Positions 1 to 64,000 of a stretch of DNA of 64,000 nucleotides are shown piece after piece. The notes below the pieces were generated by a model. It searched no databases. It saw only the letters and a program-made list of their open reading frames with translations, and was not told the origin of the DNA. This stretch comes from a virus. The stretch is from IMG/VR virus record IMGVR_UViG_3300002460_000021, positions 1-64,000 of that record, one strand, 5' to 3'. The position numbers and the translations under genes were made by a program. Position 1 is the first letter of the stretch. Each line of letters opens with the position of its first letter.

Positions 1-136
1 CCTCACACCGAGCCACCTCCCACCAGCCGTACTGGCTGGTGCCGACACAGAACGGGGCGTCGGGGTGCCGCCGGCCGAGGATGACCTCGGCCATGTGTTG
101 TGCCAGGGCCGCCGCCAACTCTTCTTTGTTATTCAC
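1..136 (-). CDS. Unknown protein, cut by the left edge
   Basis: A GTG start at 136 has a GGGGAG SD about 9 nt upstream, and a copy of the 14-bp palindrome lies 22 nt further up. About 45 codons are readable, beginning VNNKEELAAALAQHMAEV. The start is helix-forming and is followed by a Gly/Trp-rich stretch. No stop is reached before the edge. I do not recognise the family. The SD and palindrome layout match most other genes here, which is why I accept it although it is partial. Confidence 0.6.
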   Translation of the reverse strand, partial: MNNKEELAAALAQHMAEVILGRRHPDAPFCVGTSQYGWWEVARCE

Positions 137-158
137 AGCCTATACTCCCCAGCGCGGC

Positions 159-172
159 AATATCCGGATATT
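159..172. promoter_or_regulatory. 14-bp palindrome AATATCCGGATATT, copy 1
   Basis: Exact copy of the dispersed palindrome, 22 nt upstream of the GTG start at 136. It sits ahead of that gene's SD, the usual arrangement in this window. Function unknown: an operator for a dimeric regulator, a promoter element or an RNA-processing site are all possible. Confidence 0.85.
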
Positions 173-265
173 GTAGAAAGCAGCTGCCGCGCAACTTGCT
201 ACTTTCGAGTGAGAAGGTACACCCCTCTCTATTTAATAGTGACAAGAAAAGGCCCGATATTTAGC

Positions 266-298
266 TAAAAAGAAGCGCCCGTTATGGACGCTTCCTTT
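266..298 (-). terminator. Intrinsic terminator
   Basis: Read on the minus strand, GAAGCG pairs with CGCTTC across an 11-nt loop and is followed by five T residues. It lies just downstream of the 54-aa gene ending at 320. Confidence 0.6.
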
Positions 299-319
299 GC
301 TGCCGCGGCGGCCAGCACT

Positions 320-484
320 TTACTTGATCCACTCCACGCGGCGCCATTCGCCGCTGATCTTGACCTCGTACCCAAGCTGGTCCTTGCTATCCCGAACCGT
401 GCGGCGCAAACCGCACGGCAGGAAGTTGTAACACTCGACCGTCATCTTGACGGTCGTCTTGGCGACCTCTTTGGCTGCAAGCAC
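320..484 (-). CDS. Small basic unknown protein (54 aa)
   Basis: The GTG start has an excellent AAAGGAGAT SD 6 nt upstream, and a terminator follows the stop. The product begins with a short Ala/Lys/Thr stretch, then two Cys residues (ECYNFLPCGLRR) and a charged Trp-rich end (GEWRRVEWIK). It is soluble, with no signal peptide or membrane segment. Family not recognised. It is convincing because SD, length and terminator agree. The longer plus-strand frame over the same bases is a shadow. Confidence 0.65.
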   Translation of the reverse strand: MLAAKEVAKTTVKMTVECYNFLPCGLRRTVRDSKDQLGYEVKISGEWRRVEWIK

Positions 485-505
485 TGAAATCTCCTTTAGA
501 CAGAA

Positions 506-691
506 TTACTCTTTGCCGACGACCACGTCGACAAATTTAAAAATCATAATGACCAACATTATGATCCCGCAGCCCAGCGCGGTACCGCCAAAGTACCGCG
601 GACTCTGAAACAGATGCGAGATGACGACGCTACAAATGAGCGATGTCATCATCACGTACGCTCCGTAAATCGTAAGTACCGTATTCTCCAT
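506..691 (-). CDS. Small membrane protein (61 aa)
   Basis: ATG start with a GGAG SD. Two hydrophobic segments are visible, at about residues 5-26 and 35-55, separated by a short SPRYFGG turn, with an acidic GKE tail. This fits a two-span inner-membrane protein. Phage proteins of this shape include holins and envelope modulators, but nothing here identifies one. It is the last gene before the terminated 54-aa gene. Confidence 0.6.
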   Translation of the reverse strand: MENTVLTIYGAYVMMTSLICSVVISHLFQSPRYFGGTALGCGIIMLVIMIFKFVDVVVGKE

Positions 692-803
692 ATTGTACTC
701 CTAGAAACAGTGGGTCCACTGACGGCTATTTAAAATAACCGGCGACACGTTTAATAATGACAAGAAATTGGCAGTTATTTAGGTCGCGCTAGATGTACTA
801 ACG

Positions 804-980
804 CTACCCAATGGATGTGAGGCAAAGCACAGCTCGGACCACGCGAAATGTGTGAACAATAGCCGCCCCCCTGCTAAGGCTTGCCTCACAGTCTGCGGAA
901 GAGGTGCAACTACAGGACCTACGCTGAGACTTACTAGTTTTGACGAAGACAATGCGAGGCCCAAAATATACTGGCAGCAT
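804..980 (-). CDS. SR-rich small protein, cluster A', gene 2 (58 aa)
   Basis: ATG start 12 nt after the stop of the previous SR-rich gene. It shows the family layout: a short hydrophobic start (MLPVYFGPRIVF) followed by a Ser/Arg/Cys-rich body (SQRRSCSCTSSADCEAS). The SD is weak (AGAAAG). An overlapping frame spans the same bases, so this call rests on composition and position. Function unknown. Confidence 0.4.
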   Translation of the reverse strand: MLPVYFGPRIVFVKTSKSQRRSCSCTSSADCEASLSRGAAIVHTFRVVRAVLCLTSIG

Positions 981-992
981 TTTGTTATCTTT

Positions 993-1208
993 CTAATTGG
1001 AACGACTGCGAACATGAATTGAAGCCGGATATGAGATGACCCGGCAACCAGATCCAGATACTGAGTAGCCCCTAGTTCCGCTCTGGGTAGGCATAACGCC
1101 GTATCCAGATCTGTATTTAGTGGTCCTGGAAGAAGCGCATCGAGAAGCAGCACGATAAATCCGACCGCTGAACAAACACCACGAAAAACTACCGCAAAAT
1201 AGATACAA
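993..1208 (-). CDS. SR-rich small protein, cluster A', gene 1 (71 aa)
   Basis: A TTG start at 1208 lies 7 nt after a GAGGAG SD inside the end of the pyrophosphatase-domain gene. The product starts MYLFCGSFSWCLF and then becomes Ser/Arg/Gly-rich. It carries the YSVSG motif found in SR-rich proteins near 39 and 41 kb. A second frame from ATG 1213 reads 144 aa without this composition and with an SD too close to its start, so I prefer this frame. Family unknown. Confidence 0.5.
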   Translation of the reverse strand: MYLFCGSFSWCLFSGRIYRAASRCASSRTTKYRSGYGVMPTQSGTRGYSVSGSGCRVISYPASIHVRSRSN

Positions 1209-1212
1209 AACA

Positions 1213-2916
1213 TCACTCCTCTACAGCTACTTCTTCGATGGCAGTTATCAGCCCCTGATCGTTGCGCCGTATAATCTTACGCGTGCGCGGCATTACCATC
1301 TGGACAACTTGATTAGATCTGCTAGCCATCTCCGCCAGCTTCTCTTGAATTTTAGTCATTCCAGCCCTTAGCTCCACCAACTCAGCGGTTGGCTTGGCGG
1401 GCTCAACAATATCCGGATATTGCGCAGCTGGCGTTTTAAAGTTTTCAAAATGTAATAGCAGATCCTCCAGTGCCGCGGTTTTCTTTAAACCTACCGGCTT
1501 TGTAAGATCGCCGTCCAACCACTTTTTAAAATCAACCATGGTCATGGGAGTAATGGCGCCAAGCCCTGTCCAATTCTTTGGATAGTGCTTGAGGTACATA
1601 TCTTTAGCTTCCTCCAAGAAGCGGAACCCGAGCATTACCTTGTGCTCATCGAATGTACCGTCCTTCTTGACCTGATCAACTACGAACACGATTTCACTCT
1701 CGGGGTGCTCGCCAACATAAACATCGACAGGATCACCATCTGCACCCACGCCGACACGACGCAGATAGCCGTAATTAATTAGCATATTGCGTTTGCCGGA
1801 TACCTTGGGAGCGCTGGTGTCGCCATCTTCTAAATGAGAATAGAAATAACGAGTAGCGCCAGCTGGGTATTCGATGGAGATATCGAATCCGTGTAAATGA
1901 ATATGGTGCTTACGAAAATTGCCAGCTTCCAGCTGCGCCGGTGTTGGCGACTTGTGATCGAATTCAGCCAGGGCCTGCTCTAGTCGCTCTGGATAATGTT
2001 CCTTGGCATGCCCTTCTTTGTTGCCGTCAACTGAATTACTTCCGCTAAAACGATAATCAGATTTAGATTTACCTATGGGGGAAGTAGGGTCACCCTTGGA
2101 CTCCGACGGTGCCGCGCGACCGGACGTAACCGCAGGAAGTGCGGGTTCTGGCCGCGGCTGAGTAGCGGCTTGCGCAGGGTTAATGGACTGTAGCCCGTTA
2201 TTCGAAGCTTGTTGCACGGCAGGCGGCGTGGGCGTAATAGCCGGTTGTGGAGAAGGCAAGGATGGTTGTTGCGCATTATATGGATTATTTGCCGGCAACA
2301 CGTGAGATACTGGGCGTTGCGGCATTGTGCTATAGGCCATCTCGCCATTGACCAGTAGCGCCCCGGGTATAGTATTTGATGCGGAGGGATCGACGTTGCG
2401 CGGCGGTGCTGGCAGAATAGCCTCGTTTTGGAAGAACGCCGCCTTGGTGACGGCGTACACAAGAGCATGTATCGGCATGAGATCTAAACTGGGAGAAAAT
2501 GCGTCGGTAGGCGGCATAGGCGAATCTTCCGGAATAACGAAGTGCTCTTTGGCTTCTTTGTGGCTTTCTTGTTTTATCAGGCCTAGAGGCAACTGAAACG
2601 ACGCGCCGCAAAGTTGTGGGGACAGCCCGAGCTTGCGCCGTATGTCCTCAAGATCGGGGCTAATTACACTAACTGATATGCTGTGATCATCCGACAGCTG
2701 GGAGCCAGTAAAAATAGTGGCGTTTACGTCGGCGAATCTGCTAATGCCTCCAGCTTTTGCCAGCTCACTGCCTGTCAGCACAGGTACATAGGCCGCCGTA
2801 TACCGAACAATATCGTTGGCGCACTGTGCCGCGGCATCTTTAACAAAAGATGGCGGTACCGGCATAACCAACCAACCGCTATAACTCGCCAACGGACCAG
2901 AATAAGAACACGTCAT
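1213..2916 (-). CDS. Virion-associated protein with phage pyrophosphatase-like domain
   Basis: 567 aa with a GGAG SD. The N-terminal third looks globular; residues about 165-290 are Pro/Gln/Ala-rich and probably disordered. Residues about 330-470 match the domain known in phage head-assembly polyproteins as inorganic-pyrophosphatase-like: the landmarks IEYPAGATR, INYGYLRR, ADGDPVDVYVG, FDEHKVMLGF and GLGAITPMTM occur in order. Whether this domain hydrolyses pyrophosphate in phages is not established. The C-terminus has a short helical stretch. The 14-bp palindrome lies within the gene (AQYPDIVEP) and again upstream of it. Likely a structural or morphogenesis protein. Confidence 0.75.
   Translation of the reverse strand: MTCSYSGPLASYSGWLVMPVPPSFVKDAAAQCANDIVRYTAAYVPVLTGSELAKAGGISRFADVNATIFTGSQLSDDHSISVSVISPDLEDIRRKLGLSPQLCGASFQLPLGLIKQESHKEAKEHFVIPEDSPMPPTDAFSPSLDLMPIHALVYAVTKAAFFQNEAILPAPPRNVDPSASNTIPGALLVNGEMAYSTMPQRPVSHVLPANNPYNAQQPSLPSPQPAITPTPPAVQQASNNGLQSINPAQAATQPRPEPALPAVTSGRAAPSESKGDPTSPIGKSKSDYRFSGSNSVDGNKEGHAKEHYPERLEQALAEFDHKSPTPAQLEAGNFRKHHIHLHGFDISIEYPAGATRYFYSHLEDGDTSAPKVSGKRNMLINYGYLRRVGVGADGDPVDVYVGEHPESEIVFVVDQVKKDGTFDEHKVMLGFRFLEEAKDMYLKHYPKNWTGLGAITPMTMVDFKKWLDGDLTKPVGLKKTAALEDLLLHFENFKTPAAQYPDIVEPAKPTAELVELRAGMTKIQEKLAEMASRSNQVVQMVMPRTRKIIRRNDQGLITAIEEVAVEE
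1408..1421. promoter_or_regulatory. 14-bp palindrome, copy 2 (inside a CDS)
   Basis: Exact AATATCCGGATATT inside the pyrophosphatase-domain gene, read as QYPDIV. One of only two exact copies within a coding region. Confidence 0.8.
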
Positions 2917-2931
2917 AACGATCTCCGCACT

Positions 2932-2945
2932 AATATCCGGATATT
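2932..2945. promoter_or_regulatory. 14-bp palindrome, copy 3
   Basis: Exact copy 15 nt upstream of the ATG at 2916, just ahead of its GGAG SD and after the end of SR-rich cluster A. Confidence 0.85.
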
Positions 2946-2969
2946 ACTCAGTCAATTTATGATACCCGA

Positions 2970-3230
2970 TTAGTACATGTGCTCTCTATATGACAAGCTG
3001 CCACGACAATGCGTGCTAGTTCTAGAAGCGCAATAGCCGCAAATAGCGCTACCGCTCACAGTTCTGCTGTACGACCTAGTGCTGTGATACACTCCTGACA
3101 TGCTGAGTACATAAGTTCTATTGGCGCCGCTACGAGCCACAGAACTATGTCTACCATTAATTTGCAATACTCGTGGAGAACGACTAGACGCGCTACAATC
3201 TACCCTTACCCGAATAGAGTACAGCAACAT
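2970..3230 (-). CDS. SR-rich small protein, cluster A, gene 6 (86 aa)
   Basis: Last gene of a six-gene tandem array; its ATG is 6 nt after the previous stop. Short hydrophobic start (MLLYSIRVRV), then very rich in Ser, Arg, Tyr and Thr, with a STRSYSRTVSGS stretch close to the KSYS and YSVSG motifs of its relatives. The SD is weak, so translational coupling is likely. Function unknown. Confidence 0.6.
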   Translation of the reverse strand: MLLYSIRVRVDCSASSRSPRVLQINGRHSSVARSGANRTYVLSMSGVYHSTRSYSRTVSGSAICGYCASRTSTHCRGSLSYREHMY

Positions 3231-3236
3231 ATTATT

Positions 3237-3440
3237 TTACCAACGGGCGCTTGAAAAATACGCCACTTCTGAATTACTGGTCCCAGAAGAGGATCTTACA
3301 CGACCCCGTCCGGATTGGCCGATAGACCACGGCCTACCAAAGCTATAACGACCTATTATGCCCGTTCTGCAATACGAGACAACTCCATCCAGGCCTGATC
3401 TACTACGTCCAGCACCTAGCCAATTTATAAATACAATCAC
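3237..3440 (-). CDS. SR-rich small protein, cluster A, gene 5 (67 aa)
   Basis: GTG start with a GGAG SD 5 nt upstream. It begins MIVFINWLG exactly as the next gene up does, and ends in a related segment (RSSSGTSNSE, then a terminal W). It is clearly a duplicate of its two upstream neighbours, diverged in the middle. About a quarter of residues are Ser and it is strongly basic. Function unknown. Confidence 0.7.
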   Translation of the reverse strand: MIVFINWLGAGRSRSGLDGVVSYCRTGIIGRYSFGRPWSIGQSGRGRVRSSSGTSNSEVAYFSSARW

Positions 3441-3451
3441 GCTATCTCCGA

Positions 3452-3658
3452 TTACCAGAGGTGGCTGTTTGAACGATACCCCGTCTCTGACGTATCAGTT
3501 CCAGAGCAAGATCTAACGACATTCCATCCGGATCGGCTGGCCGTATACTGGTTGCCCTCAGCTGATCCAGAGGTTGACTCGCAGCACAAAGCGTAGCTTT
3601 CGCTGCCTGACAGACTACGACTAGCCCCACTTCCCAACCAATTTATAAATACGATCAT
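3452..3658 (-). CDS. SR-rich small protein, cluster A, gene 4 (68 aa)
   Basis: ATG start with an AGGAG SD. The N-terminus MIVFINWLG is identical to gene 5; the C-terminus RSCSGTDTSET with a terminal W is shared with gene 3. The middle is Ser/Cys/Gly-rich and differs between copies. This pattern of conserved ends and variable middle shows the reading frame has been kept after duplication. Function unknown. Confidence 0.7.
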   Translation of the reverse strand: MIVFINWLGSGASRSLSGSESYALCCESTSGSAEGNQYTASRSGWNVVRSCSGTDTSETGYRSNSHLW

Positions 3659-3669
3659 GCTAGCTCCTG

Positions 3670-3792
3670 TTACCAGCGGCTCTTTGAAGAATACACCGTC
3701 TCTGACGTATCCGTTCCAGAGCAGGATCTAATGCAGAAGCTGCCTGATCGGCTACGATTACCTACCCCCAGCAAATTTATAAATACAGTCAT
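3670..3792 (-). CDS. SR-rich small protein, cluster A, gene 3 (40 aa, short copy)
   Basis: Begins MTVFINLLGVGNRSRSGS and ends with the same RSCSGTDTSET segment and terminal SRW as its neighbours. It lacks about 28 residues of the variable middle, so it is either an internally deleted or an ancestral short copy. A CGGGG SD lies upstream. Its neighbours fit tightly (11 nt after its stop, 5 nt before its start). Confidence 0.6.
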   Translation of the reverse strand: MTVFINLLGVGNRSRSGSFCIRSCSGTDTSETVYSSKSRW

Positions 3793-3797
3793 TTGCA

Positions 3798-3992
3798 TTA
3801 CCCCGGGATTAAACTGCTAGATAAACACGTAGCTCCCGCGGCGTCGCCTGAAACGGAGGCAGGGCGCCGTTTAGATAAAGATTCACTGCGGCTACGGATC
3901 CTGTTATGTCCGCTACCAGACCTGGCGCAAGATAGCCTCCAGGCGGGAACCGCGTACCCACGAAAGATGGCTGTAAAATGCATAGTTAACAT
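3798..3992 (-). CDS. SR-rich small protein, cluster A, gene 2 (64 aa)
   Basis: ATG with a very strong AGGAGGGG SD. Its start overlaps the end of gene 1 by 7 nt. Hydrophobic start (MLTMHFTAIF), then an Arg/Ser body (IRSRSESLSKRRPASVSG). Basic; no known domain. Confidence 0.65.
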   Translation of the reverse strand: MLTMHFTAIFRGYAVPAWRLSCARSGSGHNRIRSRSESLSKRRPASVSGDAAGATCLSSSLIPG

Positions 3993-4222
3993 GAATAGCC
4001 CCTCCTAGAAATACTGTAGGGCGACCGCCGAGTTGGCCAAGACACGCGCGTCGTGTGAGCATAGATATCGCTGTGATTAGATTTTCTCGAGAATGACCCG
4101 CACATCAACGTACGCCCGACAGAACGTGAGTTAGATCGGGACTCTCGCCGCCCGATGGGACTAGAAAATGACCTGGAAAACGCGAAAGAATTAAACGAAA
4201 GCCACGGAATAATAGGTATCAT
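3986..4222 (-). CDS. SR-rich small protein, cluster A, gene 1 (78 aa)
   Basis: ATG preceded by a GGAGGGGG SD that starts only about 10 nt after a strong intrinsic terminator, so no separate promoter fits between them. Begins MIPIIPWLSFNSF, followed by alternating Ser and Arg (SRSFSSPIGRRESRSNSRS) and an SR-rich tail. Expression would need read-through of the terminator or a promoter within it. Function unknown. Confidence 0.65.
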   Translation of the reverse strand: MIPIIPWLSFNSFAFSRSFSSPIGRRESRSNSRSVGRTLMCGSFSRKSNHSDIYAHTTRVSWPTRRSPYSISRRGYSC

Positions 4223-4240
4223 GCCCCCTCCGATAATTAA

Positions 4241-4269
4241 AAGAGGCGAGCCAGACCGGCTCGCCTCTT
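4241..4269. terminator. Strong intrinsic terminator
   Basis: A perfect 12-bp GC-rich stem (AAGAGGCGAGCC and its complement) with a 5-nt loop and T-runs on both sides. It ends the 94-aa gene at 4285 and stands directly in front of SR-rich cluster A. Confidence 0.85.
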
Positions 4270-4284
4270 TAGCGTAACTATGCG

Positions 4285-4569
4285 CTACTGGGCACGACAC
4301 AGGCGCGTGAAACGAGCCGCCTGCGTGCCGCGCAGCGTAGCGCCCTCGGTTTCAACTGGGCGACACGAGGTTTTACGTACTTCGCTTACTCTGCGCGCAC
4401 CTAGTAGCCGTTGCGAGGGCTCGGGCAGTCCCTGACGCCGGATGATGGTGTACGCGCCTTCGTGGCGCAACACCTCAAAACATCCCACGACATCGACCAC
4501 TTTAAATACGGCACCGGGAGCCAGCAAAGCCACAGGACGAGGAGACAGGACGACTTCAGATTCAGCCAT
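4285..4569 (-). CDS. Unknown protein (94 aa)
   Basis: ATG with an AAAGGGG SD and a strong terminator just after the stop. The N-terminal half (VVLSPRPVALLAPGAVFKVV) looks like a small beta-barrel; the C-terminal half is Arg-rich. No family recognised. It follows the PAS protein gene by 14 nt in reverse order and is probably the first gene of that unit. Confidence 0.6.
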   Translation of the reverse strand: MAESEVVLSPRPVALLAPGAVFKVVDVVGCFEVLRHEGAYTIIRRQGLPEPSQRLLGARRVSEVRKTSCRPVETEGATLRGTQAARFTRLCRAQ

Positions 4570-4583
4570 GAGACACCCCTTTA

Positions 4584-5294
4584 TTAGGCGGCTTCCACCG
4601 CAACAGACGATGTGCGATGGATAGCCAGCCCCGCGTAATTATCGTCGCCAGTTTGCCACACAGTCAAAACCACATCCGCGCCAAAAGTAGTACCATCCCG
4701 TGCGGCTAGTTTAAAAAATCGAGACACAGTCCGCGTCTCATGCTCGACTTTAAATAGTTGTTCTCGTTGTTGCCGACACCACTCCAGACATTCAGCTGAC
4801 AATATGTCCCCTAGATGGCGGCCTAGCGCCTCTGTCTCTGTATAGTGGAACGTTATGCCGGCGCTGCTATCCCACTGGATAACGCGATTACTGGCGTCGA
4901 CCACTATAGAAGCGTTTGAATAGACAGGAAGAGGCGAAAATCCTCCGTTGGCGCGAAGTTGTTGAACGTATAGATGCAGCAGGCGCATTTCGCCGCGCAA
5001 GTTTTCGTTCTCAACACGACAGTTCGCGTGGGCAAACTGCAGGTCTGTAATAGACTTTTGCAGCGCGGCCGTTTGCGCAGAGTGAGTTAACTGTATGCCA
5101 GCCAGGGCAGCCTGCAATTCGTCCGTGCGCTTGGTGAGCCGATCTATTAAATCGCGATATTGCTCACTAACTTGTGCGTGGGCAGCCGCAACGTGCTGAT
5201 GCCGACCTTTGGAGTAAGATATAAGGAAGGACAAAAACGGAGAGATAGTGGCACCAGCCAACGCAGAAAACGCGGCAATCACGGTCGTATCCAC
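4584..5294 (-). CDS. Membrane-anchored coiled-coil PAS-domain protein
   Basis: 236 aa; GTG start with an AGGAGG SD. Residues about 5-28 form one hydrophobic segment (IAAFSALAGATISPFLSFLI). Residues about 35-110 are a long coiled coil (RDLIDRLTKRTDELQAAL). Residues about 125-225 look like a PAS fold (SIVVDASNRVIQWDSSAG, then TEALGRH and DILSAE, as in PAS cores). No kinase, cyclase or output domain follows. In bacteria this arrangement senses redox state or ligands at the membrane. In a phage it is unusual; a role in sensing host state or binding a host sensor is inference. Confidence 0.65.
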   Translation of the reverse strand: MDTTVIAAFSALAGATISPFLSFLISYSKGRHQHVAAAHAQVSEQYRDLIDRLTKRTDELQAALAGIQLTHSAQTAALQKSITDLQFAHANCRVENENLRGEMRLLHLYVQQLRANGGFSPLPVYSNASIVVDASNRVIQWDSSAGITFHYTETEALGRHLGDILSAECLEWCRQQREQLFKVEHETRTVSRFFKLAARDGTTFGADVVLTVWQTGDDNYAGLAIHRTSSVAVEAA

Positions 5295-5353
5295 GGTGCC
5301 TCCTGGGCAACAGCCCTAATGAGCTATATGCACCTTACCGCGTTAAAATCCAC

Positions 5354-5611
5354 TCAACAAGACATAACGTCAGGGCAATAATCAGATCGGCGGTGACGCG
5401 CGATAGACAAAAAGCGCCAGCCGCCGCCAGTACAACCACGAGTACAGCTATAGCGTGCGCCACTGAGTCCACGCAGCAGACGCCTGACGGTAAGGGCGGG
5501 AGATGTGGCCGTTCTCATATCCTTGGAGGATGCGCTTGTACGCACAAATAACGTTTGCGAACCGCTACAGCATGACTTGATAGAGGAGCTAGCAAATGGA
5601 TGATAAAGCAT
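5354..5611 (-). CDS. SR-rich small protein, cluster B, gene 6 (85 aa)
   Basis: ATG with an AGGT SD, 3 nt after the previous stop. Ser/Arg/Cys-rich throughout (SSSIKSCCSGSQ, then ARYSCTRGCTGGGWRF). Last gene of cluster B, directly before the PAS protein gene. Function unknown. Confidence 0.55.
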   Translation of the reverse strand: MLYHPFASSSIKSCCSGSQTLFVRTSASSKDMRTATSPALTVRRLLRGLSGARYSCTRGCTGGGWRFLSIARHRRSDYCPDVMSC

Positions 5612-5614
5612 GGT

Positions 5615-5818
5615 TTACCTGCGTGCTCCGTGAGATATGGATTGTATATACCGCGTTTCGCGACCTGAGCTAGATGAGCCTATATCGGACTTCCTATCCT
5701 GATCACTTCTCCACACCGGCCCCGGGGCTCCAGCCCAACACATAGAACAAAATATGCGCGCGGTAGGCTTGCTCGAACAACTGCTATAAAATGTTCCATA
5801 TACGAAAGGCCAGAGCAT
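5615..5818 (-). CDS. SR-rich small protein, cluster B, gene 5 (67 aa)
   Basis: ATG with a GGAGG SD at ideal spacing. Hydrophobic aromatic start (MLWPFVYGTFYSS), then Ser/Arg/Asp-rich (DIGSSSSGRETRY). Same architecture as the rest of the family; function unknown. Confidence 0.6.
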   Translation of the reverse strand: MLWPFVYGTFYSSCSSKPTARIFCSMCWAGAPGPVWRSDQDRKSDIGSSSSGRETRYIQSISHGARR

Positions 5819-5841
5819 AACTACCTCCGCAATACGTTATC

Positions 5842-6036
5842 TCACCTACAGCTGCTGCTAATAGAAGCCGTAGTCCCGGATATGCTACGGCTTGTTGATC
5901 TTCTGTTGGTTGAATTTGCTGGCGTACAGGAAAGAGACCGCCACGAACTACGCCCTGTACGACTTCGTGAGTACGATATAGCGGCGCCAGAGGAGGCGCT
6001 ACTCATAACTAACCCTAAACGACACAGATCATACAA
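5842..6036 (-). CDS. SR-rich small protein, cluster B, gene 4 (64 aa)
   Basis: I place the start at TTG 6036, 7 nt after a GGGAGG SD and 22 nt after the previous stop. An upstream ATG in the same frame would overlap gene 3 heavily. The body includes AISYSRSRTGRSSWRSLS and ends in a Ser-rich run. Strongly basic. Confidence 0.55.
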   Translation of the reverse strand: MYDLCRLGLVMSSASSGAAISYSRSRTGRSSWRSLSCTPANSTNRRSTSRSISGTTASISSSCR

Positions 6037-6058
6037 ATCAGTTTCCTCCCGACTGACG

Positions 6059-6283
6059 TCAAACAACCCGGGTGCTTCGGCTGCAGTTACGCATAGCGCA
6101 TCTGCTGCTGGCGCCGCCGGCGGGATAGCCCAGCCTGTTAGAGCAAGATGAGCGTATGCAATTATTTGACATACTAGCTCTGGTGTAATGTTCATATCCG
6201 CCATAAAACGCACGACAAACGGACGCGTTTACGTTGTCTGACCTACTTTGAAATAGGTACCCTTGTACAAATAAGTTAATCAT
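6059..6283 (-). CDS. SR-rich small protein, cluster B, gene 3 (74 aa)
   Basis: ATG overlaps the previous gene's stop (ATGATTAA), the usual sign of translational coupling. Starts MINLFVQGYLFQSRS, then Ser/Arg/Cys/Tyr-rich. Function unknown. Confidence 0.6.
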   Translation of the reverse strand: MINLFVQGYLFQSRSDNVNASVCRAFYGGYEHYTRASMSNNCIRSSCSNRLGYPAGGASSRCAMRNCSRSTRVV

Positions 6284-6503
6284 CGACGCTCACCCTGGTG
6301 GAGTTGCTATGGCTATATCTACGGAGATGAATATTTTGAGAACAGCTGTATTGATAGTCGTGGTCCAGCCCCCTTGTCGTACTGGGCATAGGGTGACTAT
6401 GCCAGGTGCTATCGTGCATCCGTGACTTTGACCTGCTTCCTGACATATGCCGATTCGCCGACTTACTTTGAATGTCTAGCCCGATTTTGTAGCTGTTGTA
6501 CAT
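6276..6503 (-). CDS. SR-rich small protein, cluster B, gene 2 (75 aa)
   Basis: ATG 0 nt after the previous stop; GGAGG lies 12 nt upstream. Begins MYNSYKIGLDIQSKS, close to gene 1 (MYNIFTIGVLEQSG), so the two are paralogues. The body is Ser/His/Arg-rich (SGSRSKSRMHDSTWHSH). Confidence 0.6.
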   Translation of the reverse strand: MYNSYKIGLDIQSKSANRHMSGSRSKSRMHDSTWHSHPMPSTTRGLDHDYQYSCSQNIHLRRYSHSNSTRVSVDD

Positions 6504-6680
6504 CTATGTACCACGCCTCCGATAATAGCTAGCGATGACGCGCTTGGTGCCGCTGGACGAGTAGGACGGCGAAGTATGGCTATGCCAGCGCGGTACGTTA
6601 CTGGCGCTCCTACTATAAGATATGTGCTTGCCGTAAGCGCCGCTTTGCTCTAACACGCCTATGGTAAAAATATTGTACAT
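6504..6680 (-). CDS. SR-rich small protein, cluster B, gene 1 (58 aa)
   Basis: Start chosen at ATG 6680 because it follows a GAGG SD and aligns with gene 2. Contains ISYSRSASNVPRWHSH, then a Ser/Tyr/Arg tail. A terminator-like hairpin ends only a few bases before the SD, as for cluster A. Confidence 0.6.
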   Translation of the reverse strand: MYNIFTIGVLEQSGAYGKHISYSRSASNVPRWHSHTSPSYSSSGTKRVIASYYRRRGT

Positions 6681-6696
6681 AAGTAGAAACCTCAAA

Positions 6697-6725
6697 GGCC
6701 CGACCAGCGCAAGGCTGGCCGGGCC
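6697..6725 (-). terminator. Terminator-like GC-rich hairpin
   Basis: A 12-bp stem (GGCCCGACCAGC with GCTGGCCGGGCC, one G-U pair) followed on the minus strand by only three T residues. It separates the 134-aa gene at 6763 from SR-rich cluster B. Confidence 0.65.
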
Positions 6726-6762
6726 CGGTAAACGCGGACAGCATAGCCTGCCCAGGATGGCC

Positions 6763-7167
6763 TTATTTCGCGGTGCGCGGCAGAGGATGCGTCCACGGAG
6801 CCGCGTCGACGATGGCCGCGCACGACACGATCACGGTATCAGGATACGGTTCGACTTCGGCCAGGGTGCCCTTCTTCAGACACTCGTGAAAACGCCCGGT
6901 GTCGGGGATCCAGGCCGCCTCGGAGAGGACCAGGTCGGTGTGGGTCTTTTCGACCACCTTACCGGTGTAGTAGTGAGTAACGGTGCGGATGAGGTAATTG
7001 CCGCCGATTTTGATGCTGACCATGTTTTCAAATTTCCTTTCTTTGAGCATTTCTGCCAACTTGGGTACCGCAAGATGATTTCCGCCGAGAACGTCGAGAG
7101 CTACCTGATGCACGTCATCCCCCTCAGGGAACGCATCCAGAACCTGATACAGTAACGTTGGCGTCAT
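6763..7167 (-). CDS. Unknown protein (134 aa)
   Basis: Start set at ATG 7167, which has an AAGGAG SD 4-5 nt upstream; the same frame runs open further up but without an SD. Begins MTPTLLYQVLDAFPEGDDVH. A compact alpha/beta protein with a repeated charged-aromatic pattern (IGGNYLIRTVTHYYTGKVV). No family recognised. It is flanked by SR-rich clusters C (upstream) and B (downstream). Confidence 0.65.
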   Translation of the reverse strand: MTPTLLYQVLDAFPEGDDVHQVALDVLGGNHLAVPKLAEMLKERKFENMVSIKIGGNYLIRTVTHYYTGKVVEKTHTDLVLSEAAWIPDTGRFHECLKKGTLAEVEPYPDTVIVSCAAIVDAAPWTHPLPRTAK

Positions 7168-7311
7168 AAAACTCCTTCCTGTCAAACTCATTGAAGATCT
7201 CATTGCAACGGTGTCAGCGGCCGTCCTCCAAGTATGACAATCCCAACTTCTAAACCACGGGGAGGCCTGCTTCCCGGCCCACAATTTGTGATAGTGTGAA
7301 GCCAAGAGTCG

Positions 7312-7548
7312 TTACCCCTGATTACCCAACCTGGGACGTAGCTTAAACATTGAACGTGACTGCCTAAGCCCCACTCTGATCGAGTCACAGCACGAATACG
7401 TCACGTCACAGCTGCCGCTGATAAACGCGCCGTCGCTTGAAGAAAACTCTCCACACGTGTCTGACGACGAAAAAGCTCGCGAAACCCTGCCGGAGTAACT
7501 TCTACTACCACAAACTCCGAAGTTAGTAATGGCGTAAAATGTTATCAT
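7312..7548 (-). CDS. SR-rich small protein, cluster C, gene 5 (78 aa)
   Basis: ATG 7548 overlaps the previous stop (TGATG). Starts MITFYAITNFGVCGSRSYSG; about a quarter of residues are Ser, with Cys-rich pieces (SCDVTYSCCDS). Function unknown. Confidence 0.6.
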   Translation of the reverse strand: MITFYAITNFGVCGSRSYSGRVSRAFSSSDTCGEFSSSDGAFISGSCDVTYSCCDSIRVGLRQSRSMFKLRPRLGNQG

Positions 7549-7757
7549 CAATGACGACTCACTGAATGACTTGTACCTGATTTAAAACGAGTGCGACATC
7601 TAGATACCGTGTCTCCATTAGTAGTGCTATACGTACTAAAAGCGCTAGTGGATACAAAATGAGAACCACAACTTGAAGTGTACCTGCCGCGCGGATATGT
7701 TCCTGTGCCACAGCGGCTGTTATTGGTAGAAACAACGGTTATTGCTAATGTTAGCAT
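7548..7757 (-). CDS. SR-rich small protein, cluster C, gene 4 (69 aa)
   Basis: ATG overlaps the previous stop (ATGCTAA). Hydrophobic start (MLTLAITVVST), then Thr/Ser/Arg/Gly-rich, ending SGTSHSVSRH. Function unknown. Confidence 0.6.
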   Translation of the reverse strand: MLTLAITVVSTNNSRCGTGTYPRGRYTSSCGSHFVSTSAFSTYSTTNGDTVSRCRTRFKSGTSHSVSRH

Positions 7758-7984
7758 CGTTTATACGGGCCTTTGCCGGAAAACGACCACGCTCCAGAAC
7801 TAGTATAGCTGGACCTAGACCTGGCCATATATCCATCACTCCCCGAAGAAGATTTGCTTCCGGAGATCCCATTGGCAAAACTTAGTGCGTCGTCCAGAGA
7901 ATGTGAATACGGACACGTGGCACGTGCTGATGCGGATGAACTGACACATAACGTATCGTTAGCGGCTATTAGTAGTTTAATCAT
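7751..7984 (-). CDS. SR-rich small protein, cluster C, gene 3 (77 aa)
   Basis: Begins MIKLLIAANDTL; 20 of 77 residues are Ser. The end (SSYTSSGAWSFSGKG) carries the GAWSFS motif shared with four SR-rich proteins at 39-41 kb, linking clusters 30 kb apart. Its start follows the previous stop directly (TAAATG). Confidence 0.65.
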   Translation of the reverse strand: MIKLLIAANDTLCVSSSASARATCPYSHSLDDALSFANGISGSKSSSGSDGYMARSRSSYTSSGAWSFSGKGPYKRC

Positions 7985-8269
7985 TTAATTTAAACTAAAC
8001 CCGCGAGTCGACGATCCTATGTATGGAAAGAACGGCAAACTAACTAAATTACCAGGACGGTACGCTAGTAGCACGCGAGTGGAGCTCTCGTCGCCGAACG
8101 CCGGCATAGCCAACACTACTGCAAGGGAACACGGCTCACTTAAAATGCGCGCAACCGTATCGGCCGCCTGCAAGCCTTGCAAGCTACATGGAAACCGGCT
8201 CTGTAACAGTTCTCCTCCTGGTGTCATGCCCATAGCAACAAAACTACGACCAAAATTTCGCATCGTCAT
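7985..8269 (-). CDS. Possible small protein, cluster C, gene 2 (94 aa)
   Basis: Start placed at ATG 8269, with a weak AAGG 11 nt upstream; the frame stays open further up. It is less Ser/Arg-rich than the others (LSEPCSLAVVLAMPAF) and may be a diverged member or an unrelated gene. The main support is that its stop abuts the next ATG. Confidence 0.35.
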   Translation of the reverse strand: MTMRNFGRSFVAMGMTPGGELLQSRFPCSLQGLQAADTVARILSEPCSLAVVLAMPAFGDESSTRVLLAYRPGNLVSLPFFPYIGSSTRGFSLN

Positions 8270-8277
8270 TGGTTGAG

Positions 8278-8538
8278 TTACCTTCTGGATTCCCCACCCA
8301 GAACCACTGACAGAACCAAGGTTCTTATCAGGTATACCGGCCAGGGTGCCAAGCCCGGTATACACCACGCGACGTGCCGGCGCTCTCTCGAGAAAGGCAC
8401 GTATGCTTGAGCAATTTGTGACCATCCTAAATCACACGAACTCCGTCCAACCAGCCTGGCACGGGCCAAGTTACTCAACCGAGAGGTCAGGTTAAGTATA
8501 CTGTAGAGGACAGAATTTACAAGGGCGTGTGCACGCAA
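8278..8538 (-). CDS. Possible small protein, cluster C, gene 1 (up to 86 aa)
   Basis: Open from a TTG at 8538 without a clear SD; the true start could be later. Arg/Ser/Leu-rich (SILNLTSRLSNLARARLVGR). It lies just after the terminator of the FtsZ-like gene, matching how clusters A and B begin. Weak evidence alone. Confidence 0.3.
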   Translation of the reverse strand: MRAHALVNSVLYSILNLTSRLSNLARARLVGRSSCDLGWSQIAQAYVPFSRERRHVAWCIPGLAPWPVYLIRTLVLSVVLGGESRR

Positions 8539-8583
8539 GATATTAACAAGTAATCATGACAGAAAATGTTAAGGAATTTAGCA

Positions 8584-8617
8584 AAAAAAAAAAACGACAC
8601 GGGAATCCGGGTCGTTT
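8584..8617 (-). terminator. Intrinsic terminator of the FtsZ-like gene
   Basis: AAACGAC pairs with GTCGTTT around an inner CGG/CCG stem, followed on the minus strand by a run of more than ten T residues. It lies about 20 nt past the FtsZ-like stop. Confidence 0.85.
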
Positions 8618-8637
8618 ATGCTGGCTGTGGCTACTAA

Positions 8638-9738
8638 TTAACTAGTGCGCTTGCGCAGCTCTTGCAGACGTACTTCCGGAAGACCCAATCCACCGACCAT
8701 GACATAACAACGTAAATCGTCCTGGGCGCCAGGATATAGCGCATGATGTACAACAGCGCCAGGAGCTAGCATACGACTAATTGCCGCGGCGCTATAGTCC
8801 AGGAACTCAACGGGCAGCTTAGAAAAAACAGAGGGCCCGCCAACGAAGACCAGTGCCGCGCGAGTTCCTTTACTAAGATCGACGTCGACCACGGTGTTAC
8901 GCAAGAGCTGATCTCGCATGGCCTTGGCTACGTCAGATTCAGTGTCACACGGTTTAATTATAGTCGATCCCAAGACAACCGATCCGGAATCCATTATGGT
9001 GGCGAAGTCAATCTTATCCAACGGCTTGTATTCAGATGACGTTGCCGCGATCCTGTTAAACAGATGTAGCAAAGTACAAAAGCCGTTGTTGCTAATAGTC
9101 CAGAACTTATCGATGGCCGTACGCGGGTATAACACCTTGCTGAGCTTTTCGTTATCGACGACTAGCAGCGGGCTAAGCGCCGGCTGAGCAGCCTTAATCT
9201 TATCGAACGCGACCGCGGCGTTTTGCGCGGCACAGGTGCCTTCCTCATTTTTAGGCAGCGCCACCATTCCGCCAATCCTAGCAGGACGCCGTAACCCGTC
9301 AAAATAAGCGCGCAGGACACTTACAGCCACCGGCCAGGTACCGCTACCTGTGCCCCCACCAGCTCCAAAACAAACTAGCGCGTAATCAACTTCGTCACCA
9401 AGACAACGCTTGAATAGGTCGTGGACATCTTCTTCACGGCCCGTGATGGCCTTAAGCGCTACAGCGGGATCCTTGCCGGCGCCGCCAGTGCCCAGGTCCA
9501 GCTTATTGGCAGCTGGCAAATTTAAACTGTCTAGATCCTGCTTGGCTGTGTTTATGGCGACTACGCGACGATAGCCCAGGCCATAGTAGTGCGCGGCTAG
9601 GCGTCCGCCAGCTTGTCCCAGGCCAACGAAAGCCAGCTTATATGCTAGCTCCCCAGAAATCTCGTCATTAACTTTGTTGCCACGGTCCACTGCTTCTGGG
9701 ACGGGGATATCGCCCACGTCGATGAGACTGCCAGACAT
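8638..9738 (-). CDS. FtsZ/tubulin-like GTPase (phage cytoskeletal protein)
   Basis: 366 aa; ATG 9738 with an AAAGGA SD. The N-terminal Rossmann segment AFVGLGQAGGRLAA (about residues 37-49) is followed by VVAINTAKQDLDSL and then the tubulin/FtsZ signature GAGGGTGSGT (about 125-134) that binds GTP phosphates. The family polymerises into GTP-driven filaments. In phages, PhuZ centres and rotates the phage nucleus, and TubZ segregates plasmid-like phage DNA. Which role applies cannot be read from sequence. There is no long C-terminal tail (it ends LQELRKRTS). A single-gene unit: a palindrome variant and hairpin lie upstream, a strong terminator downstream. Confidence 0.85.
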   Translation of the reverse strand: MSGSLIDVGDIPVPEAVDRGNKVNDEISGELAYKLAFVGLGQAGGRLAAHYYGLGYRRVVAINTAKQDLDSLNLPAANKLDLGTGGAGKDPAVALKAITGREEDVHDLFKRCLGDEVDYALVCFGAGGGTGSGTWPVAVSVLRAYFDGLRRPARIGGMVALPKNEEGTCAAQNAAVAFDKIKAAQPALSPLLVVDNEKLSKVLYPRTAIDKFWTISNNGFCTLLHLFNRIAATSSEYKPLDKIDFATIMDSGSVVLGSTIIKPCDTESDVAKAMRDQLLRNTVVDVDLSKGTRAALVFVGGPSVFSKLPVEFLDYSAAAISRMLAPGAVVHHALYPGAQDDLRCYVMVGGLGLPEVRLQELRKRTS

Positions 9739-9787
9739 ACAGGAATCCTTTCTATTTAACTCACTGATCGAAGATTGAACTAAAATG

Positions 9788-9822
9788 GTGCCACGCCGAT
9801 GCTGTGCTACCAAACGGCACCG
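9788..9822 (-). other. Leader hairpin upstream of the FtsZ-like gene
   Basis: GGTGCC and GGCACC are complementary ends of a 35-nt stretch in the roughly 90-nt leader of the FtsZ-like gene. It could be a regulatory leader structure; the stem is short. Confidence 0.35.
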
Positions 9823-9827
9823 CCTCT

Positions 9828-9841
9828 AATACCCGGATATT
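9828..9841. promoter_or_regulatory. Palindrome variant (one mismatch)
   Basis: AATACCCGGATATT differs from the 14-bp palindrome by one base. It lies between the CxxC zinc gene and the FtsZ-like gene, 86 nt upstream of the latter's start. The only imperfect copy I found. Confidence 0.6.
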
Positions 9842-10085
9842 AACTGCTAACTGCGTTGGTACTTGCCAGCTGTTTCTCCAGCGCAGCGACCTTATTCTCG
9901 AGTTCAACACAGCGCTTGCATGTTACTATTCGCCTATAGGCCGTGCAATTACAAGACTTATGAGAAACGTTATTCCCCGACCAGCCGGCCTTGAACTCCA
10001 CTATAGCGCCACTGCCATGACACTTGGAGCACTCAGGATCTGGGTAGTTACCCCAGCGAACAGGACTGTCATAACATGATAGCAT
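9840..10085 (-). CDS. Zinc-finger plus coiled-coil small protein (81 aa)
   Basis: ATG overlaps the PhoH stop (TAATG), with an AAAAGG SD. Contains a DnaJ-like CSKCHGSG knuckle at about residues 19-26, later CNC and CKRC, then a short coiled coil (VELENKVAALEKQL). A zinc-binding adaptor fold is likely; the partner is unknown. It is translationally coupled to PhoH, suggesting a shared task. Confidence 0.6.
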   Translation of the reverse strand: MLSCYDSPVRWGNYPDPECSKCHGSGAIVEFKAGWSGNNVSHKSCNCTAYRRIVTCKRCVELENKVAALEKQLASTNAVSS

Positions 10086-10720
10086 TATAGCCTTTTCAAA
10101 ATCCGGGTTATTAGTGGGTTGCGTACAATGTCTGTCTCGGGGAAATAAACGATGGATACGCCCTGCACGCCTTTAAGCTTTTTAACCACTTCGCTTAGAG
10201 CGCAGGTGCCGTCCAAATCTGTTTGATCGGGGTCGCCAGCAATGATCAACTTACTCTTACAGCCCAGGCGCGTCAAGAATAGCTTTAACTGCGCGTAAGT
10301 GGCGTTGCTGGCTTCGTCTAAAATGGCTACACAGCTGTCTAAACTTCTGCCGCGCAAATAAGCTAGCGGCGCAATTTCAAATATCTCTTCAGGCAACTTG
10401 TATGCCATCTTTGCCGCCACATCGTAAATGGGCATCATAAATGGCTCGACTTTGGCAGAGATTTCGCCTGGAAGGAAACCAAGGTGTTCACCTGCTTCGA
10501 CAAGGGGCCTAGTAATAACTACACGCTCATACCGGCCAGCTAGCGTATCGTTTAACGCCATGCCCACAGCCGTAAATGTCTTACCGCTACCAGCAGGACC
10601 TAGTAGAAACAGTACTTCAGATTTAGCATATTCATCTACCGCCTGTTGTTGGGATTTAGTTATCGGTTTAAAAGTGAAGGCGCAGTCACCATGGACACGA
10701 CGCGAGCGGGCTCGACTCAC
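10085..10720 (-). CDS. phoH: PhoH-like ATPase
   Basis: 211 aa; GTG start with a GGGGG SD. Walker A GPAGSGKT (about 41-48), then TRPLVEAGEHLGFLPGE, the Walker B strand AILDEASNAT and AGDPDQTDLD, all diagnostic of the PhoH family. PhoH proteins are ATPases, some with RNA helicase or nuclease activity, common in phages and often linked to phosphate stress. Length is near the usual phage PhoH, with no added RNase domain. Confidence 0.9.
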   Translation of the reverse strand: MSRARSRRVHGDCAFTFKPITKSQQQAVDEYAKSEVLFLLGPAGSGKTFTAVGMALNDTLAGRYERVVITRPLVEAGEHLGFLPGEISAKVEPFMMPIYDVAAKMAYKLPEEIFEIAPLAYLRGRSLDSCVAILDEASNATYAQLKLFLTRLGCKSKLIIAGDPDQTDLDGTCALSEVVKKLKGVQGVSIVYFPETDIVRNPLITRILKRL

Positions 10721-10722
10721 AA

Positions 10723-11310
10723 TTACCCCCTGCGACGTAGCTGTTGGAGATATCGATACACCGGCTTAACGACATAGTAACCAATGAATGCACGAATTTC
10801 GGTTCTACCTGACGCGCGGCGGACATAGTTTTCGATACGTGTTAGCGGGCACTCGACAGCACGTGACGTACTTAACCAACCCACAAACGTAGTAAGAGGA
10901 ATAGCGATATACCATGGCGCGAACACCAGCAACCAGAATACGGCCAAAAAATTAGCTACAACCAGCGCGGCATGAATAAGCACTATGGCATGAAAAATAC
11001 ACTCAAGCCATACGCGCTTATTTGGCAGCATCGCTTCAATAGGAATAGCAGACTCACCAGGGGCGCTCAAAGCTACTGTAGGAGGCTGGTAGCTGATATC
11101 TGCGTAATCCATGGTGTGCGCCGCATAATCTGCAGGGGCTGACGTGATGCCCTGCTTGAGCATAGCTAGCGTGACTTTTAAAGAGTCATTTGTGGTATGT
11201 CGTCCCACCTCGGCGTCTAACCGCGTAAATAACTCTCGTAGCTTACGGACTGAAAGATATTGCGTGGAAATTTCAACGATCTTGGCGGCTTCTTCGGCAG
11301 TAGTTGGCAT
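10723..11310 (-). CDS. DUF2784-like membrane protein
   Basis: 195 aa; GGGGA SD. A soluble N-terminal half with helices, then hydrophobic segments at about residues 105-150, followed by ECPLTRIENYVRRASGRT, which resembles the CPLTxLEN signature of bacterial DUF2784 membrane proteins. Function of that family is unknown. The N-terminal extension is unusual for it. Next to PhoH in the same unit. Confidence 0.55.
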   Translation of the reverse strand: MPTTAEEAAKIVEISTQYLSVRKLRELFTRLDAEVGRHTTNDSLKVTLAMLKQGITSAPADYAAHTMDYADISYQPPTVALSAPGESAIPIEAMLPNKRVWLECIFHAIVLIHAALVVANFLAVFWLLVFAPWYIAIPLTTFVGWLSTSRAVECPLTRIENYVRRASGRTEIRAFIGYYVVKPVYRYLQQLRRRG

Positions 11311-11357
11311 AAAAGGTCCCCGTATAAGATAATGTCCACGACTAACGATTTGTCATT

Positions 11358-14222
11358 TTAGCTACCGAATGGATTTGCGCCAGCCCAGAAGTGAGGCTTG
11401 GTGACTAACGACGGATGTCCGCCAGTTAGTCCGTATCCAGCTAGTCCAGCTCCGCCCAGTGTCATTAAAGGCGAAAAATATGACATCGGTCCGCCGCCCC
11501 CGTCGTCGTCATCTCCACCGCCAAACAAACTAGATAAGAAACCTATTAAGCCCAAGCCAGCGCCAGCGTACACTAGCAGCTTGTAGTTATCAGGAAGGCG
11601 TTGCCAGATATTTAAAGCTACTCCGTATTGTTTCTGAGGATCCAAGTTGGCGAATTCGGGGTTACTACGAAATTCAGGGCTCTTCCAGATATTCTCAACG
11701 CCGCGCACTTGCGCGGGCGTTTTACCCGTAGGATCCATAAACTGCTTAACTAAGTCTTTTGGGCTAGCTACGCCGTCAGCTTGCATAGTCGCTGGCAGTG
11801 TCTCCTGCGCCGCCTGCAGACGAGGAATGTAATCGGTAAAAAGGCGCTGTTTTTGCGCGGCGATTTCTGGAGGAATGGGCTCTCCAGTAACTGGATGCTT
11901 GTTTTGTGCTAACAAAGACTGAGCCTTAGAAAGTACCTGGTGGTAGTTTTGGAACGGCGTTGGCACAGCGGCAGGCGCAACTGTAGGTGCTGCCGCTGGT
12001 GCCGCCGTGGGCACTGCCGGAGCAAGCTGCCGGGGAGCCGGCACTAGTTCACGCCCCTCGCCCTTAGCTAATCCGGCTGCAGCTGGTGAGGGTGGTGGCA
12101 GCTTAGCCGCTGCAGCGGCTTCCGACGACGGCGGGCCGGACTTGATAGGCTCGTTTGGCGGTCTAATCCCTAACGCGGTCTGAACATCTTCCTCTGTTAA
12201 CTCTGGCGCCGGTGTTTGTTGCACAGCGGATGCGCCGCCAGCCGGAGCCGGTACCGGCAGCGTAGCCGGCTGTAACTTAGCGGCTTCTTCTGGATAATTC
12301 GCCTTTAAATATTCACGAAACTGCTCTTTATTGCCAGCGGGGTTGTCTTTAGTAAATTGAAGGTAGCGCTGTTCCAGCCGCATATCCAGCGGCACCTCTT
12401 TTCCGCTAGCCGTCAGTTTATCTACCTGCGCGTTTATTTCTGCCAACGCACCAGTGGTCTTGCGCCACGAGTCTACGGTCACAGGCGATTCGCCGCCGCC
12501 CATCTGCGCAATTCCCTCGGCAGTATTGACTATTTCCGGTATGGCTTTCTCAGCTACCGCGGTGGCGGTAGGTATAACTTTACCGTATGGAGAATATATT
12601 TCTGACAGCCGCTTAGGCAATTCTCCGCGCCTTAAATCACCGAGAAGGCTGCCAAAAAACATTGGTTGCGTACTAATGCTGGTATGCGGCAAATACGCGG
12701 CAGGACCGGCCGGATGGGGCGCACCACGCTCCAACGGCGCGCCGGGCTCCTGTCCTTCCACGGCAGGACGTTCTAGGTTTGCCAGCGCCACCTGCTGCGC
12801 TGTCATGTATGCCGGAATAGCCAGAGCTTTAGATAGCGGCGAGCCGCCGCCCACCAAACTATGCGCTACACCGGAGCCGGTGTAGGCGCGCAGAGGGAAC
12901 GCCGCGGTGTTAAGCCCGCCCTGTAAAAGTTTAAGCGCTGGCTGCGCGGCCGCCGGCATGCTCGGCAGACGCGATAAATATGGTATGAGATCATTGGTAA
13001 CTAGACGAGAAGGCTCCATACGAGAAACAGCCCATGGAATTAATTCTCTTTTGGTAGCGGTTCCTCGCCACCAATCTAGCGGGGTATGCGCTATATCCTT
13101 AGCTATTGGTTTAAGCGACTGCCCCGGCAATCCCTTCATTGTCTGCCACCAGCCAGCGGCGGGGGGCGGCGGCGTTACTATCGGCTCAGCGCCGGTTAGT
13201 TTAGCAAATCCACCAAGATCCCTGGTGCCTGCTGTAGCCGCCGTACCGACCGGCTTAATCTTTGGCCGGATGAGGGTGGCGCCGTCCGCGGTGCTAATAC
13301 TTGGCCTGACGCCGAGCAAGGCAAAGTTTGTTAATGCTTCATCCCGCCGCTGCATTCGTTCTGCAAATGTAGTCTCAGTCTCAGGGTAAGAACTCCCCGG
13401 TTCGCCAGGAGCGAGCGGACGTTGTTCTCCTAGTTGTCTACCCAGCACGGTCTCTTCAAGCCCACCGGTAATCCTACCCGGCAATTTAGATAGATATCTG
13501 CCCATGAACTTAGGGTCAACAAGGCGACGTAGCCCTTTTGGTGGCGTATACTCTTCTTCTGGCGTGGCACTTACCACAGGACGTCGTGCCTTCCCGCCTG
13601 CGGCTATGGCTCTAGCCGTATTATCAGCAACCCAAGCCTCATACTGCTGTGGGCTTAATTGTTTTATTTGTTCTTCACTTAGCGTGCCTGCAAAAGGCCG
13701 TTTAACTTCAGGTAACTTAGATATATAAAGTAATTCGCCGAGATTGGGTTTAGCTATAGATGAAGTCGCGCCGACGCGAGCAGCCGCGCCACGCGCTATT
13801 GCCCTGGCGAATGGCGCAGGCATGACAGCAGTAGCCGATGGTAACGCCGCGGCAACGTCCACCGGACTGGTAAGGTTAATCGGCGCCACGTTCGGCTTGG
13901 CTGCCGGGGACTGTGTCGGCGGCGCAGCTAACGACAACTCAGGGGCAGCCGTGCCGCCAGCGGGCAGTTTCTTGAGAATGCCTTGTAAGTCAAGCGGCTC
14001 TACCGGCGGCGGCGTACGTGGCGCTGGCGCTAGCTCTGGCAATTGACTTTGTTTAAACAGGCTTTCCCATTCCTCAGCTACCGCCGGATCCACAGCCGAC
14101 CTTTTAATAAGATCGACCAGATCACCGGTACAGGCGCCGTTATCTAGCGCTTGTTTAATAAATCCGTAGCAGAAAGGGTGATTGGATTGAATAGACGTGA
14201 GATCAATGGCGCTTACTGACAT
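11358..14222 (-). CDS. Large Pro/Ala-rich putative virion protein (954 aa)
   Basis: ATG with a GGGGGG SD. Long low-complexity Ala/Pro segments (about residues 75-150 and 640-760) alternate with helical, positively charged pieces. Near the C-terminus a hydrophobic LLVYAGAGLGLIGFLSSLFG stretch precedes a run of four Asp and several Gly, then a second Gly-rich hydrophobic segment. Size, composition and position beside glycosyltransferase and portal genes suggest a virion-internal or membrane-interacting structural protein, perhaps ejected with DNA. No catalytic motif seen. A hairpin overlaps its start. Confidence 0.55.
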   Translation of the reverse strand: MSVSAIDLTSIQSNHPFCYGFIKQALDNGACTGDLVDLIKRSAVDPAVAEEWESLFKQSQLPELAPAPRTPPPVEPLDLQGILKKLPAGGTAAPELSLAAPPTQSPAAKPNVAPINLTSPVDVAAALPSATAVMPAPFARAIARGAAARVGATSSIAKPNLGELLYISKLPEVKRPFAGTLSEEQIKQLSPQQYEAWVADNTARAIAAGGKARRPVVSATPEEEYTPPKGLRRLVDPKFMGRYLSKLPGRITGGLEETVLGRQLGEQRPLAPGEPGSSYPETETTFAERMQRRDEALTNFALLGVRPSISTADGATLIRPKIKPVGTAATAGTRDLGGFAKLTGAEPIVTPPPPAAGWWQTMKGLPGQSLKPIAKDIAHTPLDWWRGTATKRELIPWAVSRMEPSRLVTNDLIPYLSRLPSMPAAAQPALKLLQGGLNTAAFPLRAYTGSGVAHSLVGGGSPLSKALAIPAYMTAQQVALANLERPAVEGQEPGAPLERGAPHPAGPAAYLPHTSISTQPMFFGSLLGDLRRGELPKRLSEIYSPYGKVIPTATAVAEKAIPEIVNTAEGIAQMGGGESPVTVDSWRKTTGALAEINAQVDKLTASGKEVPLDMRLEQRYLQFTKDNPAGNKEQFREYLKANYPEEAAKLQPATLPVPAPAGGASAVQQTPAPELTEEDVQTALGIRPPNEPIKSGPPSSEAAAAAKLPPPSPAAAGLAKGEGRELVPAPRQLAPAVPTAAPAAAPTVAPAAVPTPFQNYHQVLSKAQSLLAQNKHPVTGEPIPPEIAAQKQRLFTDYIPRLQAAQETLPATMQADGVASPKDLVKQFMDPTGKTPAQVRGVENIWKSPEFRSNPEFANLDPQKQYGVALNIWQRLPDNYKLLVYAGAGLGLIGFLSSLFGGGDDDDGGGGPMSYFSPLMTLGGAGLAGYGLTGGHPSLVTKPHFWAGANPFGS

Positions 14223-14245
14223 GACAGCCCCCCGTAGTAGTGCTG
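14217..14245 (-). other. Hairpin enclosing the start region of the 954-aa gene
   Basis: On the minus strand TGACAGC and GCTGTCA pair across a loop holding the GGGGG SD, and the right arm runs into the ATG. This could hide or present the ribosome site. Possible post-transcriptional control; the link to the phage CsrA is speculative since the loop has no GGA core. Confidence 0.35.
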
Positions 14246-14276
14246 TCAGTAGTTTAACTAAATGCGTACAAACCGG

Positions 14277-14531
14277 CTAGTCTTCAGACTCTAGAGGAAG
14301 GTCTTCTTCTGGATCGGTGTCATCCAGCAGTTGAAAACCTTCCTCTAGAGAGTTACGCTCTTCTTCGCGAGTTGCTTCGTCTAAATCAAAAAGAATGTTT
14401 TCATCAGACTCTTTAAACTCTTTGCGTATACGCTTCTTTAAATTGCGGCGCCGCAGCCTCTTGCGCTCTAGTTCTTTAGCGCGCTCGTAGCGAGACGGGC
14501 CGTAATCAAATTCGTCGTCAGGATGGCTCAT
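14277..14531 (-). CDS. Highly charged unknown protein (84 aa)
   Basis: Acidic start, a strongly basic helix (ERKRLRRRNLKKRIRKEF), then a very acidic end (DDTDPEEDLPLESED). ATG without a clear SD. Could be a scaffold or chaperone-like helper by composition only. The coding sequence contains a 14-bp inverted repeat. Confidence 0.5.
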   Translation of the reverse strand: MSHPDDEFDYGPSRYERAKELERKRLRRRNLKKRIRKEFKESDENILFDLDEATREEERNSLEEGFQLLDDTDPEEDLPLESED

Positions 14532-14542
14532 TGCAATTAAAG

Positions 14543-14785
14543 TTAATTAGACTCAGTACCATAACGCCGCTCCAACGAACGTTTAAGCGCGTCCGAATAT
14601 AGCTCCTTGCGTTCACTCTCGATAAGCTGATCCATCATGAGATGCACGACTTTAGCGGCCACTTCCGAAGCGTCTTGCAAGTCGCAATCGCTATCTCCGT
14701 ACAAGGCCGGAGATACCATGGTTACTTTCTTGTTAGTATCAAGTTCCATAACAATACTGCAGACCATCTTGCGAACCTGCGCCAT
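14543..14785 (-). CDS. Unknown protein (80 aa)
   Basis: AGGAG SD. Contains a helical C-terminal half (AKVVHLMMDQLIESERKEL). Part of a run of three small genes between the glycosyltransferase and the 954-aa protein. No family recognised. Confidence 0.6.
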   Translation of the reverse strand: MAQVRKMVCSIVMELDTNKKVTMVSPALYGDSDCDLQDASEVAAKVVHLMMDQLIESERKELYSDALKRSLERRYGTESN

Positions 14786-14796
14786 AACTTCTCCTA

Positions 14797-15120
14797 CTAT
14801 CTGTTTCGATTAGTGATAGCCACCGAAACGCTAGGTACGATAGAGCCGCCACCGCGCTGCAGATTTTGAAAGGTAATAGGATTCATGATGTCTTCTTGCA
14901 TGTCGGACTCAAAAGAAACAGACAACATAGACAGCCGTAAACCATTGGCCATAACCAAGCCAAGCCCGGGGGTGATAGTTTCGTCGACAGTGATAGGAGG
15001 ATTTTTAACCAGGTGATCCGCGGCAAACTTTAGAAAAGCACCGAGATCATTGGCCTGGTAGGGCGGCGTTTGCGCCAGATATTCCGCAGACAAGTAATCC
15101 AGCAACGTAGGTATATTCAT
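14797..15120 (-). CDS. Unknown protein (107 aa)
   Basis: AAAGGA SD. Mixed alpha/beta, without low complexity (ITPGLGLVMANGLRLSML). Lies 9 nt after the glycosyltransferase gene. Family not recognised; a minor virion or assembly protein is possible from context. Confidence 0.6.
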   Translation of the reverse strand: MNIPTLLDYLSAEYLAQTPPYQANDLGAFLKFAADHLVKNPPITVDETITPGLGLVMANGLRLSMLSVSFESDMQEDIMNPITFQNLQRGGGSIVPSVSVAITNRNR

Positions 15121-15129
15121 GACGTTCCT

Positions 15130-16611
15130 TTAGGGGCGCTCGGCAATGCCCCAATTAAATAGGATAGGAGGAAAATCTAAGCCCACAGTCTTGCAGAACA
15201 TCGCGTATGCATTTTGAACACCTTCATCCTCCTGACCTGACACAAGGAAGGCCCCAGGTGAAGATAGCATATTCCAGCCCAAACGCAAACCGGTTGTCAA
15301 ATTATCTACAACCGACTTACCGTCCACCACAACAGCCGAGTACGCTGCATTGAGCTGTCGACTAGACATTACGTTAGATATTGAATTATTGATAGCCCTG
15401 ATAGCACAGGGCCGCGACACACGCCAGCTTGCCTTAGTTACAGCGGCCACTACAGCGGATAGATCACTCTCACTAACCAATGTAACATGCGCCAGTGGCG
15501 TACCGCTGTCCAATACTCCGGTAACAAAAGCCGCCGTGTTAGCGGCAGAGGACGGATTTAAAAACAATACCACACGAGAGCGGTAGTGTCGCCCCAATGC
15601 GTAGCTAATGGCATCCGTATCTGCCGGCCAGCCGTGCTGAGTGGGTTTGAACTGCCGCGCATAACCAGCCAATACGGCCGCCGGTTCCTCGCCTGGTAAT
15701 TTAGATGAAACTGGACCGATGAGCGGAGACCATGCGGTTTGATTGTTGTGCCGCAGCGCGGCACATATGCCCTTAACTCCTTCTTTAAACTCGGCGTCTG
15801 TACTGACATGCAACTGATCTGTAAATTCAGGATCCGCCCATGATCCCCGCAAGTTAGGAAGTGCTCGAGGATTGACACACATACCTGGAACTCTAAGCAC
15901 GTTGGCTAAAATAGTAATTCCAGACGCGTGACCAAGACAATATTTAGCGCGCCCCAACAAATGATACACATCAGCCCACGGCAGGTCAGTGGCAATAATC
16001 GCCTTAGGCGCCTCATTACGGATTCGTGGCAACAGCCTTGCACTGCGGCCGTCGTATGTGCCAGTCATTATATATACGTTAGCTACTTCACTAAGTACGG
16101 CCGCAGAAGCTACCCATGTCTCATCGTGAATATCTGACCAGCCGGTGAAGTGGAGAACGACTATGGGGTCATCCGCTTTTAAAGTCGATACGCCCGGATC
16201 ACCCATGCAATAGTGAAAGTTGGTGGGCAGATCTGGTAGGTAGTCTTGAAGTAAGTTGCCGTCCTCCAGCCACCGATTAACCTCTAGACGGGTCCGAATA
16301 TTTGGTTGAATATTTAAATCGCGCCAACGCCTACCGTAAGCGGCGGCCGCATGGGAGGGCGGTACCCATGTACCATGCTCGTAAAAATATTCGTCGCTAT
16401 ACCGATATCCCAGTACGTGGGGCAATTGATCCAAGTAACCGGATGCGCGACGCGGACGTGTAGGTGCTTCGTTTGCCAGGTCTAAAAAAATAGGTAGCGG
16501 CAAATTGCATAGCTTCGAATAGAGCCACGACAAATCACCTATGCCAGAGTGAGTAAACAGATGATAGCAGGCGACACCTGGTGGCGGCGCAACCATCTCT
16601 TTCTTGCTCAC
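15130..16611 (-). CDS. GT-B type glycosyltransferase-like protein (heptosyltransferase/GT9-like)
   Basis: Start set at GTG 16611, which has an AAAGGG SD; upstream TTG 16626 lacks one. The first 300 residues look like a GT-B fold related to lipopolysaccharide heptosyltransferases: a nucleotide-sugar half with VVLHFTGW, and HLLGRAKYCLGHASGITILA, the conserved active-site helix region. The C-terminal about 180 residues form a separate domain I cannot name. It lies beside a methyltransferase, and an ADP-heptose synthase gene occurs at 50 kb, so glycan or heptose transfer onto virion or host surface is plausible but inferred. Confidence 0.6.
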   Translation of the reverse strand: MSKKEMVAPPPGVACYHLFTHSGIGDLSWLYSKLCNLPLPIFLDLANEAPTRPRRASGYLDQLPHVLGYRYSDEYFYEHGTWVPPSHAAAAYGRRWRDLNIQPNIRTRLEVNRWLEDGNLLQDYLPDLPTNFHYCMGDPGVSTLKADDPIVVLHFTGWSDIHDETWVASAAVLSEVANVYIMTGTYDGRSARLLPRIRNEAPKAIIATDLPWADVYHLLGRAKYCLGHASGITILANVLRVPGMCVNPRALPNLRGSWADPEFTDQLHVSTDAEFKEGVKGICAALRHNNQTAWSPLIGPVSSKLPGEEPAAVLAGYARQFKPTQHGWPADTDAISYALGRHYRSRVVLFLNPSSAANTAAFVTGVLDSGTPLAHVTLVSESDLSAVVAAVTKASWRVSRPCAIRAINNSISNVMSSRQLNAAYSAVVVDGKSVVDNLTTGLRLGWNMLSSPGAFLVSGQEDEGVQNAYAMFCKTVGLDFPPILFNWGIAERP

Positions 16612-16629
16612 GACATGCCCTTTCAACTT

Positions 16630-16643
16630 AATATCCGGATATT
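16630..16643. promoter_or_regulatory. 14-bp palindrome, copy 4
   Basis: Exact copy whose first TAA on the minus strand is the stop codon of the methyltransferase gene; 18 nt later comes the glycosyltransferase GTG start. TATAAT is formed across its edge (TATAATATCC), which could act as a -10 element. Confidence 0.85.
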
Positions 16644-17391
16644 ATAGCGGCTTCTTCCAGACGACCTGAAGTTTTCCAGCTATCGGAATTGCTTCATGTA
16701 CTCGTTCAAAACTGGGTAAGGCCTTGGAGCGCAACATCTCTAGTGAAGGCGACGAAAAATGAAATAGATGCTCATCTGGCTTGTGATGTGAAAATGTTTC
16801 CAGGTTTTCATCGAGGTGCTGGCCAATGTCTGGGAACTCGAACACTAGACAGCCGCCGGCCGCTAAGTTATCGCCAGCGTGCGAAACTACGGCGAAAGGA
16901 TCAGCAACGTGCTCGAGTACATCAAAAAAACTAATTACCTGTGCCTCTGGAGTGCAACCGATAAAAAATTCGTAAGACGTTTCCACAGCAGCTATTAGGA
17001 AGTGGCTCAGATCCTTACAAAAGGCAGGATCTGTCTCAACACCTATTACGGAATATCCGATTTGCCGCGCCAGAGATATGAACCCGCCAGAGCCACAACC
17101 TACATCTACCCACAAACAATCGGGGCTGGGGCCAGGCAGCACGTGGGAGAGTTGTTGCATACGCTTAAGAGCTACGCCGCGATCGTGCTGAAAACGTTCC
17201 CACACGCCAAGCCGTAGTCCGACTTGTGCTCGCGCGGCATCGTAATTATCGCGCGTATATACTGCCATAGGATCTGCTGGCAGTCTAACCTGGAAAACTA
17301 GCGAACAGTTTAAACACTTGCGAAATAAATCATCACTACATGAGGCCAGCTGTTCGCTCAGGCACACCGGACAGTAAAGACACAAGTCCAT
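16642..17391 (-). CDS. SAM-dependent methyltransferase with zinc-ribbon N-terminus
   Basis: 249 aa. The N-terminus has CPVC (residues about 8-11) and CLNC (about 26-29), a zinc ribbon as in sugar C-methyltransferase-like proteins. Then motif I VDVGCGSGGFISLA, the acidic GVETD end of strand 2, and SFFDVLEHVADP, the class I Methyltransf_23 pattern. Such enzymes often modify nucleotide sugars or lipids; the adjacent glycosyltransferase supports glycan decoration. The substrate is not readable. Confidence 0.7.
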   Translation of the reverse strand: MDLCLYCPVCLSEQLASCSDDLFRKCLNCSLVFQVRLPADPMAVYTRDNYDAARAQVGLRLGVWERFQHDRGVALKRMQQLSHVLPGPSPDCLWVDVGCGSGGFISLARQIGYSVIGVETDPAFCKDLSHFLIAAVETSYEFFIGCTPEAQVISFFDVLEHVADPFAVVSHAGDNLAAGGCLVFEFPDIGQHLDENLETFSHHKPDEHLFHFSSPSLEMLRSKALPSFERVHEAIPIAGKLQVVWKKPL

Positions 17392-17405
17392 GACGTAAAT
17401 CCTTT

Positions 17406-19301
17406 CTACTGAGCGCCGAACTGCTGCTGCATTACCATTTGCCGCCCCTGCGACGCAGCCTGCGACCGCATATCCCGCAACATCGACGTAACGGCCATGT
17501 GCATGGTCGGATTAGCCTGCTTAAGCGTAAGCAGCTCAGTGCGTCGCTGTGCATCAGGTAGGGCTAACAGCTGGCTAGCCAGAGCCTGTGCGCGGCCCCA
17601 CAGATCCTGCGGTGTAATGGCACTATTGGGCCCGATGGGCATCTGTGCCATCGCCTGTTGAACAGGGCTGGGCGGCGCGCCCATGCCTTGACCCTGCTGA
17701 CTAGGATCGCCGCCGCCCTGTCCAGCCGGCGGTGCTCCGCCAGGAGGTGCCGCGCCACCAGGAGCTCCCGGTGCGCCGCCCTGAGACAGCTGCTGTTGTG
17801 TCTGCTTATCTTGCATGCGCTCCTGGAACTCTTGCTGCAGCGTAACCTGATATTCTTCCTCTTCAAGCATTTTACGCATTTCCTTGCGCACATCAAGATC
17901 GAGAGGACGAAGCGCAGTATCCTGCGAAATCTGTTTGCCGGCGGCCAGCTGCAGTTGTGCTGTGATCTTGCTAAGATCGTCAGCATGCATGGGCCTGGTA
18001 AGACGCAATTCCGCGTGTTCCCAGCTAAGCAACTCAGTTAGCCGATCAGACAGAAAATCCAAAAAGGCATTAAGACTCTGTGGTAAATAAACCCACTGGG
18101 ATTCAAATAAACGAATAGCTGCCGGGGCTGTTTGTAACTGTAACGTTCCTTTAAACAGCTCCACCGGCACACCCAATCCATTAAGCAGCACTTCTAGCCC
18201 TTGCTCAAGCAGGTCCTTTGGAGCTAACGCGCGAGCGTCGCCGCCTAATGCTTTATATTCAATCGGGAAAGGCAGCACATTCCACGCAGCTGGATCCCGG
18301 CGACGGCGACGTAACATGGACTGTACACGTGAAACGAACGAACTCATATTGAGGTTTGCCAACGGTTCTTGCGCCGAGTCCCCCGACCGTTGTGCCGGGG
18401 TGATCGTCCTAAATGGAATAACGTAATCTAGGGCAATTGCTTCGTTATAGCGATGCAAGACCTGGCAGTACCACATTTGCCGGAAGGCGGTGAGAAAATG
18501 CGGGATACCCCAGCCGCGCGTACGCAGACCAGCCAGCGGCTCTTCTCTTAGGTGATACACCACATTGTCAGCAAATCTGAAGAAGTTATTGTGCTTGATA
18601 GCCTGGATTACTTCCCATGGCGCGTGCATGATATGAAGTAACTTGCCCTCAGTAACTTGCTTACGATAATCAGCAGGTATCTTCCAAATAATATTTGTAG
18701 TGTCGGTGTATAGATCGTGATTAATTTCGATGTCGTTAGGGTTCCAGCGCATTACGTATACGTCTTCAGCTCTGCCGCGGCGATCTATAGGCTTGCCCCA
18801 ACTGCCTCTAAACTTGCAGGCAGGGCAGGTCGCATGGAACTCGAAATTACTCCATATAAAATTAAACTTGGGATCATTGGCAATAACGTCTAGCGGAAAT
18901 TCAACTCTACTGCACTTGGGACAGCGCAGTGAACGTTTAAACTTCATCAAGACACTAACGAACGAATTTCCGTAAATCAAGAAGTCTAGTCCGATAGCAC
19001 GCAAGTGTCGCCTCACGTGCAGCGTATTATCTAGAAAATCTTCGTAATTATCTTTTTCATCGTCACTGATATCCTCGCCAGCTATCTCGATATCTGTTAG
19101 GAAGTAGGCTACGACACGAGACATGGCCTGACGATACGTAACGTTGTTGGAGGCGATATACTCCGCCCAACGTACCATCGTGATCGGGTTTTCTGGGTAG
19201 GCCGTAGACGCCATGTCCGACCACGGGCTCGGGAAGCCATACGTGTCGGTGGCGTTTAAGCTGGTAGAGGACGAAGCCGAAATATCGAATAGACTTCCCA
19301 T
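17406..19301 (-). CDS. Portal-like protein with inserted zinc ribbon
   Basis: 631 aa; AGGGACGG SD. The order fits a portal: helical N-terminus, RAIGLDFLIYGNSFV, a wing/stem region, AGLRTRGWGIPHFLTAFRQ, NGLGVPVELFKG, FESQWVYLPQ, then a Gln/Pro/Gly-rich C-terminal tail. Unusually, two CxxC pairs (C127/C130 and C159/C162) sit in the N-terminal part and probably bind zinc. The portal is the dodecameric ring through which DNA is packaged by the terminase, which is encoded at the right edge on the other strand. I am fairly sure of the class, less of the details. Confidence 0.7.
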   Translation of the reverse strand: MGSLFDISASSSTSLNATDTYGFPSPWSDMASTAYPENPITMVRWAEYIASNNVTYRQAMSRVVAYFLTDIEIAGEDISDDEKDNYEDFLDNTLHVRRHLRAIGLDFLIYGNSFVSVLMKFKRSLRCPKCSRVEFPLDVIANDPKFNFIWSNFEFHATCPACKFRGSWGKPIDRRGRAEDVYVMRWNPNDIEINHDLYTDTTNIIWKIPADYRKQVTEGKLLHIMHAPWEVIQAIKHNNFFRFADNVVYHLREEPLAGLRTRGWGIPHFLTAFRQMWYCQVLHRYNEAIALDYVIPFRTITPAQRSGDSAQEPLANLNMSSFVSRVQSMLRRRRRDPAAWNVLPFPIEYKALGGDARALAPKDLLEQGLEVLLNGLGVPVELFKGTLQLQTAPAAIRLFESQWVYLPQSLNAFLDFLSDRLTELLSWEHAELRLTRPMHADDLSKITAQLQLAAGKQISQDTALRPLDLDVRKEMRKMLEEEEYQVTLQQEFQERMQDKQTQQQLSQGGAPGAPGGAAPPGGAPPAGQGGGDPSQQGQGMGAPPSPVQQAMAQMPIGPNSAITPQDLWGRAQALASQLLALPDAQRRTELLTLKQANPTMHMAVTSMLRDMRSQAASQGRQMVMQQQFGAQ

Positions 19302-19319
19302 TGAGCCGTCCCTGGCAAC

Positions 19320-19333
19320 AATATCCGGATATT
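19320..19333. promoter_or_regulatory. 14-bp palindrome, copy 5
   Basis: Exact copy between the 65-aa gene, whose TAA stop overlaps its edge, and the portal start 18 nt away. Confidence 0.85.
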
Positions 19334-19529
19334 ACCCGCAGCAGCCGGCGTCGTCTTCGTTACACCGTGATGGCGAGCAGTACTTGGCAATAGCGTCAGC
19401 CATGCGCTTAGTTGGATGCGCGGCCAGATGTCGTAGAGAACACGGCTTATCCGACTGTGCCGCTTTTTCTACTGTCCCCTGATCCTCGGGCGGAGTGTTT
19501 TCCGCGTTAATCATACCGTGTTTTTCCAC
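19332..19529 (-). CDS. Small Cys-rich acidic protein (65 aa)
   Basis: GTG start with a GAGG SD. Ends with a cluster of Cys (AKYCSPSRCNEDDAGCCG) that could bind a metal. Soluble. No family recognised. Sits between a virion gene and the portal. Confidence 0.55.
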   Translation of the reverse strand: MEKHGMINAENTPPEDQGTVEKAAQSDKPCSLRHLAAHPTKRMADAIAKYCSPSRCNEDDAGCCG

Positions 19530-19543
19530 GACTAGTACCTCAT

Positions 19544-20389
19544 TTAATTTTTAGCTCGAGCCTGGTCTACAATTAGTAGACAAATATCCCAATCCATAAA
19601 TGGGATTACACAACCAAGTGATTGAACAGCATATACCTCGGGTAGCTCTTCAATATCGACAAATAGCGTCTGACCGTCCTTGGTAGCAGGCGGGAAATAC
19701 TTGGGACCACGATAACGCCTATCAAACGCAAGCACTAGCCACATGTCATAACGATACGCTAGGTGATAATACGCATCCAGGGAGCCGAATGCATCTAGCT
19801 CAAAGATGACATGATTTTCAGGCGGAGCGACTTGCATCGGAGGCGCCGCAACAGGAGCCGCAGTAGCTTTATCCATATGAGCCCTAAAAGCAGAAGCTGG
19901 AGATGGCATAGAGTGTGTCGCGGTAGCAAACACTTGCCTGGATTGAACAACTGTAGGAGTGGGGTAAGGCCCGCCAAGGTCGGCGCCGGCAAACGGTGGC
20001 CTCGCGGCGGCCTCGGCTACACCGCGATCGTACTCTTTAGCAATACCGGCCATATTTCTGAATGACGTTACGGCAGCCTCTCTGGCGTCCTCATTAGTTG
20101 ACGCATTCTTAATAAGATCGCCGTTATGAGTGGCGGTTACAATGTCCCCGGAGTTTAGCTTTCGCAAATCAACCTCTATGTGCAGTGACGGATCATCCAC
20201 ATCAACGACATGCACAGTACCGGGCATGTGGGGATTAAACCCAACCAACCCGCCTTCCTTACTAGCCTTACCGACCACGTGGCCCCGGATCGGGTACGCC
20301 CCGGCCGTTGTCTCTTGTAGACGGCGCTGGGCTAATTCCTGCAATGCTGCCGCGTTAGTTAAATCTACTGACGTGGAAGGAGCAGACAT
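19544..20389 (-). CDS. Unknown protein (281 aa), possible virion component
   Basis: Start at ATG 20389 with an AAAGGA SD. Small beta-rich region at about residues 30-90 (GTVHVVDVDDPSLHIEVDL), Ala/Pro linker, then a C-terminal domain (ELDAFGSLDAYYHLAYRYD). The early DKNGD-like THNGDLIKNA resembles beta-roll loops. No catalytic motif. First gene of the minus-strand unit leading to the portal. Confidence 0.5.
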   Translation of the reverse strand: MSAPSTSVDLTNAAALQELAQRRLQETTAGAYPIRGHVVGKASKEGGLVGFNPHMPGTVHVVDVDDPSLHIEVDLRKLNSGDIVTATHNGDLIKNASTNEDAREAAVTSFRNMAGIAKEYDRGVAEAAARPPFAGADLGGPYPTPTVVQSRQVFATATHSMPSPASAFRAHMDKATAAPVAAPPMQVAPPENHVIFELDAFGSLDAYYHLAYRYDMWLVLAFDRRYRGPKYFPPATKDGQTLFVDIEELPEVYAVQSLGCVIPFMDWDICLLIVDQARAKN

Positions 20390-20489
20390 ACACAATCCTT
20401 TCATTTAAAAATAATAGCACAGTAACTGTGCTTCTCTTGAGAGTATCGCCTATTATTTAAAATCGCGGTAGCCCAAGCCCGCGGTATAC

Positions 20490-20517
20490 TTGACTGACGC
20501 GACCCGAAAGCTATAAT
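20490..20517 (+). promoter_or_regulatory. Sigma70-type promoter of csrA
   Basis: TTGACT (20490-20495), a 16-bp spacer and TATAAT (20512-20517), 34 nt upstream of the CsrA start. Close to the bacterial housekeeping consensus, so the host polymerase could read it early. Confidence 0.7.
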
Positions 20518-20551
20518 CATCTTAACAGCACCAAACAAAAAGGGAGTAGTC

Positions 20552-20737
20552 ATGCTGGTATTAACTAGAAAGCCGGATGAAACGTTAATCCTCGAGTTGC
20601 CACAAGGTACCGTACAAATTATGGTTGTGTCAATCGAAGGTGGACGAGCCAAGCTAGGAATAAGCGCACCAGCTAGCGTTAACATCCGCCGCGGCGAATT
20701 AGCGCCACGCTACGATCCAGTGCCGGTCAAAGGCTAA
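20552..20737 (+). CDS. csrA: CsrA-like RNA-binding translational regulator
   Basis: 61 aa with an AAGGGAG SD. Begins MLVLTRKPDETLIL, the invariant start of CsrA/RsmA, followed by the beta strands IMVVSIEGGRAKLGISAP and a short tail. CsrA dimers bind GGA-containing hairpins at ribosome sites and switch translation and mRNA stability. It is one of only two plus-strand genes here and has its own host-type promoter and terminator, so it is an independent unit. Reprogramming host carbon metabolism or phage mRNAs is inference. Confidence 0.9.
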   Translation: MLVLTRKPDETLILELPQGTVQIMVVSIEGGRAKLGISAPASVNIRRGELAPRYDPVPVKG

Positions 20738-20740
20738 AAA

Positions 20741-20773
20741 AATAAGCGCCTGGGGTTAACCCAGGCGCTTATT
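20741..20773. terminator. Bidirectional intrinsic terminator
   Basis: 14-bp perfect stem (AATAAGCGCCTGGG and its complement) with a 5-nt loop, an A-run on one side and a T-run on the other. It ends csrA and the convergent minus-strand gene ending at 20777. Confidence 0.9.
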
Positions 20774-20776
20774 TTG

Positions 20777-21751
20777 TTATGGCGCCTCTTCTTCCACAGA
20801 AGTAGGCGCGGCCTCGGCCTCCTCCTCATTCTCTGGTTCTCTCAATTTGTACAGGGCGTCCGAGAGAGAGTACCGCCCCCCTCGAACATCCCCATCCAAC
20901 ACTTCCTGCCAGACGTAGATTCGGCTCCTATTCAGGACAATCTCCCTCTCCGGCGCCCTGGGGCCTCGATGACCGCGGTCATTGATGAGATGCGCGCCCA
21001 GCAGGGCTCGCATGTCCAATACCGCCCCCTGGCCGAACGCGTTGGGCACTGACTCAGCCGGGAAGTAGAGCTCCCGACCGTCCGCGCTTGGTAGCACCTC
21101 GGCATCGACAACCTTGTCGAGAGCTTCGCCCGTTATGAGCTCATGCTCATTGGGCACCCATCCGTAGATGGACGCTTGCCGGGCGGCCCAGGTCCTGAAC
21201 AAGCTGGAGGCCATGACGGCGTCACCATAAACCTCATCAACTATCCTCATGACGCTCGGCAGGGGCGGCAACAGCCGATTGAGCTGTCGATGAAGTCGTT
21301 CCAGCTTACGCTGGTCGTCATCGCCCCAGGCTGACTGGGTGTTGCGCTTGTTATAAAGCGCCACCAAGTTGCGCTGGTCGTTATAGGCCAGCTCCCGCGC
21401 CGCTTCGGCATCCAGGATTAGCTGTGCGTCAGAAGACGGCCCAATCTTCACCTCATTCCAGGTGGAGCCGTCGATGACATTGCCGCAGTTGCCGAAGCCT
21501 CCGATCCGAATTTGGTCATTAGCCATCACGGTAACGTCCCATGTCGCCACCTCGATCCAGGGCGGAGCGCCGTCAGGCGTGACGATGCGACTACTGACGA
21601 AAATAACATCGTCAGGATTCATCACATCGTCCAGGGCGATCGAGCCCCGCTTCATGTACCATCCCGTGATGAGTTTCCTCATCGACCACGTAAGGTTGCG
21701 CGGCCGGCGTCCGATGAAGTTCCACCACAGTTTCATGATATCCTTCTGCAT
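20777..21751 (-). CDS. Unknown protein (324 aa)
   Basis: Start at ATG 21751, 6 nt after AAAGGGGG. A mostly globular alpha/beta sequence with features such as VIFVSSRIVTPDGAPPW and RTWAARQASIYGW, and an acidic end (ENEEEAEAAPTSVEEEAP). No family recognised. It stands alone between two terminator-like hairpins, facing csrA. Its higher GC and different base use from the neighbours may indicate a later acquisition. Confidence 0.6.
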   Translation of the reverse strand: MQKDIMKLWWNFIGRRPRNLTWSMRKLITGWYMKRGSIALDDVMNPDDVIFVSSRIVTPDGAPPWIEVATWDVTVMANDQIRIGGFGNCGNVIDGSTWNEVKIGPSSDAQLILDAEAARELAYNDQRNLVALYNKRNTQSAWGDDDQRKLERLHRQLNRLLPPLPSVMRIVDEVYGDAVMASSLFRTWAARQASIYGWVPNEHELITGEALDKVVDAEVLPSADGRELYFPAESVPNAFGQGAVLDMRALLGAHLINDRGHRGPRAPEREIVLNRSRIYVWQEVLDGDVRGGRYSLSDALYKLREPENEEEAEAAPTSVEEEAP

Positions 21752-21796
21752 AGCCATCCCCCTTTCGACCACACTTTGTGGCCCGTTAGAAACACA

Positions 21797-21824
21797 GAGC
21801 CGGCTAGCAAGCGCCAGCCGGCTC
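21797..21824 (-). terminator. Hairpin, probable terminator
   Basis: GAGCCGGCT and AGCCGGCTC form a 9-bp stem with a 10-nt loop, about 100 nt past the gene ending at 21922. The following minus-strand bases are only moderately T-rich. Confidence 0.5.
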
Positions 21825-21921
21825 TTATCGAAACACGGTCTGCCGCGCTAAGCGGCAGTGACAGAAGACTAGTTAATAATGCCAGGAAAGCTATTTAAAT
21901 TTAGCATGCCGCGCGAACGCG

Positions 21922-22314
21922 TCAAAATTCTAACGCGTCATCATATTCAAGCGGCCCGGACTCCTCCGAAGCCGCGGCTCTGGCGGGGCGCTCCGCCGAC
22001 GCGGACCTAGCCACAAGCCACACGTCAGGATCAGGCTCAATTGGGACAGGCGCTTCCAGAGGTATCGGCTCAGCTCCATTAACAAGCAAATAACGATGCG
22101 GGCCCTTCGATAAATGAATACGCTCACCTTTAACTATGGCAACGCATCTATACTCGACGTCTTCAGAGGCATATGCCTTACGTACAGCTTCAATTAAATC
22201 GGCCTCAGTAGGGTACGCGGTTATACTAAAAAAGTCGCCTTCTACAAGAAAATATGCTGCACTTTTAACTGGCGTGTCTGCGCACTCTGGAACAATACTT
22301 GTTGGGCTACTCAT
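21922..22314 (-). CDS. Unknown acidic protein (130 aa)
   Basis: Overlaps the upstream 214-aa gene by 8 nt. Compact N-terminal domain (YFLVEGDFFSITAYPTEAD) followed by a Pro/Glu/Ala-rich C-terminus. No family recognised. Confidence 0.6.
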   Translation of the reverse strand: MSSPTSIVPECADTPVKSAAYFLVEGDFFSITAYPTEADLIEAVRKAYASEDVEYRCVAIVKGERIHLSKGPHRYLLVNGAEPIPLEAPVPIEPDPDVWLVARSASAERPARAAASEESGPLEYDDALEF

Positions 22315-22951
22315 CTAGCTTATCCCCAAATAAAGTTTGTACAAATATAGCCGTGTCGGACAATGGCGGGCTCTTCGTAAGACTAATGGGGCCGGCGTAC
22401 ATCGGTAGTGGTGGCGCCCAGTGCCAACAACCCACGGAACTGTCGAGACCGACAATGTTTAACACAATTGTAGGCCAGTCCGCTAGAAGCGGTAGTTTTT
22501 GTTGCGCCAAATAATCGACAGATAGTATGCGCTGACGCAACGAACGCCAGAACAGCCGCCGCGGCGTATTCATGGCCGAAGTGGCGTCTAGCTGTTTTTC
22601 CAAAATCGGCCAATGTTCTTTGGGCGCGGCGTAAAGTACAGAATCAAAGGCGTTACCTAGCCCCGATAGAATAGGCTTATCAAACCAGATTGCCAGAGGG
22701 CGATCAGTATCAGGCAGGTTATATTCTGCGTAGGCCAGGGCGATGGGATCAAAGGACAAACCACCCAAAGTAAACAAAATAGCGTGATGAAAGAAAACAT
22801 AATCCTTTTCCAAAGCTATTAGCCGATCCACATTAGCCGGTAACTTACGCAGCGGCGGCCCGGCGTGATCGGCATGCACGGCCGCCGCTGGTGTAATTCC
22901 GGCGGTAAGCGGACGGATTAGTTGGCCATCCTGATTGACAATAGTCATCAT
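22307..22951 (-). CDS. Unknown protein (214 aa)
   Basis: ATG with an AGGA SD. Trp/Pro-rich C-terminal half (GCWHWAPPLPMYAGPISL). Soluble, no motif recognised. In a small unit led by the acidic zinc protein at 22958. Confidence 0.6.
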   Translation of the reverse strand: MMTIVNQDGQLIRPLTAGITPAAAVHADHAGPPLRKLPANVDRLIALEKDYVFFHHAILFTLGGLSFDPIALAYAEYNLPDTDRPLAIWFDKPILSGLGNAFDSVLYAAPKEHWPILEKQLDATSAMNTPRRLFWRSLRQRILSVDYLAQQKLPLLADWPTIVLNIVGLDSSVGCWHWAPPLPMYAGPISLTKSPPLSDTAIFVQTLFGDKLDE

Positions 22952-22957
22952 GAATTC

Positions 22958-23377
22958 CTAGTCGTCGTTATCGTCTTCCTCGTCCTCCTCTAGCCAATCC
23001 TCATCCCAATCACGCTCGACCTCTTCGTCATCACCGTCCTCATCCAGCAACGAGTCACAGGTGCCGCAAACAAGAAAAGAAGGCGCGCCAGTCTTCGTAT
23101 CGACGTATAAATTCCAGCCATCTGGAACGTCTTCCTCGTTATCCGGCGGCCAAACACCGGGAACTTGCCCGCCACAATCAATGCAAGTGCCGTTAACCAT
23201 TGATTCTTTGGAAATCGCGTCCAGTTGCTCTAATGAGCGTTGAACGTCCGCCGGCAGCTCCTCTTCGATGTCGCCAGCGAACTTAACCTCGTACCCCGGT
23301 AACTCAGCATGAAACCTGTCCTCAATCTCTTTGACAACCTTAGGCGGTAAATCTTCTCTTCGAATCTCGCCAGACAT
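22958..23377 (-). CDS. Acidic zinc-ribbon protein (139 aa)
   Basis: Start at ATG 23377 with a GGGGG SD and the palindrome 13 nt upstream. CIDCGG and, about 35 residues on, CGTC make a zinc ribbon. The last 35 residues are almost all Asp/Glu (EEDEEDDNDD), a DNA-mimic-like or protein-binding tail. Function unknown. Confidence 0.6.
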   Translation of the reverse strand: MSGEIRREDLPPKVVKEIEDRFHAELPGYEVKFAGDIEEELPADVQRSLEQLDAISKESMVNGTCIDCGGQVPGVWPPDNEEDVPDGWNLYVDTKTGAPSFLVCGTCDSLLDEDGDDEEVERDWDEDWLEEDEEDDNDD

Positions 23378-23390
23378 TCTGCTTACCCCC

Positions 23391-23404
23391 AATATCCGGA
23401 TATT
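23391..23404. promoter_or_regulatory. 14-bp palindrome, copy 6
   Basis: Exact copy; its minus-strand TAA ends the RuvC-like gene, and the next gene's GGGGG SD follows directly. Confidence 0.85.
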
Positions 23405-24002
23405 AGGTAGAGGCGCACCAGGCCTTACCTACTTTAGCCACAGGACTAAGCCACAGCTTGTCATGTCCTTTATCCGCTACGTCCGTGTTATCGTCAGTTG
23501 CCATATATTGTGCGTAGTGAAGCATGCAGATAGCGTCCGCCATGCCATCATGCGGAGTACGCGAGCGCGGCGTGGCCATCAGGCTGGCCTCGGGGTGGCG
23601 CGCCTGTGCATAGGATATAGCTGCAACCTTATCCTTCTTAGTGCCGCGCAAAGTGTGGGCCTTCCAATCTTGCGAGCGCATTATATGAAGCTTGATCCCA
23701 AGAGTGTGAATAATGCCCAGCCAAATACCGTAGCCCCTGCCAAAACTAAATGTACTAGAGACCCCTTGCACGCGGCCCTCTTTTCTCATAGGAACGGCGC
23801 GTTCAATAACTAGCAAATCTAAATCACAGTAATCCTTTAGACATTGCACCATCGCCGGAATATTAAAATCTCGTGACGTGCCATCTTTAACCAGCGGTGT
23901 AGGGCGCGCTATGACGGAACCGTCATAATACATAAAAGCCAGAGCGCCGTCTAAACCAGGGTCAATGGCGCCAAATTTAACAATCGGTTTAATCACAGAC
24001 AC
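23403..24002 (-). CDS. RuvC-like Holliday junction resolvase
   Basis: 199 aa. RNase H-fold landmarks: AIDPGLDGALAF (first Asp), LLVIERAVP (Glu), and HDGMADAICML, the C-terminal acidic helix typical of RuvC. Basic spacing segment KKDKVAA. It would cleave four-way or branched DNA during recombination and before packaging. Overlaps the membrane gene at 23993 by 10 nt. Confidence 0.85.
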   Translation of the reverse strand: MSVIKPIVKFGAIDPGLDGALAFMYYDGSVIARPTPLVKDGTSRDFNIPAMVQCLKDYCDLDLLVIERAVPMRKEGRVQGVSSTFSFGRGYGIWLGIIHTLGIKLHIMRSQDWKAHTLRGTKKDKVAAISYAQARHPEASLMATPRSRTPHDGMADAICMLHYAQYMATDDNTDVADKGHDKLWLSPVAKVGKAWCAST

Positions 24003-24304
24003 GGGGGCTCCTGGCTGTCATAATTTACAAGTACAAAAGCAAGTACGTAAGCCGCAATAGCCGCAGGTAGCACTACGATGTAATCAAATACGAAACACGT
24101 CAACTTGTAGGAAATGAAAACAAGTAACAGGACCGGATAAAAGAATACCACGGCTGTCAAAACAAGACCGGCATCGCCACTAGCTTTTTCAGGGTACGGC
24201 CCCCAGAATTTTTCCATCTTGTCGTATACAGCGCCACCGATACCCAAATAAACCGACACACCAATAATGCACGCAACAATTACTTGAACAAGGCCATACT
24301 CCAT
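23993..24304 (-). CDS. Membrane protein (103 aa)
   Basis: Three or four hydrophobic segments (VIVACIIGVSVYLGIGGAVY; AGLVLTAVVFFYPVLLLVFI; LPAAIAAYVLAFVLV). Sits between resolvase and exonuclease genes. No family recognised. Confidence 0.6.
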   Translation of the reverse strand: MEYGLVQVIVACIIGVSVYLGIGGAVYDKMEKFWGPYPEKASGDAGLVLTAVVFFYPVLLLVFISYKLTCFVFDYIVVLPAAIAAYVLAFVLVNYDSQEPPCL

Positions 24305-24318
24305 GCAGACATCTCCAT

Positions 24319-25038
24319 TCAGACTTGAGCCAGCTCACGCATTGTTTCTAGCACTAGCGCCGCAACTCTGGAATCGTACGCCGCCGTGTGCGCGAGCGAC
24401 GTGTCTAAGTTATACTTTTTATCAAGCCCCAATACGGGTACAGCATAACCGTCTAATGACCATTTTATACGGCACGGCGCATGCAGTACACGAGAGGCAA
24501 ACTTCCACGGAGGCTCCATCGGGTCGGGCATCCAATCCATCTGCGCGGCTTTGATGAAACAACCAGTATCCATAATGGATTCGGCAGGAAGCTCGTAACT
24601 ATAATGAAGGAACCGCCTTAAGTGGGCAGATAGCATCGGAGAATCAAAACGGATTATATTGTGCCCTACGATAACGGACGGTAACCAGCTAAGTACACGG
24701 TGAAAAAAGCCCGACAGCGCATCTACCGGGTCCTCGCCAGTTGCAAGTTTACCCATAGTCCAGTTATATGGCTTGCCCCGCTTAGTTACCTTATCTCTTG
24801 TCCACTCTAGTCTGCGCTTAAGCCAAGCCGGATCGACATCTGGATGGTTGGTCCAATTAAGAATTGTGCTGCCGTTCTCGACTATCTCTTGATTGACAAC
24901 ATGACACCAGCCCAATTGAAGAACCGGATCTTCATTAAGGCTAAGCCCTGATGTCTCACAATCTATTACTAAGTAGTCCTGGGGAAGTGGGCCATAAACT
25001 CTGACCCACTCGCGCATCCAGCGCTTCCAGACCTCCAT
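24319..25038 (-). CDS. DnaQ-like 3'-5' exonuclease (DEDD)
   Basis: 239 aa. Exo I YLVIDCETSGLSL (D and E), Exo II GHNIIRFDSPML (D), Exo III HTAAYDSRVAALVL (H, D). This is the DEDDh pattern of DnaQ/RNase T. It could proofread, trim DNA ends or process RNA. Stand-alone, since the phage polymerase carries its own exonuclease. Confidence 0.85.
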   Translation of the reverse strand: MEVWKRWMREWVRVYGPLPQDYLVIDCETSGLSLNEDPVLQLGWCHVVNQEIVENGSTILNWTNHPDVDPAWLKRRLEWTRDKVTKRGKPYNWTMGKLATGEDPVDALSGFFHRVLSWLPSVIVGHNIIRFDSPMLSAHLRRFLHYSYELPAESIMDTGCFIKAAQMDWMPDPMEPPWKFASRVLHAPCRIKWSLDGYAVPVLGLDKKYNLDTSLAHTAAYDSRVAALVLETMRELAQV

Positions 25039-25056
25039 AGCAGCAAATCCTTCTAA

Positions 25057-25509
25057 TTAACGCGCGGCAACATGCTCAGCTAGCGCTGTCTGGACTTCTT
25101 GTCCGACTTTAACTAGCTCTTCAGACAAAGCTGGTCGCGTATTTATAGCTGTTGCTTCACGTATACCCATAAAAAACATACCAAGAACGACCTGACCAAT
25201 TTCAGCAAGTAATGCAAACTGCGCCGGAGCCGGCAATTCGAAAAATCCCGCGCCCTCAAGCCACGGGACAACGCCCTCCAACTCGGCAGCCGTACTAGTG
25301 TTAATCAGTTTAGCTAGCACGACCGCGGCATCGCCCAGACAACTTTCATCAACATTAGTGTGCTCTAGATAGCCAGCAAGCCACGGATCCCACGCTTCCC
25401 GAGCCAGCCCGTATGCAGCAGCACGAGCCAGATGCGGGAAAAAATGAGCTATATCCCGGTATGGGGCGTAAGGCATCCCGCCGCCGCTTGGAACGATTTG
25501 CATACTCAT
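25057..25509 (-). CDS. Unknown helical protein (150 aa)
   Basis: ATG 2 nt after the dUTPase stop, GGGG SD. Helical, hydrophobic in the C-terminal third (AQFALLAEIGQVVLGMFFMG). The helical pattern next to dUTPase recalls all-alpha NTP pyrophosphatases, but I see no clear ExxE motif. Unassigned. Confidence 0.55.
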   Translation of the reverse strand: MSMQIVPSGGGMPYAPYRDIAHFFPHLARAAAYGLAREAWDPWLAGYLEHTNVDESCLGDAAVVLAKLINTSTAAELEGVVPWLEGAGFFELPAPAQFALLAEIGQVVLGMFFMGIREATAINTRPALSEELVKVGQEVQTALAEHVAAR

Positions 25510-25511
25510 AG

Positions 25512-25937
25512 TTACACCCCGCTAGAACCGAAGCCGTTGGTGCCGCGCACTGTAGCAGACAACTCAGCAACCTCTACCGGAGTACAGCACACAACGGGCT
25601 GAATAAGCAACTGCGCTATCTTATGCCCAGCGTCAACGTAGTACTGAGTGTGACCTAAATTAAATAGCAACACACGAATTTCGCCCCTATACGAACAGTC
25701 TATCACGCCCCCGACAGTGTGAATGTTCTTATTACCCATGCTGGAACGGTCCCATATAAGTCCTACGTATCCTTCCGGTATGGCAAGCGCTATCCCGGTG
25801 GAGATAACGGCCTTATCCCCAGGACTAATGGTGCACTCATCCAGCGCGTATAAGTCTAGTCCAGCGTCAGTATCTCCATTTCGCGTGGGTACTCGCGCGT
25901 TGGAAACCAATCGTTTAACTTCCACATACTGGAACAA
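25512..25937 (-). CDS. dut: dUTP diphosphatase (dUTPase)
   Basis: 141 aa; TTG start with a GGAGG SD. All five trimeric dUTPase motifs: DAGLDLYA, DRSSMG, GVIDCSYRGEI, KIAQLLI and GTNGFGSSG. It converts dUTP to dUMP, limiting uracil in DNA and supplying dTMP precursor. It fits with the uracil-glycosylase-like domain fused to the polymerase. Confidence 0.95.
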   Translation of the reverse strand: MFQYVEVKRLVSNARVPTRNGDTDAGLDLYALDECTISPGDKAVISTGIALAIPEGYVGLIWDRSSMGNKNIHTVGGVIDCSYRGEIRVLLFNLGHTQYYVDAGHKIAQLLIQPVVCCTPVEVAELSATVRGTNGFGSSGV

Positions 25938-25983
25938 AGCAGATCCTCCAGACTAACGCTTTGAACAACGTAGCAAGACTGTC

Positions 25984-26523
25984 TCAAAAACATGCAAGAA
26001 TGTCTAGAGCATCAGTTGCGCGTAAGCTCTGCATTAACTCCGCCAGCGGCTTTATCTCAAAATCCATATCTACAGAGCCATCAACTTTATATGTTGTTAG
26101 GCCCGCGCTCCAGCCCACGCCTGGCGGCGTCGACACCTTCCAAGAACAGCCGCGCCAAAACGCAGTACCATTTATACGTTTATTGCGTTGAGTGCAAAGC
26201 CCACCTATGTGCATTTCTGGAAAATAGGCGTACATAAGTGCGGCGCCTGAACTGCCAACAGCAAATTTCCAATAGCGCACCGCACAAAACTTATACACAG
26301 AAGAACCGACAAGGGGCGACGCAATCTCAGTATTAGTAAGCAATTTAAGAGGACTGGCCGAGGCGGCAGCCGCCTCGGCCAGTTTCTCAAGCTGCTGCAG
26401 CCAAAGCACAAAGGCCTCAGGATGCAAATGCATGCCAAAATGGCAACAGAATTCATAGCTCCCTAGCTCTCTGCTTGGCTCGACGTGTATGACTACTCCC
26501 GGAGCATGAATCTGTAGCGCCAA
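25984..26523 (-). CDS. Unknown protein (179 aa)
   Basis: TTG start with a GGGGA SD; overlaps the next gene upstream by 71 nt in another frame. Mixed composition with FWRGCSWKVS and a YAYFPEMH piece. A near-perfect 15-bp inverted repeat lies in an Ala-rich helix codon run. Family unknown. Confidence 0.5.
   Translation of the reverse strand: MALQIHAPGVVIHVEPSRELGSYEFCCHFGMHLHPEAFVLWLQQLEKLAEAAAASASPLKLLTNTEIASPLVGSSVYKFCAVRYWKFAVGSSGAALMYAYFPEMHIGGLCTQRNKRINGTAFWRGCSWKVSTPPGVGWSAGLTTYKVDGSVDMDFEIKPLAELMQSLRATDALDILACF
26353..26383. repeat. Perfect 15-bp inverted repeat inside a gene
   Basis: ACTGGCCGAGGCGGC and its complement with one base between, encoding an Ala-rich helix. One of several GC-rich intragenic inverted repeats. 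Confidence 0.75.
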
Positions 26524-26830
26524 TTAGTTCCCCGCTGTTAACTGGAAAGTACAATTTATCGTTATTCTCACCAAATCGTATAGTCGCGTATCCGCGTCTA
26601 ACCATGTCTCGCAATATGCCGTTAATAACCTGCCTGGCGCCTACTAACAACGATTCTTCGAACGAAATAGAGGCCAGCGTACCGGCACGGTAATGCCGCG
26701 TACTGCAAAATCGTCGTCGCGCTTGTTCCGGTCTTACGTGCTTACCTACCCTGGCCACCAGACGATCCAGTGTCCACTGGATCGTCTGGTCTGCCAGGTG
26801 TCGAAGAATCTCGTCCTTAAGCACGAGCAT
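26453..26830 (-). CDS. Unknown protein (125 aa), possibly DNA-binding
   Basis: AGGG SD. Helical with paired Arg (RPEQARRRFCSTRHYR) and a winged-helix-like tail (MVRRGYATIRFGENNDKLYF). The fold suggestion is weak. Contains a 16-bp inverted repeat in the coding sequence. Confidence 0.5.
   Translation of the reverse strand: MLVLKDEILRHLADQTIQWTLDRLVARVGKHVRPEQARRRFCSTRHYRAGTLASISFEESLLVGARQVINGILRDMVRRGYATIRFGENNDKLYFPVNSGELIGATDSCSGSSHTRRAKQRAREL
26757..26790. repeat. Perfect 16-bp inverted repeat inside a gene
   Basis: ACCAGACGATCCAGTG and its complement around two bases. Coding for QTIQWTLDRL. The adjacent CCTGG/CCAGG can extend the stem. Confidence 0.75.
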
Positions 26831-26863
26831 TCATGACCCTACTTTCTATAACGCATTTAGATG

Positions 26864-27859
26864 CTAGCGAGTCACACCAGCCGGGCGCGGCAGAGTAACT
26901 CGCTGGTGCTTGCTGAGCAAGCTTCCGAAGTTATCGCAGATGTCGTCCCACAGGCGAGCGACAATATCAAGGTCCAGGCCTTCGAGCTGCAATTGCGTAA
27001 GGGTCCTGGCAGGCACAACCTGATTATGCAGCCGGCGCATCGTCACCAATACACGATTCCTAACCTGCCGGCCGGCGCGCTGAGCAGGAGCGGAGCGACT
27101 AGCCGACAGAAGCTCGCGCCATACCGCAACGCGCTCCTTACGATCGGCGTCAGACCGGCCCTTCTTGACATCGTTGACAAGGTCGTTGGCGTCGTCAGAC
27201 TTGAGCTTGTGTTGATTAATAAGCGTAGCCACGGCACCGAGCGCGTCCTTGTCGGTCTTAACGAGCTTGGACATGCTGCTCAAAACCGACTTAGAAAAAC
27301 ATCCCTTGATGCCCATTTCCTGGATAGCCTGCGCAGTAGACAGGCGTCCACGATAGGCAGATAGGGCCTTTCCATTCTTGAGCTCGGGGAATTTAGCGAT
27401 GATTTCCTTGGTAAGCGCGCCAAAATTATTGATCATAAAGTTGGCGTTAGCCAGCATCTCGTCACGGGAAAGGCCGGAGCCCTCCCAATTATTGACCACG
27501 CGCGGAATCAATGCTTCGTGATACAGCCCAGAGACTTCGGTAACGTACGCATCGACGGTTTTGGCCCCGTTGCGGATAGCCGCGGCAATACGGTGATTCA
27601 TATCAAGCGGATAGTACTCGTAGCTGCCATTGATGAATCTATTAAGTAGACCCATAGGAAGCATGGCCGCAGGGTGCCGCATAGCCGCCGCCATCAGCTC
27701 AACCTTCTCGTCGTTCAACTTACGATCTGCACGTGCCTGGCGCCGCATTCCCTCCGCACGATCAATAAGTGCAATGGGAATGTCACGAACAATCTTAAAC
27801 TTAACCTCAGCGATGTACTGCAAATTATTCTCGTACGCCGGATCCTTGGACCACTGCAT
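26864..27859 (-). CDS. ParB-like N-terminal-domain protein (331 aa)
   Basis: AAAGG SD and a candidate promoter upstream. Residues about 20-110 follow the ParB/sulfiredoxin-like fold: IPIALIDRAEGMRRQ, KVELMAAAMRHPA, then YPLDMNHRIAAAIRNGAKTV, matching the GxHR-type box. A helical middle and basic C-terminus follow (RKERVAVWRELLSASRS). Phage ParB-like proteins can be DNA-binding CTPases, nucleases or regulators. Binding to the dispersed 14-bp palindrome is an attractive but untested idea. Confidence 0.55.
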   Translation of the reverse strand: MQWSKDPAYENNLQYIAEVKFKIVRDIPIALIDRAEGMRRQARADRKLNDEKVELMAAAMRHPAAMLPMGLLNRFINGSYEYYPLDMNHRIAAAIRNGAKTVDAYVTEVSGLYHEALIPRVVNNWEGSGLSRDEMLANANFMINNFGALTKEIIAKFPELKNGKALSAYRGRLSTAQAIQEMGIKGCFSKSVLSSMSKLVKTDKDALGAVATLINQHKLKSDDANDLVNDVKKGRSDADRKERVAVWRELLSASRSAPAQRAGRQVRNRVLVTMRRLHNQVVPARTLTQLQLEGLDLDIVARLWDDICDNFGSLLSKHQRVTLPRPAGVTR

Positions 27860-27919
27860 GACTTTGCCTTTCTAATGGTAAAGTACTGAAACACTGTGAG
27901 ACATCAACTGCTGAAAGTA

Positions 27920-27948
27920 ATAGTAGTTAAAAGCTCGTCTCTGTTCAA
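27920..27948 (-). promoter_or_regulatory. Candidate sigma70-like promoter
   Basis: On the minus strand TTGAAC, a 17-bp spacer and TACTAT, 60 nt upstream of the ParB-like gene and in the largest gap of this region. Confidence 0.45.
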
Positions 27949-27980
27949 GGGTAGCTGTGAAGATTTTTTTCTGAGATTCT

Positions 27981-28817
27981 CTAGACTAGTTTCTTACTTT
28001 GTCGACAAACTAAACAATGATTTAGAATCTTGGGATCGTGCCAAGAATCTTTATGGCACGAACTACACAGCTTCCAAACATACGTAGTAGGATGAGTTCC
28101 AGCCATGCACTGATCTACGCCAATCGGGCACTGGTGGCAGGGGTGCTGGTAGTTACTAGGGCACGGCGGAACAAGATGCGCACGCGCTTTAAAAATCTTG
28201 CGATTCCACGTTAAATGCTCAGAGCGGACACTAACTTTATCAAACCCAGGCTTACCGTAACGACAATACTCAGCATCTATCTCAACGTCAAAACGTAAAC
28301 TAACCAGCTCTGTCGCATCGACATACGGGGACTTACCCCACGGCGCCGAAAACCCTAACTCACTTCGTGCAAAGTACGAAATAAATCTATTGGACCACGT
28401 CTTGGTTATAATCGCCGGACAGGCGCTACCAGCCATTAGTCTAATACGATACTCTGTTGCCGCGATCCTTTTCTTCTGAGCAAACTGATATGTTTGTTGC
28501 GCCTCAATAACTTGTACCGGGTGCCACTCTGGAACGAGCTGCCCCTGCCAGATACATACCGGATGACCGCGGCGTAACGTATCCAAGTTGCCTGCTAGGC
28601 GCCAAGCTAGCCTATACAGAACCGTCTTATCCAACGTCTGACCAGACAAGCCACACAAAGTCTGAAAAATAGCTGTGTAGGGTATCTCCGGCGGAAGCAT
28701 AGTGGCGACATGATCTGCGAATAAACGAAGGCCGCCTCCGTCTGTTGAGAAGGAGGCGGCCGCAAAGCTAGCCACTAGACGATCCCTGGTTTTTAAAACA
28801 GAGGACACACTGGGCAT
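27981..28817 (-). CDS. Zinc-finger protein of unknown function (278 aa)
   Basis: AGGA SD. The C-terminal third has CHQCPIGVDQC, CSSC and CLVC, probably two zinc sites. The N-terminal part is helical with Trp/Arg-rich stretches. Similar overall layout to the protein at 55342 (same size, zinc knuckles), so the two may be distant relatives. Role unknown. Confidence 0.55.
   Translation of the reverse strand: MPSVSSVLKTRDRLVASFAAASFSTDGGGLRLFADHVATMLPPEIPYTAIFQTLCGLSGQTLDKTVLYRLAWRLAGNLDTLRRGHPVCIWQGQLVPEWHPVQVIEAQQTYQFAQKKRIAATEYRIRLMAGSACPAIITKTWSNRFISYFARSELGFSAPWGKSPYVDATELVSLRFDVEIDAEYCRYGKPGFDKVSVRSEHLTWNRKIFKARAHLVPPCPSNYQHPCHQCPIGVDQCMAGTHPTTYVWKLCSSCHKDSWHDPKILNHCLVCRQSKKLV
28730..28761. 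repeat. Inverted repeat inside a gene
   Basis: GGCCGCCTCC and GGAGGCGGCC, 10-bp arms with a 12-nt loop, in the coding region of the 278-aa zinc protein. Confidence 0.6.
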
Positions 28818-28825
28818 ACGCTGTC

Positions 28826-29623
28826 CTATCCCTTAATAGCCGGGTCCTTCCTGTGGCCAGACAATTCCTCGATCTTAGCCCGCAGCCGCGGCAGATCACG
28901 CGTCAGCGCACTAGAAATCTGCTCAATTTGATCAACGACACTAATGGCGGAGGAGATCTTATCCAGTAGCTGTCGCTTCTCAACAGCGTTCATTTGACCA
29001 ATCTCGCCCAGGTACTCATCCTGAAGATGGCTCCAGACCTGGGTATAGTGGTTCTGCCAATACTGGCTCTTTTTGATGATCTGCGTAACACAGCCGGCTA
29101 GATCGTGCGGCTTGGCCACGTGTCGCCCGCGGCCGGGAGCAACAGCATCCTCTCCAGACTTTTGAACAAAGTCGTTAAGCTCTTTAGTCTTCCAGCTCTC
29201 GGCCAGCAGTCGCTCGATAACGAGATTACGCGCGGAAGCATCGGCAATACGCGCCAAGACACGAACATGCGCCCAGTAGATAGGAGAGCCGTCGGCGCAA
29301 CGCCGCGCTAGCAAATTAGTTAGCTCGTCCTCGGTAAAACGCTGATAAATCATCAGGCCTACCGACAGCGTATCTTGTCCCATAACAAAATAAACCTGCA
29401 GTCTTGACAACGTCCTATCACCACACGCCTTCTGTAGCACATCAATCTCACGCCCGAGATTGTACGCGTTCCAGACGTTGGACGAAATATTCTTGGACAT
29501 CAACTTCTGGACGCGACCAAGTCCGGCCAGAAACTCCGGCGAGGCCGCCTCATAGATGCGCTTCTGCTCCGGCGTCATCGTTTCGACATTCCATTCACAT
29601 TCGACGCGCGTCTTAATAGCCAT
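28826..29623 (-). CDS. DUF1016-like N-terminal-domain protein (265 aa)
   Basis: Start at ATG 29623 with an AAGGGG SD. NAYNLGREIDVLQKA and YWAHVRVLARIADASARN, then AESWKTKELNDFVQ, resemble the helical N-terminal domain of YhcG/DUF1016 nucleases. The PD-(D/E)XK nuclease half is missing; the C-terminus is a coiled coil. It may therefore be a binding-only derivative. Confidence 0.5.
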   Translation of the reverse strand: MAIKTRVECEWNVETMTPEQKRIYEAASPEFLAGLGRVQKLMSKNISSNVWNAYNLGREIDVLQKACGDRTLSRLQVYFVMGQDTLSVGLMIYQRFTEDELTNLLARRCADGSPIYWAHVRVLARIADASARNLVIERLLAESWKTKELNDFVQKSGEDAVAPGRGRHVAKPHDLAGCVTQIIKKSQYWQNHYTQVWSHLQDEYLGEIGQMNAVEKRQLLDKISSAISVVDQIEQISSALTRDLPRLRAKIEELSGHRKDPAIKG

Positions 29624-29634
29624 AGTGCTGCCCC

Positions 29635-30720
29635 TTAAACAATAGTTGGTAGAATTGCTGACATTAACAGTTTCCATGCCATGCGGCCAATACGTTCTTT
29701 CGCCGTAATTGGCTGCTGCTGCGCATCTGATAGTAACCAGCGTAACACGGCGTATTGAGTCGGATCTTCTGGCGCACTTCTAATAAACTTGCGAGTTAGC
29801 GTATCAGCCGCCGTACCCGCCGCACCGAGTTTGTTCCATAGTAGCTCAAGTTTAGCGGCCGTATTAGAAAATGTAAGTGGAACTAACAGACGATCTGTCT
29901 CAATGCCTAAAGATTGCTTGTCTAATTCAATAAGGCGTTGGCGCAATTCCCGTCTGTCGCACCCTGGCCGCGTTGCTCTCTGTAGTAGCTGCCGCGCACG
30001 AGTATATAGGTTACGCCCCGCATGTAAACAACGTTGCTCCGGCCCCGATTCCAGCAGCATTTCTTCCGTGTTACCGCGAAACAACGTAAACGAGGCCCAC
30101 AGGCTTGAATCACCCGCATCGCTATTAGAGCAGTAACATCCAGCGTAGTAAACTTCTGGCTTAGTAGTGAACGGCTCAGCCAGCTTATAAGAAACACTAA
30201 GGCGCCTACCAAGCACTATCCCACCATTAAACTTCCAGTCGTCGCCGGTAGCACTGAGTATTGTACGAACCAGCTCCATAAACAAATCGTGTGGTACTCG
30301 TTGATAGCTAGGGCCCACTACTCCATCAACACGATTAGCGGGCTTGTTGACAACTAACTGATGGTCGCGTACACACGAATCAAAACGCATAGCGGCTAAA
30401 CGGTTAAAAATCTTAGCCGCCAGAGGCGTGTCCAGAGGCATGCCGGGGTTACGGTCATCAACGACGGATAAGCTGGTCATCAGACTCGCCAGACCGGGGC
30501 AAATCTCAGCGCACAGCTGGGAAAACGCGGCCTGGCTAAAAGTGAGCTCGTTGGGCAGCTTGCCGTCGCTACTTAATGTAATAGCCCCGGCGTTATTAAT
30601 GGCCAGTACTTCTGTGTCATCTTCCAACGAAGCTACCAGCGCATCAAGCCCACTTTCTTGCGCGGCAGTAAATACTAGCGGATCAACCGAAGATGTCCAC
30701 GTTGGCAGAGCCGCACTCAT
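29635..30720 (-). CDS. DUF932-like protein (361 aa)
   Basis: ATG 6 nt after the palindrome, without an obvious SD. VNKPANRVDGVVGPSYQRVP and the following helices recall DUF932, a family frequent on phages and plasmids near DNA-replication genes. Its function is not settled. Confidence 0.5.
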   Translation of the reverse strand: MSAALPTWTSSVDPLVFTAAQESGLDALVASLEDDTEVLAINNAGAITLSSDGKLPNELTFSQAAFSQLCAEICPGLASLMTSLSVVDDRNPGMPLDTPLAAKIFNRLAAMRFDSCVRDHQLVVNKPANRVDGVVGPSYQRVPHDLFMELVRTILSATGDDWKFNGGIVLGRRLSVSYKLAEPFTTKPEVYYAGCYCSNSDAGDSSLWASFTLFRGNTEEMLLESGPEQRCLHAGRNLYTRARQLLQRATRPGCDRRELRQRLIELDKQSLGIETDRLLVPLTFSNTAAKLELLWNKLGAAGTAADTLTRKFIRSAPEDPTQYAVLRWLLSDAQQQPITAKERIGRMAWKLLMSAILPTIV

Positions 30721-30726
30721 TTCATT

Positions 30727-30740
30727 AATATCCGGATATT
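30727..30740. promoter_or_regulatory. 14-bp palindrome, copy 7
   Basis: Exact copy; its TAA is the stop of the 197-aa gene, and the next ATG is only 6 nt away. No SD fits, so the palindrome itself forms the ribosome-site region. Confidence 0.85.
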
Positions 30741-31332
30741 AGGGCACCCATATGCGCGCCACAGCATCTAAGAAGGATTCGGGTTCATCTAAAATAGGCA
30801 CATTCTCAGGCTGTGTCTTGCTGGCCCTAGCGGTACCAAAACGCTCTAGATGTAACATAGGCAGCGTCCTACCAAGCTGCCAGGTTATTCTAAATCCGCG
30901 CTCAGGGATTAGCGTAGAGTTATGCAGTATCATATCACCTTGGCCGCCCCAAGGTACAACCATACCGAAGCTACCTGAATGTGCTTCCGGCTCTAACTCC
31001 GCAAAATCCTGCAGCGCACTATACAGCCGCGTCTTGTAGAAATTACGATCAAGGTCAGACAACGTCAACTCATGTAGCCGCGGCAACGAACGCGTATGTA
31101 AAAACACCGGGAACTCGGGGAACACCGCATTAAACGAAGTAAAAGTGATGGAGCCATCGCCATAAGCGCGGCTCCACTCACGCAAATCTGCCTCGCATGA
31201 ACGAATGCGGAAACGATCTAAAACACGTCTTACTATGCGCTCTTCGTAGCTAGCTTCTTTCTGCTGCAGCCACTCTTGTTTAGCCAGCTCTTGTTCAGCG
31301 AACGCATTAAACTTTTTTTGAAATTCGTCCAT
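30739..31332 (-). CDS. Unknown protein (197 aa)
   Basis: GAGG SD. Helical charged N-terminus (AKQEWLQQKEASYEER), then a globular alpha/beta part. Lies directly after the RecA-like gene and may assist recombination. No family recognised. Confidence 0.6.
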   Translation of the reverse strand: MDEFQKKFNAFAEQELAKQEWLQQKEASYEERIVRRVLDRFRIRSCEADLREWSRAYGDGSITFTSFNAVFPEFPVFLHTRSLPRLHELTLSDLDRNFYKTRLYSALQDFAELEPEAHSGSFGMVVPWGGQGDMILHNSTLIPERGFRITWQLGRTLPMLHLERFGTARASKTQPENVPILDEPESFLDAVARIWVP

Positions 31333-31338
31333 GACAGT

Positions 31339-32664
31339 TTAAACCTCGCCGCCAGCATCGAATTCGTCGCGTAGCGACGCAGCATGACTCCACGGAACAC
31401 CGGCGGTAGCCTCTATAATCTCCCCATTGCTATCCAGCGCCGGCACCAGCTGCTTCTGTGCCTCATCTAGCTGCACTCGGTAGTCCATACCTGGTTTAAA
31501 CGTAGCGCGATTGCGAATGCCAAAGAGCTTGTGTAGCTCAGCGCATACATCGTCTCTGGCCTCGATCTTCTCACCGGCCTCATAAAATGAAACCGGGTCG
31601 TCGCGTGAAATGCCGAGGCAGTTAGACCAAACTTTCTTACCCTTCATATTAACCACATGCAGATCAACGATGTTCTGAATCGCATCCTGCATCCACTTAT
31701 CTTTATGAAAGGCCAATAGTAGCTCGATAGTTGCCGCGTTCCAGTTCCATAAAACTCTCTGCCGCATAACGCCAGCCTCATCCGGCTCATCCCACCATAT
31801 GAGACTGGCTCCGATCTTGCGGCGTGACGGCCCCATGGAGTTCTTGCGCAGACATAGCGTCACCTCAATACCTTGATAACTCTTGAGGCGAATATCGCCG
31901 ACAAAAGCCATCTCGAGCTCGTAGGTCGCCTGAAAACGGAGACCAAGACCACCAGGGAGGCGCTTCGCCGCCCGAGGATCTTCACTCTGAGCATCTTTGA
32001 GGTGGTTAATGCCCGCCAACGTGAAGGGGAAGTCGCGAATTTCAGCAGGGAGCACGCGGAACATATCCGTAATCTTCATGGCCTCGATAGGATAACGCCG
32101 GCTGGGCGCCCCATTCTTATTGATATTGGCCCTGGTCTCTTCAGCAGCAACAGCCGTTAGGCTGTCGATGCCAAAGCAGACCGGACGGATACGCCCCGGG
32201 CCCGGGTTCGCTGGAGTGCCGTCGAACGCGCCTTGCGCGATTCTAATGCACTTAAGCAGCGTGCCCATCCAGCCCTCGAGAGAATCGGCCATGATAGAAG
32301 CTACAGCGTCACTATCGCCCACAATAGCATTGCGCAAATCTGGCGAATCCTTCGATTCGGTTTCAACCAAAAATGAATATCCGCCATAGTAGTAATGCCA
32401 CCGAAACAACTCGTATAGCATAGCGCTCTTGCCAGAGCCCTGCTTACCGACAATATCTATAAATCGACCTAGCGGAAACACCGCACTTTGGAATAAATAT
32501 CGCAAACACAAGGCCGGTATTGGCAGCCCGACAATGCGCTGCTCTGCCTCCGTACCGGTATAAACGGCGCCGGCGCCAAATTCTTCACGCGCTTGGTCAA
32601 ACATCGCCTGACGTAGTGAATCAACTTGCCCAATGTCCCAGGTATCTTTCTTACGCCGTCCCAT
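31339..32664 (-). CDS. RecA/UvsX-like recombinase
   Basis: Start at ATG 32664 after a GGGG SD. Walker A GKQGSGKSAMLYE (about residues 60-72), FLVETESKDS, Walker B CFGIDSLTAV, and LAGINHLKDAQ. About 441 aa, longer than bacterial RecA, as in UvsX/phage RecA proteins. It would form filaments on single-stranded DNA for strand exchange in replication and repair. Confidence 0.75.
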   Translation of the reverse strand: MGRRKKDTWDIGQVDSLRQAMFDQAREEFGAGAVYTGTEAEQRIVGLPIPALCLRYLFQSAVFPLGRFIDIVGKQGSGKSAMLYELFRWHYYYGGYSFLVETESKDSPDLRNAIVGDSDAVASIMADSLEGWMGTLLKCIRIAQGAFDGTPANPGPGRIRPVCFGIDSLTAVAAEETRANINKNGAPSRRYPIEAMKITDMFRVLPAEIRDFPFTLAGINHLKDAQSEDPRAAKRLPGGLGLRFQATYELEMAFVGDIRLKSYQGIEVTLCLRKNSMGPSRRKIGASLIWWDEPDEAGVMRQRVLWNWNAATIELLLAFHKDKWMQDAIQNIVDLHVVNMKGKKVWSNCLGISRDDPVSFYEAGEKIEARDDVCAELHKLFGIRNRATFKPGMDYRVQLDEAQKQLVPALDSNGEIIEATAGVPWSHAASLRDEFDAGGEV

Positions 32665-32704
32665 ATACACCCCATCGCGCAAAAATAAACTCAACTAGCA
32701 GAAA

Positions 32705-32738
32705 ACAACACCCGGCCGGCTTCCCGCCCGGGTGTTGT
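32705..32738 (-). terminator. Intrinsic terminator
   Basis: 11-bp stem (ACAACACCCGG / CCGGGTGTTGT) followed on the minus strand by GTTTTC. Separates the 511-aa gene from the RecA-like gene. Confidence 0.7.
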
Positions 32739-32768
32739 CACAGCGGCCCCTCGCTAACACTACTACAA

Positions 32769-34304
32769 CTAAGCCGGAGGCTTGTGAGCCAATCGACTGC
32801 GGGCCTGCGCCTTGGCAACGGCGGTAGCCAGTGCCTGTTTAGCCGTCTCCAGCGGGTCAGCCGCCGGAACCGCGGCGGACGGCGTAGGTACGGCCGGGCC
32901 GGTTACAAGAGATGCCGGCAGAGGCGCGAACGCCGCGGCAGTAGGCATCTCTGTAACTGGAGGAGCGCCCTGCGCGGGTTCTCCATTCCAGCCGTTATAA
33001 GGATCAAGCCAACTAGACTCAGCTGCCATTACCACAGACGTGTCCGACGCCATAGGAGGAGTCGGCCGCATAGGGGGAGTCGGCCGCGGAACGACCACAG
33101 GCTGGTAAGTCGTCGCCTGTGGGGAAGCGGGGTCGGTAGAGTAGCCCGGTTGCCGCGCGGCCGCCGGAACTTGTACCGCTGGAGTCGAAATCGACGCCAT
33201 CGCGGAATGCACCTCATCCGTAAGCCACCCCGGCCGATCGCTGAAGGCGTAAGCAATAGCCGTCAGCATGGAACGATAACGCTGGCCTAGATCCTTAGCC
33301 TCCAAAACACACCGACAAATACGGTGAGCCTGCTCCACGTCGCTATAAAAGCGGAACAATTTATCCCACGGTTTAACCTTGCTAGCTACTAGCGCCTCAC
33401 GTCCGATCAAGCTAGCATGAATATCGCGCCCGTGAATATTAATAGATGGCGTAAAGAACGCGGCATACTTCGAAAATCCGCCACTATTCTCATTACTATT
33501 GCCACGCCTCTGCCTGCTGCCGCCATAAACGTCATCCGCCATGGCGGACACGGCAACGCGAGGGTCGAACTTGTCAGGAAATAGATGAACGAATGCGCCG
33601 TACTGAATAGACACCGGATCGCCGTTACGGAACCGGGCCGGGTCTTCAGGAGCGCCCTTCCAGTCCTCTTCCTCTTCATCCATAAGCCGCAAAATAGCGT
33701 TACCAGCGGTAGAGGACATAGCGATAATAACGGTCTTATCCTCAGGCCCAGCACCAAATGGAGACTCGCCCCGTTCGAAGGCCGGCTTGTTATCTCGCAC
33801 AAACAAAAACGCCTGCGCAAAATAAGTCATCTTCGGACGAGGGAAGACAGGGCGCACGCCCTGAATAAGAGAGGCCCATCCCTGCTGGTCGGTGCCGTTC
33901 TTGCAAGCCCGTGTAATTGCTTGAACCAACACACCAAAAGGATTATCGGTATCGATGTTATAATTGGGATCGCCCACTTCAGGATGCAGCAGCATAGAGA
34001 TGCCAGTATGGTTGTCATCGACAGAGCCGAAATACCTGGCAGTGTCGTAACGGACCAGCCAGGTATGCGCCTCATCGCCGTACTCGCCCATCAACATACG
34101 CGTCGGCAGAAACTGCCCGGGAACAGCCGGATTAGGGGGCGGCAGCAATCTAAACACGGTTTCGGATGCCTGGTCGTTACTCCAGGAAGGATTCTTAATA
34201 ATAGCGTTTGCATCTGCAGCAACGATATAGTTGCCATACTTGTCGCCAGCACGTGATTCACAGTACGCCTTAGTAGAAACACCAGTGGAACGCATTTGAG
34301 CCAT
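32769..34304 (-). CDS. Unknown recombination/replication-module protein (511 aa)
   Basis: Conserved-looking N-terminal 380 residues (VFRLLPPPNPAVPGQFLPT, YFAQAFLFVRDNKP, AAFFTPSINIHGRDIHASL), then a Pro/Ala/Thr-rich disordered tail. The position before RecA and the tail arrangement resemble phage single-stranded-DNA-binding proteins, but I cannot show an OB fold. The SD (AAGGAGG) is 22 nt from ATG and a small hairpin lies between. Confidence 0.5.
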   Translation of the reverse strand: MAQMRSTGVSTKAYCESRAGDKYGNYIVAADANAIIKNPSWSNDQASETVFRLLPPPNPAVPGQFLPTRMLMGEYGDEAHTWLVRYDTARYFGSVDDNHTGISMLLHPEVGDPNYNIDTDNPFGVLVQAITRACKNGTDQQGWASLIQGVRPVFPRPKMTYFAQAFLFVRDNKPAFERGESPFGAGPEDKTVIIAMSSTAGNAILRLMDEEEEDWKGAPEDPARFRNGDPVSIQYGAFVHLFPDKFDPRVAVSAMADDVYGGSRQRRGNSNENSGGFSKYAAFFTPSINIHGRDIHASLIGREALVASKVKPWDKLFRFYSDVEQAHRICRCVLEAKDLGQRYRSMLTAIAYAFSDRPGWLTDEVHSAMASISTPAVQVPAAARQPGYSTDPASPQATTYQPVVVPRPTPPMRPTPPMASDTSVVMAAESSWLDPYNGWNGEPAQGAPPVTEMPTAAAFAPLPASLVTGPAVPTPSAAVPAADPLETAKQALATAVAKAQARSRLAHKPPA

Positions 34305-34333
34305 AAAATTACGGGTAAGAAACCCGCCTCCTT
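34305..34333 (-). promoter_or_regulatory. Hairpin-bridged ribosome-binding site
   Basis: Minus-strand order: AAGGAGG, then a CGGGT-TTCTT-ACCCG hairpin, TAATTTT and ATG. Folding the hairpin brings the SD to 7 nt from the start, the ideal spacing. T4 gene 38 is a known precedent for a hairpin-bridged site. Confidence 0.55.
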
Positions 34334-35315
34334 AGTTAAAAGCCCACGAATTAAAGGTCAAAAACTGACAATCTTCCACCTTGAAAGATTGTCCCAAACG
34401 TTTACCTTCCATACTATATAGACTAATCCGATTCTTGCTAGTACCACCAACATACACTAAGCCGTGTTTCTTGTGTTTAACTAAGCTACCGCGCTTCAAT
34501 CCAATACTCATCGTACTGCCGTATGTTTTCCTTATACCACCCTTACCCGGACACAGCCTATGAAGTTGTCGTCTATGAAAGTGCAGCGGCCTTAAGTAGA
34601 GTATCTTTTTGTTATCCGGAACCGTATGCTTGCCAACGATATAATTTGCCAACACCCAGCTATCGACGCAGTGCGCATCAAAAGATTCGCTCAGCTTGTT
34701 GCTAGTTTTTTTTAATCCGAAGCTGTCTCGTAATCCCTTAGTTTCCCAGCCTTGTTTTAACGTCAAATTAGATAGTTGTGAATAAAACCACCGTTTACCA
34801 ATTTGAAGAGGACTAAAACTCTTATTCCAGCGCCGGCCGCCTGTCGTCTTAGCCTTTATATCCTCGACAACAATATGTGAAACGGGAAACATTTTCTTCA
34901 ACCAATTAATAATCCTTAACTTCCACTGCCATCGCGCTTTAGTGGATGGCGCCAGGCCGCCTTTCTTACGATTAAATCTTGGCTGACGACAAGGGCACTT
35001 TCTATTTCGCCGTGCGCGGCGCATATTACGCCTTGTTTCCATGGCGTCTTTAACCCAGGTCACGGCATCTGCTTGAATATTCAAAAAAGTGTGAGCTTCA
35101 CTCTTAACAGTAAAGCCTTCTTTTTTACTGCCAGGGTCCACGCCAACTGCAATCGGCTGTTTGTTTTCTTCGGTTTTTATGTTGAGTCGCACACAAAACA
35201 CCCCTTTCTTCCAAAATGGCGTAGCTTTACCAGATGCAATCCACCTCCGTGCCCGCAACAGCGTTGTTGGCATTAGTGGTTGATTATCCAGATTTAGCAC
35301 AGGTACATGGAACAT
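34332..35315 (-). CDS. IsrB/IscB-like RNA-guided nuclease
   Basis: 327 aa from ATG 35315. The N-terminal PLMP domain reads NQPLMPTTLLRARRWIASGK; then RuvC-I GVDPGSKKEGF, an Arg-rich bridge helix (TRRNMRRARRNRK), RuvC-II IVVEDIKAK, and RuvC-III DAHCVDSWVLAN. No HNH domain is present between RuvC-II and III, so it fits IsrB (about 350 aa) rather than full IscB. IsrB uses an omegaRNA encoded just upstream of its gene to nick DNA. Here 387 nt of gene-free sequence precede it. In a phage it may help spread itself or damage competing DNA. Confidence 0.8.
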   Translation of the reverse strand: MFHVPVLNLDNQPLMPTTLLRARRWIASGKATPFWKKGVFCVRLNIKTEENKQPIAVGVDPGSKKEGFTVKSEAHTFLNIQADAVTWVKDAMETRRNMRRARRNRKCPCRQPRFNRKKGGLAPSTKARWQWKLRIINWLKKMFPVSHIVVEDIKAKTTGGRRWNKSFSPLQIGKRWFYSQLSNLTLKQGWETKGLRDSFGLKKTSNKLSESFDAHCVDSWVLANYIVGKHTVPDNKKILYLRPLHFHRRQLHRLCPGKGGIRKTYGSTMSIGLKRGSLVKHKKHGLVYVGGTSKNRISLYSMEGKRLGQSFKVEDCQFLTFNSWAFN

Positions 35316-35702
35316 AGTAATTAACAAGTTTTACGGTAAGTGGGTGCTTGTTAGACCTCCGATATACATCCCTTCGACACTGGCTAACGTAGAGGATACA
35401 GATTAGGGAGGCGTCCGTATCGTACTTATACCTACCACAGTATAGTTAGTTCAGTTGAGGTTCTAGCCTCTTGTCTAATACACTGCTTGCGTTGACTCGT
35501 TACCTAGTGGTTAGGTGGAGCCAAACCCCGGGGCTTGCCTTGAGGTCAGCGATTTCAATAAAACTTAACCAACCTCGACAACGACTAGCTTTCGACCAAG
35601 TTAAACGACTACTGACAAAAATACAACACCTGATTTTTACATGCGCAGCCCTCCATAAATGAAAACTAAGCTACGTAATTATAACACGTTTACAGGCATA
35701 GT
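35316..35702 (-). ncRNA. Candidate omegaRNA of the IsrB-like nuclease
   Basis: A 387-nt gene-free stretch directly 5' of the IsrB-like start, the expected location and size for its guide RNA. It contains self-complementary elements, for example CAAGCCCC with GGGGTTTG near 35522-35537, ACCTA with TAGGT near 35503-35517, and TGGTTA with TAACCA. The exact RNA ends and guide cannot be set by eye. Confidence 0.5.
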
Positions 35703-38700
35703 TTAGTGGCTAGCAAGCCGCTCAGACAAATCTAATTCACGGCAACGCTCAACCGTTAGTTCTTCGCCCCAGTACTCGTATACGGCGCAGCCAATACCAA
35801 GATGATACGGCCCGGTACCAAGCGGGAAGCCGTCTAGGTCGCAAGGAATAACGGGAACTTGTTCAACCATACATAGCGGTAAAACAACGTCATAGACATA
35901 TTCAGCCCACTCAATCGGCACCTCCAACATCACCGCGTCGTGAACCTGTAGCACCATGGAGAATTTAACTTCTGGATGCTCAAATCGATATTGCCGTAAG
36001 TTGGCTAGCGCCAGTGCCATAGCATCGGCCACGCCAGACTGTGTACCCATGTTCATACTCTGGCGTTCAAACTCACCTTGTTTCTGACGATCGTTAGTTT
36101 TTGGAAAACGTCGATATCGGCCAAAACAAGTGCAACTCCAACCAGGATTGACGACGCGCCGACGACATTTATCAAAGTACTTATCGAGATCCGGATACAT
36201 TTGCGTAAGCGCTGCTATGAGCTCCTGCGCTTGTTGCACCGTAATAGGCGCCTCTTTAGAACGCGCGGTTCGTGCAAGAGCCTCCGCCCCCTGACCATAA
36301 AAGCGACCAAACACTACAGATTTAGCAGCCACGCGGTAGTGCTTCTTACCGATAGAGTCCAGGCCCTTCTTAGTCGGAAGGCAGCCAAGTTGAAACGCAC
36401 GTACGGCCAGAGACGAGTGAATATCATAGAAGTCAGGATGATCGTCAGGTAACGTAGAGCGCCGCGCGTGCTCAATTAAATTGGCGTCATTTGAAAGCCA
36501 CGCAGCAACCGCAACCTCAGCTCCAGTATAGTCAGCATCTATAAACACACAGCCAGGACGAGCCTTCAAACAACTGCGAATAGAGTGTTTATAAACGCTG
36601 CCCAAAATCCTCTGATAATCCGCATCGCGTTGACCAGAGAAATTTTGGCAGTTTGGTTTACTCGATGATACGCGCCCAGTTTCAACAGGAAAGAAATGCG
36701 TACGTACGGCACCATCAGAATCGACGTAGCTCAAGAGCCCCTTTTCATACACGGGTTCGCTGCCCTCGTCATCGTCTGGTTCCGGACCACGCGGCGGACG
36801 CAGCGTAGTTTTAAGAGCATGCGCAACGTATCGCAAATCACGTAAGAGCTTAAGCAACGGCTGACTACTGCTGCCCGCCAAAATGCTAATAGTTTCTCTG
36901 TCAGTGGACGGCAGCTGATTTAAAGGACACGGCTCGTCCGCATATAAATCTTCGTAAGGCACAGCGGCCTTGCCTTTACCAGACGGCTTAATGGGGGTTA
37001 GCCCAAAGTGCTGTACGCCGGCGGGCAACACAGTAATAATTGTACCGTCTTTATTACGTCGACCAACGAAACGGTCGCCGAACAAAATAGCGCGGCGATG
37101 ATAAGTAGACTCTGGATTGAAATCAACCCAGCCCACGGCATTACGGAATTCCGCAAGTTTGGCTGACTTGGACTGTTGGAAAATGTCGATCAACTGCTCT
37201 ACTCTGGCACGATCCACTAAAATACCTGTCGTTTCCATCTCAAGAAATGGAAGCGCGGTTTTCTGGGTTCGCCAGAACGCCTCGCGTGCACAGTTCCCGT
37301 ATCGATCGCAATCAAGCATGCCGCTCTTATCAGTGCCGTTGCCGTTAAATAACTCAAATAGCCTGAATGAAAGGTCCACGTCATACACACTGTAAGGCAG
37401 CAACAAATCTTCAGGTACATCCCCATAGCCTTCCAGGGCATCTCGCTTCATACCGCGCGACTTACAGTGCTCGTCTAGCCACGCATCTAGCAGAAGGTCG
37501 TAGCGAGGCGTACCTATAAACTGAGAACCAACTACCTCAAGTTTAAACGGGCCGGTCTCGACCAGAGCATGAGTTGCATACAGCGTATCAAAACCACCCT
37601 CGGTCCTAGTCTTCTCCCAACCTAGCTTGCCCGGGGGTGGATCGTCGTTGGGCGCATCAAATTGGTCACGAACATCGATGCCAAGATGAACTAGCCAGGG
37701 CAAGTCAGCCTTAAGGTTGTGCCCGATTAAGCGCACGTGCCGGCCGGGCCTGCTGCGCATAACACGCTCTAGCTGCCCGAGAACCACGCCTAAATCTAAC
37801 CCAGTATTACGTGCGCCGCCAGTCTCACGCAAAATGATAGCCGCGCCAAACTTAGCCTTGTGGCTAAGCTGAATCGTTCGCAAGTACCCCTCTTCTGGCC
37901 GCTTGCCGTGCCACTCGCAATCTACTGCCAGTGGCGCAATAGGGCCCGGAGCCTCACTTAAAATTTTATCGGCCAGCGCTACTAACTCGTCATTAGTACG
38001 AACGTACACTCTCTCAAGATTTGCTTCCTCTAATGTACCACAACCCCGGATACACCGAACAAAGAAACGCAGTGCCGCTGTAAACTGAGGCAATTCGTCA
38101 GGGTTGCGAGTCACGTGCGCGGGATGTGTACATCCCATAACTTTAATAGTGTGATCAAAAGAAGATACTTTACCCAAAACGTTAACGTCGCGCTCTGCTG
38201 GCTCGTAGTGAACGCCGTTGCACATTGGAATTGTAAGGTCAACAGTCTGGCCTATTAGATCGCCAATTTTCGCACTGCGGCCTAACACTGCCTTGGCCGC
38301 CTCTGAGCCTAAACACAACAAATAGTCTGGGCGAACTAGTCTAAGTTCCTGATGCAGCAACGGAAGACAATCCTTAACCCAGCTGGCAGGTAACGCCGAC
38401 TTGTCCAAATCAATATTAGGAAAGCGTACGGCATTAGCCAAATACCAGGCCTGTGTAGCCTGGTAATCAATACCGAGTTCCTCCAGCGTATTCCATAGTA
38501 CGTCACTGGCAGGCCCAACAAAATTAGTACGAGCCCTGACTTCTTCCCGCCCGGGACACTTGCCAAGAATCATGACAGTTGCACGTGCCGGACCAACGCG
38601 ATTACGTTCTCGTAGATGCCCAGGAACGAATGATGAAGTATGCGTTGTGAATTGATATTCAACTGGAAGAGAGAAGTTCTCGCTGTACAGCGCGGCGTGG

Positions 38701-38942
38701 TACAGCGCTGTCAGGAACGGCAAGTCACCGACACGCTTAGAAAAAGTAGCCGGCGTAATTTTACACTCCGGGTCGCCGCGGCGCCGACCCTCCGCTATGA
38801 AGTCGGGGCCGGGCGCTGGCATGCCAACAGCGTCTAGCGGATAGACAGGACAACGTTCTTGAATTGTCTCGTACGGCATACCGCCCATTAACAATTCAAG
38901 ATGATACTGTGCATTAGCACTAGGAGACATGGTTGTAGACAA
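35703..38942 (-). CDS. Family A DNA polymerase fused to a uracil-DNA-glycosylase-like domain
   Basis: 1079 aa; TTG start 10 nt after AAAGG. Residues about 120-300 form a family 4-like uracil-DNA glycosylase domain (MILGKCPGREEVRAR, FVGPASDVLW, LCLGSEAAKAVLG, CTHPAHVTRNP). Residues about 335-560 are a 3'-5' exonuclease (AVDCEWHGK, IGHNLKADLPWL, YSVYDVDLSF). The rest is a polA-type polymerase: motif A DADYTGAEVAVAAW, motif B RVAAKSVVFGRFYG, motif C LQVHDAVMLE. It copies the phage genome. The glycosylase domain may remove or read uracil; whether it is active is unknown. Confidence 0.9.
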   Translation of the reverse strand: MSTTMSPSANAQYHLELLMGGMPYETIQERCPVYPLDAVGMPAPGPDFIAEGRRRGDPECKITPATFSKRVGDLPFLTALYHAALYSENFSLPVEYQFTTHTSSFVPGHLRERNRVGPARATVMILGKCPGREEVRARTNFVGPASDVLWNTLEELGIDYQATQAWYLANAVRFPNIDLDKSALPASWVKDCLPLLHQELRLVRPDYLLCLGSEAAKAVLGRSAKIGDLIGQTVDLTIPMCNGVHYEPAERDVNVLGKVSSFDHTIKVMGCTHPAHVTRNPDELPQFTAALRFFVRCIRGCGTLEEANLERVYVRTNDELVALADKILSEAPGPIAPLAVDCEWHGKRPEEGYLRTIQLSHKAKFGAAIILRETGGARNTGLDLGVVLGQLERVMRSRPGRHVRLIGHNLKADLPWLVHLGIDVRDQFDAPNDDPPPGKLGWEKTRTEGGFDTLYATHALVETGPFKLEVVGSQFIGTPRYDLLLDAWLDEHCKSRGMKRDALEGYGDVPEDLLLPYSVYDVDLSFRLFELFNGNGTDKSGMLDCDRYGNCAREAFWRTQKTALPFLEMETTGILVDRARVEQLIDIFQQSKSAKLAEFRNAVGWVDFNPESTYHRRAILFGDRFVGRRNKDGTIITVLPAGVQHFGLTPIKPSGKGKAAVPYEDLYADEPCPLNQLPSTDRETISILAGSSSQPLLKLLRDLRYVAHALKTTLRPPRGPEPDDDEGSEPVYEKGLLSYVDSDGAVRTHFFPVETGRVSSSKPNCQNFSGQRDADYQRILGSVYKHSIRSCLKARPGCVFIDADYTGAEVAVAAWLSNDANLIEHARRSTLPDDHPDFYDIHSSLAVRAFQLGCLPTKKGLDSIGKKHYRVAAKSVVFGRFYGQGAEALARTARSKEAPITVQQAQELIAALTQMYPDLDKYFDKCRRRVVNPGWSCTCFGRYRRFPKTNDRQKQGEFERQSMNMGTQSGVADAMALALANLRQYRFEHPEVKFSMVLQVHDAVMLEVPIEWAEYVYDVVLPLCMVEQVPVIPCDLDGFPLGTGPYHLGIGCAVYEYWGEELTVERCRELDLSERLASH

Positions 38943-39158
38943 TTACCGACTTCCTTTCTCCGCAGACCGGCTAAAACTCCACGCGCCATTATGGCTGGGC
39001 CGACTGTAGCTCTTATACTTATTCCGATGCCCGCTAACACTATACGTCAATCTGTGCCTACCAGGGAAAGGCGACAGTGCGCGACAAAAGCTACGATTGT
39101 TGTCAGTAAGTATTACGGGATTATGGTCCTTTTCTGAAGATATCCATGGAGCAAACAT
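38943..39158 (-). CDS. SR-rich small protein, cluster D, gene 3 (71 aa)
   Basis: ATG with an AGGA SD. Starts MFAPWI like its neighbour; contains YSVSGHRNKYKSYSRP and GAWSFSRS, the best example of the family motifs. The stop codon abuts the polymerase TTG start. Confidence 0.7.
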   Translation of the reverse strand: MFAPWISSEKDHNPVILTDNNRSFCRALSPFPGRHRLTYSVSGHRNKYKSYSRPSHNGAWSFSRSAEKGSR

Positions 39159-39168
39159 ATATTTATTC

Positions 39169-39372
39169 CTACCAAAAGTTGCTGCAGCTAAAGCTCCAAC
39201 ATCCCCTTACATCTCCGGAGTAACTTTTGAAAACACGCAATGAATAACTACTATACAGCTTACGATCGCCATCGACTGTGACGGTAGAACCGCTCACTCT
39301 CGCGACGCCCTGGGCACAGCCAAGCAGCATGTAAGAAAACTCACGCTTATTGAGTATCCATGGAGCAAACAT
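39169..39372 (-). CDS. SR-rich small protein, cluster D, gene 2 (67 aa)
   Basis: Start at ATG 39372 (AGAGG SD), which gives the same MFAPWI beginning as gene 3. Carries VFKSYSGDVRGCWSFSCS, matching KSYS...WSFS. The previous stop is one base away. Confidence 0.65.
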   Translation of the reverse strand: MFAPWILNKREFSYMLLGCAQGVARVSGSTVTVDGDRKLYSSYSLRVFKSYSGDVRGCWSFSCSNFW

Positions 39373-39373
39373 A

Positions 39374-39598
39374 TTAAGACCTCTGCCTACTACTAGCAGT
39401 TCCAACAGTTAAAGAACGGCTAACACTGTAGCTCTCCCTCCCGACCCTGAGTCCAGCACAGCTCTTAAAACCATAGATTGATCTACTAGCAAATGCTCTT
39501 GAACAACTAGCAGTCATACTAACTGAGCGCGGGCGACATCGTTCACGTGGCGACACGACAACAAAATAAAGCTTATTTATTCCGGACAATAATATCAT
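39374..39598 (-). CDS. SR-rich small protein, cluster D, gene 1 (74 aa)
   Basis: ATG inside the last codons of the primase gene with an AGGG SD. Starts MILLSGINKLYFVVV, then Arg/Ser-rich with ESYSVSRSLT. Overlaps the primase by 26 nt. Confidence 0.55.
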   Translation of the reverse strand: MILLSGINKLYFVVVSPRERCRPRSVSMTASCSRAFASRSIYGFKSCAGLRVGRESYSVSRSLTVGTASSRQRS

Positions 39599-40679
39599 CG
39601 GTAGTCCCTAGCTGTGGCAATAGTACATCCTGCTCCATAGCTGCTGCACGTATAAACTCATGTAATGCATCACGAGGGCAATCACCGGGATCCAGTCCCT
39701 CCGGTAAACGTAATGATAATACGGTAGCGCGCTCACAATCAGTACGTAACTTGACACAAATCTTATTGGCGTCTTCTGCCGCAGCAGGGTCGTCAGAATC
39801 AAGCAACACAATTACTACCTTGTCACCCCAATGCTTGTGAATAAGCCGTATCTGCTGCTCACTAATAGTCTTACCGAGAAGAGCGACTCCGCACGATCCA
39901 AGCCTCCATACGTCACTAGGTCCTTCGGCTATAACTACAAACGGCTGATTCTTAGCCCTATCGTAATTGTATAACACCAGGCGCTTAGGCAACCCTGGCA
40001 TCGTTAGATATTTTGGCGAACCTGCGTGTGTAAATTCGCCAACACACCGTGCCTGCCAACCAACCATGATACCGTCCATCATTATTGGAATGACGATGCG
40101 GCCCTCGACAGCAGGGTAACTGCACGGCTCTACGGCGTAACGGACGCCCCATACGGTATCCAGTTCAACTAAATCAAAACCACGATTCTGAATGTACTGC
40201 CGCGCAGGATGATCGGCAGACAAAGTTACCAATGACAATAATCGGCCTGGGTGGGGCACCGGATGCAAGCAGCGGCCGTTGTCTGCAGACACGCGCCCAG
40301 GCAATATCTTCATCTCATTACGGCGGTGCTCTGCACTCAACCTGATAAAGACTCTGTCCGCTAACCGGTGTCTATGGTCATAATCTTGTAAACAGTCAGA
40401 ACGAAAACATTTAACCAAGTCAAACAGATCCCGTTGAACGTGCACACTATAGGTGCCGTATAAATGTGAAAAGTATAAGTGACCGGAGTGATCGGCACAG
40501 TAAGGGCATCTAGTCACATACTGCTCGCCGCGGTGCATCCAACGTAAGTACGGTCGACGTGTATCAAGTGACGTGGCTTCTGTATAAGAAGCAGCCTCTC
40601 CTTTATTGACTACCTTAACAACACCACCCATACGCTCATCTAGCAAACGGTAAAGCTTACTGTTTAAATAGGCGTCCAT
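39573..40679 (-). CDS. DnaG-type primase with TOPRIM domain
   Basis: 368 aa. An N-terminal zinc site is formed by CPYC and CFRSDC (about residues 58-92). A core primase region follows (WGVRYAVEP, GRIVIPIMMDG), then TOPRIM: VIAEGPSDVWRL (Glu), ALLGK, and VVIVLLDSDDPA (DxD). It makes RNA primers for the phage polymerase. Shorter than bacterial DnaG, with no helicase-binding domain, as is common in phages. Confidence 0.85.
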   Translation of the reverse strand: MDAYLNSKLYRLLDERMGGVVKVVNKGEAASYTEATSLDTRRPYLRWMHRGEQYVTRCPYCADHSGHLYFSHLYGTYSVHVQRDLFDLVKCFRSDCLQDYDHRHRLADRVFIRLSAEHRRNEMKILPGRVSADNGRCLHPVPHPGRLLSLVTLSADHPARQYIQNRGFDLVELDTVWGVRYAVEPCSYPAVEGRIVIPIMMDGIMVGWQARCVGEFTHAGSPKYLTMPGLPKRLVLYNYDRAKNQPFVVIAEGPSDVWRLGSCGVALLGKTISEQQIRLIHKHWGDKVVIVLLDSDDPAAAEDANKICVKLRTDCERATVLSLRLPEGLDPGDCPRDALHEFIRAAAMEQDVLLPQLGTTDDIIVRNK

Positions 40680-40685
40680 TGTTTG

Positions 40686-40880
40686 TTACCTATTCATACT
40701 GGATGAATGGGCCCTACTAAAGCTCCAAGCCCCGGCTACAGTCTGCGCGTAGCTCTTAAAGTTGGCGTCGGACAGACACGCGTCTGGGCGGCTGCCACTA
40801 ACGGAGCAGCGGAAAATAGCACCTTTAGGGCTACCAGGATTAAATGTTATTTTTGCGTAACACCACGGGGGTAAAACCAT
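40686..40880 (-). CDS. SR-rich small protein, cluster D2, gene 2 (64 aa)
   Basis: ATG 40880 with a GGAGGG SD 5 nt upstream. Starts MVLPPWC like the next gene up; contains RCSVSG, FKSYAQTVAGAWSFS and a Ser/Arg end. A longer frame upstream would overlap gene 1 and has no SD. Confidence 0.7.
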   Translation of the reverse strand: MVLPPWCYAKITFNPGSPKGAIFRCSVSGSRPDACLSDANFKSYAQTVAGAWSFSRAHSSSMNR

Positions 40881-40899
40881 CACACACCCTCCATGTTTA

Positions 40900-41124
40900 T
40901 TAGCTACTACGGCTACGCGACATGTACGGCATACTAAAACTCCAAGCTCCGCCTCGATTACGACTATAGCTCTTATACGCGGCGTGCCTGTCACACCTGC
41001 CAGTCGAAGGGAAACCTAAGCTAGCGCCCGAGCGTCCACTAACTGAATAGCGCCGCCGCCCGCGTCTATTGCCGTACTGCGACTCAAAATTAATTTTTAT
41101 GCAACACCACGGCGGTAAAACCAT
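40900..41124 (-). CDS. SR-rich small protein, cluster D2, gene 1 (74 aa)
   Basis: ATG overlaps the helicase stop (TGATG), with an AGAGGA SD. Starts MVLPPWCCIKI; contains RYSVSGRSG and YKSYSRNRGGAWSFS, and ends SRSRSS. With gene 2 it is a clear tandem duplicate. Confidence 0.7.
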   Translation of the reverse strand: MVLPPWCCIKINFESQYGNRRGRRRYSVSGRSGASLGFPSTGRCDRHAAYKSYSRNRGGAWSFSMPYMSRSRSS

Positions 41125-42830
41125 CACACATCCTCTGGGCCTGTGACCCTAGAGCCATCATAGGGACCCTGGGTATTGACGAAACCGCTAAAGGACGAAC
41201 CAGGAGTACCAGGAGTCGCCACCTGCACACCAGGCGCGACGATAACGCCCCTGTCGGCCTTGTTAGCAAAGCCACCGCACGCGCGGCTACTTACAGCGTA
41301 CGTCTCATTAGCCGGCTTAAAGTGAGCGACCCGGCCATCGAGCACAAATATAGCCGGCTCATTGGAGGCTGCAGCACGTCGATGCTTAGTACACTCAATT
41401 TGTAACGCAGAAGTCTGTGGGTCTAAGTTACCCATAACAAAAGCGAAGGCCGCGTTATCGGCGAAGTTACGAGCGCCGCGCATGCGAGAGTGATGCTGCC
41501 TGGCCGTGGGGCCCTTGCGAGTCTCGTCGCCATGTAACTGATGCAGCACCCACACAGAACAATTATAGGGAATGGCTACTTTACGACGAATGTCGTTAAT
41601 GTAATTGTTAAGCATTTGCCATTCCTCCATCCTGACCTGAGGATGGGCATTGATATAGTTGGTCACAGCAATGCCGGCGTAATCGACAATCACTAGAACC
41701 GGACGTCTGCCAAGATGCTGCTCACGTTCTAAATCGACAACGATCTCGTCTATACCGCCGTTACCAACACCTGGGTAAGTCCCAGAGTAATCCTTAAGCC
41801 ACAGGTTTTTGTTGTCCAGTCGCTTACGCGCGTTGATGAGACGTTCCCTCTCGCCATGAATGACCTTGCCGCGGCCAATTTCATGACAGGCAGCGCGTTC
41901 GTAATCCTTGTACGAAGTCGGGTCTTCCTGTGTAGACAAAGGCTTATTTAGACGAAACGTGTCATAATCAATCTCGCCAGCACGAACCCATACCCTTAGC
42001 CGAATATCGGTATCCACGGGAGACTCGTAGCTGTAGTAAAAACAGTGCCCATAGCCTATCGGATGCTCATTAAGCTGGTACTGCGCAGACGAAAGTGCCA
42101 ACTGCACAGCGAACGTGGTTTTGCCTCCGCCGGTAGGACCGCCTAACACGTACACCTCGCCTGGCGCCTGCCCATTGCCCATAAGATGATCGATAAAACC
42201 CATTCCGGTTGGCCAGATGCCCGTTGGCTTAGTACTAAAATCGTCGTTAGAGGGAAATGGCGTTGTGTCTTCTACGGCGTTTAATCCGCTAATCGCCATC
42301 TGATTAGCCGACAACTGCTGAAAGAACGGAGCCAGGCTGTCAGGGACGCTGTTGCCCCAATTATCGACGAATCGCCGCAATTTGCTGTAAACCTTGCGCT
42401 CTTCTAGATACTTAGTAAGAAATATCTGTGCCGATACTTCGTCCAACTCGGCCTCAGCAAAATCGCCGGCCCACGCAAAAAAGCCGTCGCCATCCTTGCC
42501 GAATAGAAGAAAGTTGTGCTCATCTAAGACCCGCTCTGGGTCGTCGGCGGCCATCTTCTTGGCCTCTATTTCTAGCAAAGGCCGAAGTTTGCCATAAGGT
42601 TGTGGCAAGTCACGTCCATTGCGTGTCGCCACGGTTAGCGCGGCACGCCACACGACGAGGAAAACCACGTCTTCGATAGAATCAATATCCTCTGGCTGCA
42701 GCAAATCCCTCGCTCGCATGAACAGCAAGGGACACCGCAGCAGATGGGCCAACAAATACTCTTTTTCGCCGGCGGTAAGGCGCGAACGCTGCGCTAGCTC
42801 AGGCGCTAGCTTGCGCGGATCGTAGGCCAT
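41124..42830 (-). CDS. Replicative DnaB-like helicase
   Basis: 568 aa; GGAG SD. N-terminal helical domain, then GEVYVLGGPTGGGKTTFAVQ (Walker A), YYSYESPVDTDIRLR, VLVIVDYAGIA (Walker B), VWVLHQLHGDE and HSRMRGARNFADNAAF. This is the RecA-fold hexameric helicase order (DnaB/T7 gp4-like). Between the primase and other replication genes. Confidence 0.85.
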   Translation of the reverse strand: MAYDPRKLAPELAQRSRLTAGEKEYLLAHLLRCPLLFMRARDLLQPEDIDSIEDVVFLVVWRAALTVATRNGRDLPQPYGKLRPLLEIEAKKMAADDPERVLDEHNFLLFGKDGDGFFAWAGDFAEAELDEVSAQIFLTKYLEERKVYSKLRRFVDNWGNSVPDSLAPFFQQLSANQMAISGLNAVEDTTPFPSNDDFSTKPTGIWPTGMGFIDHLMGNGQAPGEVYVLGGPTGGGKTTFAVQLALSSAQYQLNEHPIGYGHCFYYSYESPVDTDIRLRVWVRAGEIDYDTFRLNKPLSTQEDPTSYKDYERAACHEIGRGKVIHGERERLINARKRLDNKNLWLKDYSGTYPGVGNGGIDEIVVDLEREQHLGRRPVLVIVDYAGIAVTNYINAHPQVRMEEWQMLNNYINDIRRKVAIPYNCSVWVLHQLHGDETRKGPTARQHHSRMRGARNFADNAAFAFVMGNLDPQTSALQIECTKHRRAAASNEPAIFVLDGRVAHFKPANETYAVSSRACGGFANKADRGVIVAPGVQVATPGTPGSSFSGFVNTQGPYDGSRVTGPEDV

Positions 42831-42845
42831 TGTGGCATCTCCGTT

Positions 42846-43529
42846 TTATTGTGATTTACGATACTGCGGTGGAAGTTTTTGCTGTAACTGCACAGGCAAA
42901 AACGCGCCGAATATCCTTTCTAGATCATCGGGGTTCAGCATAAATTGACTTAGTGCATCGGGTTCCCAGACATCTGCCAGATCACTATGGCCGGTCGCTA
43001 CAGCCAGACAGTACCTATAAAGCGGCGAGAGGACCGTGAAACCCGAGTCAATAACCAGTCGACACGCCTGATCCTGCTGGTACCCGTCTTGAAGAAACCG
43101 CCTGAGAGAGTACTCGGCTTCGCGATTTTGTTGCTGAAATTCAAACGTCAGCCTGGTGAAGATCTTGTCTGAATACTCCTTATAACGCTGCACCGCCGAT
43201 GGTGTCAGACACATATTAGGAGTAGGCGCATTACTGAGTCGTCCGTGAAACTGGGAGCGCACAAATTGAACAGGATCCAGGTGATGCGACAACACAAACT
43301 TGGCGATCTTGGGCCAAATAGGCTGTGACCGGCGCCCGGCAGCATCGCGACCGCCGTCCCAGCGCGGCGATGAGCAATACTGGCTATTTTGGCCCTTAAC
43401 AGCACGCTGGTGTAATCGCACCGCCTGGATCCATAGTTCTCGTATCTGCTGCCCCAGCCTAGTCTCGAGCTCGACAGCCGATATTACTAGGTTTGCAGGC
43501 GTACTTTCGTCATGAAATGGAAGAGCCAT
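42846..43529 (-). CDS. Unknown replication-module protein (227 aa)
   Basis: GGGGG SD, palindrome 12 nt upstream of the ATG. Helical and basic (ELWIQAVRLHQRAVKGQN; REAEYSLRRFLQDGYQQD). By position before DnaB it could be a helicase loader or partner; no motif supports this. Confidence 0.55.
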   Translation of the reverse strand: MALPFHDESTPANLVISAVELETRLGQQIRELWIQAVRLHQRAVKGQNSQYCSSPRWDGGRDAAGRRSQPIWPKIAKFVLSHHLDPVQFVRSQFHGRLSNAPTPNMCLTPSAVQRYKEYSDKIFTRLTFEFQQQNREAEYSLRRFLQDGYQQDQACRLVIDSGFTVLSPLYRYCLAVATGHSDLADVWEPDALSQFMLNPDDLERIFGAFLPVQLQQKLPPQYRKSQ

Positions 43530-43541
43530 TTGTCCCCCAAC

Positions 43542-43555
43542 AATATCCGGATATT
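43542..43555. promoter_or_regulatory. 14-bp palindrome, copy 8
   Basis: Exact copy; its TAA ends the 81-aa membrane gene and the next SD follows at once. Confidence 0.85.
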
Positions 43556-43799
43556 AGTCGGATCCAGTGGACTGCTCTGCTCCGGTGGTCGGTCGATTAC
43601 AGTTAACGGCAGCCACGATCTCAGCCACGGATTCGAGCTCGGCGCTAATGCACCAGCTGTTCTTGAGCGCGTCCATAATGACACGCAGCATACGTATTGT
43701 ACCGCGCACAAACAACCAGCACAGCAGCAGCTGCTGGATGAATACGGCAGCAATAAACAGCACAGCCACAAACAGAGGGTCGCTAAACAAATCGTTCAT
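43554..43799 (-). CDS. Small membrane protein (81 aa)
   Basis: Start at ATG 43799 with an AAGGG SD. One hydrophobic segment at about residues 9-32 (FVAVLFIAAVFIQQLLLCW) and a cytosolic helical tail. A type II single-span protein. Function unknown. Confidence 0.6.
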   Translation of the reverse strand: MNDLFSDPLFVAVLFIAAVFIQQLLLCWLFVRGTIRMLRVIMDALKNSWCISAELESVAEIVAAVNCNRPTTGAEQSTGSD

Positions 43800-43800
43800 C

Positions 43801-45318
43801 TTATTCCCTTTTAATAAAAACAGACCCACCCAGGCGCTTGGGCAGCACATTCTCCCACCCCTGCGCGGCGTAGTTACGGCGACGAGCCACAGCACGCCGT
43901 CTAAACGTATCGTCAAATTGATCCACGCAATCAATTACAATGCCGACTTCCTTTCCAACGTCATTAATACGACTAACTCGACCTGGCAACTGCCCGTCCT
44001 GAATTGGTGAAGCCATGCCATCCGCGCGAACAACCACCTGTAACAGAGGAAAATCTACGCCGGTACCCCACACTGAAGTAGCTATGACCTTAAGCACATC
44101 GCCTTTAGCAAACGCCAACCTGAGCGCCTCGCGGCTCTCGGCCGTCATCACTTCCTCGCCAGTACACATTAATCCTTTTTTGACATAAGCCTCAGCATCG
44201 ACAGGACTAATGCCGCCAGACGAATAGCACAACTGAAAATCCGGCAGTAGTTTACGTAGATGTAGCGCGTGCTCCACGGTTTCAACTAGCACCAGCACCT
44301 GAATGTCTGGCCCATACGCGCACAACTTTTCAGCTATAACCTCGTTACGAACCTTGTTGCGCCAAATACCGTGGCGCTTGCGTGTTGTGTCGTTCGTCTT
44401 ATTTGCTACAGGGTTATCGTCCATTTGTACATCTAGCCACTCAACGCGAATCGGCACAACCAAGCCGCGACGCAGAGCGTCGCTATAGGGCATATGCCAA
44501 ATGATAGGACCAAACAGAGATTCTAATTCAGCGTCAGCGCCATCTAGGCGACCCTCGGGGGTAGCAGAGAAGCCGTAATTACGGCTACGACGGTAGCGCG
44601 CCAAACCGCGAGCATATGTTGGAGCGGCCAGACGATGAATCTCATCGCCAATCAGAATGTCAGCATCTCCATCTGATTTCTCAAGTGAATCCGCTGAAAT
44701 AACGGTTACACGCCCCTGGATACACTTAGTTCCATCCAGCTGACCGACGCCAGGAATGTTGCGGGACAGCGTAGCCACAGTCTTTTCGACTAAGGACAGC
44801 CCAGGAACAACAACATGGATATTAGCACGATCGTACAAAGTACAAATCATACGAATCGATTCGCCTTTACCGAATCCGCACGGCGCACTAATGATACCAC
44901 ACTCATTGCCCGCTATAGCAACTAGGCAGTCGTCCTGACCCGGCCTAAATTGAAAATTACGTACAACGGCGTCCCAATTTGTAATAAATCTATCCGGGCG
45001 CTCGTGCGGCGCGTCGCAAGACACCAACTCGTACAGCAACTTATTGATTTCCAACACACTACGTACGCGCGGCCACAGACCCACCCCGAAACAAAGACGA
45101 CCATACGTGTCATACTGGTAGAGATTGCGAGGGATCACTTCCACTTTAGGCAGCTGCACGCCAGTGACCGGATCACGCCGCTGGCTACTGTGGCGCCATT
45201 TCTTATACAGATAGGTCAACGGAGGTTCAACTAGACGTCTAACAGTTAGAGGCAACGCCTCCGGCTGTCCCGTAGACAACTCCATTAAATTTCCGGAACG
45301 CCTCACTAATAATGACAT
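43801..45318 (-). CDS. SF2 DNA helicase
   Basis: 505 aa. Motif I APCGFGKGES (about residues 147-156), motif II GDEIHR, motif III GFSATPEG, and C-terminal RecA-like domain LVLVETVEHALHLR, then QDGQLPGRVSRIND (motif VI). Similar to phage UvsW-type helicases acting on branched DNA. One base separates it from the membrane gene downstream. Confidence 0.85.
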   Translation of the reverse strand: MSLLVRRSGNLMELSTGQPEALPLTVRRLVEPPLTYLYKKWRHSSQRRDPVTGVQLPKVEVIPRNLYQYDTYGRLCFGVGLWPRVRSVLEINKLLYELVSCDAPHERPDRFITNWDAVVRNFQFRPGQDDCLVAIAGNECGIISAPCGFGKGESIRMICTLYDRANIHVVVPGLSLVEKTVATLSRNIPGVGQLDGTKCIQGRVTVISADSLEKSDGDADILIGDEIHRLAAPTYARGLARYRRSRNYGFSATPEGRLDGADAELESLFGPIIWHMPYSDALRRGLVVPIRVEWLDVQMDDNPVANKTNDTTRKRHGIWRNKVRNEVIAEKLCAYGPDIQVLVLVETVEHALHLRKLLPDFQLCYSSGGISPVDAEAYVKKGLMCTGEEVMTAESREALRLAFAKGDVLKVIATSVWGTGVDFPLLQVVVRADGMASPIQDGQLPGRVSRINDVGKEVGIVIDCVDQFDDTFRRRAVARRRNYAAQGWENVLPKRLGGSVFIKRE

Positions 45319-45326
45319 AAAGCATC

Positions 45327-46259
45327 CTAGCTATTCTGATGTAACCTAAATGCAGTTGCTTCGCCGCACGTATCGAAAAAGTATTCGGGAACAAAATAAT
45401 TATCGCTTAAAAATCCAGGCAGGATGCCGCGCCACAGGCCGCACAAAAACTGCAAAAACTTACGCCCAGTTCTAAATTCTGCTACTTCTGGAGTCGGCTG
45501 CCGCGCGTAAAACCGCCATAAAAAGCAGCCGGGATCATACTGAAGAGACGCTGCGTTAGGAGGAGCCCCGATGCCCTGCCAGGCTTCTCGTATCTGTCGA
45601 CGGCGCCAGCAATACTTTGGGGACGCGCTCCATCCTCGGCGACACAGGCCAAAGAACGCCATAAGTCTGGACGAGCTATCCGGCTTTGTCGGATCCACAA
45701 ACCACCGCGGATCTCTCAATAAGCCGATAACTCGCGCGCACGCTAACTCAGAACTTCCACGAATAAACTGTAAAGATTTAAACAAAGGATGAGAGACCAG
45801 CAATCCTAATAGTTGGCGCCGTTGCGCGAGCGTCGTATCTGAAGCAGCTGTCATTCTATAAGTTAACGCGTCGAGCGCGGTTAGCGGGCGCCAGCCGCCC
45901 TGGCTAGGAACCGTACCCGTCCATTGAGATAACAAGCATAGCGCATAATCGGGATCTACGGCGCACTTAACTGCCGTTGAGCAAGCTAACGGAGTACACA
46001 CGAACGCTGATATATCACTATGCTCGGCTAAACTTGAAATAAGTGGTGCGTTTTCCACAGTGCCGGCTAGGTACCACTGGCGGTCTACGCCACATGGCGG
46101 GTCTGCCAAAAATGCGGCGGCTCTTCGACCGGAAGAACGCGTACGGTTATCTGACAGAGAATACCACACGTTGCCATCCATAGCCGTATGTATATATTGT
46201 CTCTCGCCAGCCACTGGTGTTGCTGTAATCTTAGGAATTGTAATAGCGAGTACTGGCAT
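45327..46259 (-). CDS. Unknown protein (310 aa)
   Basis: GAGG SD. Arg/Trp/Cys-rich C-terminal half (GLCRRGWSASPKYCWRRR; LQFLCGLWRGILPG). No motif recognised. Sits between SF2 helicase and SbcC-like genes, so a DNA role is likely by association only. Confidence 0.55.
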   Translation of the reverse strand: MPVLAITIPKITATPVAGERQYIHTAMDGNVWYSLSDNRTRSSGRRAAAFLADPPCGVDRQWYLAGTVENAPLISSLAEHSDISAFVCTPLACSTAVKCAVDPDYALCLLSQWTGTVPSQGGWRPLTALDALTYRMTAASDTTLAQRRQLLGLLVSHPLFKSLQFIRGSSELACARVIGLLRDPRWFVDPTKPDSSSRLMAFFGLCRRGWSASPKYCWRRRQIREAWQGIGAPPNAASLQYDPGCFLWRFYARQPTPEVAEFRTGRKFLQFLCGLWRGILPGFLSDNYFVPEYFFDTCGEATAFRLHQNS

Positions 46260-46271
46260 AGCGACCTCTAG

Positions 46272-48395
46272 TTATTGTGGCGGAGATAGCTCGATAACGT
46301 GGTCAAATAAAGGTAGAAAACTTCGTTCATGCGTGATCATGACACATTGCAAGCCATGAGATCCTGTCATTGAACGAATCTGACCAAGTGCGCGGCGTAA
46401 ACACTCTAGCCGCTCATCGTCTAAACCGGCTGTAGGCTCATCGAGACACAGTATACCCACATCTGTGGCAAACTCGGCGTTAACGGCCAGGCGCCAAGCT
46501 AGTGCAAACACGACCTTTTCACCGCCAGACAGCCTCTCCGCCGGCTGCTCTCGCCCATCGAAAAACTTAGCCCTAAACGTCAGATGTTCGCCAACTGTGA
46601 TACGAAAATTAACGCCGAGCTCTTCCAAATTCCTATTAACGCTACCCTCAAGTAACTCAAGACTGCGCTGCGCCTCGCTAGCAGGTAACGCGTCTCGATG
46701 AAAAATTGCACGCAGCTCTTCTAATGATTGACGCCATTCATGACGACTGGCGGCTTGCTTTTGTAACTCTCTTAGATGCAAACATGTGGACTCAACCGCA
46801 GATAATTCACGCCGCGCCAAGGTCAAGTCTATGCTTAATTTATCTCGCCGTAATTTATGACCGATACTAGCTTGCATCAAAGCTTGCGCTTCTTCCTCCG
46901 TACACGTAACAGACGCCATTTCACTAAACAGCGACGTCTGCTCAGTTTCTAAGCTACCACGCTGCGACTTTAAAATACCTAGAGTTATAAACAAGTCCCT
47001 CTGCTGGACCTCCAATCCGTTGCTGCAAATTTCTAACTTTTTCATCTCCTCGGCGGCAGCGCGCGCGGCAATCAGAAAAGACTCCAGACTGGCGGCGTTA
47101 GCTGCCGGCTGAGGCCCGATAGACTCCTGTAACATATCCCTTTGAATTTGCAATGCAGCTAATCGTTTTTGATGATCAGCTCCCCATACTATGTACACCG
47201 CGGCTACCTCTCCTTCTTGCCACGACTCTAATTTACGCCGCTGCAACTCAGCCATGCGCTGCAACAGCGTGGCGTGTTGCTCCTTGTACGCTGAATACTG
47301 ATCGGCCAACTGGTCAGTGGCAGTACCACATGTAGGACATGCGGAAACGCCTGTGCTGATATCGAACGTTGTCAAAAATGAATTAACGTGCGCTAGTTTT
47401 TCAGCCGTCTGTGCCCACTGCTGCACATCAGCAGCCGTCCACGGTACTTCTTTAGGCAGCAGCGGGGGAATTTCGTTTTGAATTAAATCCAGCTGGTTCA
47501 GCACGCCTTGAAGTCTGACTTCTAGTGCCGCGCGCTCCCTAAGTGCCCGTAGATCTGACTGCGCCTCCGCTATTTTCTCTGCGGGATACAGCTGTTTCAA
47601 ATTATCTAGTGACGCATACGTCGACAACAGGTCTTCCTCTAATTCAGATAGCGCGATAGTTAGTTGCGTGTGTCGTTCAGCTATATTCAACAACTCATTA
47701 TCAATCTGACGCAGCCGCGATTGGCTAACTAGATACTTTCTTAACGAAGCTGTGGTGTCTTCGTCGATATCTGGAAGTACCGCCAGGGCCTCAGTTAACC
47801 GCAGAACCTCCGCATTAAGCCGCAGGCGCTTGGCTTCCCATTCAGCGACATCGGCTACTTCTTGCTCCGGCAGCCGTGTTAAGCGCTCGCCCAGTGCTTG
47901 CCATATAGTCTCAACGCGATCTAGCCGGAACAGTCGCTGAATAGCCTTGGCACGAATTGTGGGCGTCTCATCTAAAAAGGAGGCTATCTGGTTTTGGTCA
48001 ACGAATAAATAATCGCCAACAACCTTAAGAGGCAGATTAAACCACTGGGCCAATCTCTCGCTGACTTCATCTTCACGAGTATACGTGACGCCGCCAACGA
48101 CTAAAGAACGATTAGCTGGCCTCATACCGCGAGTAACAATCGCCTGCTGCCCCTGATGCTCGATAGTGACACGTATATATGATTTGTCCTTCGCACCGGC
48201 AAATTGAAATATGTTATCTGTTTTGATGCCGGCAAATCGCGAGAAGTCGTTTGTTAGGCAGGCATGTACGGCACGCATAAGCGTCGATTTTCCACTGGCG
48301 TTGGCCCCGCATATGCCGGTTAACCCGCGGTGAAAGTTCACAGACAGATCTCTAAGCTGTCCAAAATTTTTAAGCTCGGCGCTAATTAAATGCAT
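46272..48395 (-). CDS. SbcC/Rad50-type recombination ATPase (gp46-like)
   Basis: Start at ATG 48395, 3 nt after the palindrome; the frame is open further up but MHLISAELKNFGQL is the canonical start. Walker A GICGANASGKST, long coiled coils, zinc hook CPTCG in the middle, signature LSGGEKVVFALAW, Walker B ILCLDEPTAGLDD and MITHERSF. It pairs with the SbcD-like nuclease at 48845 to process DNA ends. 707 aa, slightly longer than T4 gp46. Confidence 0.9.
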   Translation of the reverse strand: MHLISAELKNFGQLRDLSVNFHRGLTGICGANASGKSTLMRAVHACLTNDFSRFAGIKTDNIFQFAGAKDKSYIRVTIEHQGQQAIVTRGMRPANRSLVVGGVTYTREDEVSERLAQWFNLPLKVVGDYLFVDQNQIASFLDETPTIRAKAIQRLFRLDRVETIWQALGERLTRLPEQEVADVAEWEAKRLRLNAEVLRLTEALAVLPDIDEDTTASLRKYLVSQSRLRQIDNELLNIAERHTQLTIALSELEEDLLSTYASLDNLKQLYPAEKIAEAQSDLRALRERAALEVRLQGVLNQLDLIQNEIPPLLPKEVPWTAADVQQWAQTAEKLAHVNSFLTTFDISTGVSACPTCGTATDQLADQYSAYKEQHATLLQRMAELQRRKLESWQEGEVAAVYIVWGADHQKRLAALQIQRDMLQESIGPQPAANAASLESFLIAARAAAEEMKKLEICSNGLEVQQRDLFITLGILKSQRGSLETEQTSLFSEMASVTCTEEEAQALMQASIGHKLRRDKLSIDLTLARRELSAVESTCLHLRELQKQAASRHEWRQSLEELRAIFHRDALPASEAQRSLELLEGSVNRNLEELGVNFRITVGEHLTFRAKFFDGREQPAERLSGGEKVVFALAWRLAVNAEFATDVGILCLDEPTAGLDDERLECLRRALGQIRSMTGSHGLQCVMITHERSFLPLFDHVIELSPPQ

Positions 48396-48398
48396 GTC

Positions 48399-48412
48399 AA
48401 TATCCGGATATT
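48399..48412. promoter_or_regulatory. 14-bp palindrome, copy 9
   Basis: Exact copy 3 nt before the SbcC-like ATG. No SD is present, so the palindrome occupies the ribosome site. Confidence 0.85.
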
Positions 48413-48471
48413 GAGAAAAGATGAGCCTGGCAGCAAGCCACCAGGCGCATCCGCACGGACCACCATAGCGT

Positions 48472-48843
48472 CTAAACACTGTGAATTAACGTGCGCAGCA
48501 CAACCGAAGTGTGCGCTTCTTTCTCGCCGACAAGCTCGAGGTTGTCGGCATCTCGAATGGACGTGTAATCCGCATTAACCCAGGCAACTAGTGCCTGCCG
48601 CGGGGAATACTTGGTGGGATCCATCCAGCCTTCAATACGCCCAACCTGGCCCGTTTCCTTGCAACGCACGAACTTGGCATCCGCCAGTTCGGAAGGAATG
48701 TTCGTGAGAATCTGCTCCACACGCGTCTCCCTGACAGGAGTGACTTTAGACTTACGCCGCTTAGTTACCACGCCGGCAACTTTTCTTTTTCGCGGCGCCG
48801 TCTTGGCAGTAACCGTAGCTACAGCGGATGTCTTCTTAGCCAT
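48472..48843 (-). CDS. Basic N-tail protein (123 aa)
   Basis: Start at ATG 48843, AAAGG SD. The first 45 residues are Lys/Arg/Ala/Val-rich (KTAPRKRKVAGVVTKRRK), like a nucleic-acid-binding tail. The rest is a small domain (RCKETGQVGRIEGW). Inserted between the two nuclease subunits. Could be a DNA-binding accessory; unproven. Confidence 0.6.
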   Translation of the reverse strand: MAKKTSAVATVTAKTAPRKRKVAGVVTKRRKSKVTPVRETRVEQILTNIPSELADAKFVRCKETGQVGRIEGWMDPTKYSPRQALVAWVNADYTSIRDADNLELVGEKEAHTSVVLRTLIHSV

Positions 48844-48844
48844 G

Positions 48845-49963
48845 CTAATCGCCTTTCTGCGCAATAAATTCTTTTTCTAATTTCAAGATTTCCTCTGCCG
48901 GGTCAGCGCAAGCCAGCAGCCGCCTAGCCCGCTGATGTGTCGGAGAGCCGACAACACACCTATTATCCAGGCTACCCTCTAGCCCACGTTTAATAGGCCG
49001 CAACTCGCTCTCGTCGGCTGTAACTGAAAACGACACCGGCTTCACAACCAGCGGCTGCAAAAAGACGTGACCCCTATCACCAATGCGCGATGTTAGTATT
49101 TTGTAAACATCGGTGATTTGAGGATGATACAATACATGCACAATGGGTCGTGCAATGGAATCCGGCACGCCCTTCTGGTACCGGATGCTTTCCATCTCCT
49201 CTGCCAACCAGCGCTCAAGCTCATCAGCAGTCTCTAATCGTACACGATATACACGTCGGCAAGGCAGTGACAATGAGCAGTACGTCAGGTCATCATAGAG
49301 CAAAAATATCTTCTTGTCCTCGGGCTCGTCGATGGCTTGCATGCACGTAGACCCAGGAGAAAGTACTGTCAGAGGCTGTCCGTCCTTACCCTCGCCCACC
49401 CACGACAAATGCTTGTGGTAATCACCAGTCAGCACACAACGTACATGTGGCACGTCCATAAACGACGCCTGACCTATCTTCGCTCCCATAAACTCGGTCC
49501 AGACCTGATGCGTCATTAACAAATCAGCGCTAGACGGGACAGCCGTGAACTCTGCTACAGCTTGCTCGGCTTTGAGAATATCGAGACCGTACGCTTTGAT
49601 GGGCCCAACACTAAAAGATTTCTGATGCACGTAACGGACATATGGACTGAGCAACAGCCACGGCTGCCGCGACCACTCATGTTGACCCTGGATAACATAT
49701 GTAATTATGCCATCTTGGCCCGCTTTATTTAGCGCTGCGATGACACTAGTGACCACGGCCGAAGCGGGGTACGGACGGTCAATAAGATCGCCAGCGCCCA
49801 GCACTGTAGTCACATTGTACTGACGTGCCAGATCGTAGATTGCGCCAAGTGCTACGAATGCGTCATCGCGTAAAGTGGGGTGTCTCTGCCACGCCATTTC
49901 GGCGGCGTGCCAATCACTTGTACCGAGTGCAATAGGCTTAGAGCTTGTTTTGACAGTCGCCAT
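48845..49963 (-). CDS. SbcD/Mre11-type nuclease (gp47-like)
   Basis: Start at ATG 49963, AAAGG SD. Metallophosphoesterase motifs in order: TSDWHAAE, GAGDLIDRP, GQHEWSRQ, MTHQVW, TGDYHKHL. 372 aa, as expected for phage gp47. Overlaps the HldE gene by 26 nt. Confidence 0.85.
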   Translation of the reverse strand: MATVKTSSKPIALGTSDWHAAEMAWQRHPTLRDDAFVALGAIYDLARQYNVTTVLGAGDLIDRPYPASAVVTSVIAALNKAGQDGIITYVIQGQHEWSRQPWLLLSPYVRYVHQKSFSVGPIKAYGLDILKAEQAVAEFTAVPSSADLLMTHQVWTEFMGAKIGQASFMDVPHVRCVLTGDYHKHLSWVGEGKDGQPLTVLSPGSTCMQAIDEPEDKKIFLLYDDLTYCSLSLPCRRVYRVRLETADELERWLAEEMESIRYQKGVPDSIARPIVHVLYHPQITDVYKILTSRIGDRGHVFLQPLVVKPVSFSVTADESELRPIKRGLEGSLDNRCVVGSPTHQRARRLLACADPAEEILKLEKEFIAQKGD

Positions 49964-51428
49964 CACAGCCTTTCTGCAGTTGCTCGGAATTGACAACACG
50001 CTCAATTACCTGCGTGGTACTCCAGCGCGGCAGCATTGGTGCCTGTACCGTACGGCCGCCCCAACTCTCAACCAATTCACTGCCAGGTATTTGATCTAGA
50101 TTGTACTCGGATCCCTTGACCAGTACCTCGGGGCGCACCTGGTTAATTAAAGCCCTGGGATCCGTGCCATCGAACATAGTGACGGCGTCTACTGTCTCCA
50201 GGTAAGTTAGTGCGTTCAAACGCGCCTCTTGCGGGCATATAGGCCTGTATGGACCTTTAAGTGCCTGGACAGCAGCATCTGTATTAATAGCGACTATAAG
50301 CGCATCGCCGCACGACCGCGCATGCGATAGCAGATGATAATGACCCAGGTGTAACAAGTCGTAGCAACCGTTAGTGAACACTATACGATGACCGGCACGC
50401 CGCTGTGCTGTGCACCAGGCCTCGATGGCAAAAGAGTCACGCAAGATTTTAGAAGAAGGACAGCGCCCACCACAATCCAGCGCGGCGTCTACCTCAGCAC
50501 GTAACACACGAACAGTACCAGGGCGACTGACTGATAAGCCTGCCGCGCAAGCGGCGCGCCTTAGTGCGTCGTCAATGGATAGCCCTTCGCCAAGTGCCAC
50601 AGCTAGCGCGGCAATAACTACATCGCCAGCGCCAACTACATCGAATACCTGTTGAGGATGCCACGCCGGAACGTGTTTAACGCCGGCAGCGGTGCACCAG
50701 CTCATCCCTGACGAGCCGCGTTTAAGAAGAACAGCTCTCGCCATGGGGGCAATTTCGTCAAACAGTACCTGCCCCATGGCTGCCGCATCGGCATCTATAA
50801 CAGGCCCTACCGGCAACGGTTTGCCGGCCGCCGCGCAGGCTTCCATTAAGTTGGGGGTCAAAATATCCACGGCGCCATATCGTTTAAAATCTAGCCCCTT
50901 AGGATCCGCCAACACCAACTTAACGTTGTCGTGGGCCCAGTGCAGTATCTCCGCTATAACGGCGGGAGTTAGCATACCCTTGTTATAATCAGACAATACT
51001 AGTACATCTACCGGACTACTGGCGGCTAGCAGTTTAATGATTGCCTCGTGCGCATCCTTGGCCGCTGGAGGTGACTCGTAGTCATACCTGGCCAGGAAGT
51101 GACGATCGGCGAATAGCCTGGTTTTAACTGTTGTCGCCATATCAGACGACTGTACGAAGTGATAATGAATACCCGCCTCTTCTACCGCTTTACGCAAACG
51201 TCTTGAATTAGAATCAATACCGACCATTCCACCCAAGTGGACAATGCCCCCGAGCGTAGCCACATTAGCGGCTACGTTAGCGGCGCCGCCAGGAACTAAA
51301 CTTTCTATGGGGTTACGCACAACAGGCACGGGGTGCTCCGGCGCTAGCCGCTGCGCGGATCCAACCAGCGTATGATCCAGCATGACATCGCCAATAACCA
51401 ACACGCGCGCCTGAGGAATAGTATTCAT
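49938..51428 (-). CDS. hldE: HldE-like bifunctional ADP-heptose synthase
   Basis: 496 aa. N-terminal ribokinase-fold kinase (VLVIGDVMLDHTLVG, LVPGGAANVAANVATLGG, VFDVVGAGDVVIAALA with the catalytic Asp) and C-terminal nucleotidyltransferase (IVFTNGCYDLLHLGH, carrying HxGH; then EVLVKGSEY). Bacterial HldE makes ADP-glycero-manno-heptose for lipopolysaccharide core. Full length and apparently intact. A phage copy could supply heptose for its glycosyltransferase or alter host surface sugars; inferred. Confidence 0.9.
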   Translation of the reverse strand: MNTIPQARVLVIGDVMLDHTLVGSAQRLAPEHPVPVVRNPIESLVPGGAANVAANVATLGGIVHLGGMVGIDSNSRRLRKAVEEAGIHYHFVQSSDMATTVKTRLFADRHFLARYDYESPPAAKDAHEAIIKLLAASSPVDVLVLSDYNKGMLTPAVIAEILHWAHDNVKLVLADPKGLDFKRYGAVDILTPNLMEACAAAGKPLPVGPVIDADAAAMGQVLFDEIAPMARAVLLKRGSSGMSWCTAAGVKHVPAWHPQQVFDVVGAGDVVIAALAVALGEGLSIDDALRRAACAAGLSVSRPGTVRVLRAEVDAALDCGGRCPSSKILRDSFAIEAWCTAQRRAGHRIVFTNGCYDLLHLGHYHLLSHARSCGDALIVAINTDAAVQALKGPYRPICPQEARLNALTYLETVDAVTMFDGTDPRALINQVRPEVLVKGSEYNLDQIPGSELVESWGGRTVQAPMLPRWSTTQVIERVVNSEQLQKGCDGDCQNKL

Positions 51429-51637
51429 GGTTTCTCGCGCTTGTCCTCTTCTACGTTTTTATTTTGCGTGGCGTAGAATTCCGCCGACTGCCGCGCAGAC
51501 CGAGCGCCTGCGTCATAGATATACAGCACTACTAACCACAAGCAACCAGCGAGTATTCCTAGCCATAACACAATCTCTACCGTACAAAACACTATCCACA
51601 GCGTCATAATAAAAACTTCGTTGTAGGCTGTTAGCAT
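51425..51637 (-). CDS. Small membrane protein (70 aa, or 60 from the inner ATG)
   Basis: One long hydrophobic segment (WIVFCTVEIVLWLGILAGCL) and a charged tail (NKNVEEDKREKP). Start either ATG 51637 (GGA weak SD) or ATG 51607. Overlaps the HldE start (TAATG-type). Function unknown. Confidence 0.6.
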   Translation of the reverse strand: MLTAYNEVFIMTLWIVFCTVEIVLWLGILAGCLWLVVLYIYDAGARSARQSAEFYATQNKNVEEDKREKP

Positions 51638-51675
51638 TACGTGTTTCCAATCTGTTTAACCGATCAATTCAACTA

Positions 51676-51709
51676 ACCTCTAGCTAATATCCGGATATTA
51701 GCTAGAGGT
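51676..51709. promoter_or_regulatory. Extended 34-bp perfect palindrome containing copy 10
   Basis: The 14-bp core (51686-51699) is extended by perfect 10-bp arms each side (ACCTCTAGCT and AGCTAGAGGT). It lies between the zinc-ribbon gene stop and the small membrane gene. Confidence 0.85.
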
Positions 51710-51908
51710 CAGTTAAACGAGGAGGTGGCGGTAAGTGGTCCTCGCCTTCCGTTCGAACCTTAACAATCCGAGGTGCGTATACCTCTAGGTTTTGTTGGTT
51801 ACACTTTAAACATAATCTATTGGTAACCCGGTTTTCGGAATAAAACCTCGCAGCGCACTTCAAGCAGTAGCGGTAACCGCCAAGCTTGGGTTGCTTCTTG
51901 CTACCCAT
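51702..51908 (-). CDS. Zinc-ribbon small protein (68 aa)
   Basis: Start at ATG 51908 with an AGGA SD, just after TnpB. CLKC and, 16 residues on, CLKC make a zinc ribbon (YRYCLKCAARF; RLCLKCNQQN). Basic N-terminus, Pro-rich end. Function unknown; it may also overlap the TnpB guide RNA. Confidence 0.55.
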   Translation of the reverse strand: MGSKKQPKLGGYRYCLKCAARFYSENRVTNRLCLKCNQQNLEVYAPRIVKVRTEGEDHLPPPPRLTDL

Positions 51909-51927
51909 GGTCGTCGCGTCCTGCTCT

Positions 51928-53082
51928 CTAAAGTGTGCCCACAAGTGAGCACGGTTTAGTTCCTGCTTCAACGATGCCCGTTGACATCTCCACAGGCGTT
52001 ACTTCGCCGAAAGCCTCGGCTAGACTTCGTAAGTTTAATGCGGCGTTTAGATCACGATCGATTCGCAAACCGCACTCACATACGAAGATTCGTTCACCAA
52101 GCGACAACTTGTCCTTAATGAGTCCGCAAGATGAACAAGTCTTGCTAGACGGAAAGAAACGGTCAGCCACGACAATCTGCGTCCCGTATTGCTCAGCCTT
52201 ATAGGTGAGTAAGGAACGGAACTTTCCGAAACTGGCATCGCTGATCGATTGTGCAAGCTGGTGGTTATGCACCATCCCACGCACGTTTAAATCTTCGATT
52301 ACTACCGCCCGGTTTTGGCGGCAGAGACGCGTTGTCAGTTTGTGATGATTGTCGTGACGGATGTTTCCAATGCGCTGATAGATGCGAGCAACCACCTTGC
52401 GTTGTTTGTTGCGATTACCTGACCCCTTGACGCGGCGGTGTAGTTTTCTGTTGGCTCGACGCAGTCGCCGCTGCGCCTTGCGAAGCGGTCTCGTGTTTTC
52501 TATCTTCTCTCCAGTGGACAGCGTAGCCAGCATAGCGATACCCAGATCAACGCCAACGATCCCATTATCTGTGCGTGGCGTCTTAATATCGCCAATATCG
52601 ACTGAAATGCAGACGTACCATTCACCACAATCCTCAACGACACGGGCCGAATTGATCTTGCCAGCGAAGCACAGAGCTTCGCGCATTTTAACCTTGCCAA
52701 TTCTAGGCAGACGAATCATTTTGTCGCTTAGGGAGAACTTATCATTAGCAACATAAAACGAACGACGTGTCTTGTTTCTACTCTTGAAAACTGGCTTTCG
52801 TCCTCGTCCGGCGAAGAAGTTACCGAAGGCTGTTTGCAGATCGGAGAATGGTTGGGAGTGGCAGTCGCGATGGACTTCACGTATCCACGGGAATGTTTCT
52901 GGATAAAGGGCGTTGAATTGGGTTTTCAATTTATTGGCGTTTGTCTTCTTGCCTATTTCATAACGCCTGTTCAACTCAGCGAGTGCCCAGTTGAAAACGA
53001 AACGATGCGTACCGGAAGCGTGGACGAAATATTTGCGTTGCCGACAAGTTGGATCAAGTCTTATCTTGTGCGTCCGTTGCAT
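51928..53082 (-). CDS. tnpB: TnpB RNA-guided nuclease of an IS200/IS605-type element
   Basis: 384 aa from ATG 53082 with an AAGGA SD. Start MQRTHKIRLDPTCRQRKYF is typical of the family. RuvC residues: GVDLGIAM (Asp), VIEDLNVRGM (Glu), DRDLNAALNL (Asp); zinc finger CSSC...CECG. No tnpA is next to it. The guide RNA (omegaRNA) is expected to overlap the 3' end and run downstream. Likely active-site intact. Confidence 0.9.
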   Translation of the reverse strand: MQRTHKIRLDPTCRQRKYFVHASGTHRFVFNWALAELNRRYEIGKKTNANKLKTQFNALYPETFPWIREVHRDCHSQPFSDLQTAFGNFFAGRGRKPVFKSRNKTRRSFYVANDKFSLSDKMIRLPRIGKVKMREALCFAGKINSARVVEDCGEWYVCISVDIGDIKTPRTDNGIVGVDLGIAMLATLSTGEKIENTRPLRKAQRRLRRANRKLHRRVKGSGNRNKQRKVVARIYQRIGNIRHDNHHKLTTRLCRQNRAVVIEDLNVRGMVHNHQLAQSISDASFGKFRSLLTYKAEQYGTQIVVADRFFPSSKTCSSCGLIKDKLSLGERIFVCECGLRIDRDLNAALNLRSLAEAFGEVTPVEMSTGIVEAGTKPCSLVGTL

Positions 53083-53098
53083 TCGGGGCTTCCTTGAA

Positions 53099-53118
53099 CT
53101 AGCCGCTCCTAGCGGTCC
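53099..53118. other. Hairpin near the TnpB 5' side
   Basis: GCCGCT / AGCGGT form a short hairpin just upstream of the tnpB start. IS605-type elements end in such hairpins, so it may mark the left side of the insertion; ends not defined. Confidence 0.35.
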
Positions 53119-53312
53119 CAGCGTTGTAGTGTCTTGACGCCACGCCCGATCTTTTGGCTGCTTCGCCAATCGATGGATGTTTAGATATCGACACACTGTA
53201 TGCACATGTGCGTACTAAATCAATATCTAGCTATGCCTCCTTGACGCCGCTTCATCGTTTTAATAACAGTCAGACAGAGTACATTACTTAATTAAATTGA
53301 ACAAGCATAGAA

Positions 53313-54059
53313 TTAAAGCGGCGTATTTTTAAATACTTCCATTGCCTGAGCCACAGCTTCAGACGCCGCCTGGCACGTTCGCCTACAGCGCGTGTCGCCC
53401 AAAATGTTGTCGTTATTAATTCGAGTAGTGGCGGCCTGCTCGGCAAATTTAACTCGCATGAGCTCATCAGCAGGAAGGTTATCGCGCAAGTTAGCTTTAG
53501 CCGGCAACTGCCGCGCACTTTTAACTGTCTTGGCGTTACCGCCAAGAATAGGATAGTAAATAGCGTTAGTGCAGCCGGCATAATCAGTCACTTCGTGTTC
53601 AGACAATGTCGATGTTAGCGTCTTACGTTCGACAATACCTTCCTCGCGACTCTCGATCCACTCGCCACTCTTGCCCAAGGCCTCGTACTTCTTGCGTCGC
53701 CTAGCGTCGTACACACCGGTCTTTCGGATGGCGGGAAGCACCTCGCCGGCAACCCAGTCCATAAATGCCGCGGCCTCTGGCTTACGAGAACGGAAAGTCA
53801 GCCTATAGACAGCGGCCTCGCGGATAATGACAACATCCTGCTGCTGGAAGCCAAGACTGCCGTGCTGGTTACTTAGGGGGGTAAGGAGTTTCCTCACCCC
53901 CCTCCAATCTGCCGGAATACCAGCCAGTGTCTTGCTGTTCCAGGTAAGCTCCAGAGCGGCGCAGACGTCCCTAGCTACAAACCAGGGCTCGTTGTTAATC
54001 ATAACGGGTGGGCGGATTTCATGGCCATTAAATTTCAGTGCCTGCATAGCTGTTGCCAT
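53313..54059 (-). CDS. BRO-N domain protein (248 aa)
   Basis: AAAGGG SD. The N-terminal 110 residues are a BRO-N/antirepressor-type DNA-binding domain: FNGHEIRPPVMINNEPWFVA, RDVCAALELTW, VYRLTFRSRKPEAAAFMDWV, EVLPAIRKTG. The C-terminus is Arg/Lys-rich with Cys. In phages it is a regulator or antirepressor. Not fused to a kinase or KilAC domain. Confidence 0.8.
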   Translation of the reverse strand: MATAMQALKFNGHEIRPPVMINNEPWFVARDVCAALELTWNSKTLAGIPADWRGVRKLLTPLSNQHGSLGFQQQDVVIIREAAVYRLTFRSRKPEAAAFMDWVAGEVLPAIRKTGVYDARRRKKYEALGKSGEWIESREEGIVERKTLTSTLSEHEVTDYAGCTNAIYYPILGGNAKTVKSARQLPAKANLRDNLPADELMRVKFAEQAATTRINNDNILGDTRCRRTCQAASEAVAQAMEVFKNTPL

Positions 54060-54208
54060 TGGTGTTATGCCCTTTATCTAAGTTATTTAAATTGTTGAGT
54101 GGTGCAAACTAACTCTCAGACCACCACATTTAGAGTTACGTCTTAGTATGTTGCGCTGTAACATACCACGCCAAGCCGGTTTAATACCGTGTGAGTTCAC
54201 TCTTCATA

Positions 54209-54547
54209 TCACTTACAATCCTTTATAATCCAGTCCACGAGCATTTCAGCCTCCGGCGTATCGGCGCTGAAGATCAGCTTATAGACCGCCACCTTGTTAA
54301 TCAAAATAGTATCCTGTGCATACGCTCGCTCAGTCACATCTTCACCGGGGCATGGAAACAGAGTACAGAATTTACGTACACTGCGCCAACCCTCGCTAAT
54401 ACATGCGTTATCTAAAGATTCAATTCCTCTGTACTCGATACCAAGTATCTCGTAAATATCCTCGGCGGCAAACCACGGCGTACTATCGATCATATAACGA
54501 CGCACCGCGCTACACTTAAACTCTAATACGTCCGGCGCACGCTTCAC
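54209..54547 (-). CDS. BRO-N-like small protein (112 aa)
   Basis: GTG start, AAAGGA SD. Reduced BRO-N domain (STPWFAAEDIYEILGIEY; VAVYKLIFSADTPEAEMLVD). A partial paralogue of the neighbour at 53313 without its C-terminal half. May be a regulator or a remnant. Confidence 0.7.
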   Translation of the reverse strand: MKRAPDVLEFKCSAVRRYMIDSTPWFAAEDIYEILGIEYRGIESLDNACISEGWRSVRKFCTLFPCPGEDVTERAYAQDTILINKVAVYKLIFSADTPEAEMLVDWIIKDCK

Positions 54548-54605
54548 GCTACCAGTCCTTTCTAAATCGACTCAACCCAATTGTCAGATTACTAACTATA
54601 CGCCT

Positions 54606-54944
54606 CTAGTCAAGTCTCCCATCATCCTCCCAGGCGCGAATAGCGTTGTCCTGCCACCCGATATCAGTGACCGTGGTGTCACAAAAACCGGCAGCCATAA
54701 TCTCCCCTATAGACGCACGTGTATGGCAGATGTGTCTTCCAGCGTCGTAAACTTCTCCACAGGAAGAACATACATAAATTGAATGGCTGGGAGGTTCGTC
54801 ATCAGTCGTGTCTATCTCAACGTACATTGTCATCTTTGCATAACTACGTTTACTGGTACGCAACACGGCTCGCTTCCTGCGCTCAAGCTCTTCAGGCGGT
54901 AAAGGGATGTGCGTATTTTTATATGGGTAATCCGAGCCACTCAT
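54606..54944 (-). CDS. Zinc-ribbon protein (112 aa)
   Basis: Contains YVCSSCGEVYDAGRHICH, a CxxC...CxH metal site. Overlaps the HNH gene by 26 nt. Function unknown. Confidence 0.6.
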   Translation of the reverse strand: MSGSDYPYKNTHIPLPPEELERRKRAVLRTSKRSYAKMTMYVEIDTTDDEPPSHSIYVCSSCGEVYDAGRHICHTRASIGEIMAAGFCDTTVTDIGWQDNAIRAWEDDGRLD

Positions 54945-55326
54945 AATTAATCATTCCTATTAAATGTGGGCCGGGCGAGAAAGAAACCCAGTAAGCACGA
55001 TGGCCGCAGCTCGAGCAATAATGGTGCCCTATTTGCCATAACGTCGTAACGGCGGAAACCGGGCTAATCTTATGGCAATTACACAGCGGGCAGACTAAAT
55101 CGCGCTCACACTGCCGCGCACGCTTCTGGTTACAGGCGTAACAAGCTAGCACGGCACTGCGCCACTGGCCGCCTCTAGATAAAGGCGGCTCGTGATCAAT
55201 GGTTGCCGAGCTGAAAGTCAAATCACAGCCGCACCAATAACACGGCACGACTTTAACCGCGCCAAATGTCTTAAACCAAATACCGTTCTTTAATCCTCGG
55301 CGTCTTTTACAAGATGGTCTAGGCAT
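54919..55326 (-). CDS. HNH endonuclease
   Basis: 135 aa; GAGG SD. CYWCGCDL, ATIDHEPPLSRGG, ACYACNQKRA make a zinc-supported HNH motif, then a second zinc knuckle (CPLCNC, CSSCG). Basic N-terminus. Homing or packaging roles are known in phages; unassigned here. Confidence 0.85.
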   Translation of the reverse strand: MPRPSCKRRRGLKNGIWFKTFGAVKVVPCYWCGCDLTFSSATIDHEPPLSRGGQWRSAVLACYACNQKRARQCERDLVCPLCNCHKISPVSAVTTLWQIGHHYCSSCGHRAYWVSFSPGPHLIGMINYEWLGLPI

Positions 55327-55341
55327 GACACAATCCTCAAA

Positions 55342-56175
55342 TCATACGTCGTCAAGAGCGTAGCGCGGCAATGAGCGCATAAGACCGTAAGTAGCCGAGG
55401 CGCGTATTCCCTGCCGCGCCTTGACGAGTCTCATAAATTTAGACGGCCTACAAGTCATTAGATGCCGCGGATACCTCATAACACGCCCAACAAACCACGC
55501 CAGTTTCCACGGACAAAACTCAATATCCGGATATTCCCTGGTTATGAATACATCACCAAACCAGTGTGGTAGTTTTACGTCGCGGCCTAGCAGCATAAGG
55601 CCCACGCGCCTTACCGACCATGCGCTCTTATTAACTGGCTCAGCAACTAGCTGCAAATAGCCGGCAGCCGGTTGCAGCGCAGATGTGCGACAGTGCCACC
55701 TTTTTCTATCAGATTTAAGCATTTGCTTCAATGAAAGCCGCGCGTTACAGACGGAATCATGCAGCGAAGTCCTAAACCCATACAGCGTCAATGGTTCTAT
55801 GGAAGTAGCGTCTGACAATATATTAGAAAATCCACGGTAAACACGAACGACTTCCCGCCCATAACACCACGGACACACCGTAGTCTGATGACACCATCTC
55901 TTGTGGTGAGTCGATACGAGACCAATTGGGTTGCAGTAAGAGCAAGGATAGACGCCAAGTTTCCCAGTAATGGCCTGCCACTCCGAGTCGTATAACGTTG
56001 AAATACGCGTGCGCCACATTTTATGGACAATTCCCGTTAGTCGTTCGTGCTCGTGCCGCGCAGCCGGATCACTAGGCCACGGCACTTTTCCAGCCAGTGG
56101 CAGCAAGACCGCAAATCTGGCAGCCATGATCTCAGGCGTACAGAACAATCGGTTGATGATCAGGGGCTTAGACAT
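55342..56175 (-). CDS. Unknown zinc-knuckle protein (277 aa)
   Basis: GAGG SD. YPCSYCNP, HHKRWCHQ and CPWCYGREVVRVYRG form a metal-binding middle; C-terminus basic (RYPRHLMTCRPSKFMRL). It contains an exact palindrome copy as EYPDIEF. Next to the structured non-coding region, so a replication-initiator role could be considered; not shown. Confidence 0.5.
   Translation of the reverse strand: MSKPLIINRLFCTPEIMAARFAVLLPLAGKVPWPSDPAARHEHERLTGIVHKMWRTRISTLYDSEWQAITGKLGVYPCSYCNPIGLVSTHHKRWCHQTTVCPWCYGREVVRVYRGFSNILSDATSIEPLTLYGFRTSLHDSVCNARLSLKQMLKSDRKRWHCRTSALQPAAGYLQLVAEPVNKSAWSVRRVGLMLLGRDVKLPHWFGDVFITREYPDIEFCPWKLAWFVGRVMRYPRHLMTCRPSKFMRLVKARQGIRASATYGLMRSLPRYALDDV
55522..55535. promoter_or_regulatory. 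14-bp palindrome, copy 11 (inside a CDS)
   Basis: Exact copy in the coding region of the 277-aa zinc protein. Confidence 0.8.
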
Positions 56176-56694
56176 GACAAATTCCTCGGGGCTAACGCAA
56201 TAATAGCCGGCATAAGCAGAAAATCAAGCAAAACTTGGTGACCGTACTGCTAGATTACCTAAACTACCCAAACTACCTAAGCACAACTCTAGGTAATCTG
56301 GGTAAGATGGAAACTAGTGAAATATCAAAGACAAAGCGGATACGGTCGGTTTTTATTGGCGTAGGCGGCGAAGCCTCCAAAAGTGCAAATCTGCTGTAAA
56401 AATAGGCAAATACTGCGTATGTATAGTTTTGTATATTTTCAAAATTTTAGTGCTCATTTTTAGCAAAAAAGCCGACGTAACACATCTGACGATTGTTTCC
56501 ATACGTCCTACCAAAAGCGCTCAAAATTAGGCCCAAAATCAAGAATAGTCACTTTCTGCCATAACAATATAGTCATACACAAGTTATGGCAAAACATCGA
56601 GTAGCATACTTGAGATGTAGCTATTGATGTAACTCCTTATTAAATAAGTAGTTATATAAACCGACCAAATTGTACTAGCAGTTATTACCTAACT

Positions 56695-56759
56695 ATAATT
56701 CTATATAGTTTGCGGTGCGCCGGAAGACGCGCACCTGAAGGCAAACTATATAGAATTAT
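56695..56759. repeat. Long two-part hairpin
   Basis: A perfect 19-bp outer stem (56695-56713 with 56741-56759; arms begin ATAATTCTATATAG) carries an inner 7-bp stem GGTGCGC/GCGCACC with an 8-nt loop and a 5-nt one-sided bulge. Too long and AT-rich for an ordinary terminator. Confidence 0.85.
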
Positions 56760-56763
56760 CCCT

Positions 56764-56826
56764 ACGGGCATCTTCAGTTCGTTAGTCCCCTGTCAGTACC
56801 CGGCCTAACTTCACTTCGATGCCCGT
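56764..56826. other. Second stem-loop in the non-coding region
   Basis: ACGGGCATC and GATGCCCGT enclose 45 nt. Directly follows the long hairpin; together they look like one structured element. Confidence 0.5.
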
Positions 56827-56864
56827 GCGGGGTGGTAAGATTAAAAACACAAAACACCACTCTC

Positions 56865-56903
56865 AAAATAACAACGCCAGCTACCGAATATCGGTAACCG
56901 GCG
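56865..56903 (-). terminator. Intrinsic terminator of the 57-58 kb SR-rich unit
   Basis: On the minus strand a 12-bp stem with two G-U pairs and a 5-nt loop is followed by a T-rich tract (TTGTTATTTT). Confidence 0.65.
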
Positions 56904-57070
56904 TAATGGCATGTCCTCGTTATTAACACTATCCGTTTATTTAAATCAGGCTCGCTTAAAATAAACTTAAAACTAAAAAGTGATCTGAGCCTCGTCTATG
57001 CTCTTTAGAGGCCGGCTAATGCTAAATGGAGCGTTCGACCAGCAGCTCGTAATGAGAGGTATTATTTAGG

Positions 57071-57277
57071 TTAGCGCCTACAACCGCTCAATCGGGATAC
57101 TTTTCTAGGTGTTGAGCCACTATTACGTCTCAGTTCAGATATGCTGCAGTAGTGCGGTCGTTGTAAAGCTCTTGAATAGGAAAACGCTGTAGCCGTAATA
57201 CTTCCAGCCGCGATACTTGTAGCTCGATAACCAGATCATAAGCTGCGGTAGGGCCAGCAATATATCGCGGAAATCAC
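57071..57277 (-). pseudogene. SR-rich family member with an in-frame TGA (cluster E, gene 5)
   Basis: From GTG 57277 the frame begins with a hydrophobic leader (ISAIYCWPYRSL), meets TGA at 57236-57238, and then continues open for 54 codons in family style (AFSYSRALQRPHYCS; SGSTPRKVSRLSGCRR). Total span 68 aa, the family size, right after gene 4. Either a broken copy or read-through; a short peptide from ATG 57239 in another frame is the alternative. Confidence 0.45.
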
Positions 57278-57301
57278 AAATAAAATTTTAGCACCTGCTT
57301 T

Positions 57302-57517
57302 CTACTTTCTACTTAGACCTACGACACGCTTACCGTGGCTAGCGCGCGACCAAGAACGATACCATTTCATCAAGTGGGATTTTGCCCCAGATAAGGCGCA
57401 CTGCTTGTGGCTCGTACCACGGCTACAAAAAGAAACGCTGTATTTAAAAGACTGTGGGAGTGGGCCGGATCTAGAAAACGAAGTCTGTTTATACACTAGT
57501 TTATTCAATAGCATCAT
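57302..57517 (-). CDS. SR-rich small protein, cluster E, gene 4 (71 aa)
   Basis: Start overlaps the previous stop (TAATGATG). Contains KYSVSFCSRGT and, near the end, KWYRSWSRASHGKRVVG. The YRSW segment is shared with genes 3 and (as YKPW) 2. Confidence 0.65.
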   Translation of the reverse strand: MMLLNKLVYKQTSFSRSGPLPQSFKYSVSFCSRGTSHKQCALSGAKSHLMKWYRSWSRASHGKRVVGLSRK

Positions 57518-57726
57518 TAGACTCGTCGGTTGGACGTAGTAGATCTAACAGCGGCACCGCGTCTAGTTTTTGTCCACGACCTATACCAGTTCGTAGTGCT
57601 TGACTGTGCTACGGAGCATTGCCGGGCAAACATTCTGATGGTTCGGCTACCAGAGATAGTAGTATTATGATAACAATATTTAGATTTAGGCCAGTTATGT
57701 GTGTGCACCGCATGAGGTAATAGCAT
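57517..57726 (-). CDS. SR-rich small protein, cluster E, gene 3 (69 aa)
   Basis: ATG with a GGAG SD, stop-to-start contact TAAATG. C-terminal NWYRSWTKTRRGAAVRST matches gene 4 and gene 2. Basic, Ser/Thr-rich. Confidence 0.65.
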   Translation of the reverse strand: MLLPHAVHTHNWPKSKYCYHNTTISGSRTIRMFARQCSVAQSSTTNWYRSWTKTRRGAAVRSTTSNRRV

Positions 57727-57954
57727 TTAGCGCTCCAGTCTACACATCCTTATCGAGGTAGATCTAACAGCCGGGCCATAGCTGGACTTTGTCCATGGCT
57801 TATACTTACCCGTAGTCCTAGTACGTGAGATAGATCTTATTCTGCTACCGGGCCTGTCCCAATGTAAGCTATAGGATTCAATAGCCACCCGACATACCGA
57901 CGATGACCGGCAACAAGACCGACGCTCACTGTACAACGAGGTATACATCAGCAT
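57727..57954 (-). CDS. SR-rich small protein, cluster E, gene 2 (75 aa)
   Basis: ATG with a strong AGGAGAAAAGG SD and the 14-bp palindrome 23 nt upstream, the same layout as conventional genes. C-terminal KYKPWTKSSYGPAVRST aligns with genes 3 and 4. This gene is the best evidence that the family is translated. Confidence 0.7.
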   Translation of the reverse strand: MLMYTSLYSERRSCCRSSSVCRVAIESYSLHWDRPGSRIRSISRTRTTGKYKPWTKSSYGPAVRSTSIRMCRLER

Positions 57955-57977
57955 GACTGACCTTTTCTCCTGCAGTC

Positions 57978-57991
57978 AATATCCGGATATT
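57978..57991. promoter_or_regulatory. 14-bp palindrome, copy 12
   Basis: Exact copy between SR-rich genes 1 and 2 of cluster E, 23 nt before an ATG. Confidence 0.85.
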
Positions 57992-58003
57992 GCCACTAGC
58001 AGC

Positions 58004-58234
58004 TTACTTTCGCGGGCTTGACTGAGATTTAACGTAACAAGCATTTGCTGCTCTTGAACTTGAATAAGATGCACTTTTAAATATGTTAGAACCTGTCACT
58101 CTACGTCTCAGGGCAGTAAGGGTAGAGCCATATAATGAACTACTGCGTCCGCTATAAGAGCCTACATACCTCTCTCGGCCACAAGATGTAGACCTTCTAT
58201 TGTCACATAGCAAACTACTTAACAACTTTAACAT
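58004..58234 (-). CDS. SR-rich small protein, cluster E, gene 1 (76 aa)
   Basis: Starts 4 nt after the stop of the 124-aa gene. MLKLLSSLLCD, then RERYVGSYSGRSSSLYGS and FKSASYSSSRAA, reminiscent of the KSYS motif. Ends SSPRK. Confidence 0.65.
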   Translation of the reverse strand: MLKLLSSLLCDNRRSTSCGRERYVGSYSGRSSSLYGSTLTALRRRVTGSNIFKSASYSSSRAANACYVKSQSSPRK

Positions 58235-58238
58235 ACTG

Positions 58239-58613
58239 TCACTCTTCTCTTGCCTCTTCTACATTGCCAGATTTCACCGGCTTGTTGCCGCGCACCAGCC
58301 CACTGTCTAGCTGCTTCTTGGGCCCATCGTAATCAAAATGTGTTAGTGTATCTAAACAACACGGTATACCGAGGTCTGTAGCAAATTTAAGAGCCGCGGC
58401 AGCTAACCTAATAGCTGCCGCGGCTCCGTAGATCTCCGCACTTTCACCTTTCCTTAGACTAAGGCACATATCTTGCCAGTAACTATTTAAAGTTATCATG
58501 GCGTCTCGCGGACAAACGAACTCTACCGGCTCGCCGCTTTGCGTGCGCTGGTAGTCCAGCTGGCTGATGTGCTTGTGCGCGGTACGTGTAGCGCGAGCTA
58601 GGTCTAAGGCCAT
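58239..58613 (-). CDS. Unknown helical protein (124 aa)
   Basis: Ala-rich helices (EIYGAAAAIRLAAAALKFA) and a conserved-looking FVCPRDAMITLNSYW. First gene of the unit that continues into SR-rich cluster E. Coding sequence includes a perfect 15-bp inverted repeat. Family unknown. Confidence 0.6.
   Translation of the reverse strand: MALDLARATRTAHKHISQLDYQRTQSGEPVEFVCPRDAMITLNSYWQDMCLSLRKGESAEIYGAAAAIRLAAAALKFATDLGIPCCLDTLTHFDYDGPKKQLDSGLVRGNKPVKSGNVEEAREE
58391..58426. repeat. Perfect 15-bp inverted repeat inside a gene
   Basis: GAGCCGCGGCAGCTA and its complement with a 6-nt loop, encoding two Ala runs in the 124-aa protein. Confidence 0.75.
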
Positions 58614-58726
58614 AGGATATCATCCTTAACAGAAGAATGTAACGGTGTACGCCATTACTTCTGTTGTACCTTATATTTACAATCAGTCAAGTTAAATTAA
58701 GGCCGAGGATGAGTAATTTGCTCAAC

Positions 58727-59005
58727 TTAGTGATGTTGCTTCTGGAATGACATGCCGGTCTTAGGTATGTGCCTGTTTAACAATTCACTGACGGCGTCGT
58801 TGCCGCCGCGGCTCATGAGGCGTTCTCTGCCGTAGATCTTCCACGGATAGACAGCGTAGGTGTATGTCTTGACTAGCAAGTCTGTGATGACTATTTCAAA
58901 GTCGGTACGGCAGCCGTTGCAGCGACTTGAGCACAAATCTGGTTCGTTTGTCGCGTTAATCTCGAGTGACGCATTACAGAGCGGACAGTTAAACGCTAGG
59001 GTCAT
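58727..59005 (-). CDS. Zinc-ribbon protein (92 aa)
   Basis: NCPLCNASL near the start and CNGCRTDFE about 20 residues on form a zinc ribbon; the rest is mixed. Followed by a 113-nt gap with an imperfect hairpin. Function unknown. Confidence 0.6.
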   Translation of the reverse strand: MTLAFNCPLCNASLEINATNEPDLCSSRCNGCRTDFEIVITDLLVKTYTYAVYPWKIYGRERLMSRGGNDAVSELLNRHIPKTGMSFQKQHH

Positions 59006-59007
59006 TG

Positions 59008-59277
59008 CTACTCCGGTACATCTTCTAGAAGGGGAAAGAAGTACAACTTGCGCAATATTTTACAGATACTCGTCCAGTTGTGAGGCGCTTCCAGATCATA
59101 TGTCGGATCTAGTTTATGCGCCTGTTGCTCGTACGCGTACTCGCGGCAATCCTGGCATATCATAGCGGTGCGCTCAGTGTACGCAGCGCCTGCGTCGTCT
59201 TGTTTAACGCAATAGCGCGTTGGCATGTCCACACCGCAACCAAAGCACGGTTCGTCCGTCCAGGTTATCTGGCTCAC
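59008..59277 (-). CDS. Zinc-binding small protein (89 aa)
   Basis: CFGCGVDMPTRYC and CQDCREYAYEQQ are paired Cys sites. Overlaps the DUF6915-like gene by 4 nt (ATGA-type). Function unknown. Confidence 0.6.
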   Translation of the reverse strand: MSQITWTDEPCFGCGVDMPTRYCVKQDDAGAAYTERTAMICQDCREYAYEQQAHKLDPTYDLEAPHNWTSICKILRKLYFFPLLEDVPE

Positions 59278-59726
59278 TTCGGCTTCTTCCTCCTGGCCTT
59301 AGCCTCTTCAGCCCGCAGCTGTTCGAGGCTGCGCATACCTTCAGGTATCTTGAAGGATTTAACAATACGCTCTTTCTTGCGGCGCATCGGCTTGTCACCG
59401 GCCTTTACCGCAACCTTAAGCATCCATGGTTCAACAGCGATACACCTCAACCAGTCCTTAATCGTCGGGATGCGTCCGCAGTCTTCCATGACATGCTGCT
59501 CGCCAATAAATCGTACTGGTACGAGCTTGCCGTCAGAATTTTTAATGGTAACTCCAAACACACGTTCGCACTCAAATATACCTTCGGCGTGATGACGCAT
59601 TGCTCGGTGACGTATGTCCGGCATGTGTTCTTTAGAGGCGTCAAACCAGTTATGAACTGGCATATAGTCAGAAACACAACCGCCCCAGCGCTGAACGGAA
59701 GATAGGCTATGATGATACGGATGCAT
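59274..59726 (-). CDS. DUF6915-like protein (150 aa)
   Basis: MHPYHHSLSSVQRWGG, HNWFDASKEHMPDIRHRAMR, HHAEGIFECERVFG, GEQHVMEDCGRIPTIKDWL: the His-rich pattern I associate with DUF6915, small conserved phage/bacterial proteins. Multiple His and acidic residues suggest metal binding. Role unknown. Basic Lys-rich C-terminus. Confidence 0.65.
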   Translation of the reverse strand: MHPYHHSLSSVQRWGGCVSDYMPVHNWFDASKEHMPDIRHRAMRHHAEGIFECERVFGVTIKNSDGKLVPVRFIGEQHVMEDCGRIPTIKDWLRCIAVEPWMLKVAVKAGDKPMRRKKERIVKSFKIPEGMRSLEQLRAEEAKARRKKPK

Positions 59727-59737
59727 CTTACTCCTGT

Positions 59738-60436
59738 TTAAAAATAATAGTTTTCGCCTGACGCGGCTGAGCTAATGCAGTTGGCTTTATGGTTTATTGT
59801 TAACTGCGCCGCTTTGTCAGTTAACGAGAGTACAACCTCACCACTACTGCCCTCGCCATCCTGCCACCCGTCAGGCAATAACTCGTAAATCAAATTCTCG
59901 ATTGCTTTGACCAACGTTAAGCACAAGTCTGTAGTTGGCTCAGCGTATATATCTTCGATAGTGCCGTCGTCCCCACAGCCATGGTAGGACGCCATTACAG
60001 ATTCAACTTTTAGCTTTCGCAACTCTGTTAGTGTGTTGTTATAGTTGGCACCATCTAGCGTCGCCTGGTATGTTTCTGCATCGTCTTGATCCGTGTAATT
60101 CTCGTTATGTGCTAGGCTGGCCGTACGTTCGCTGATATCGAACGTTATGGTGCCAAATCCACCTTCGTTGTTCTCAAAACCCGCCGGCATTATTTCATAG
60201 GCCGCGTTTTCGACGATGTCGTTTATTCTTTTTGGCACGCGCACCGCGGGCTCATACACTACGTCTTCAATACCGCCGGAATCGCCGTATCCTTCATACT
60301 TAATAATTACATTCGTTACTCCGTGATCTTCTAACCAATTGCACGCAGAACCTAGTTCATTTAGAATCCTATCCCTCTTAATAGCCTGATCCTTTAGATA
60401 CTTGGAGTACCAATCCTCTACAGATGCTTTTGCCAT
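59738..60436 (-). CDS. Duplicated DUF6878-like protein (232 aa)
   Basis: Two halves repeat the same plan: YEGYGDSGGIEDVVYEP ... MPAGFENNEGGFGTITFDI, and YHGCGDDGTIEDIYAEP ... LPDGWQDGEGSSGEVVLSL. The blocks resemble the DUF6878 family of unknown function. Internal tandem duplication in one chain. Followed by a strong hairpin. Confidence 0.6.
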   Translation of the reverse strand: MAKASVEDWYSKYLKDQAIKRDRILNELGSACNWLEDHGVTNVIIKYEGYGDSGGIEDVVYEPAVRVPKRINDIVENAAYEIMPAGFENNEGGFGTITFDISERTASLAHNENYTDQDDAETYQATLDGANYNNTLTELRKLKVESVMASYHGCGDDGTIEDIYAEPTTDLCLTLVKAIENLIYELLPDGWQDGEGSSGEVVLSLTDKAAQLTINHKANCISSAASGENYYF

Positions 60437-60454
60437 TTAGCGCCCCGTTATGAA

Positions 60455-60487
60455 CAGGGCCCGGCGTAGCAGCTACGCCGGGCCCTG
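60455..60487. terminator. Strong GC-rich hairpin, terminator-like
   Basis: A 15-bp perfect stem (CAGGGCCCGGCGTAG and complement) with a minimal loop, between two genes. No T-run follows on the minus strand, so it may be an RNA-stability or processing hairpin instead. Confidence 0.6.
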
Positions 60488-60512
60488 CAACGCCCACCAT
60501 TAATTCAAAACA

Positions 60513-60737
60513 TTATCCTTGGCTTTCGCGCTGCATCTGCGCCGCGGCGTGCATACGCGACGCCTGCACCCAGTTCCACAGTTGATCGTACGTGGCGGTG
60601 TATTTCTGATGCGATCCCTTGGTCCAGATCTCTAGAACTTTCCCGCCTTCTTTAAGCTTAATCAGCAGGTTCTTGCCGGTACGTCCGTCGACCGCCGCCG
60701 TTTCACGCGCAACGCTTCTCGTCAATGCCGTAGCCAT
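60513..60737 (-). CDS. Unknown small protein (74 aa)
   Basis: Basic start (TRSVARETAAVDGRTGKN), then IKLKEGGKVLEIWTKG, an Sm-like or beta-barrel-type stretch, and a helix. Start overlaps the upstream stop by one base (TAATG). Unknown. Confidence 0.6.
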   Translation of the reverse strand: MATALTRSVARETAAVDGRTGKNLLIKLKEGGKVLEIWTKGSHQKYTATYDQLWNWVQASRMHAAAQMQRESQG

Positions 60738-61054
60738 TACCTTTCCTCCGGGCCATACACTTCGTGCTCAAAATCTTTCAAACCATACAGGCAAAGCTGA
60801 ACATTTTGGAAAACGCCCGGGCCGGCGTCCTGTAAGTTCCAGACAACTAGCGAATACGCAGATTTGTTACTATTAAGCGGTTTGTTCTTCGCCCTAATAA
60901 GGGCCTGTCGTACTTTTTCCGGCGTCATGTCATGCTGGGCGTCGCCGCTGAGTCCGCTAATTTTAACAGTGCGTTTTTCCCAATTAATCTCTAGCAAACC
61001 TACAGCACATTCGTCGAGAGCCTTATCAATGCACTGCTGACCTTTACTCATCAT
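60737..61054 (-). CDS. Unknown protein (105 aa)
   Basis: Contains LLEINWEKRTVKISGLSG, HDMTPEKVRQALIRAK. Coupled at both ends to its neighbours by one-base overlaps, so part of one operon. No family recognised. Confidence 0.6.
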   Translation of the reverse strand: MMSKGQQCIDKALDECAVGLLEINWEKRTVKISGLSGDAQHDMTPEKVRQALIRAKNKPLNSNKSAYSLVVWNLQDAGPGVFQNVQLCLYGLKDFEHEVYGPEER

Positions 61055-61743
61055 TACACCAGGGTTAGAGATAAGCGACGGCCGGTCTCAAATGTACGCG
61101 GCGCTGTAAAACAATACTGACAGCGTGAACATGTGACTTTAGTTTGTCGCGGGATCGCTTGTTCGTACGGACATACCAGGCTTCCGCCGGGGGTAAACCG
61201 CATGGGCGTTGCCTCCTTTTCACGGAAGACAAGATCGACCGGAAAGTCCGGTTGATCTGTGTCGTCAACGCTGAGGTAGGCTACGCGCACGCGTCTGGCC
61301 CGGGGCGGGCGGCCGGTATCGCGATCCGCTGAAAACCAAAGACGCACGTTGGGTTCGCGGCCCAGTTCCCGCAATAGCGGTAAGAGACCGGGTACGCGGT
61401 AGCTTCGAGTATAGGCATAGATAGTCACGTGGGGGCTGGCTCGTGCTATCTGTAGCCACTTCTTGATATATCGTTTGCTGAAGAAGTCGCCGGCGCAGTG
61501 TATCCGCAAGATACGGACACGTCGTTTAGCCAATTCCTGTAACATGCGCGGCACGAACGTACGTTTTCTGGTTCGTTCTAAGTTACGCTTTTGTTTATCT
61601 AGTACCCAGCTGGTTTTAAAGCGACCGCGTAGCGCGTAACAGATACTAGAGCAAAGTGGCGTAGCACCAGGACAAGTATGAAGGGCTGGGATACTAAAAG
61701 ACCATATTCTACTACCTAGCTTACTATTCCCTTTTGTCAGCAT
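61054..61743 (-). CDS. Gp88-like protein (229 aa)
   Basis: Start at ATG 61743 with an AAGGA SD. KGNSKLGSRIWSFSIPA, CPGATPLCSSICYALRG (three Cys), HCAGDFFSKRYIKKW and CSRCQYC match the phage gp88-like family found in mycobacteriophages and others. Probably iron-sulfur or zinc binding; function not known. Confidence 0.7.
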   Translation of the reverse strand: MLTKGNSKLGSRIWSFSIPALHTCPGATPLCSSICYALRGRFKTSWVLDKQKRNLERTRKRTFVPRMLQELAKRRVRILRIHCAGDFFSKRYIKKWLQIARASPHVTIYAYTRSYRVPGLLPLLRELGREPNVRLWFSADRDTGRPPRARRVRVAYLSVDDTDQPDFPVDLVFREKEATPMRFTPGGSLVCPYEQAIPRQTKVTCSRCQYCFTAPRTFETGRRLSLTLV

Positions 61744-61921
61744 CGCTAATTCCTTTTCGCGTTTTACTTTCAATTACTGTATCGTTGATTGCTAGTGCCG
61801 CTAAATTATTTAATTCTGTGTCTGACAATGTTGCCAGATAAGTAGTTACAAGCGTGTGTAACCTGATATGTTCACGTACATAATCGTAGGCGCAGCGGTA
61901 TTTGTAGTGCTGATTATCCAA
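61724..61921 (-). CDS. Unknown protein (65 aa)
   Basis: TTG 61921 start is chosen since GGAG lies 9 nt upstream and the overlap with the next gene is then only 8 nt. Sequence YDYVREHIRLHTLVTTYL and an acidic/basic end. Overlaps the gp88-like start by 20 nt. Confidence 0.5.
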   Translation of the reverse strand: MDNQHYKYRCAYDYVREHIRLHTLVTTYLATLSDTELNNLAALAINDTVIESKTRKGISDADKRE

Positions 61922-62171
61922 CTTTAACCGCTCCTTCTCTGGGTAACACGGAGGCGTGATCCAGGCGCACTGGCTCACAGCAGTGAAGTAGTTTCACACG
62001 ATAGTTACCTTCTCGTAGAACAACGCCCCAGGCGTCGGGATGCAGGTTGCCCTGAATGGCCGCACGTACTATCGGACGCAAGTTCATCTCGTTAGGGTGG
62101 CCAGACGGCACGCTGTCTTCAGAGCCAGCGCCGCCAATAATCTCAACGTCTATGGATATTCTAAAAACCAT
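61914..62171 (-). CDS. Unknown protein (85 aa)
   Basis: Starts MVFRISIDVEIIGGAGSED; small beta-rich protein with VKLLHCCEPVRLDH. No family recognised. Confidence 0.6.
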   Translation of the reverse strand: MVFRISIDVEIIGGAGSEDSVPSGHPNEMNLRPIVRAAIQGNLHPDAWGVVLREGNYRVKLLHCCEPVRLDHASVLPREGAVKVG

Positions 62172-62192
62172 GCTATGACCCCCAGATCAATA

Positions 62193-62465
62193 TTAAACTG
62201 GTGTTGTGGGCGTGTTGGTAGTTGCTGGTAGTTTGTCGGCCACGTTAATTAACATTTTACCGATTTGTACAATCACACCACGTTGCGCGGCAGGAGACTT
62301 CTCCCTGCCGCATATCATGCCGGCAGGGAAGTCATTTTGACCGACCTCCCAGTCAGTCACTAGCACTAAGCTGCGCACTTCTGGACACGTTTCCATATTG
62401 GATAGCGCCCACTCTCTAAAACTATCTAGCAACTTCTCATAGCATACTGGCGCATGTTCGCTCAT
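62193..62465 (-). CDS. Unknown protein (90 aa)
   Basis: Contains SLVLVTDWEVGQNDFPAG and RGVIVQIGKMLINVADK; soluble alpha/beta. Thr/Pro-rich end. Function unknown. Confidence 0.6.
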   Translation of the reverse strand: MSEHAPVCYEKLLDSFREWALSNMETCPEVRSLVLVTDWEVGQNDFPAGMICGREKSPAAQRGVIVQIGKMLINVADKLPATTNTPTTPV

Positions 62466-62473
62466 TAAGAGGG

Positions 62474-62770
62474 CTACTCCCTAAGTTTGTGATAAAGCTG
62501 CCATCCCGATATCGCTGCGCCGGGTATGTATATAACCCAGCGACTAAGCCAGCTATCGGCAGGAAGCCAGTACATAGGAACTTGCCAGAGAATAAACAGC
62601 GTAGCGGCAATCCAGAACGACATGCACAACGGGCATGCTAGTAGTTCGACCACCCACGAATCGCTGACCTCCAATCTTGCGCGGCAGGTCGCGAATAGGC
62701 TGCCATGAAACCAGACCATCATCACCCCACACGTGGCGAGCACCCAGAATAACAAATCTAGCGCAATCAT
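62474..62770 (-). CDS. Membrane protein, DUF1360-like (98 aa)
   Basis: Start at ATG 62770 with GAGG 9 nt upstream. Hydrophobic segments at about 3-22, 43-62 and 75-92, with LLACPLCMSFW, the Cys-pair signature of DUF1360-type membrane proteins. Unknown role. The palindrome lies 13 nt upstream of the start. Confidence 0.6.
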   Translation of the reverse strand: MIALDLLFWVLATCGVMMVWFHGSLFATCRARLEVSDSWVVELLACPLCMSFWIAATLFILWQVPMYWLPADSWLSRWVIYIPGAAISGWQLYHKLRE

Positions 62771-62783
62771 AGTGCTAAACCTC

Positions 62784-62797
62784 AATATCCGGATATT
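62784..62797. promoter_or_regulatory. 14-bp palindrome, copy 13
   Basis: Exact copy, extended to a 22-bp palindrome by CCTC/GAGG. Sits between a GC-rich hairpin and the GAGG SD of the membrane gene; the SD is part of the extension. Confidence 0.85.
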
Positions 62798-62828
62798 GAG
62801 GGGCCGGGTTACGTTACCCGGCCCCTCA
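62797..62828. terminator. GC-rich hairpin, terminator-like
   Basis: 13-bp stem TGAGGGGCCGGGT and complement with a 6-nt loop. No T-run on the minus strand. Separates the small genes at 62.9-63.3 kb from the operon below. Confidence 0.6.
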
Positions 62829-62869
62829 GTTCTTACCTCTATAGTTTTATGCTTACGTTTACAGTAAAT

Positions 62870-63016
62870 CTAGGCTCTATTCACTACGTGCAGTAATGCG
62901 ACCATGGCAAATATTACCACTATCATTGGCAAGAAGTTACCATAATCAAATATACTGTAAATTGCGCTGCTGAGTATCATTAAAAATGCGAATACGCTAA
63001 ACGTACCAGATTCCAT
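62870..63016 (-). CDS. Small membrane protein (48 aa)
   Basis: AGGAG SD 8 nt upstream. Two hydrophobic stretches (FSVFAFLMILSSAIYSIF; FLPMIVVIFAMVALLHVV). Start overlaps the previous stop by one base. Function unknown. Confidence 0.6.
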   Translation of the reverse strand: MESGTFSVFAFLMILSSAIYSIFDYGNFLPMIVVIFAMVALLHVVNRA

Positions 63017-63126
63017 TACTGGGGCTCCTGGCTGGCCCGCGGCCAAGTCAGGCAGTTTCCGTTCTTGACCGAGGGTTCGGCAAATATAGGGCCTTGCGGC
63101 ATTTCACAAGAATCCGTTACACTCAT
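63016..63126 (-). CDS. Small unknown protein (36 aa)
   Basis: Begins MSVTDSCEMPQGPIF. The stop overlaps the next ATG (TAATG), which is the main reason to accept it. SD AAGG is weak. Unknown. Confidence 0.4.
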   Translation of the reverse strand: MSVTDSCEMPQGPIFAEPSVKNGNCLTWPRASQEPQ

Positions 63127-63161
63127 CCCTAGGCCTTACGGCATGGGAATTACGCTACGTA

Positions 63162-63299
63162 TCACTTCTTGTGGTAGCGCCAGAGCCACGCGATCGCCGC
63201 GAACGGAAGTACGACGATCTCGATGACGATTCCCAATAGCGTGTGCCACAAATCCTCTAGTGGCTGCAGCTCGGGATCGTGTCTTTGAGAATTGGGCAT
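63162..63299 (-). CDS. Small membrane protein (45 aa)
   Basis: AAGGG SD. One hydrophobic segment (TLLGIVIEIVVLPFAAIAWL) with a basic end (RYHKK). Its ATG overlaps the terminase start on the other strand, so the two transcripts diverge from here. Confidence 0.6.
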   Translation of the reverse strand: MPNSQRHDPELQPLEDLWHTLLGIVIEIVVLPFAAIAWLWRYHKK

Positions 63300-64000
63300 G
63301 GATGTTTCCCTTAAATCGGCTTTCACTTCTGCAGGATGTAACGATTACACCCAGCTAACTGACATCCAGCGGCTGGAGTTATTCCAAAAGCTTGTGGCGC
63401 CAGAAAAACTCCCCACCTTAGTGCCCCTACTGCCTTTACTTTTGTCCTTGAAGGGTCGCCCCTATACCCTACAGAATCACTTTCCCTTTGAATCCTTATT
63501 TTCTACACATGTCCCTCATAAACTTGTTATCCGCTCTGGCCGACAAGTAGCGAAGTCTAGCTCGATCGCAGCGCGAGGTGTAGTCACGTGCGCGGCACGA
63601 CCTTATTTTAAAATGCTATACCTCACACCGTTACACGAGCAAATCTTGCGATTTTCAAATGACTATATACGACCATTATTAGAAGATTCTCCTATTCGTC
63701 GATTTATGTCGACACGCAATAGCACAGGATCAGTGTTGCGCCGCGCGTTTAGTAATCGTGCTGTTATGTACTTCTCGTACGCATTTCAATCCGTAGAACG
63801 CGTGCGCGGCCTCAGCCTAGATGCCGTTGCGGTGGACGAAGTGCAGGACCTGGATCCTAACCATCTGCCCGTCATTGAAGAAACCATGTCCGCGTCTGAA
63901 TACGGGCTATTCCAATATACCGGAACTAGTAAGACCAGGGACGGTACGCTAGAAGGCCTATGGATGAGTTCTAGCCAAGCCGAGTGGTGTATTCTTTGTC
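63298..64000 (+). CDS. terL: Terminase large subunit, N-terminal part (cut by the right edge)
   Basis: Open from ATG 63298 through the edge (234 codons), on the plus strand unlike its neighbours. RSGRQVAKSSSIAARG is the Walker A-like motif; VAVDEVQDLD is Walker B; LYLTPLHEQILRFSNDY and SEYGLFQYTGT are typical between them. This is the packaging ATPase; its nuclease half lies beyond the window. The SD before ATG 63298 is weak, so a later start is possible. Confidence 0.85.
   Translation, partial: MDVSLKSAFTSAGCNDYTQLTDIQRLELFQKLVAPEKLPTLVPLLPLLLSLKGRPYTLQNHFPFESLFSTHVPHKLVIRSGRQVAKSSSIAARGVVTCAARPYFKMLYLTPLHEQILRFSNDYIRPLLEDSPIRRFMSTRNSTGSVLRRAFSNRAVMYFSYAFQSVERVRGLSLDAVAVDEVQDLDPNHLPVIEETMSASEYGLFQYTGTSKTRDGTLEGLWMSSSQAEWCILC

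Follow-up and report, generated by a model that had tools for sequence, protein, structure and literature searches.

A gene on the minus strand of the DNA analysed here encodes a tubulin-like GTPase that almost certainly belongs to a separate phage FtsZ/tubulin family, the third next to PhuZ and TubZ. The window, i.e. the whole stretch that was analysed, covers positions 1–64,000 of a virus record of 98,681 bases (98.7 kb), which may be a fragment. The family is present in large uncultured phages, where it is widespread and apparently, though provisionally, not yet described. A review from 2020 divided the phage tubulins into two subgroups, TubZ and PhuZ (PMC7950403); a partial search of the literature yielded no description of the present family, and a 2025 survey of chimallin/phuz phages may overlap with it. 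A third group in hundreds of uncultured phage contigs, with no detectable shell gene and often beside a portal gene, would mean that there are phage cytoskeletons tied neither to a phage nucleus nor to plasmid partition. The positioning of capsids and DNA would thereby become testable in ordinary large phages.

Both of the motifs reported in the initial annotation, GLGQAGGR (residues 39–46) and GAGGGTGSGT (residues 125–134), are situated in a minus-strand open frame that extends from a TTG at 9813 to 8638. The ATG at 9738, which lies behind an AAAGGA sequence, is most likely the start codon, rather than the upstream TTG, so that the coding sequence extends over positions 8638–9738. The features of the gene and of the run of genes to which it belongs are as follows.

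8583..8617, minus strand: intrinsic terminator, a hairpin followed by T12, 20 nt past the stop codon (dG −13.9, z −3.2)
8638..9738, minus strand: coding sequence of the tubulin-like GTPase, 366 aa (PF00091, family profile, AlphaFold and Foldseek)
9007..9018, minus strand: T7 synergy loop DKID, with D241 (invariant in 43 aligned family members) and D244 (at least 90%)
9340..9366, minus strand: nucleotide-binding G-box GAGGGTGSG, residues 125–133 (G128, G129, G131 and G133 invariant in the 43)
9604..9624, minus strand: loop T1, GLGQAGG, residues 39–45 (G39, G41, Q42 and G44 invariant in the 43)
9697..9726, minus strand: N-terminal motif LIDVGDIPVP, residues 5–14 (family consensus DIxLPDIPxP), in a likely disordered, low-confidence tail
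9746..9751, minus strand: ribosome-binding site AAAGGA, 7 nt 5′ of the ATG (from the sequence)
9840..10085, minus strand: co-directional upstream gene, 81 aa, zinc-ribbon/coiled-coil-like (weak match to the DnaJ central domain, E 0.0023)
10085..10720, minus strand: PhoH-like ATPase (phrog_170, E 2e-57)
17406..19301, minus strand: portal protein, in the co-directional run of the tubulin gene (phrog_64, E 9e-7; blastp)
20733..20771, minus strand: second strong intrinsic terminator, at ~20744 (hairpin dG −21.1)

The protein is matched by the Pfam Tubulin profile PF00091 with an E value of 7.3e-12 (46 bits, against a curated cut-off of 33) and scores 454 bits against the family profile. The Pfam match and the fold described below bear out the earlier identification of the gene as a phage FtsZ/tubulin-like gene. 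The very strong terminator that had been noted behind it was also recovered, and a search of both strands over the first 70 kb revealed only one other strong terminator, that at 20733..20771; it is likely the upstream boundary of the run from portal to tubulin. Two further proposals did not hold. The sequence described as the gene's own hairpin leader folds no better than shuffled sequences (z 0.25 and −0.53), and the gene is not an isolated unit, because the genes upstream are co-directional and the next strong terminator in that direction is found only at ~20744. The tubulin gene ends a run that contains the 81-aa ORF and the PhoH gene and continues to the portal gene. No sigma-70-like promoter was found directly 5′ of it.

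An AlphaFold model of the window protein, built on 43 family members, displays the full FtsZ/tubulin GTPase fold (mean pLDDT 92.3, pTM 0.90), with low confidence at residues 1–20 (pLDDT 58–65). Foldseek searches against the PDB returned TubZ first (TM 0.80), then CetZ (0.72) and FtsZ (about 0.66), with no PhuZ entry among the top 50 matches; the best matches in a sequence search of the PDB were TubZ/RepX and archaeal FtsZ. The best viral structure match (BFVD; E 2.3e-32, TM 0.86) was A0A6J5RW92, a longer protein of 452 aa from an uncultured Caudovirales phage, which is known by its database annotation only ('FtsZ Cell division GTPase') and is probably a member of the family. Given that annotation, single members have already been named in databases.

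The 43 divergent members show almost no variation in the glycine-rich nucleotide loop. D241 and D244 of the T7 loop, equated by hand reading to D209 and D212 of FtsZ, are the putative catalytic acids of the GTPase site that is formed with the following subunit. In this superfamily the T7-loop acids serve the nucleotide bound by the adjacent subunit, and their retention in 43 members therefore argues for polymerisation-coupled hydrolysis. An exception is one divergent member (L004), which has Ser as the second T7 acid; beside its tubulin gene a terminase-like frame (L004 520–3216) is interrupted by intein/HNH-like sequence. The window protein belongs to the FtsZ/tubulin superfamily, since it carries both the GGGTG(S/T)G signature, with a score above the curated cut-off, and the T7 acids.

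No relative was found when viral contigs were scanned with the window protein as a single sequence, or when a DNA pattern, GAGGGTGSGTWP, was searched for, and a tblastn search of 50,697 phage records with the protein was negative at E 1e-3. Relatives surfaced only through stepwise alignment building. They are encoded at 292 IMG/VR loci (the best 80 at 35–43% identity), on contigs that reach 211 kb. The 50,697 annotated phage records contain a single clear relative, gp138 of Bacillus phage G, and in PHROGs the family proteins fall weakly in phrog_17961 (function not assigned). Among 84,980 cellular species genomes, 164 matching loci were detected. The best 80 of the 164, which were examined, are remote TubZ and archaeal relatives: all are archaeal, bar one Alicyclobacillus plasmid TubZ, and the archaeal matches among them are 25–36% identical, chiefly across the GTPase domain. 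Neither plasmid records nor the cellular matches listed included a member of the family.

The phylogenetic analysis with FtsZ, TubZ, PhuZ and CetZ that the initial annotation had recommended placed the phage family in a clade of its own. It is apparent from two maximum-likelihood trees (SH-aLRT 99; 100/99) that this clade lies apart from PhuZ, CetZ and FtsZ; PhuZ forms a separate clade (100/100), as does CetZ (100/99), and the window protein groups with the loci L010 and L012 (96/89). The family was placed as sister to most plasmid TubZ at 79/65, which is a weak best guess for its position; for a joint clade that takes in the divergent Priestia TubZ as well, p-AU was 0.025. Approximately unbiased (AU) tests did not quite reject a joint clade with FtsZ (p 0.098) or PhuZ (p 0.062), mildly rejected one with CetZ (p-AU 0.039) and did not reject one with TubZ plus phage G (p 0.132). 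Monophyly of the family is claimed here, and no particular sister group, as the tests give no clean separation of FtsZ, PhuZ and TubZ plus phage G. The window protein is a member by its monophyly with the IMG/VR relatives (100/99) and by its N-terminal motif. The protein did not fall within the clade of host FtsZ, and capture of a host FtsZ was ruled out by the tree and by the NCBIfam FtsZ score.

The core of the protein had previously been described as close to FtsZ, rather than to the divergent PhuZ. The GTPase motifs agree with the first part of this description, whereas the NCBIfam FtsZ score (56 bits; cut-off, 295), the rank of TubZ as nearest fold and the separate clade do not. FtsZ and the window protein share a GTPase domain and the topology of the C-terminal domain, but the C-terminal tail peptide of FtsZ is absent from the window protein, which ends after the C-terminal domain helix at 355–365. 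The distinction from PhuZ was upheld: the family profile misses phiKZ PhuZ at E ≤ 1e-3, and phrog_4733, used as a test for PhuZ, matches the window protein with an E value of 0.026 only. PhuZ (of phiKZ, PhiPA3 and 201phi2-1) is likewise a tubulin-superfamily GTPase of large phages, but the ChmA shell of PhuZ phages was not found in the family records searched. CetZ has the GxGQAGG and AINxAxxDL letter motifs and a similar fold, but its genes are chromosomal and archaeal. TubZ, which serves in type III plasmid partition and is also found in phage c-st, shares the GTPase motifs in addition to the fold and can be aligned over its full length at 24–28% identity (plasmid TubZ, BLAST E 2e-15). In contrast, neither a TubR gene nor iterons were found beside the tubulin gene of the window, and the phage family is distinguished by its packaging/replication context, its clade and its N-terminal motif. 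Phage G gp138, a 'putative FtsZ-like cell division protein', shares 20–27% identity with the family (E down to 6e-13), but falls clearly outside the family clade and in a nucleotide-metabolism neighbourhood. Directly upstream of it lies the gene of a 98-aa protein that gives weak winged-helix matches (gp137–gp138; L174 8692–10119), an arrangement that resembles a tubR–tubZ pair, and for this reason gp138 is regarded as more TubZ-like. The family probably works most like PhuZ in purpose and like TubZ in fold; by the tests made, it is a member of neither.

The genomic context was assessed for 83 family loci having an upstream gene (45 after clustering at 90% identity). At 44 of the 83 loci, and 20 of the 45 clustered, the tubulin start is at −8 to +9 nt relative to the stop codon of a single conserved gene, ~660 aa long. 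The model of its product is of low overall confidence (pLDDT 60), but portal proteins account for all of the first 31 Foldseek hits. In most of these portal-linked loci the start codon is found 1–3 nt past the portal stop. TerL is encoded upstream of tubulin in 39/83 loci, and decoration-like and SU10-type capsid-like proteins (weak matches) downstream. Packaging genes are thus frequent but not constant neighbours of the family, other members adjoining RecA/UvsX, DnaB, primase, SbcD-like or ligase genes; an invariable position next to the portal gene was ruled out by the count of 44 in 83 loci.

In the window, portal and tubulin genes form one 12-kb co-directional run between the two strong terminators, with tubulin at its end and with glycosyltransferase-like, methyltransferase, membrane-protein and PhoH genes between them. 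The window portal is 44–47% identical (blastp) to portals encoded upstream of tubulin in L010–L012 and L019, i.e. in the window's own lineage, in which the portal gene is 1.5–2.5 kb upstream of tubulin on the same strand. HHalign gave no link between the window portal and the c1 portal family, and the two are therefore treated as divergent portals. Glycosyltransferase-like genes (by eye) and methyltransferase genes directly follow the window portal (15130–17391); glycosyltransferase-like genes are also situated between portal and tubulin in L010–L012 and L019.

The N-terminal tail that precedes the GTPase domain varies in length from 38 to 93 residues across the family. Position information reaches 3.1–3.7 bits at residues 9–12 and 14, compared with about 1.0–1.6 in the linker that follows, and a loose form of the motif is present in 40 of the 43 aligned members. 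DIP or EIP occurs in 25 of 43 tails, as against 5.1 expected from shuffled tails. The motif looks like a docking peptide. It had escaped the initial annotation, as had the breadth of the family, its association with the portal gene and the place of the tubulin gene at the end of a longer unit. As a lead, its DIP core may be compared with LDIPAFLR in the tail of E. coli FtsZ (DYLDIPAFLRKQAD), without the FLR that follows there.

It is proposed here, with even odds of being correct, that the protein forms a late, GTP-driven filament by which phage DNA and/or capsids are brought into place for packaging, with no nucleus of the phiKZ type involved. The protein would bind GTP, to judge from its conserved sites, and would polymerise head-to-tail, as its fold and the conservation of the T7 loop suggest; GTP would most likely be hydrolysed at the subunit contacts of the polymer. 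Gene order points to synthesis late in infection, together with the packaging genes. Cytoplasmic filaments might then position replicated DNA and/or assembling capsids so that the portal meets the DNA, a step suggested by the genomic context and by analogy with PhuZ, the filaments of which carry capsids to the nucleus (PMC13282480), and the N-terminal motif may dock a partner. The frequent position of the tubulin gene right behind the portal gene implies that phages may organise packaging by filaments without a protein nucleus. Gene order suggests a packaging function, although a portal gene adjoins tubulin in only about half of the loci and other genes separate the two in the window, and a tubulin fold alone is, of course, no proof of filaments. 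A bolder form of the proposal, which is rather doubtful, holds that the family is an ancient third phage cytoskeleton, encoded in capsid/packaging operons of numerous large uncultured phages, that joins DNA and portal without a protein nucleus, the DIP motif docking either the portal or a protein of the host that binds FtsZ.

Other functions must be weighed against this proposal. TubZ has a partition role in phage c-st and in Bacillus plasmids, and a filament of the TubZ type could partition a low-copy plasmid-prophage at host division. The nearest solved fold, the full-length BLAST matches to plasmid TubZ, the weak sister placement and the small winged-helix-like gene upstream of gp138 are all consistent with such a segregation motor. 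However, in each of the eight plasmid TubZ loci inspected, tubZ is immediately preceded by a gene of about 100 aa, whereas the window has at the tubR position the 81-aa zinc-ribbon-like ORF, in which TubR is not recognisable, and 44/83 family loci have the portal gene. Furthermore, no tubC-like iterons or repeat array were found near the tubulin gene (4500–10200), and the contexts are those of packaging/replication genes of large phages, with no plasmid or listed cellular member; segregation is thus considered improbable. It is more improbable again that the protein interferes with host division, by co-assembling with or titrating host FtsZ or FtsZ-binding proteins, with the DIP motif imitating the C-terminal peptide of FtsZ. 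FtsZ is a frequent phage target (Kil, gp0.4, T5.008), and the excess of DIP/EIP in the tails and the likeness to LDIPAFLR would fit such a role; yet the F-L-R of that peptide is missing from the phage motif, the known phage inhibitors of FtsZ are small peptides and not full GTPases, the end of a late-type run is an odd place for host takeover, and the divergence from FtsZ is ancient. A GTPase that forms no filament, but is made together with the portal protein, binds to it directly and serves the assembly or quality control of the portal vertex, would explain the spacing of start and portal stop, which is typical of coupled translation, but not the conservation of T7-loop acids that are needed only between subunits, nor the clades with no adjoining portal gene; the chances of this explanation are small.

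Marginally smaller still are those of a spindle like that of PhuZ, by which a phage nucleus made of an unrecognised shell protein would be centred. The initial annotation had called for a search for a ChmA-like shell in the rest of the genome. None was found in the 98.7-kb record (possibly a fragment) or in its large relatives: phiKZ ChmA had no match in 17 virus records, including the window's, which may be incomplete, and the ChmA PHROG profile had none in 14 family records. The phiKZ control was found in both searches, although ChmA may be too divergent for such detection; on this sequence evidence, the family phages appear to lack a ChmA shell. PhuZ filaments, as mentioned above, also carry capsids, and four large family records (G001, G004, G007 and G009) encode a multisubunit RNA polymerase, as do all chimallin phages (PMC10299810). 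PBS1 and other phages that have no chimallin also carry such a polymerase (PMC10299810), so that its presence does not imply a nucleus. The family profile misses phiKZ PhuZ, and PhuZ forms its own clade, a joint clade being not quite rejected. The best RNA polymerase beta/beta′ Pfam match in the four records has an E value of 4.5e-55 (phiKZ control, 1.2e-7). No multisubunit RNA polymerase gene was shown in the window's record, which may be incomplete; in L055, a 1459-aa ORF (14082–18461) lies 3 kb downstream of tubulin, at the position of a beta-subunit match.

Several other regions of the window were of interest. A 567-aa protein is encoded at 1213–2916, the C-terminal part of which matches head/minor head, endolysin and DarB-like phage families. 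The region 5300–8000 contains short overlapping ORFs with little protein-like sequence and a plausible gene around 6763–7170; it is possibly non-coding or very fast-evolving. At 49938–51428, a protein matching heptose 7-phosphate kinase/heptose 1-phosphate adenylyltransferase suggests phage-made surface-sugar (heptose) synthesis, and a transposase gene (phrog_506, E 1.5e-114) is situated in this phage record at 51928–53205.
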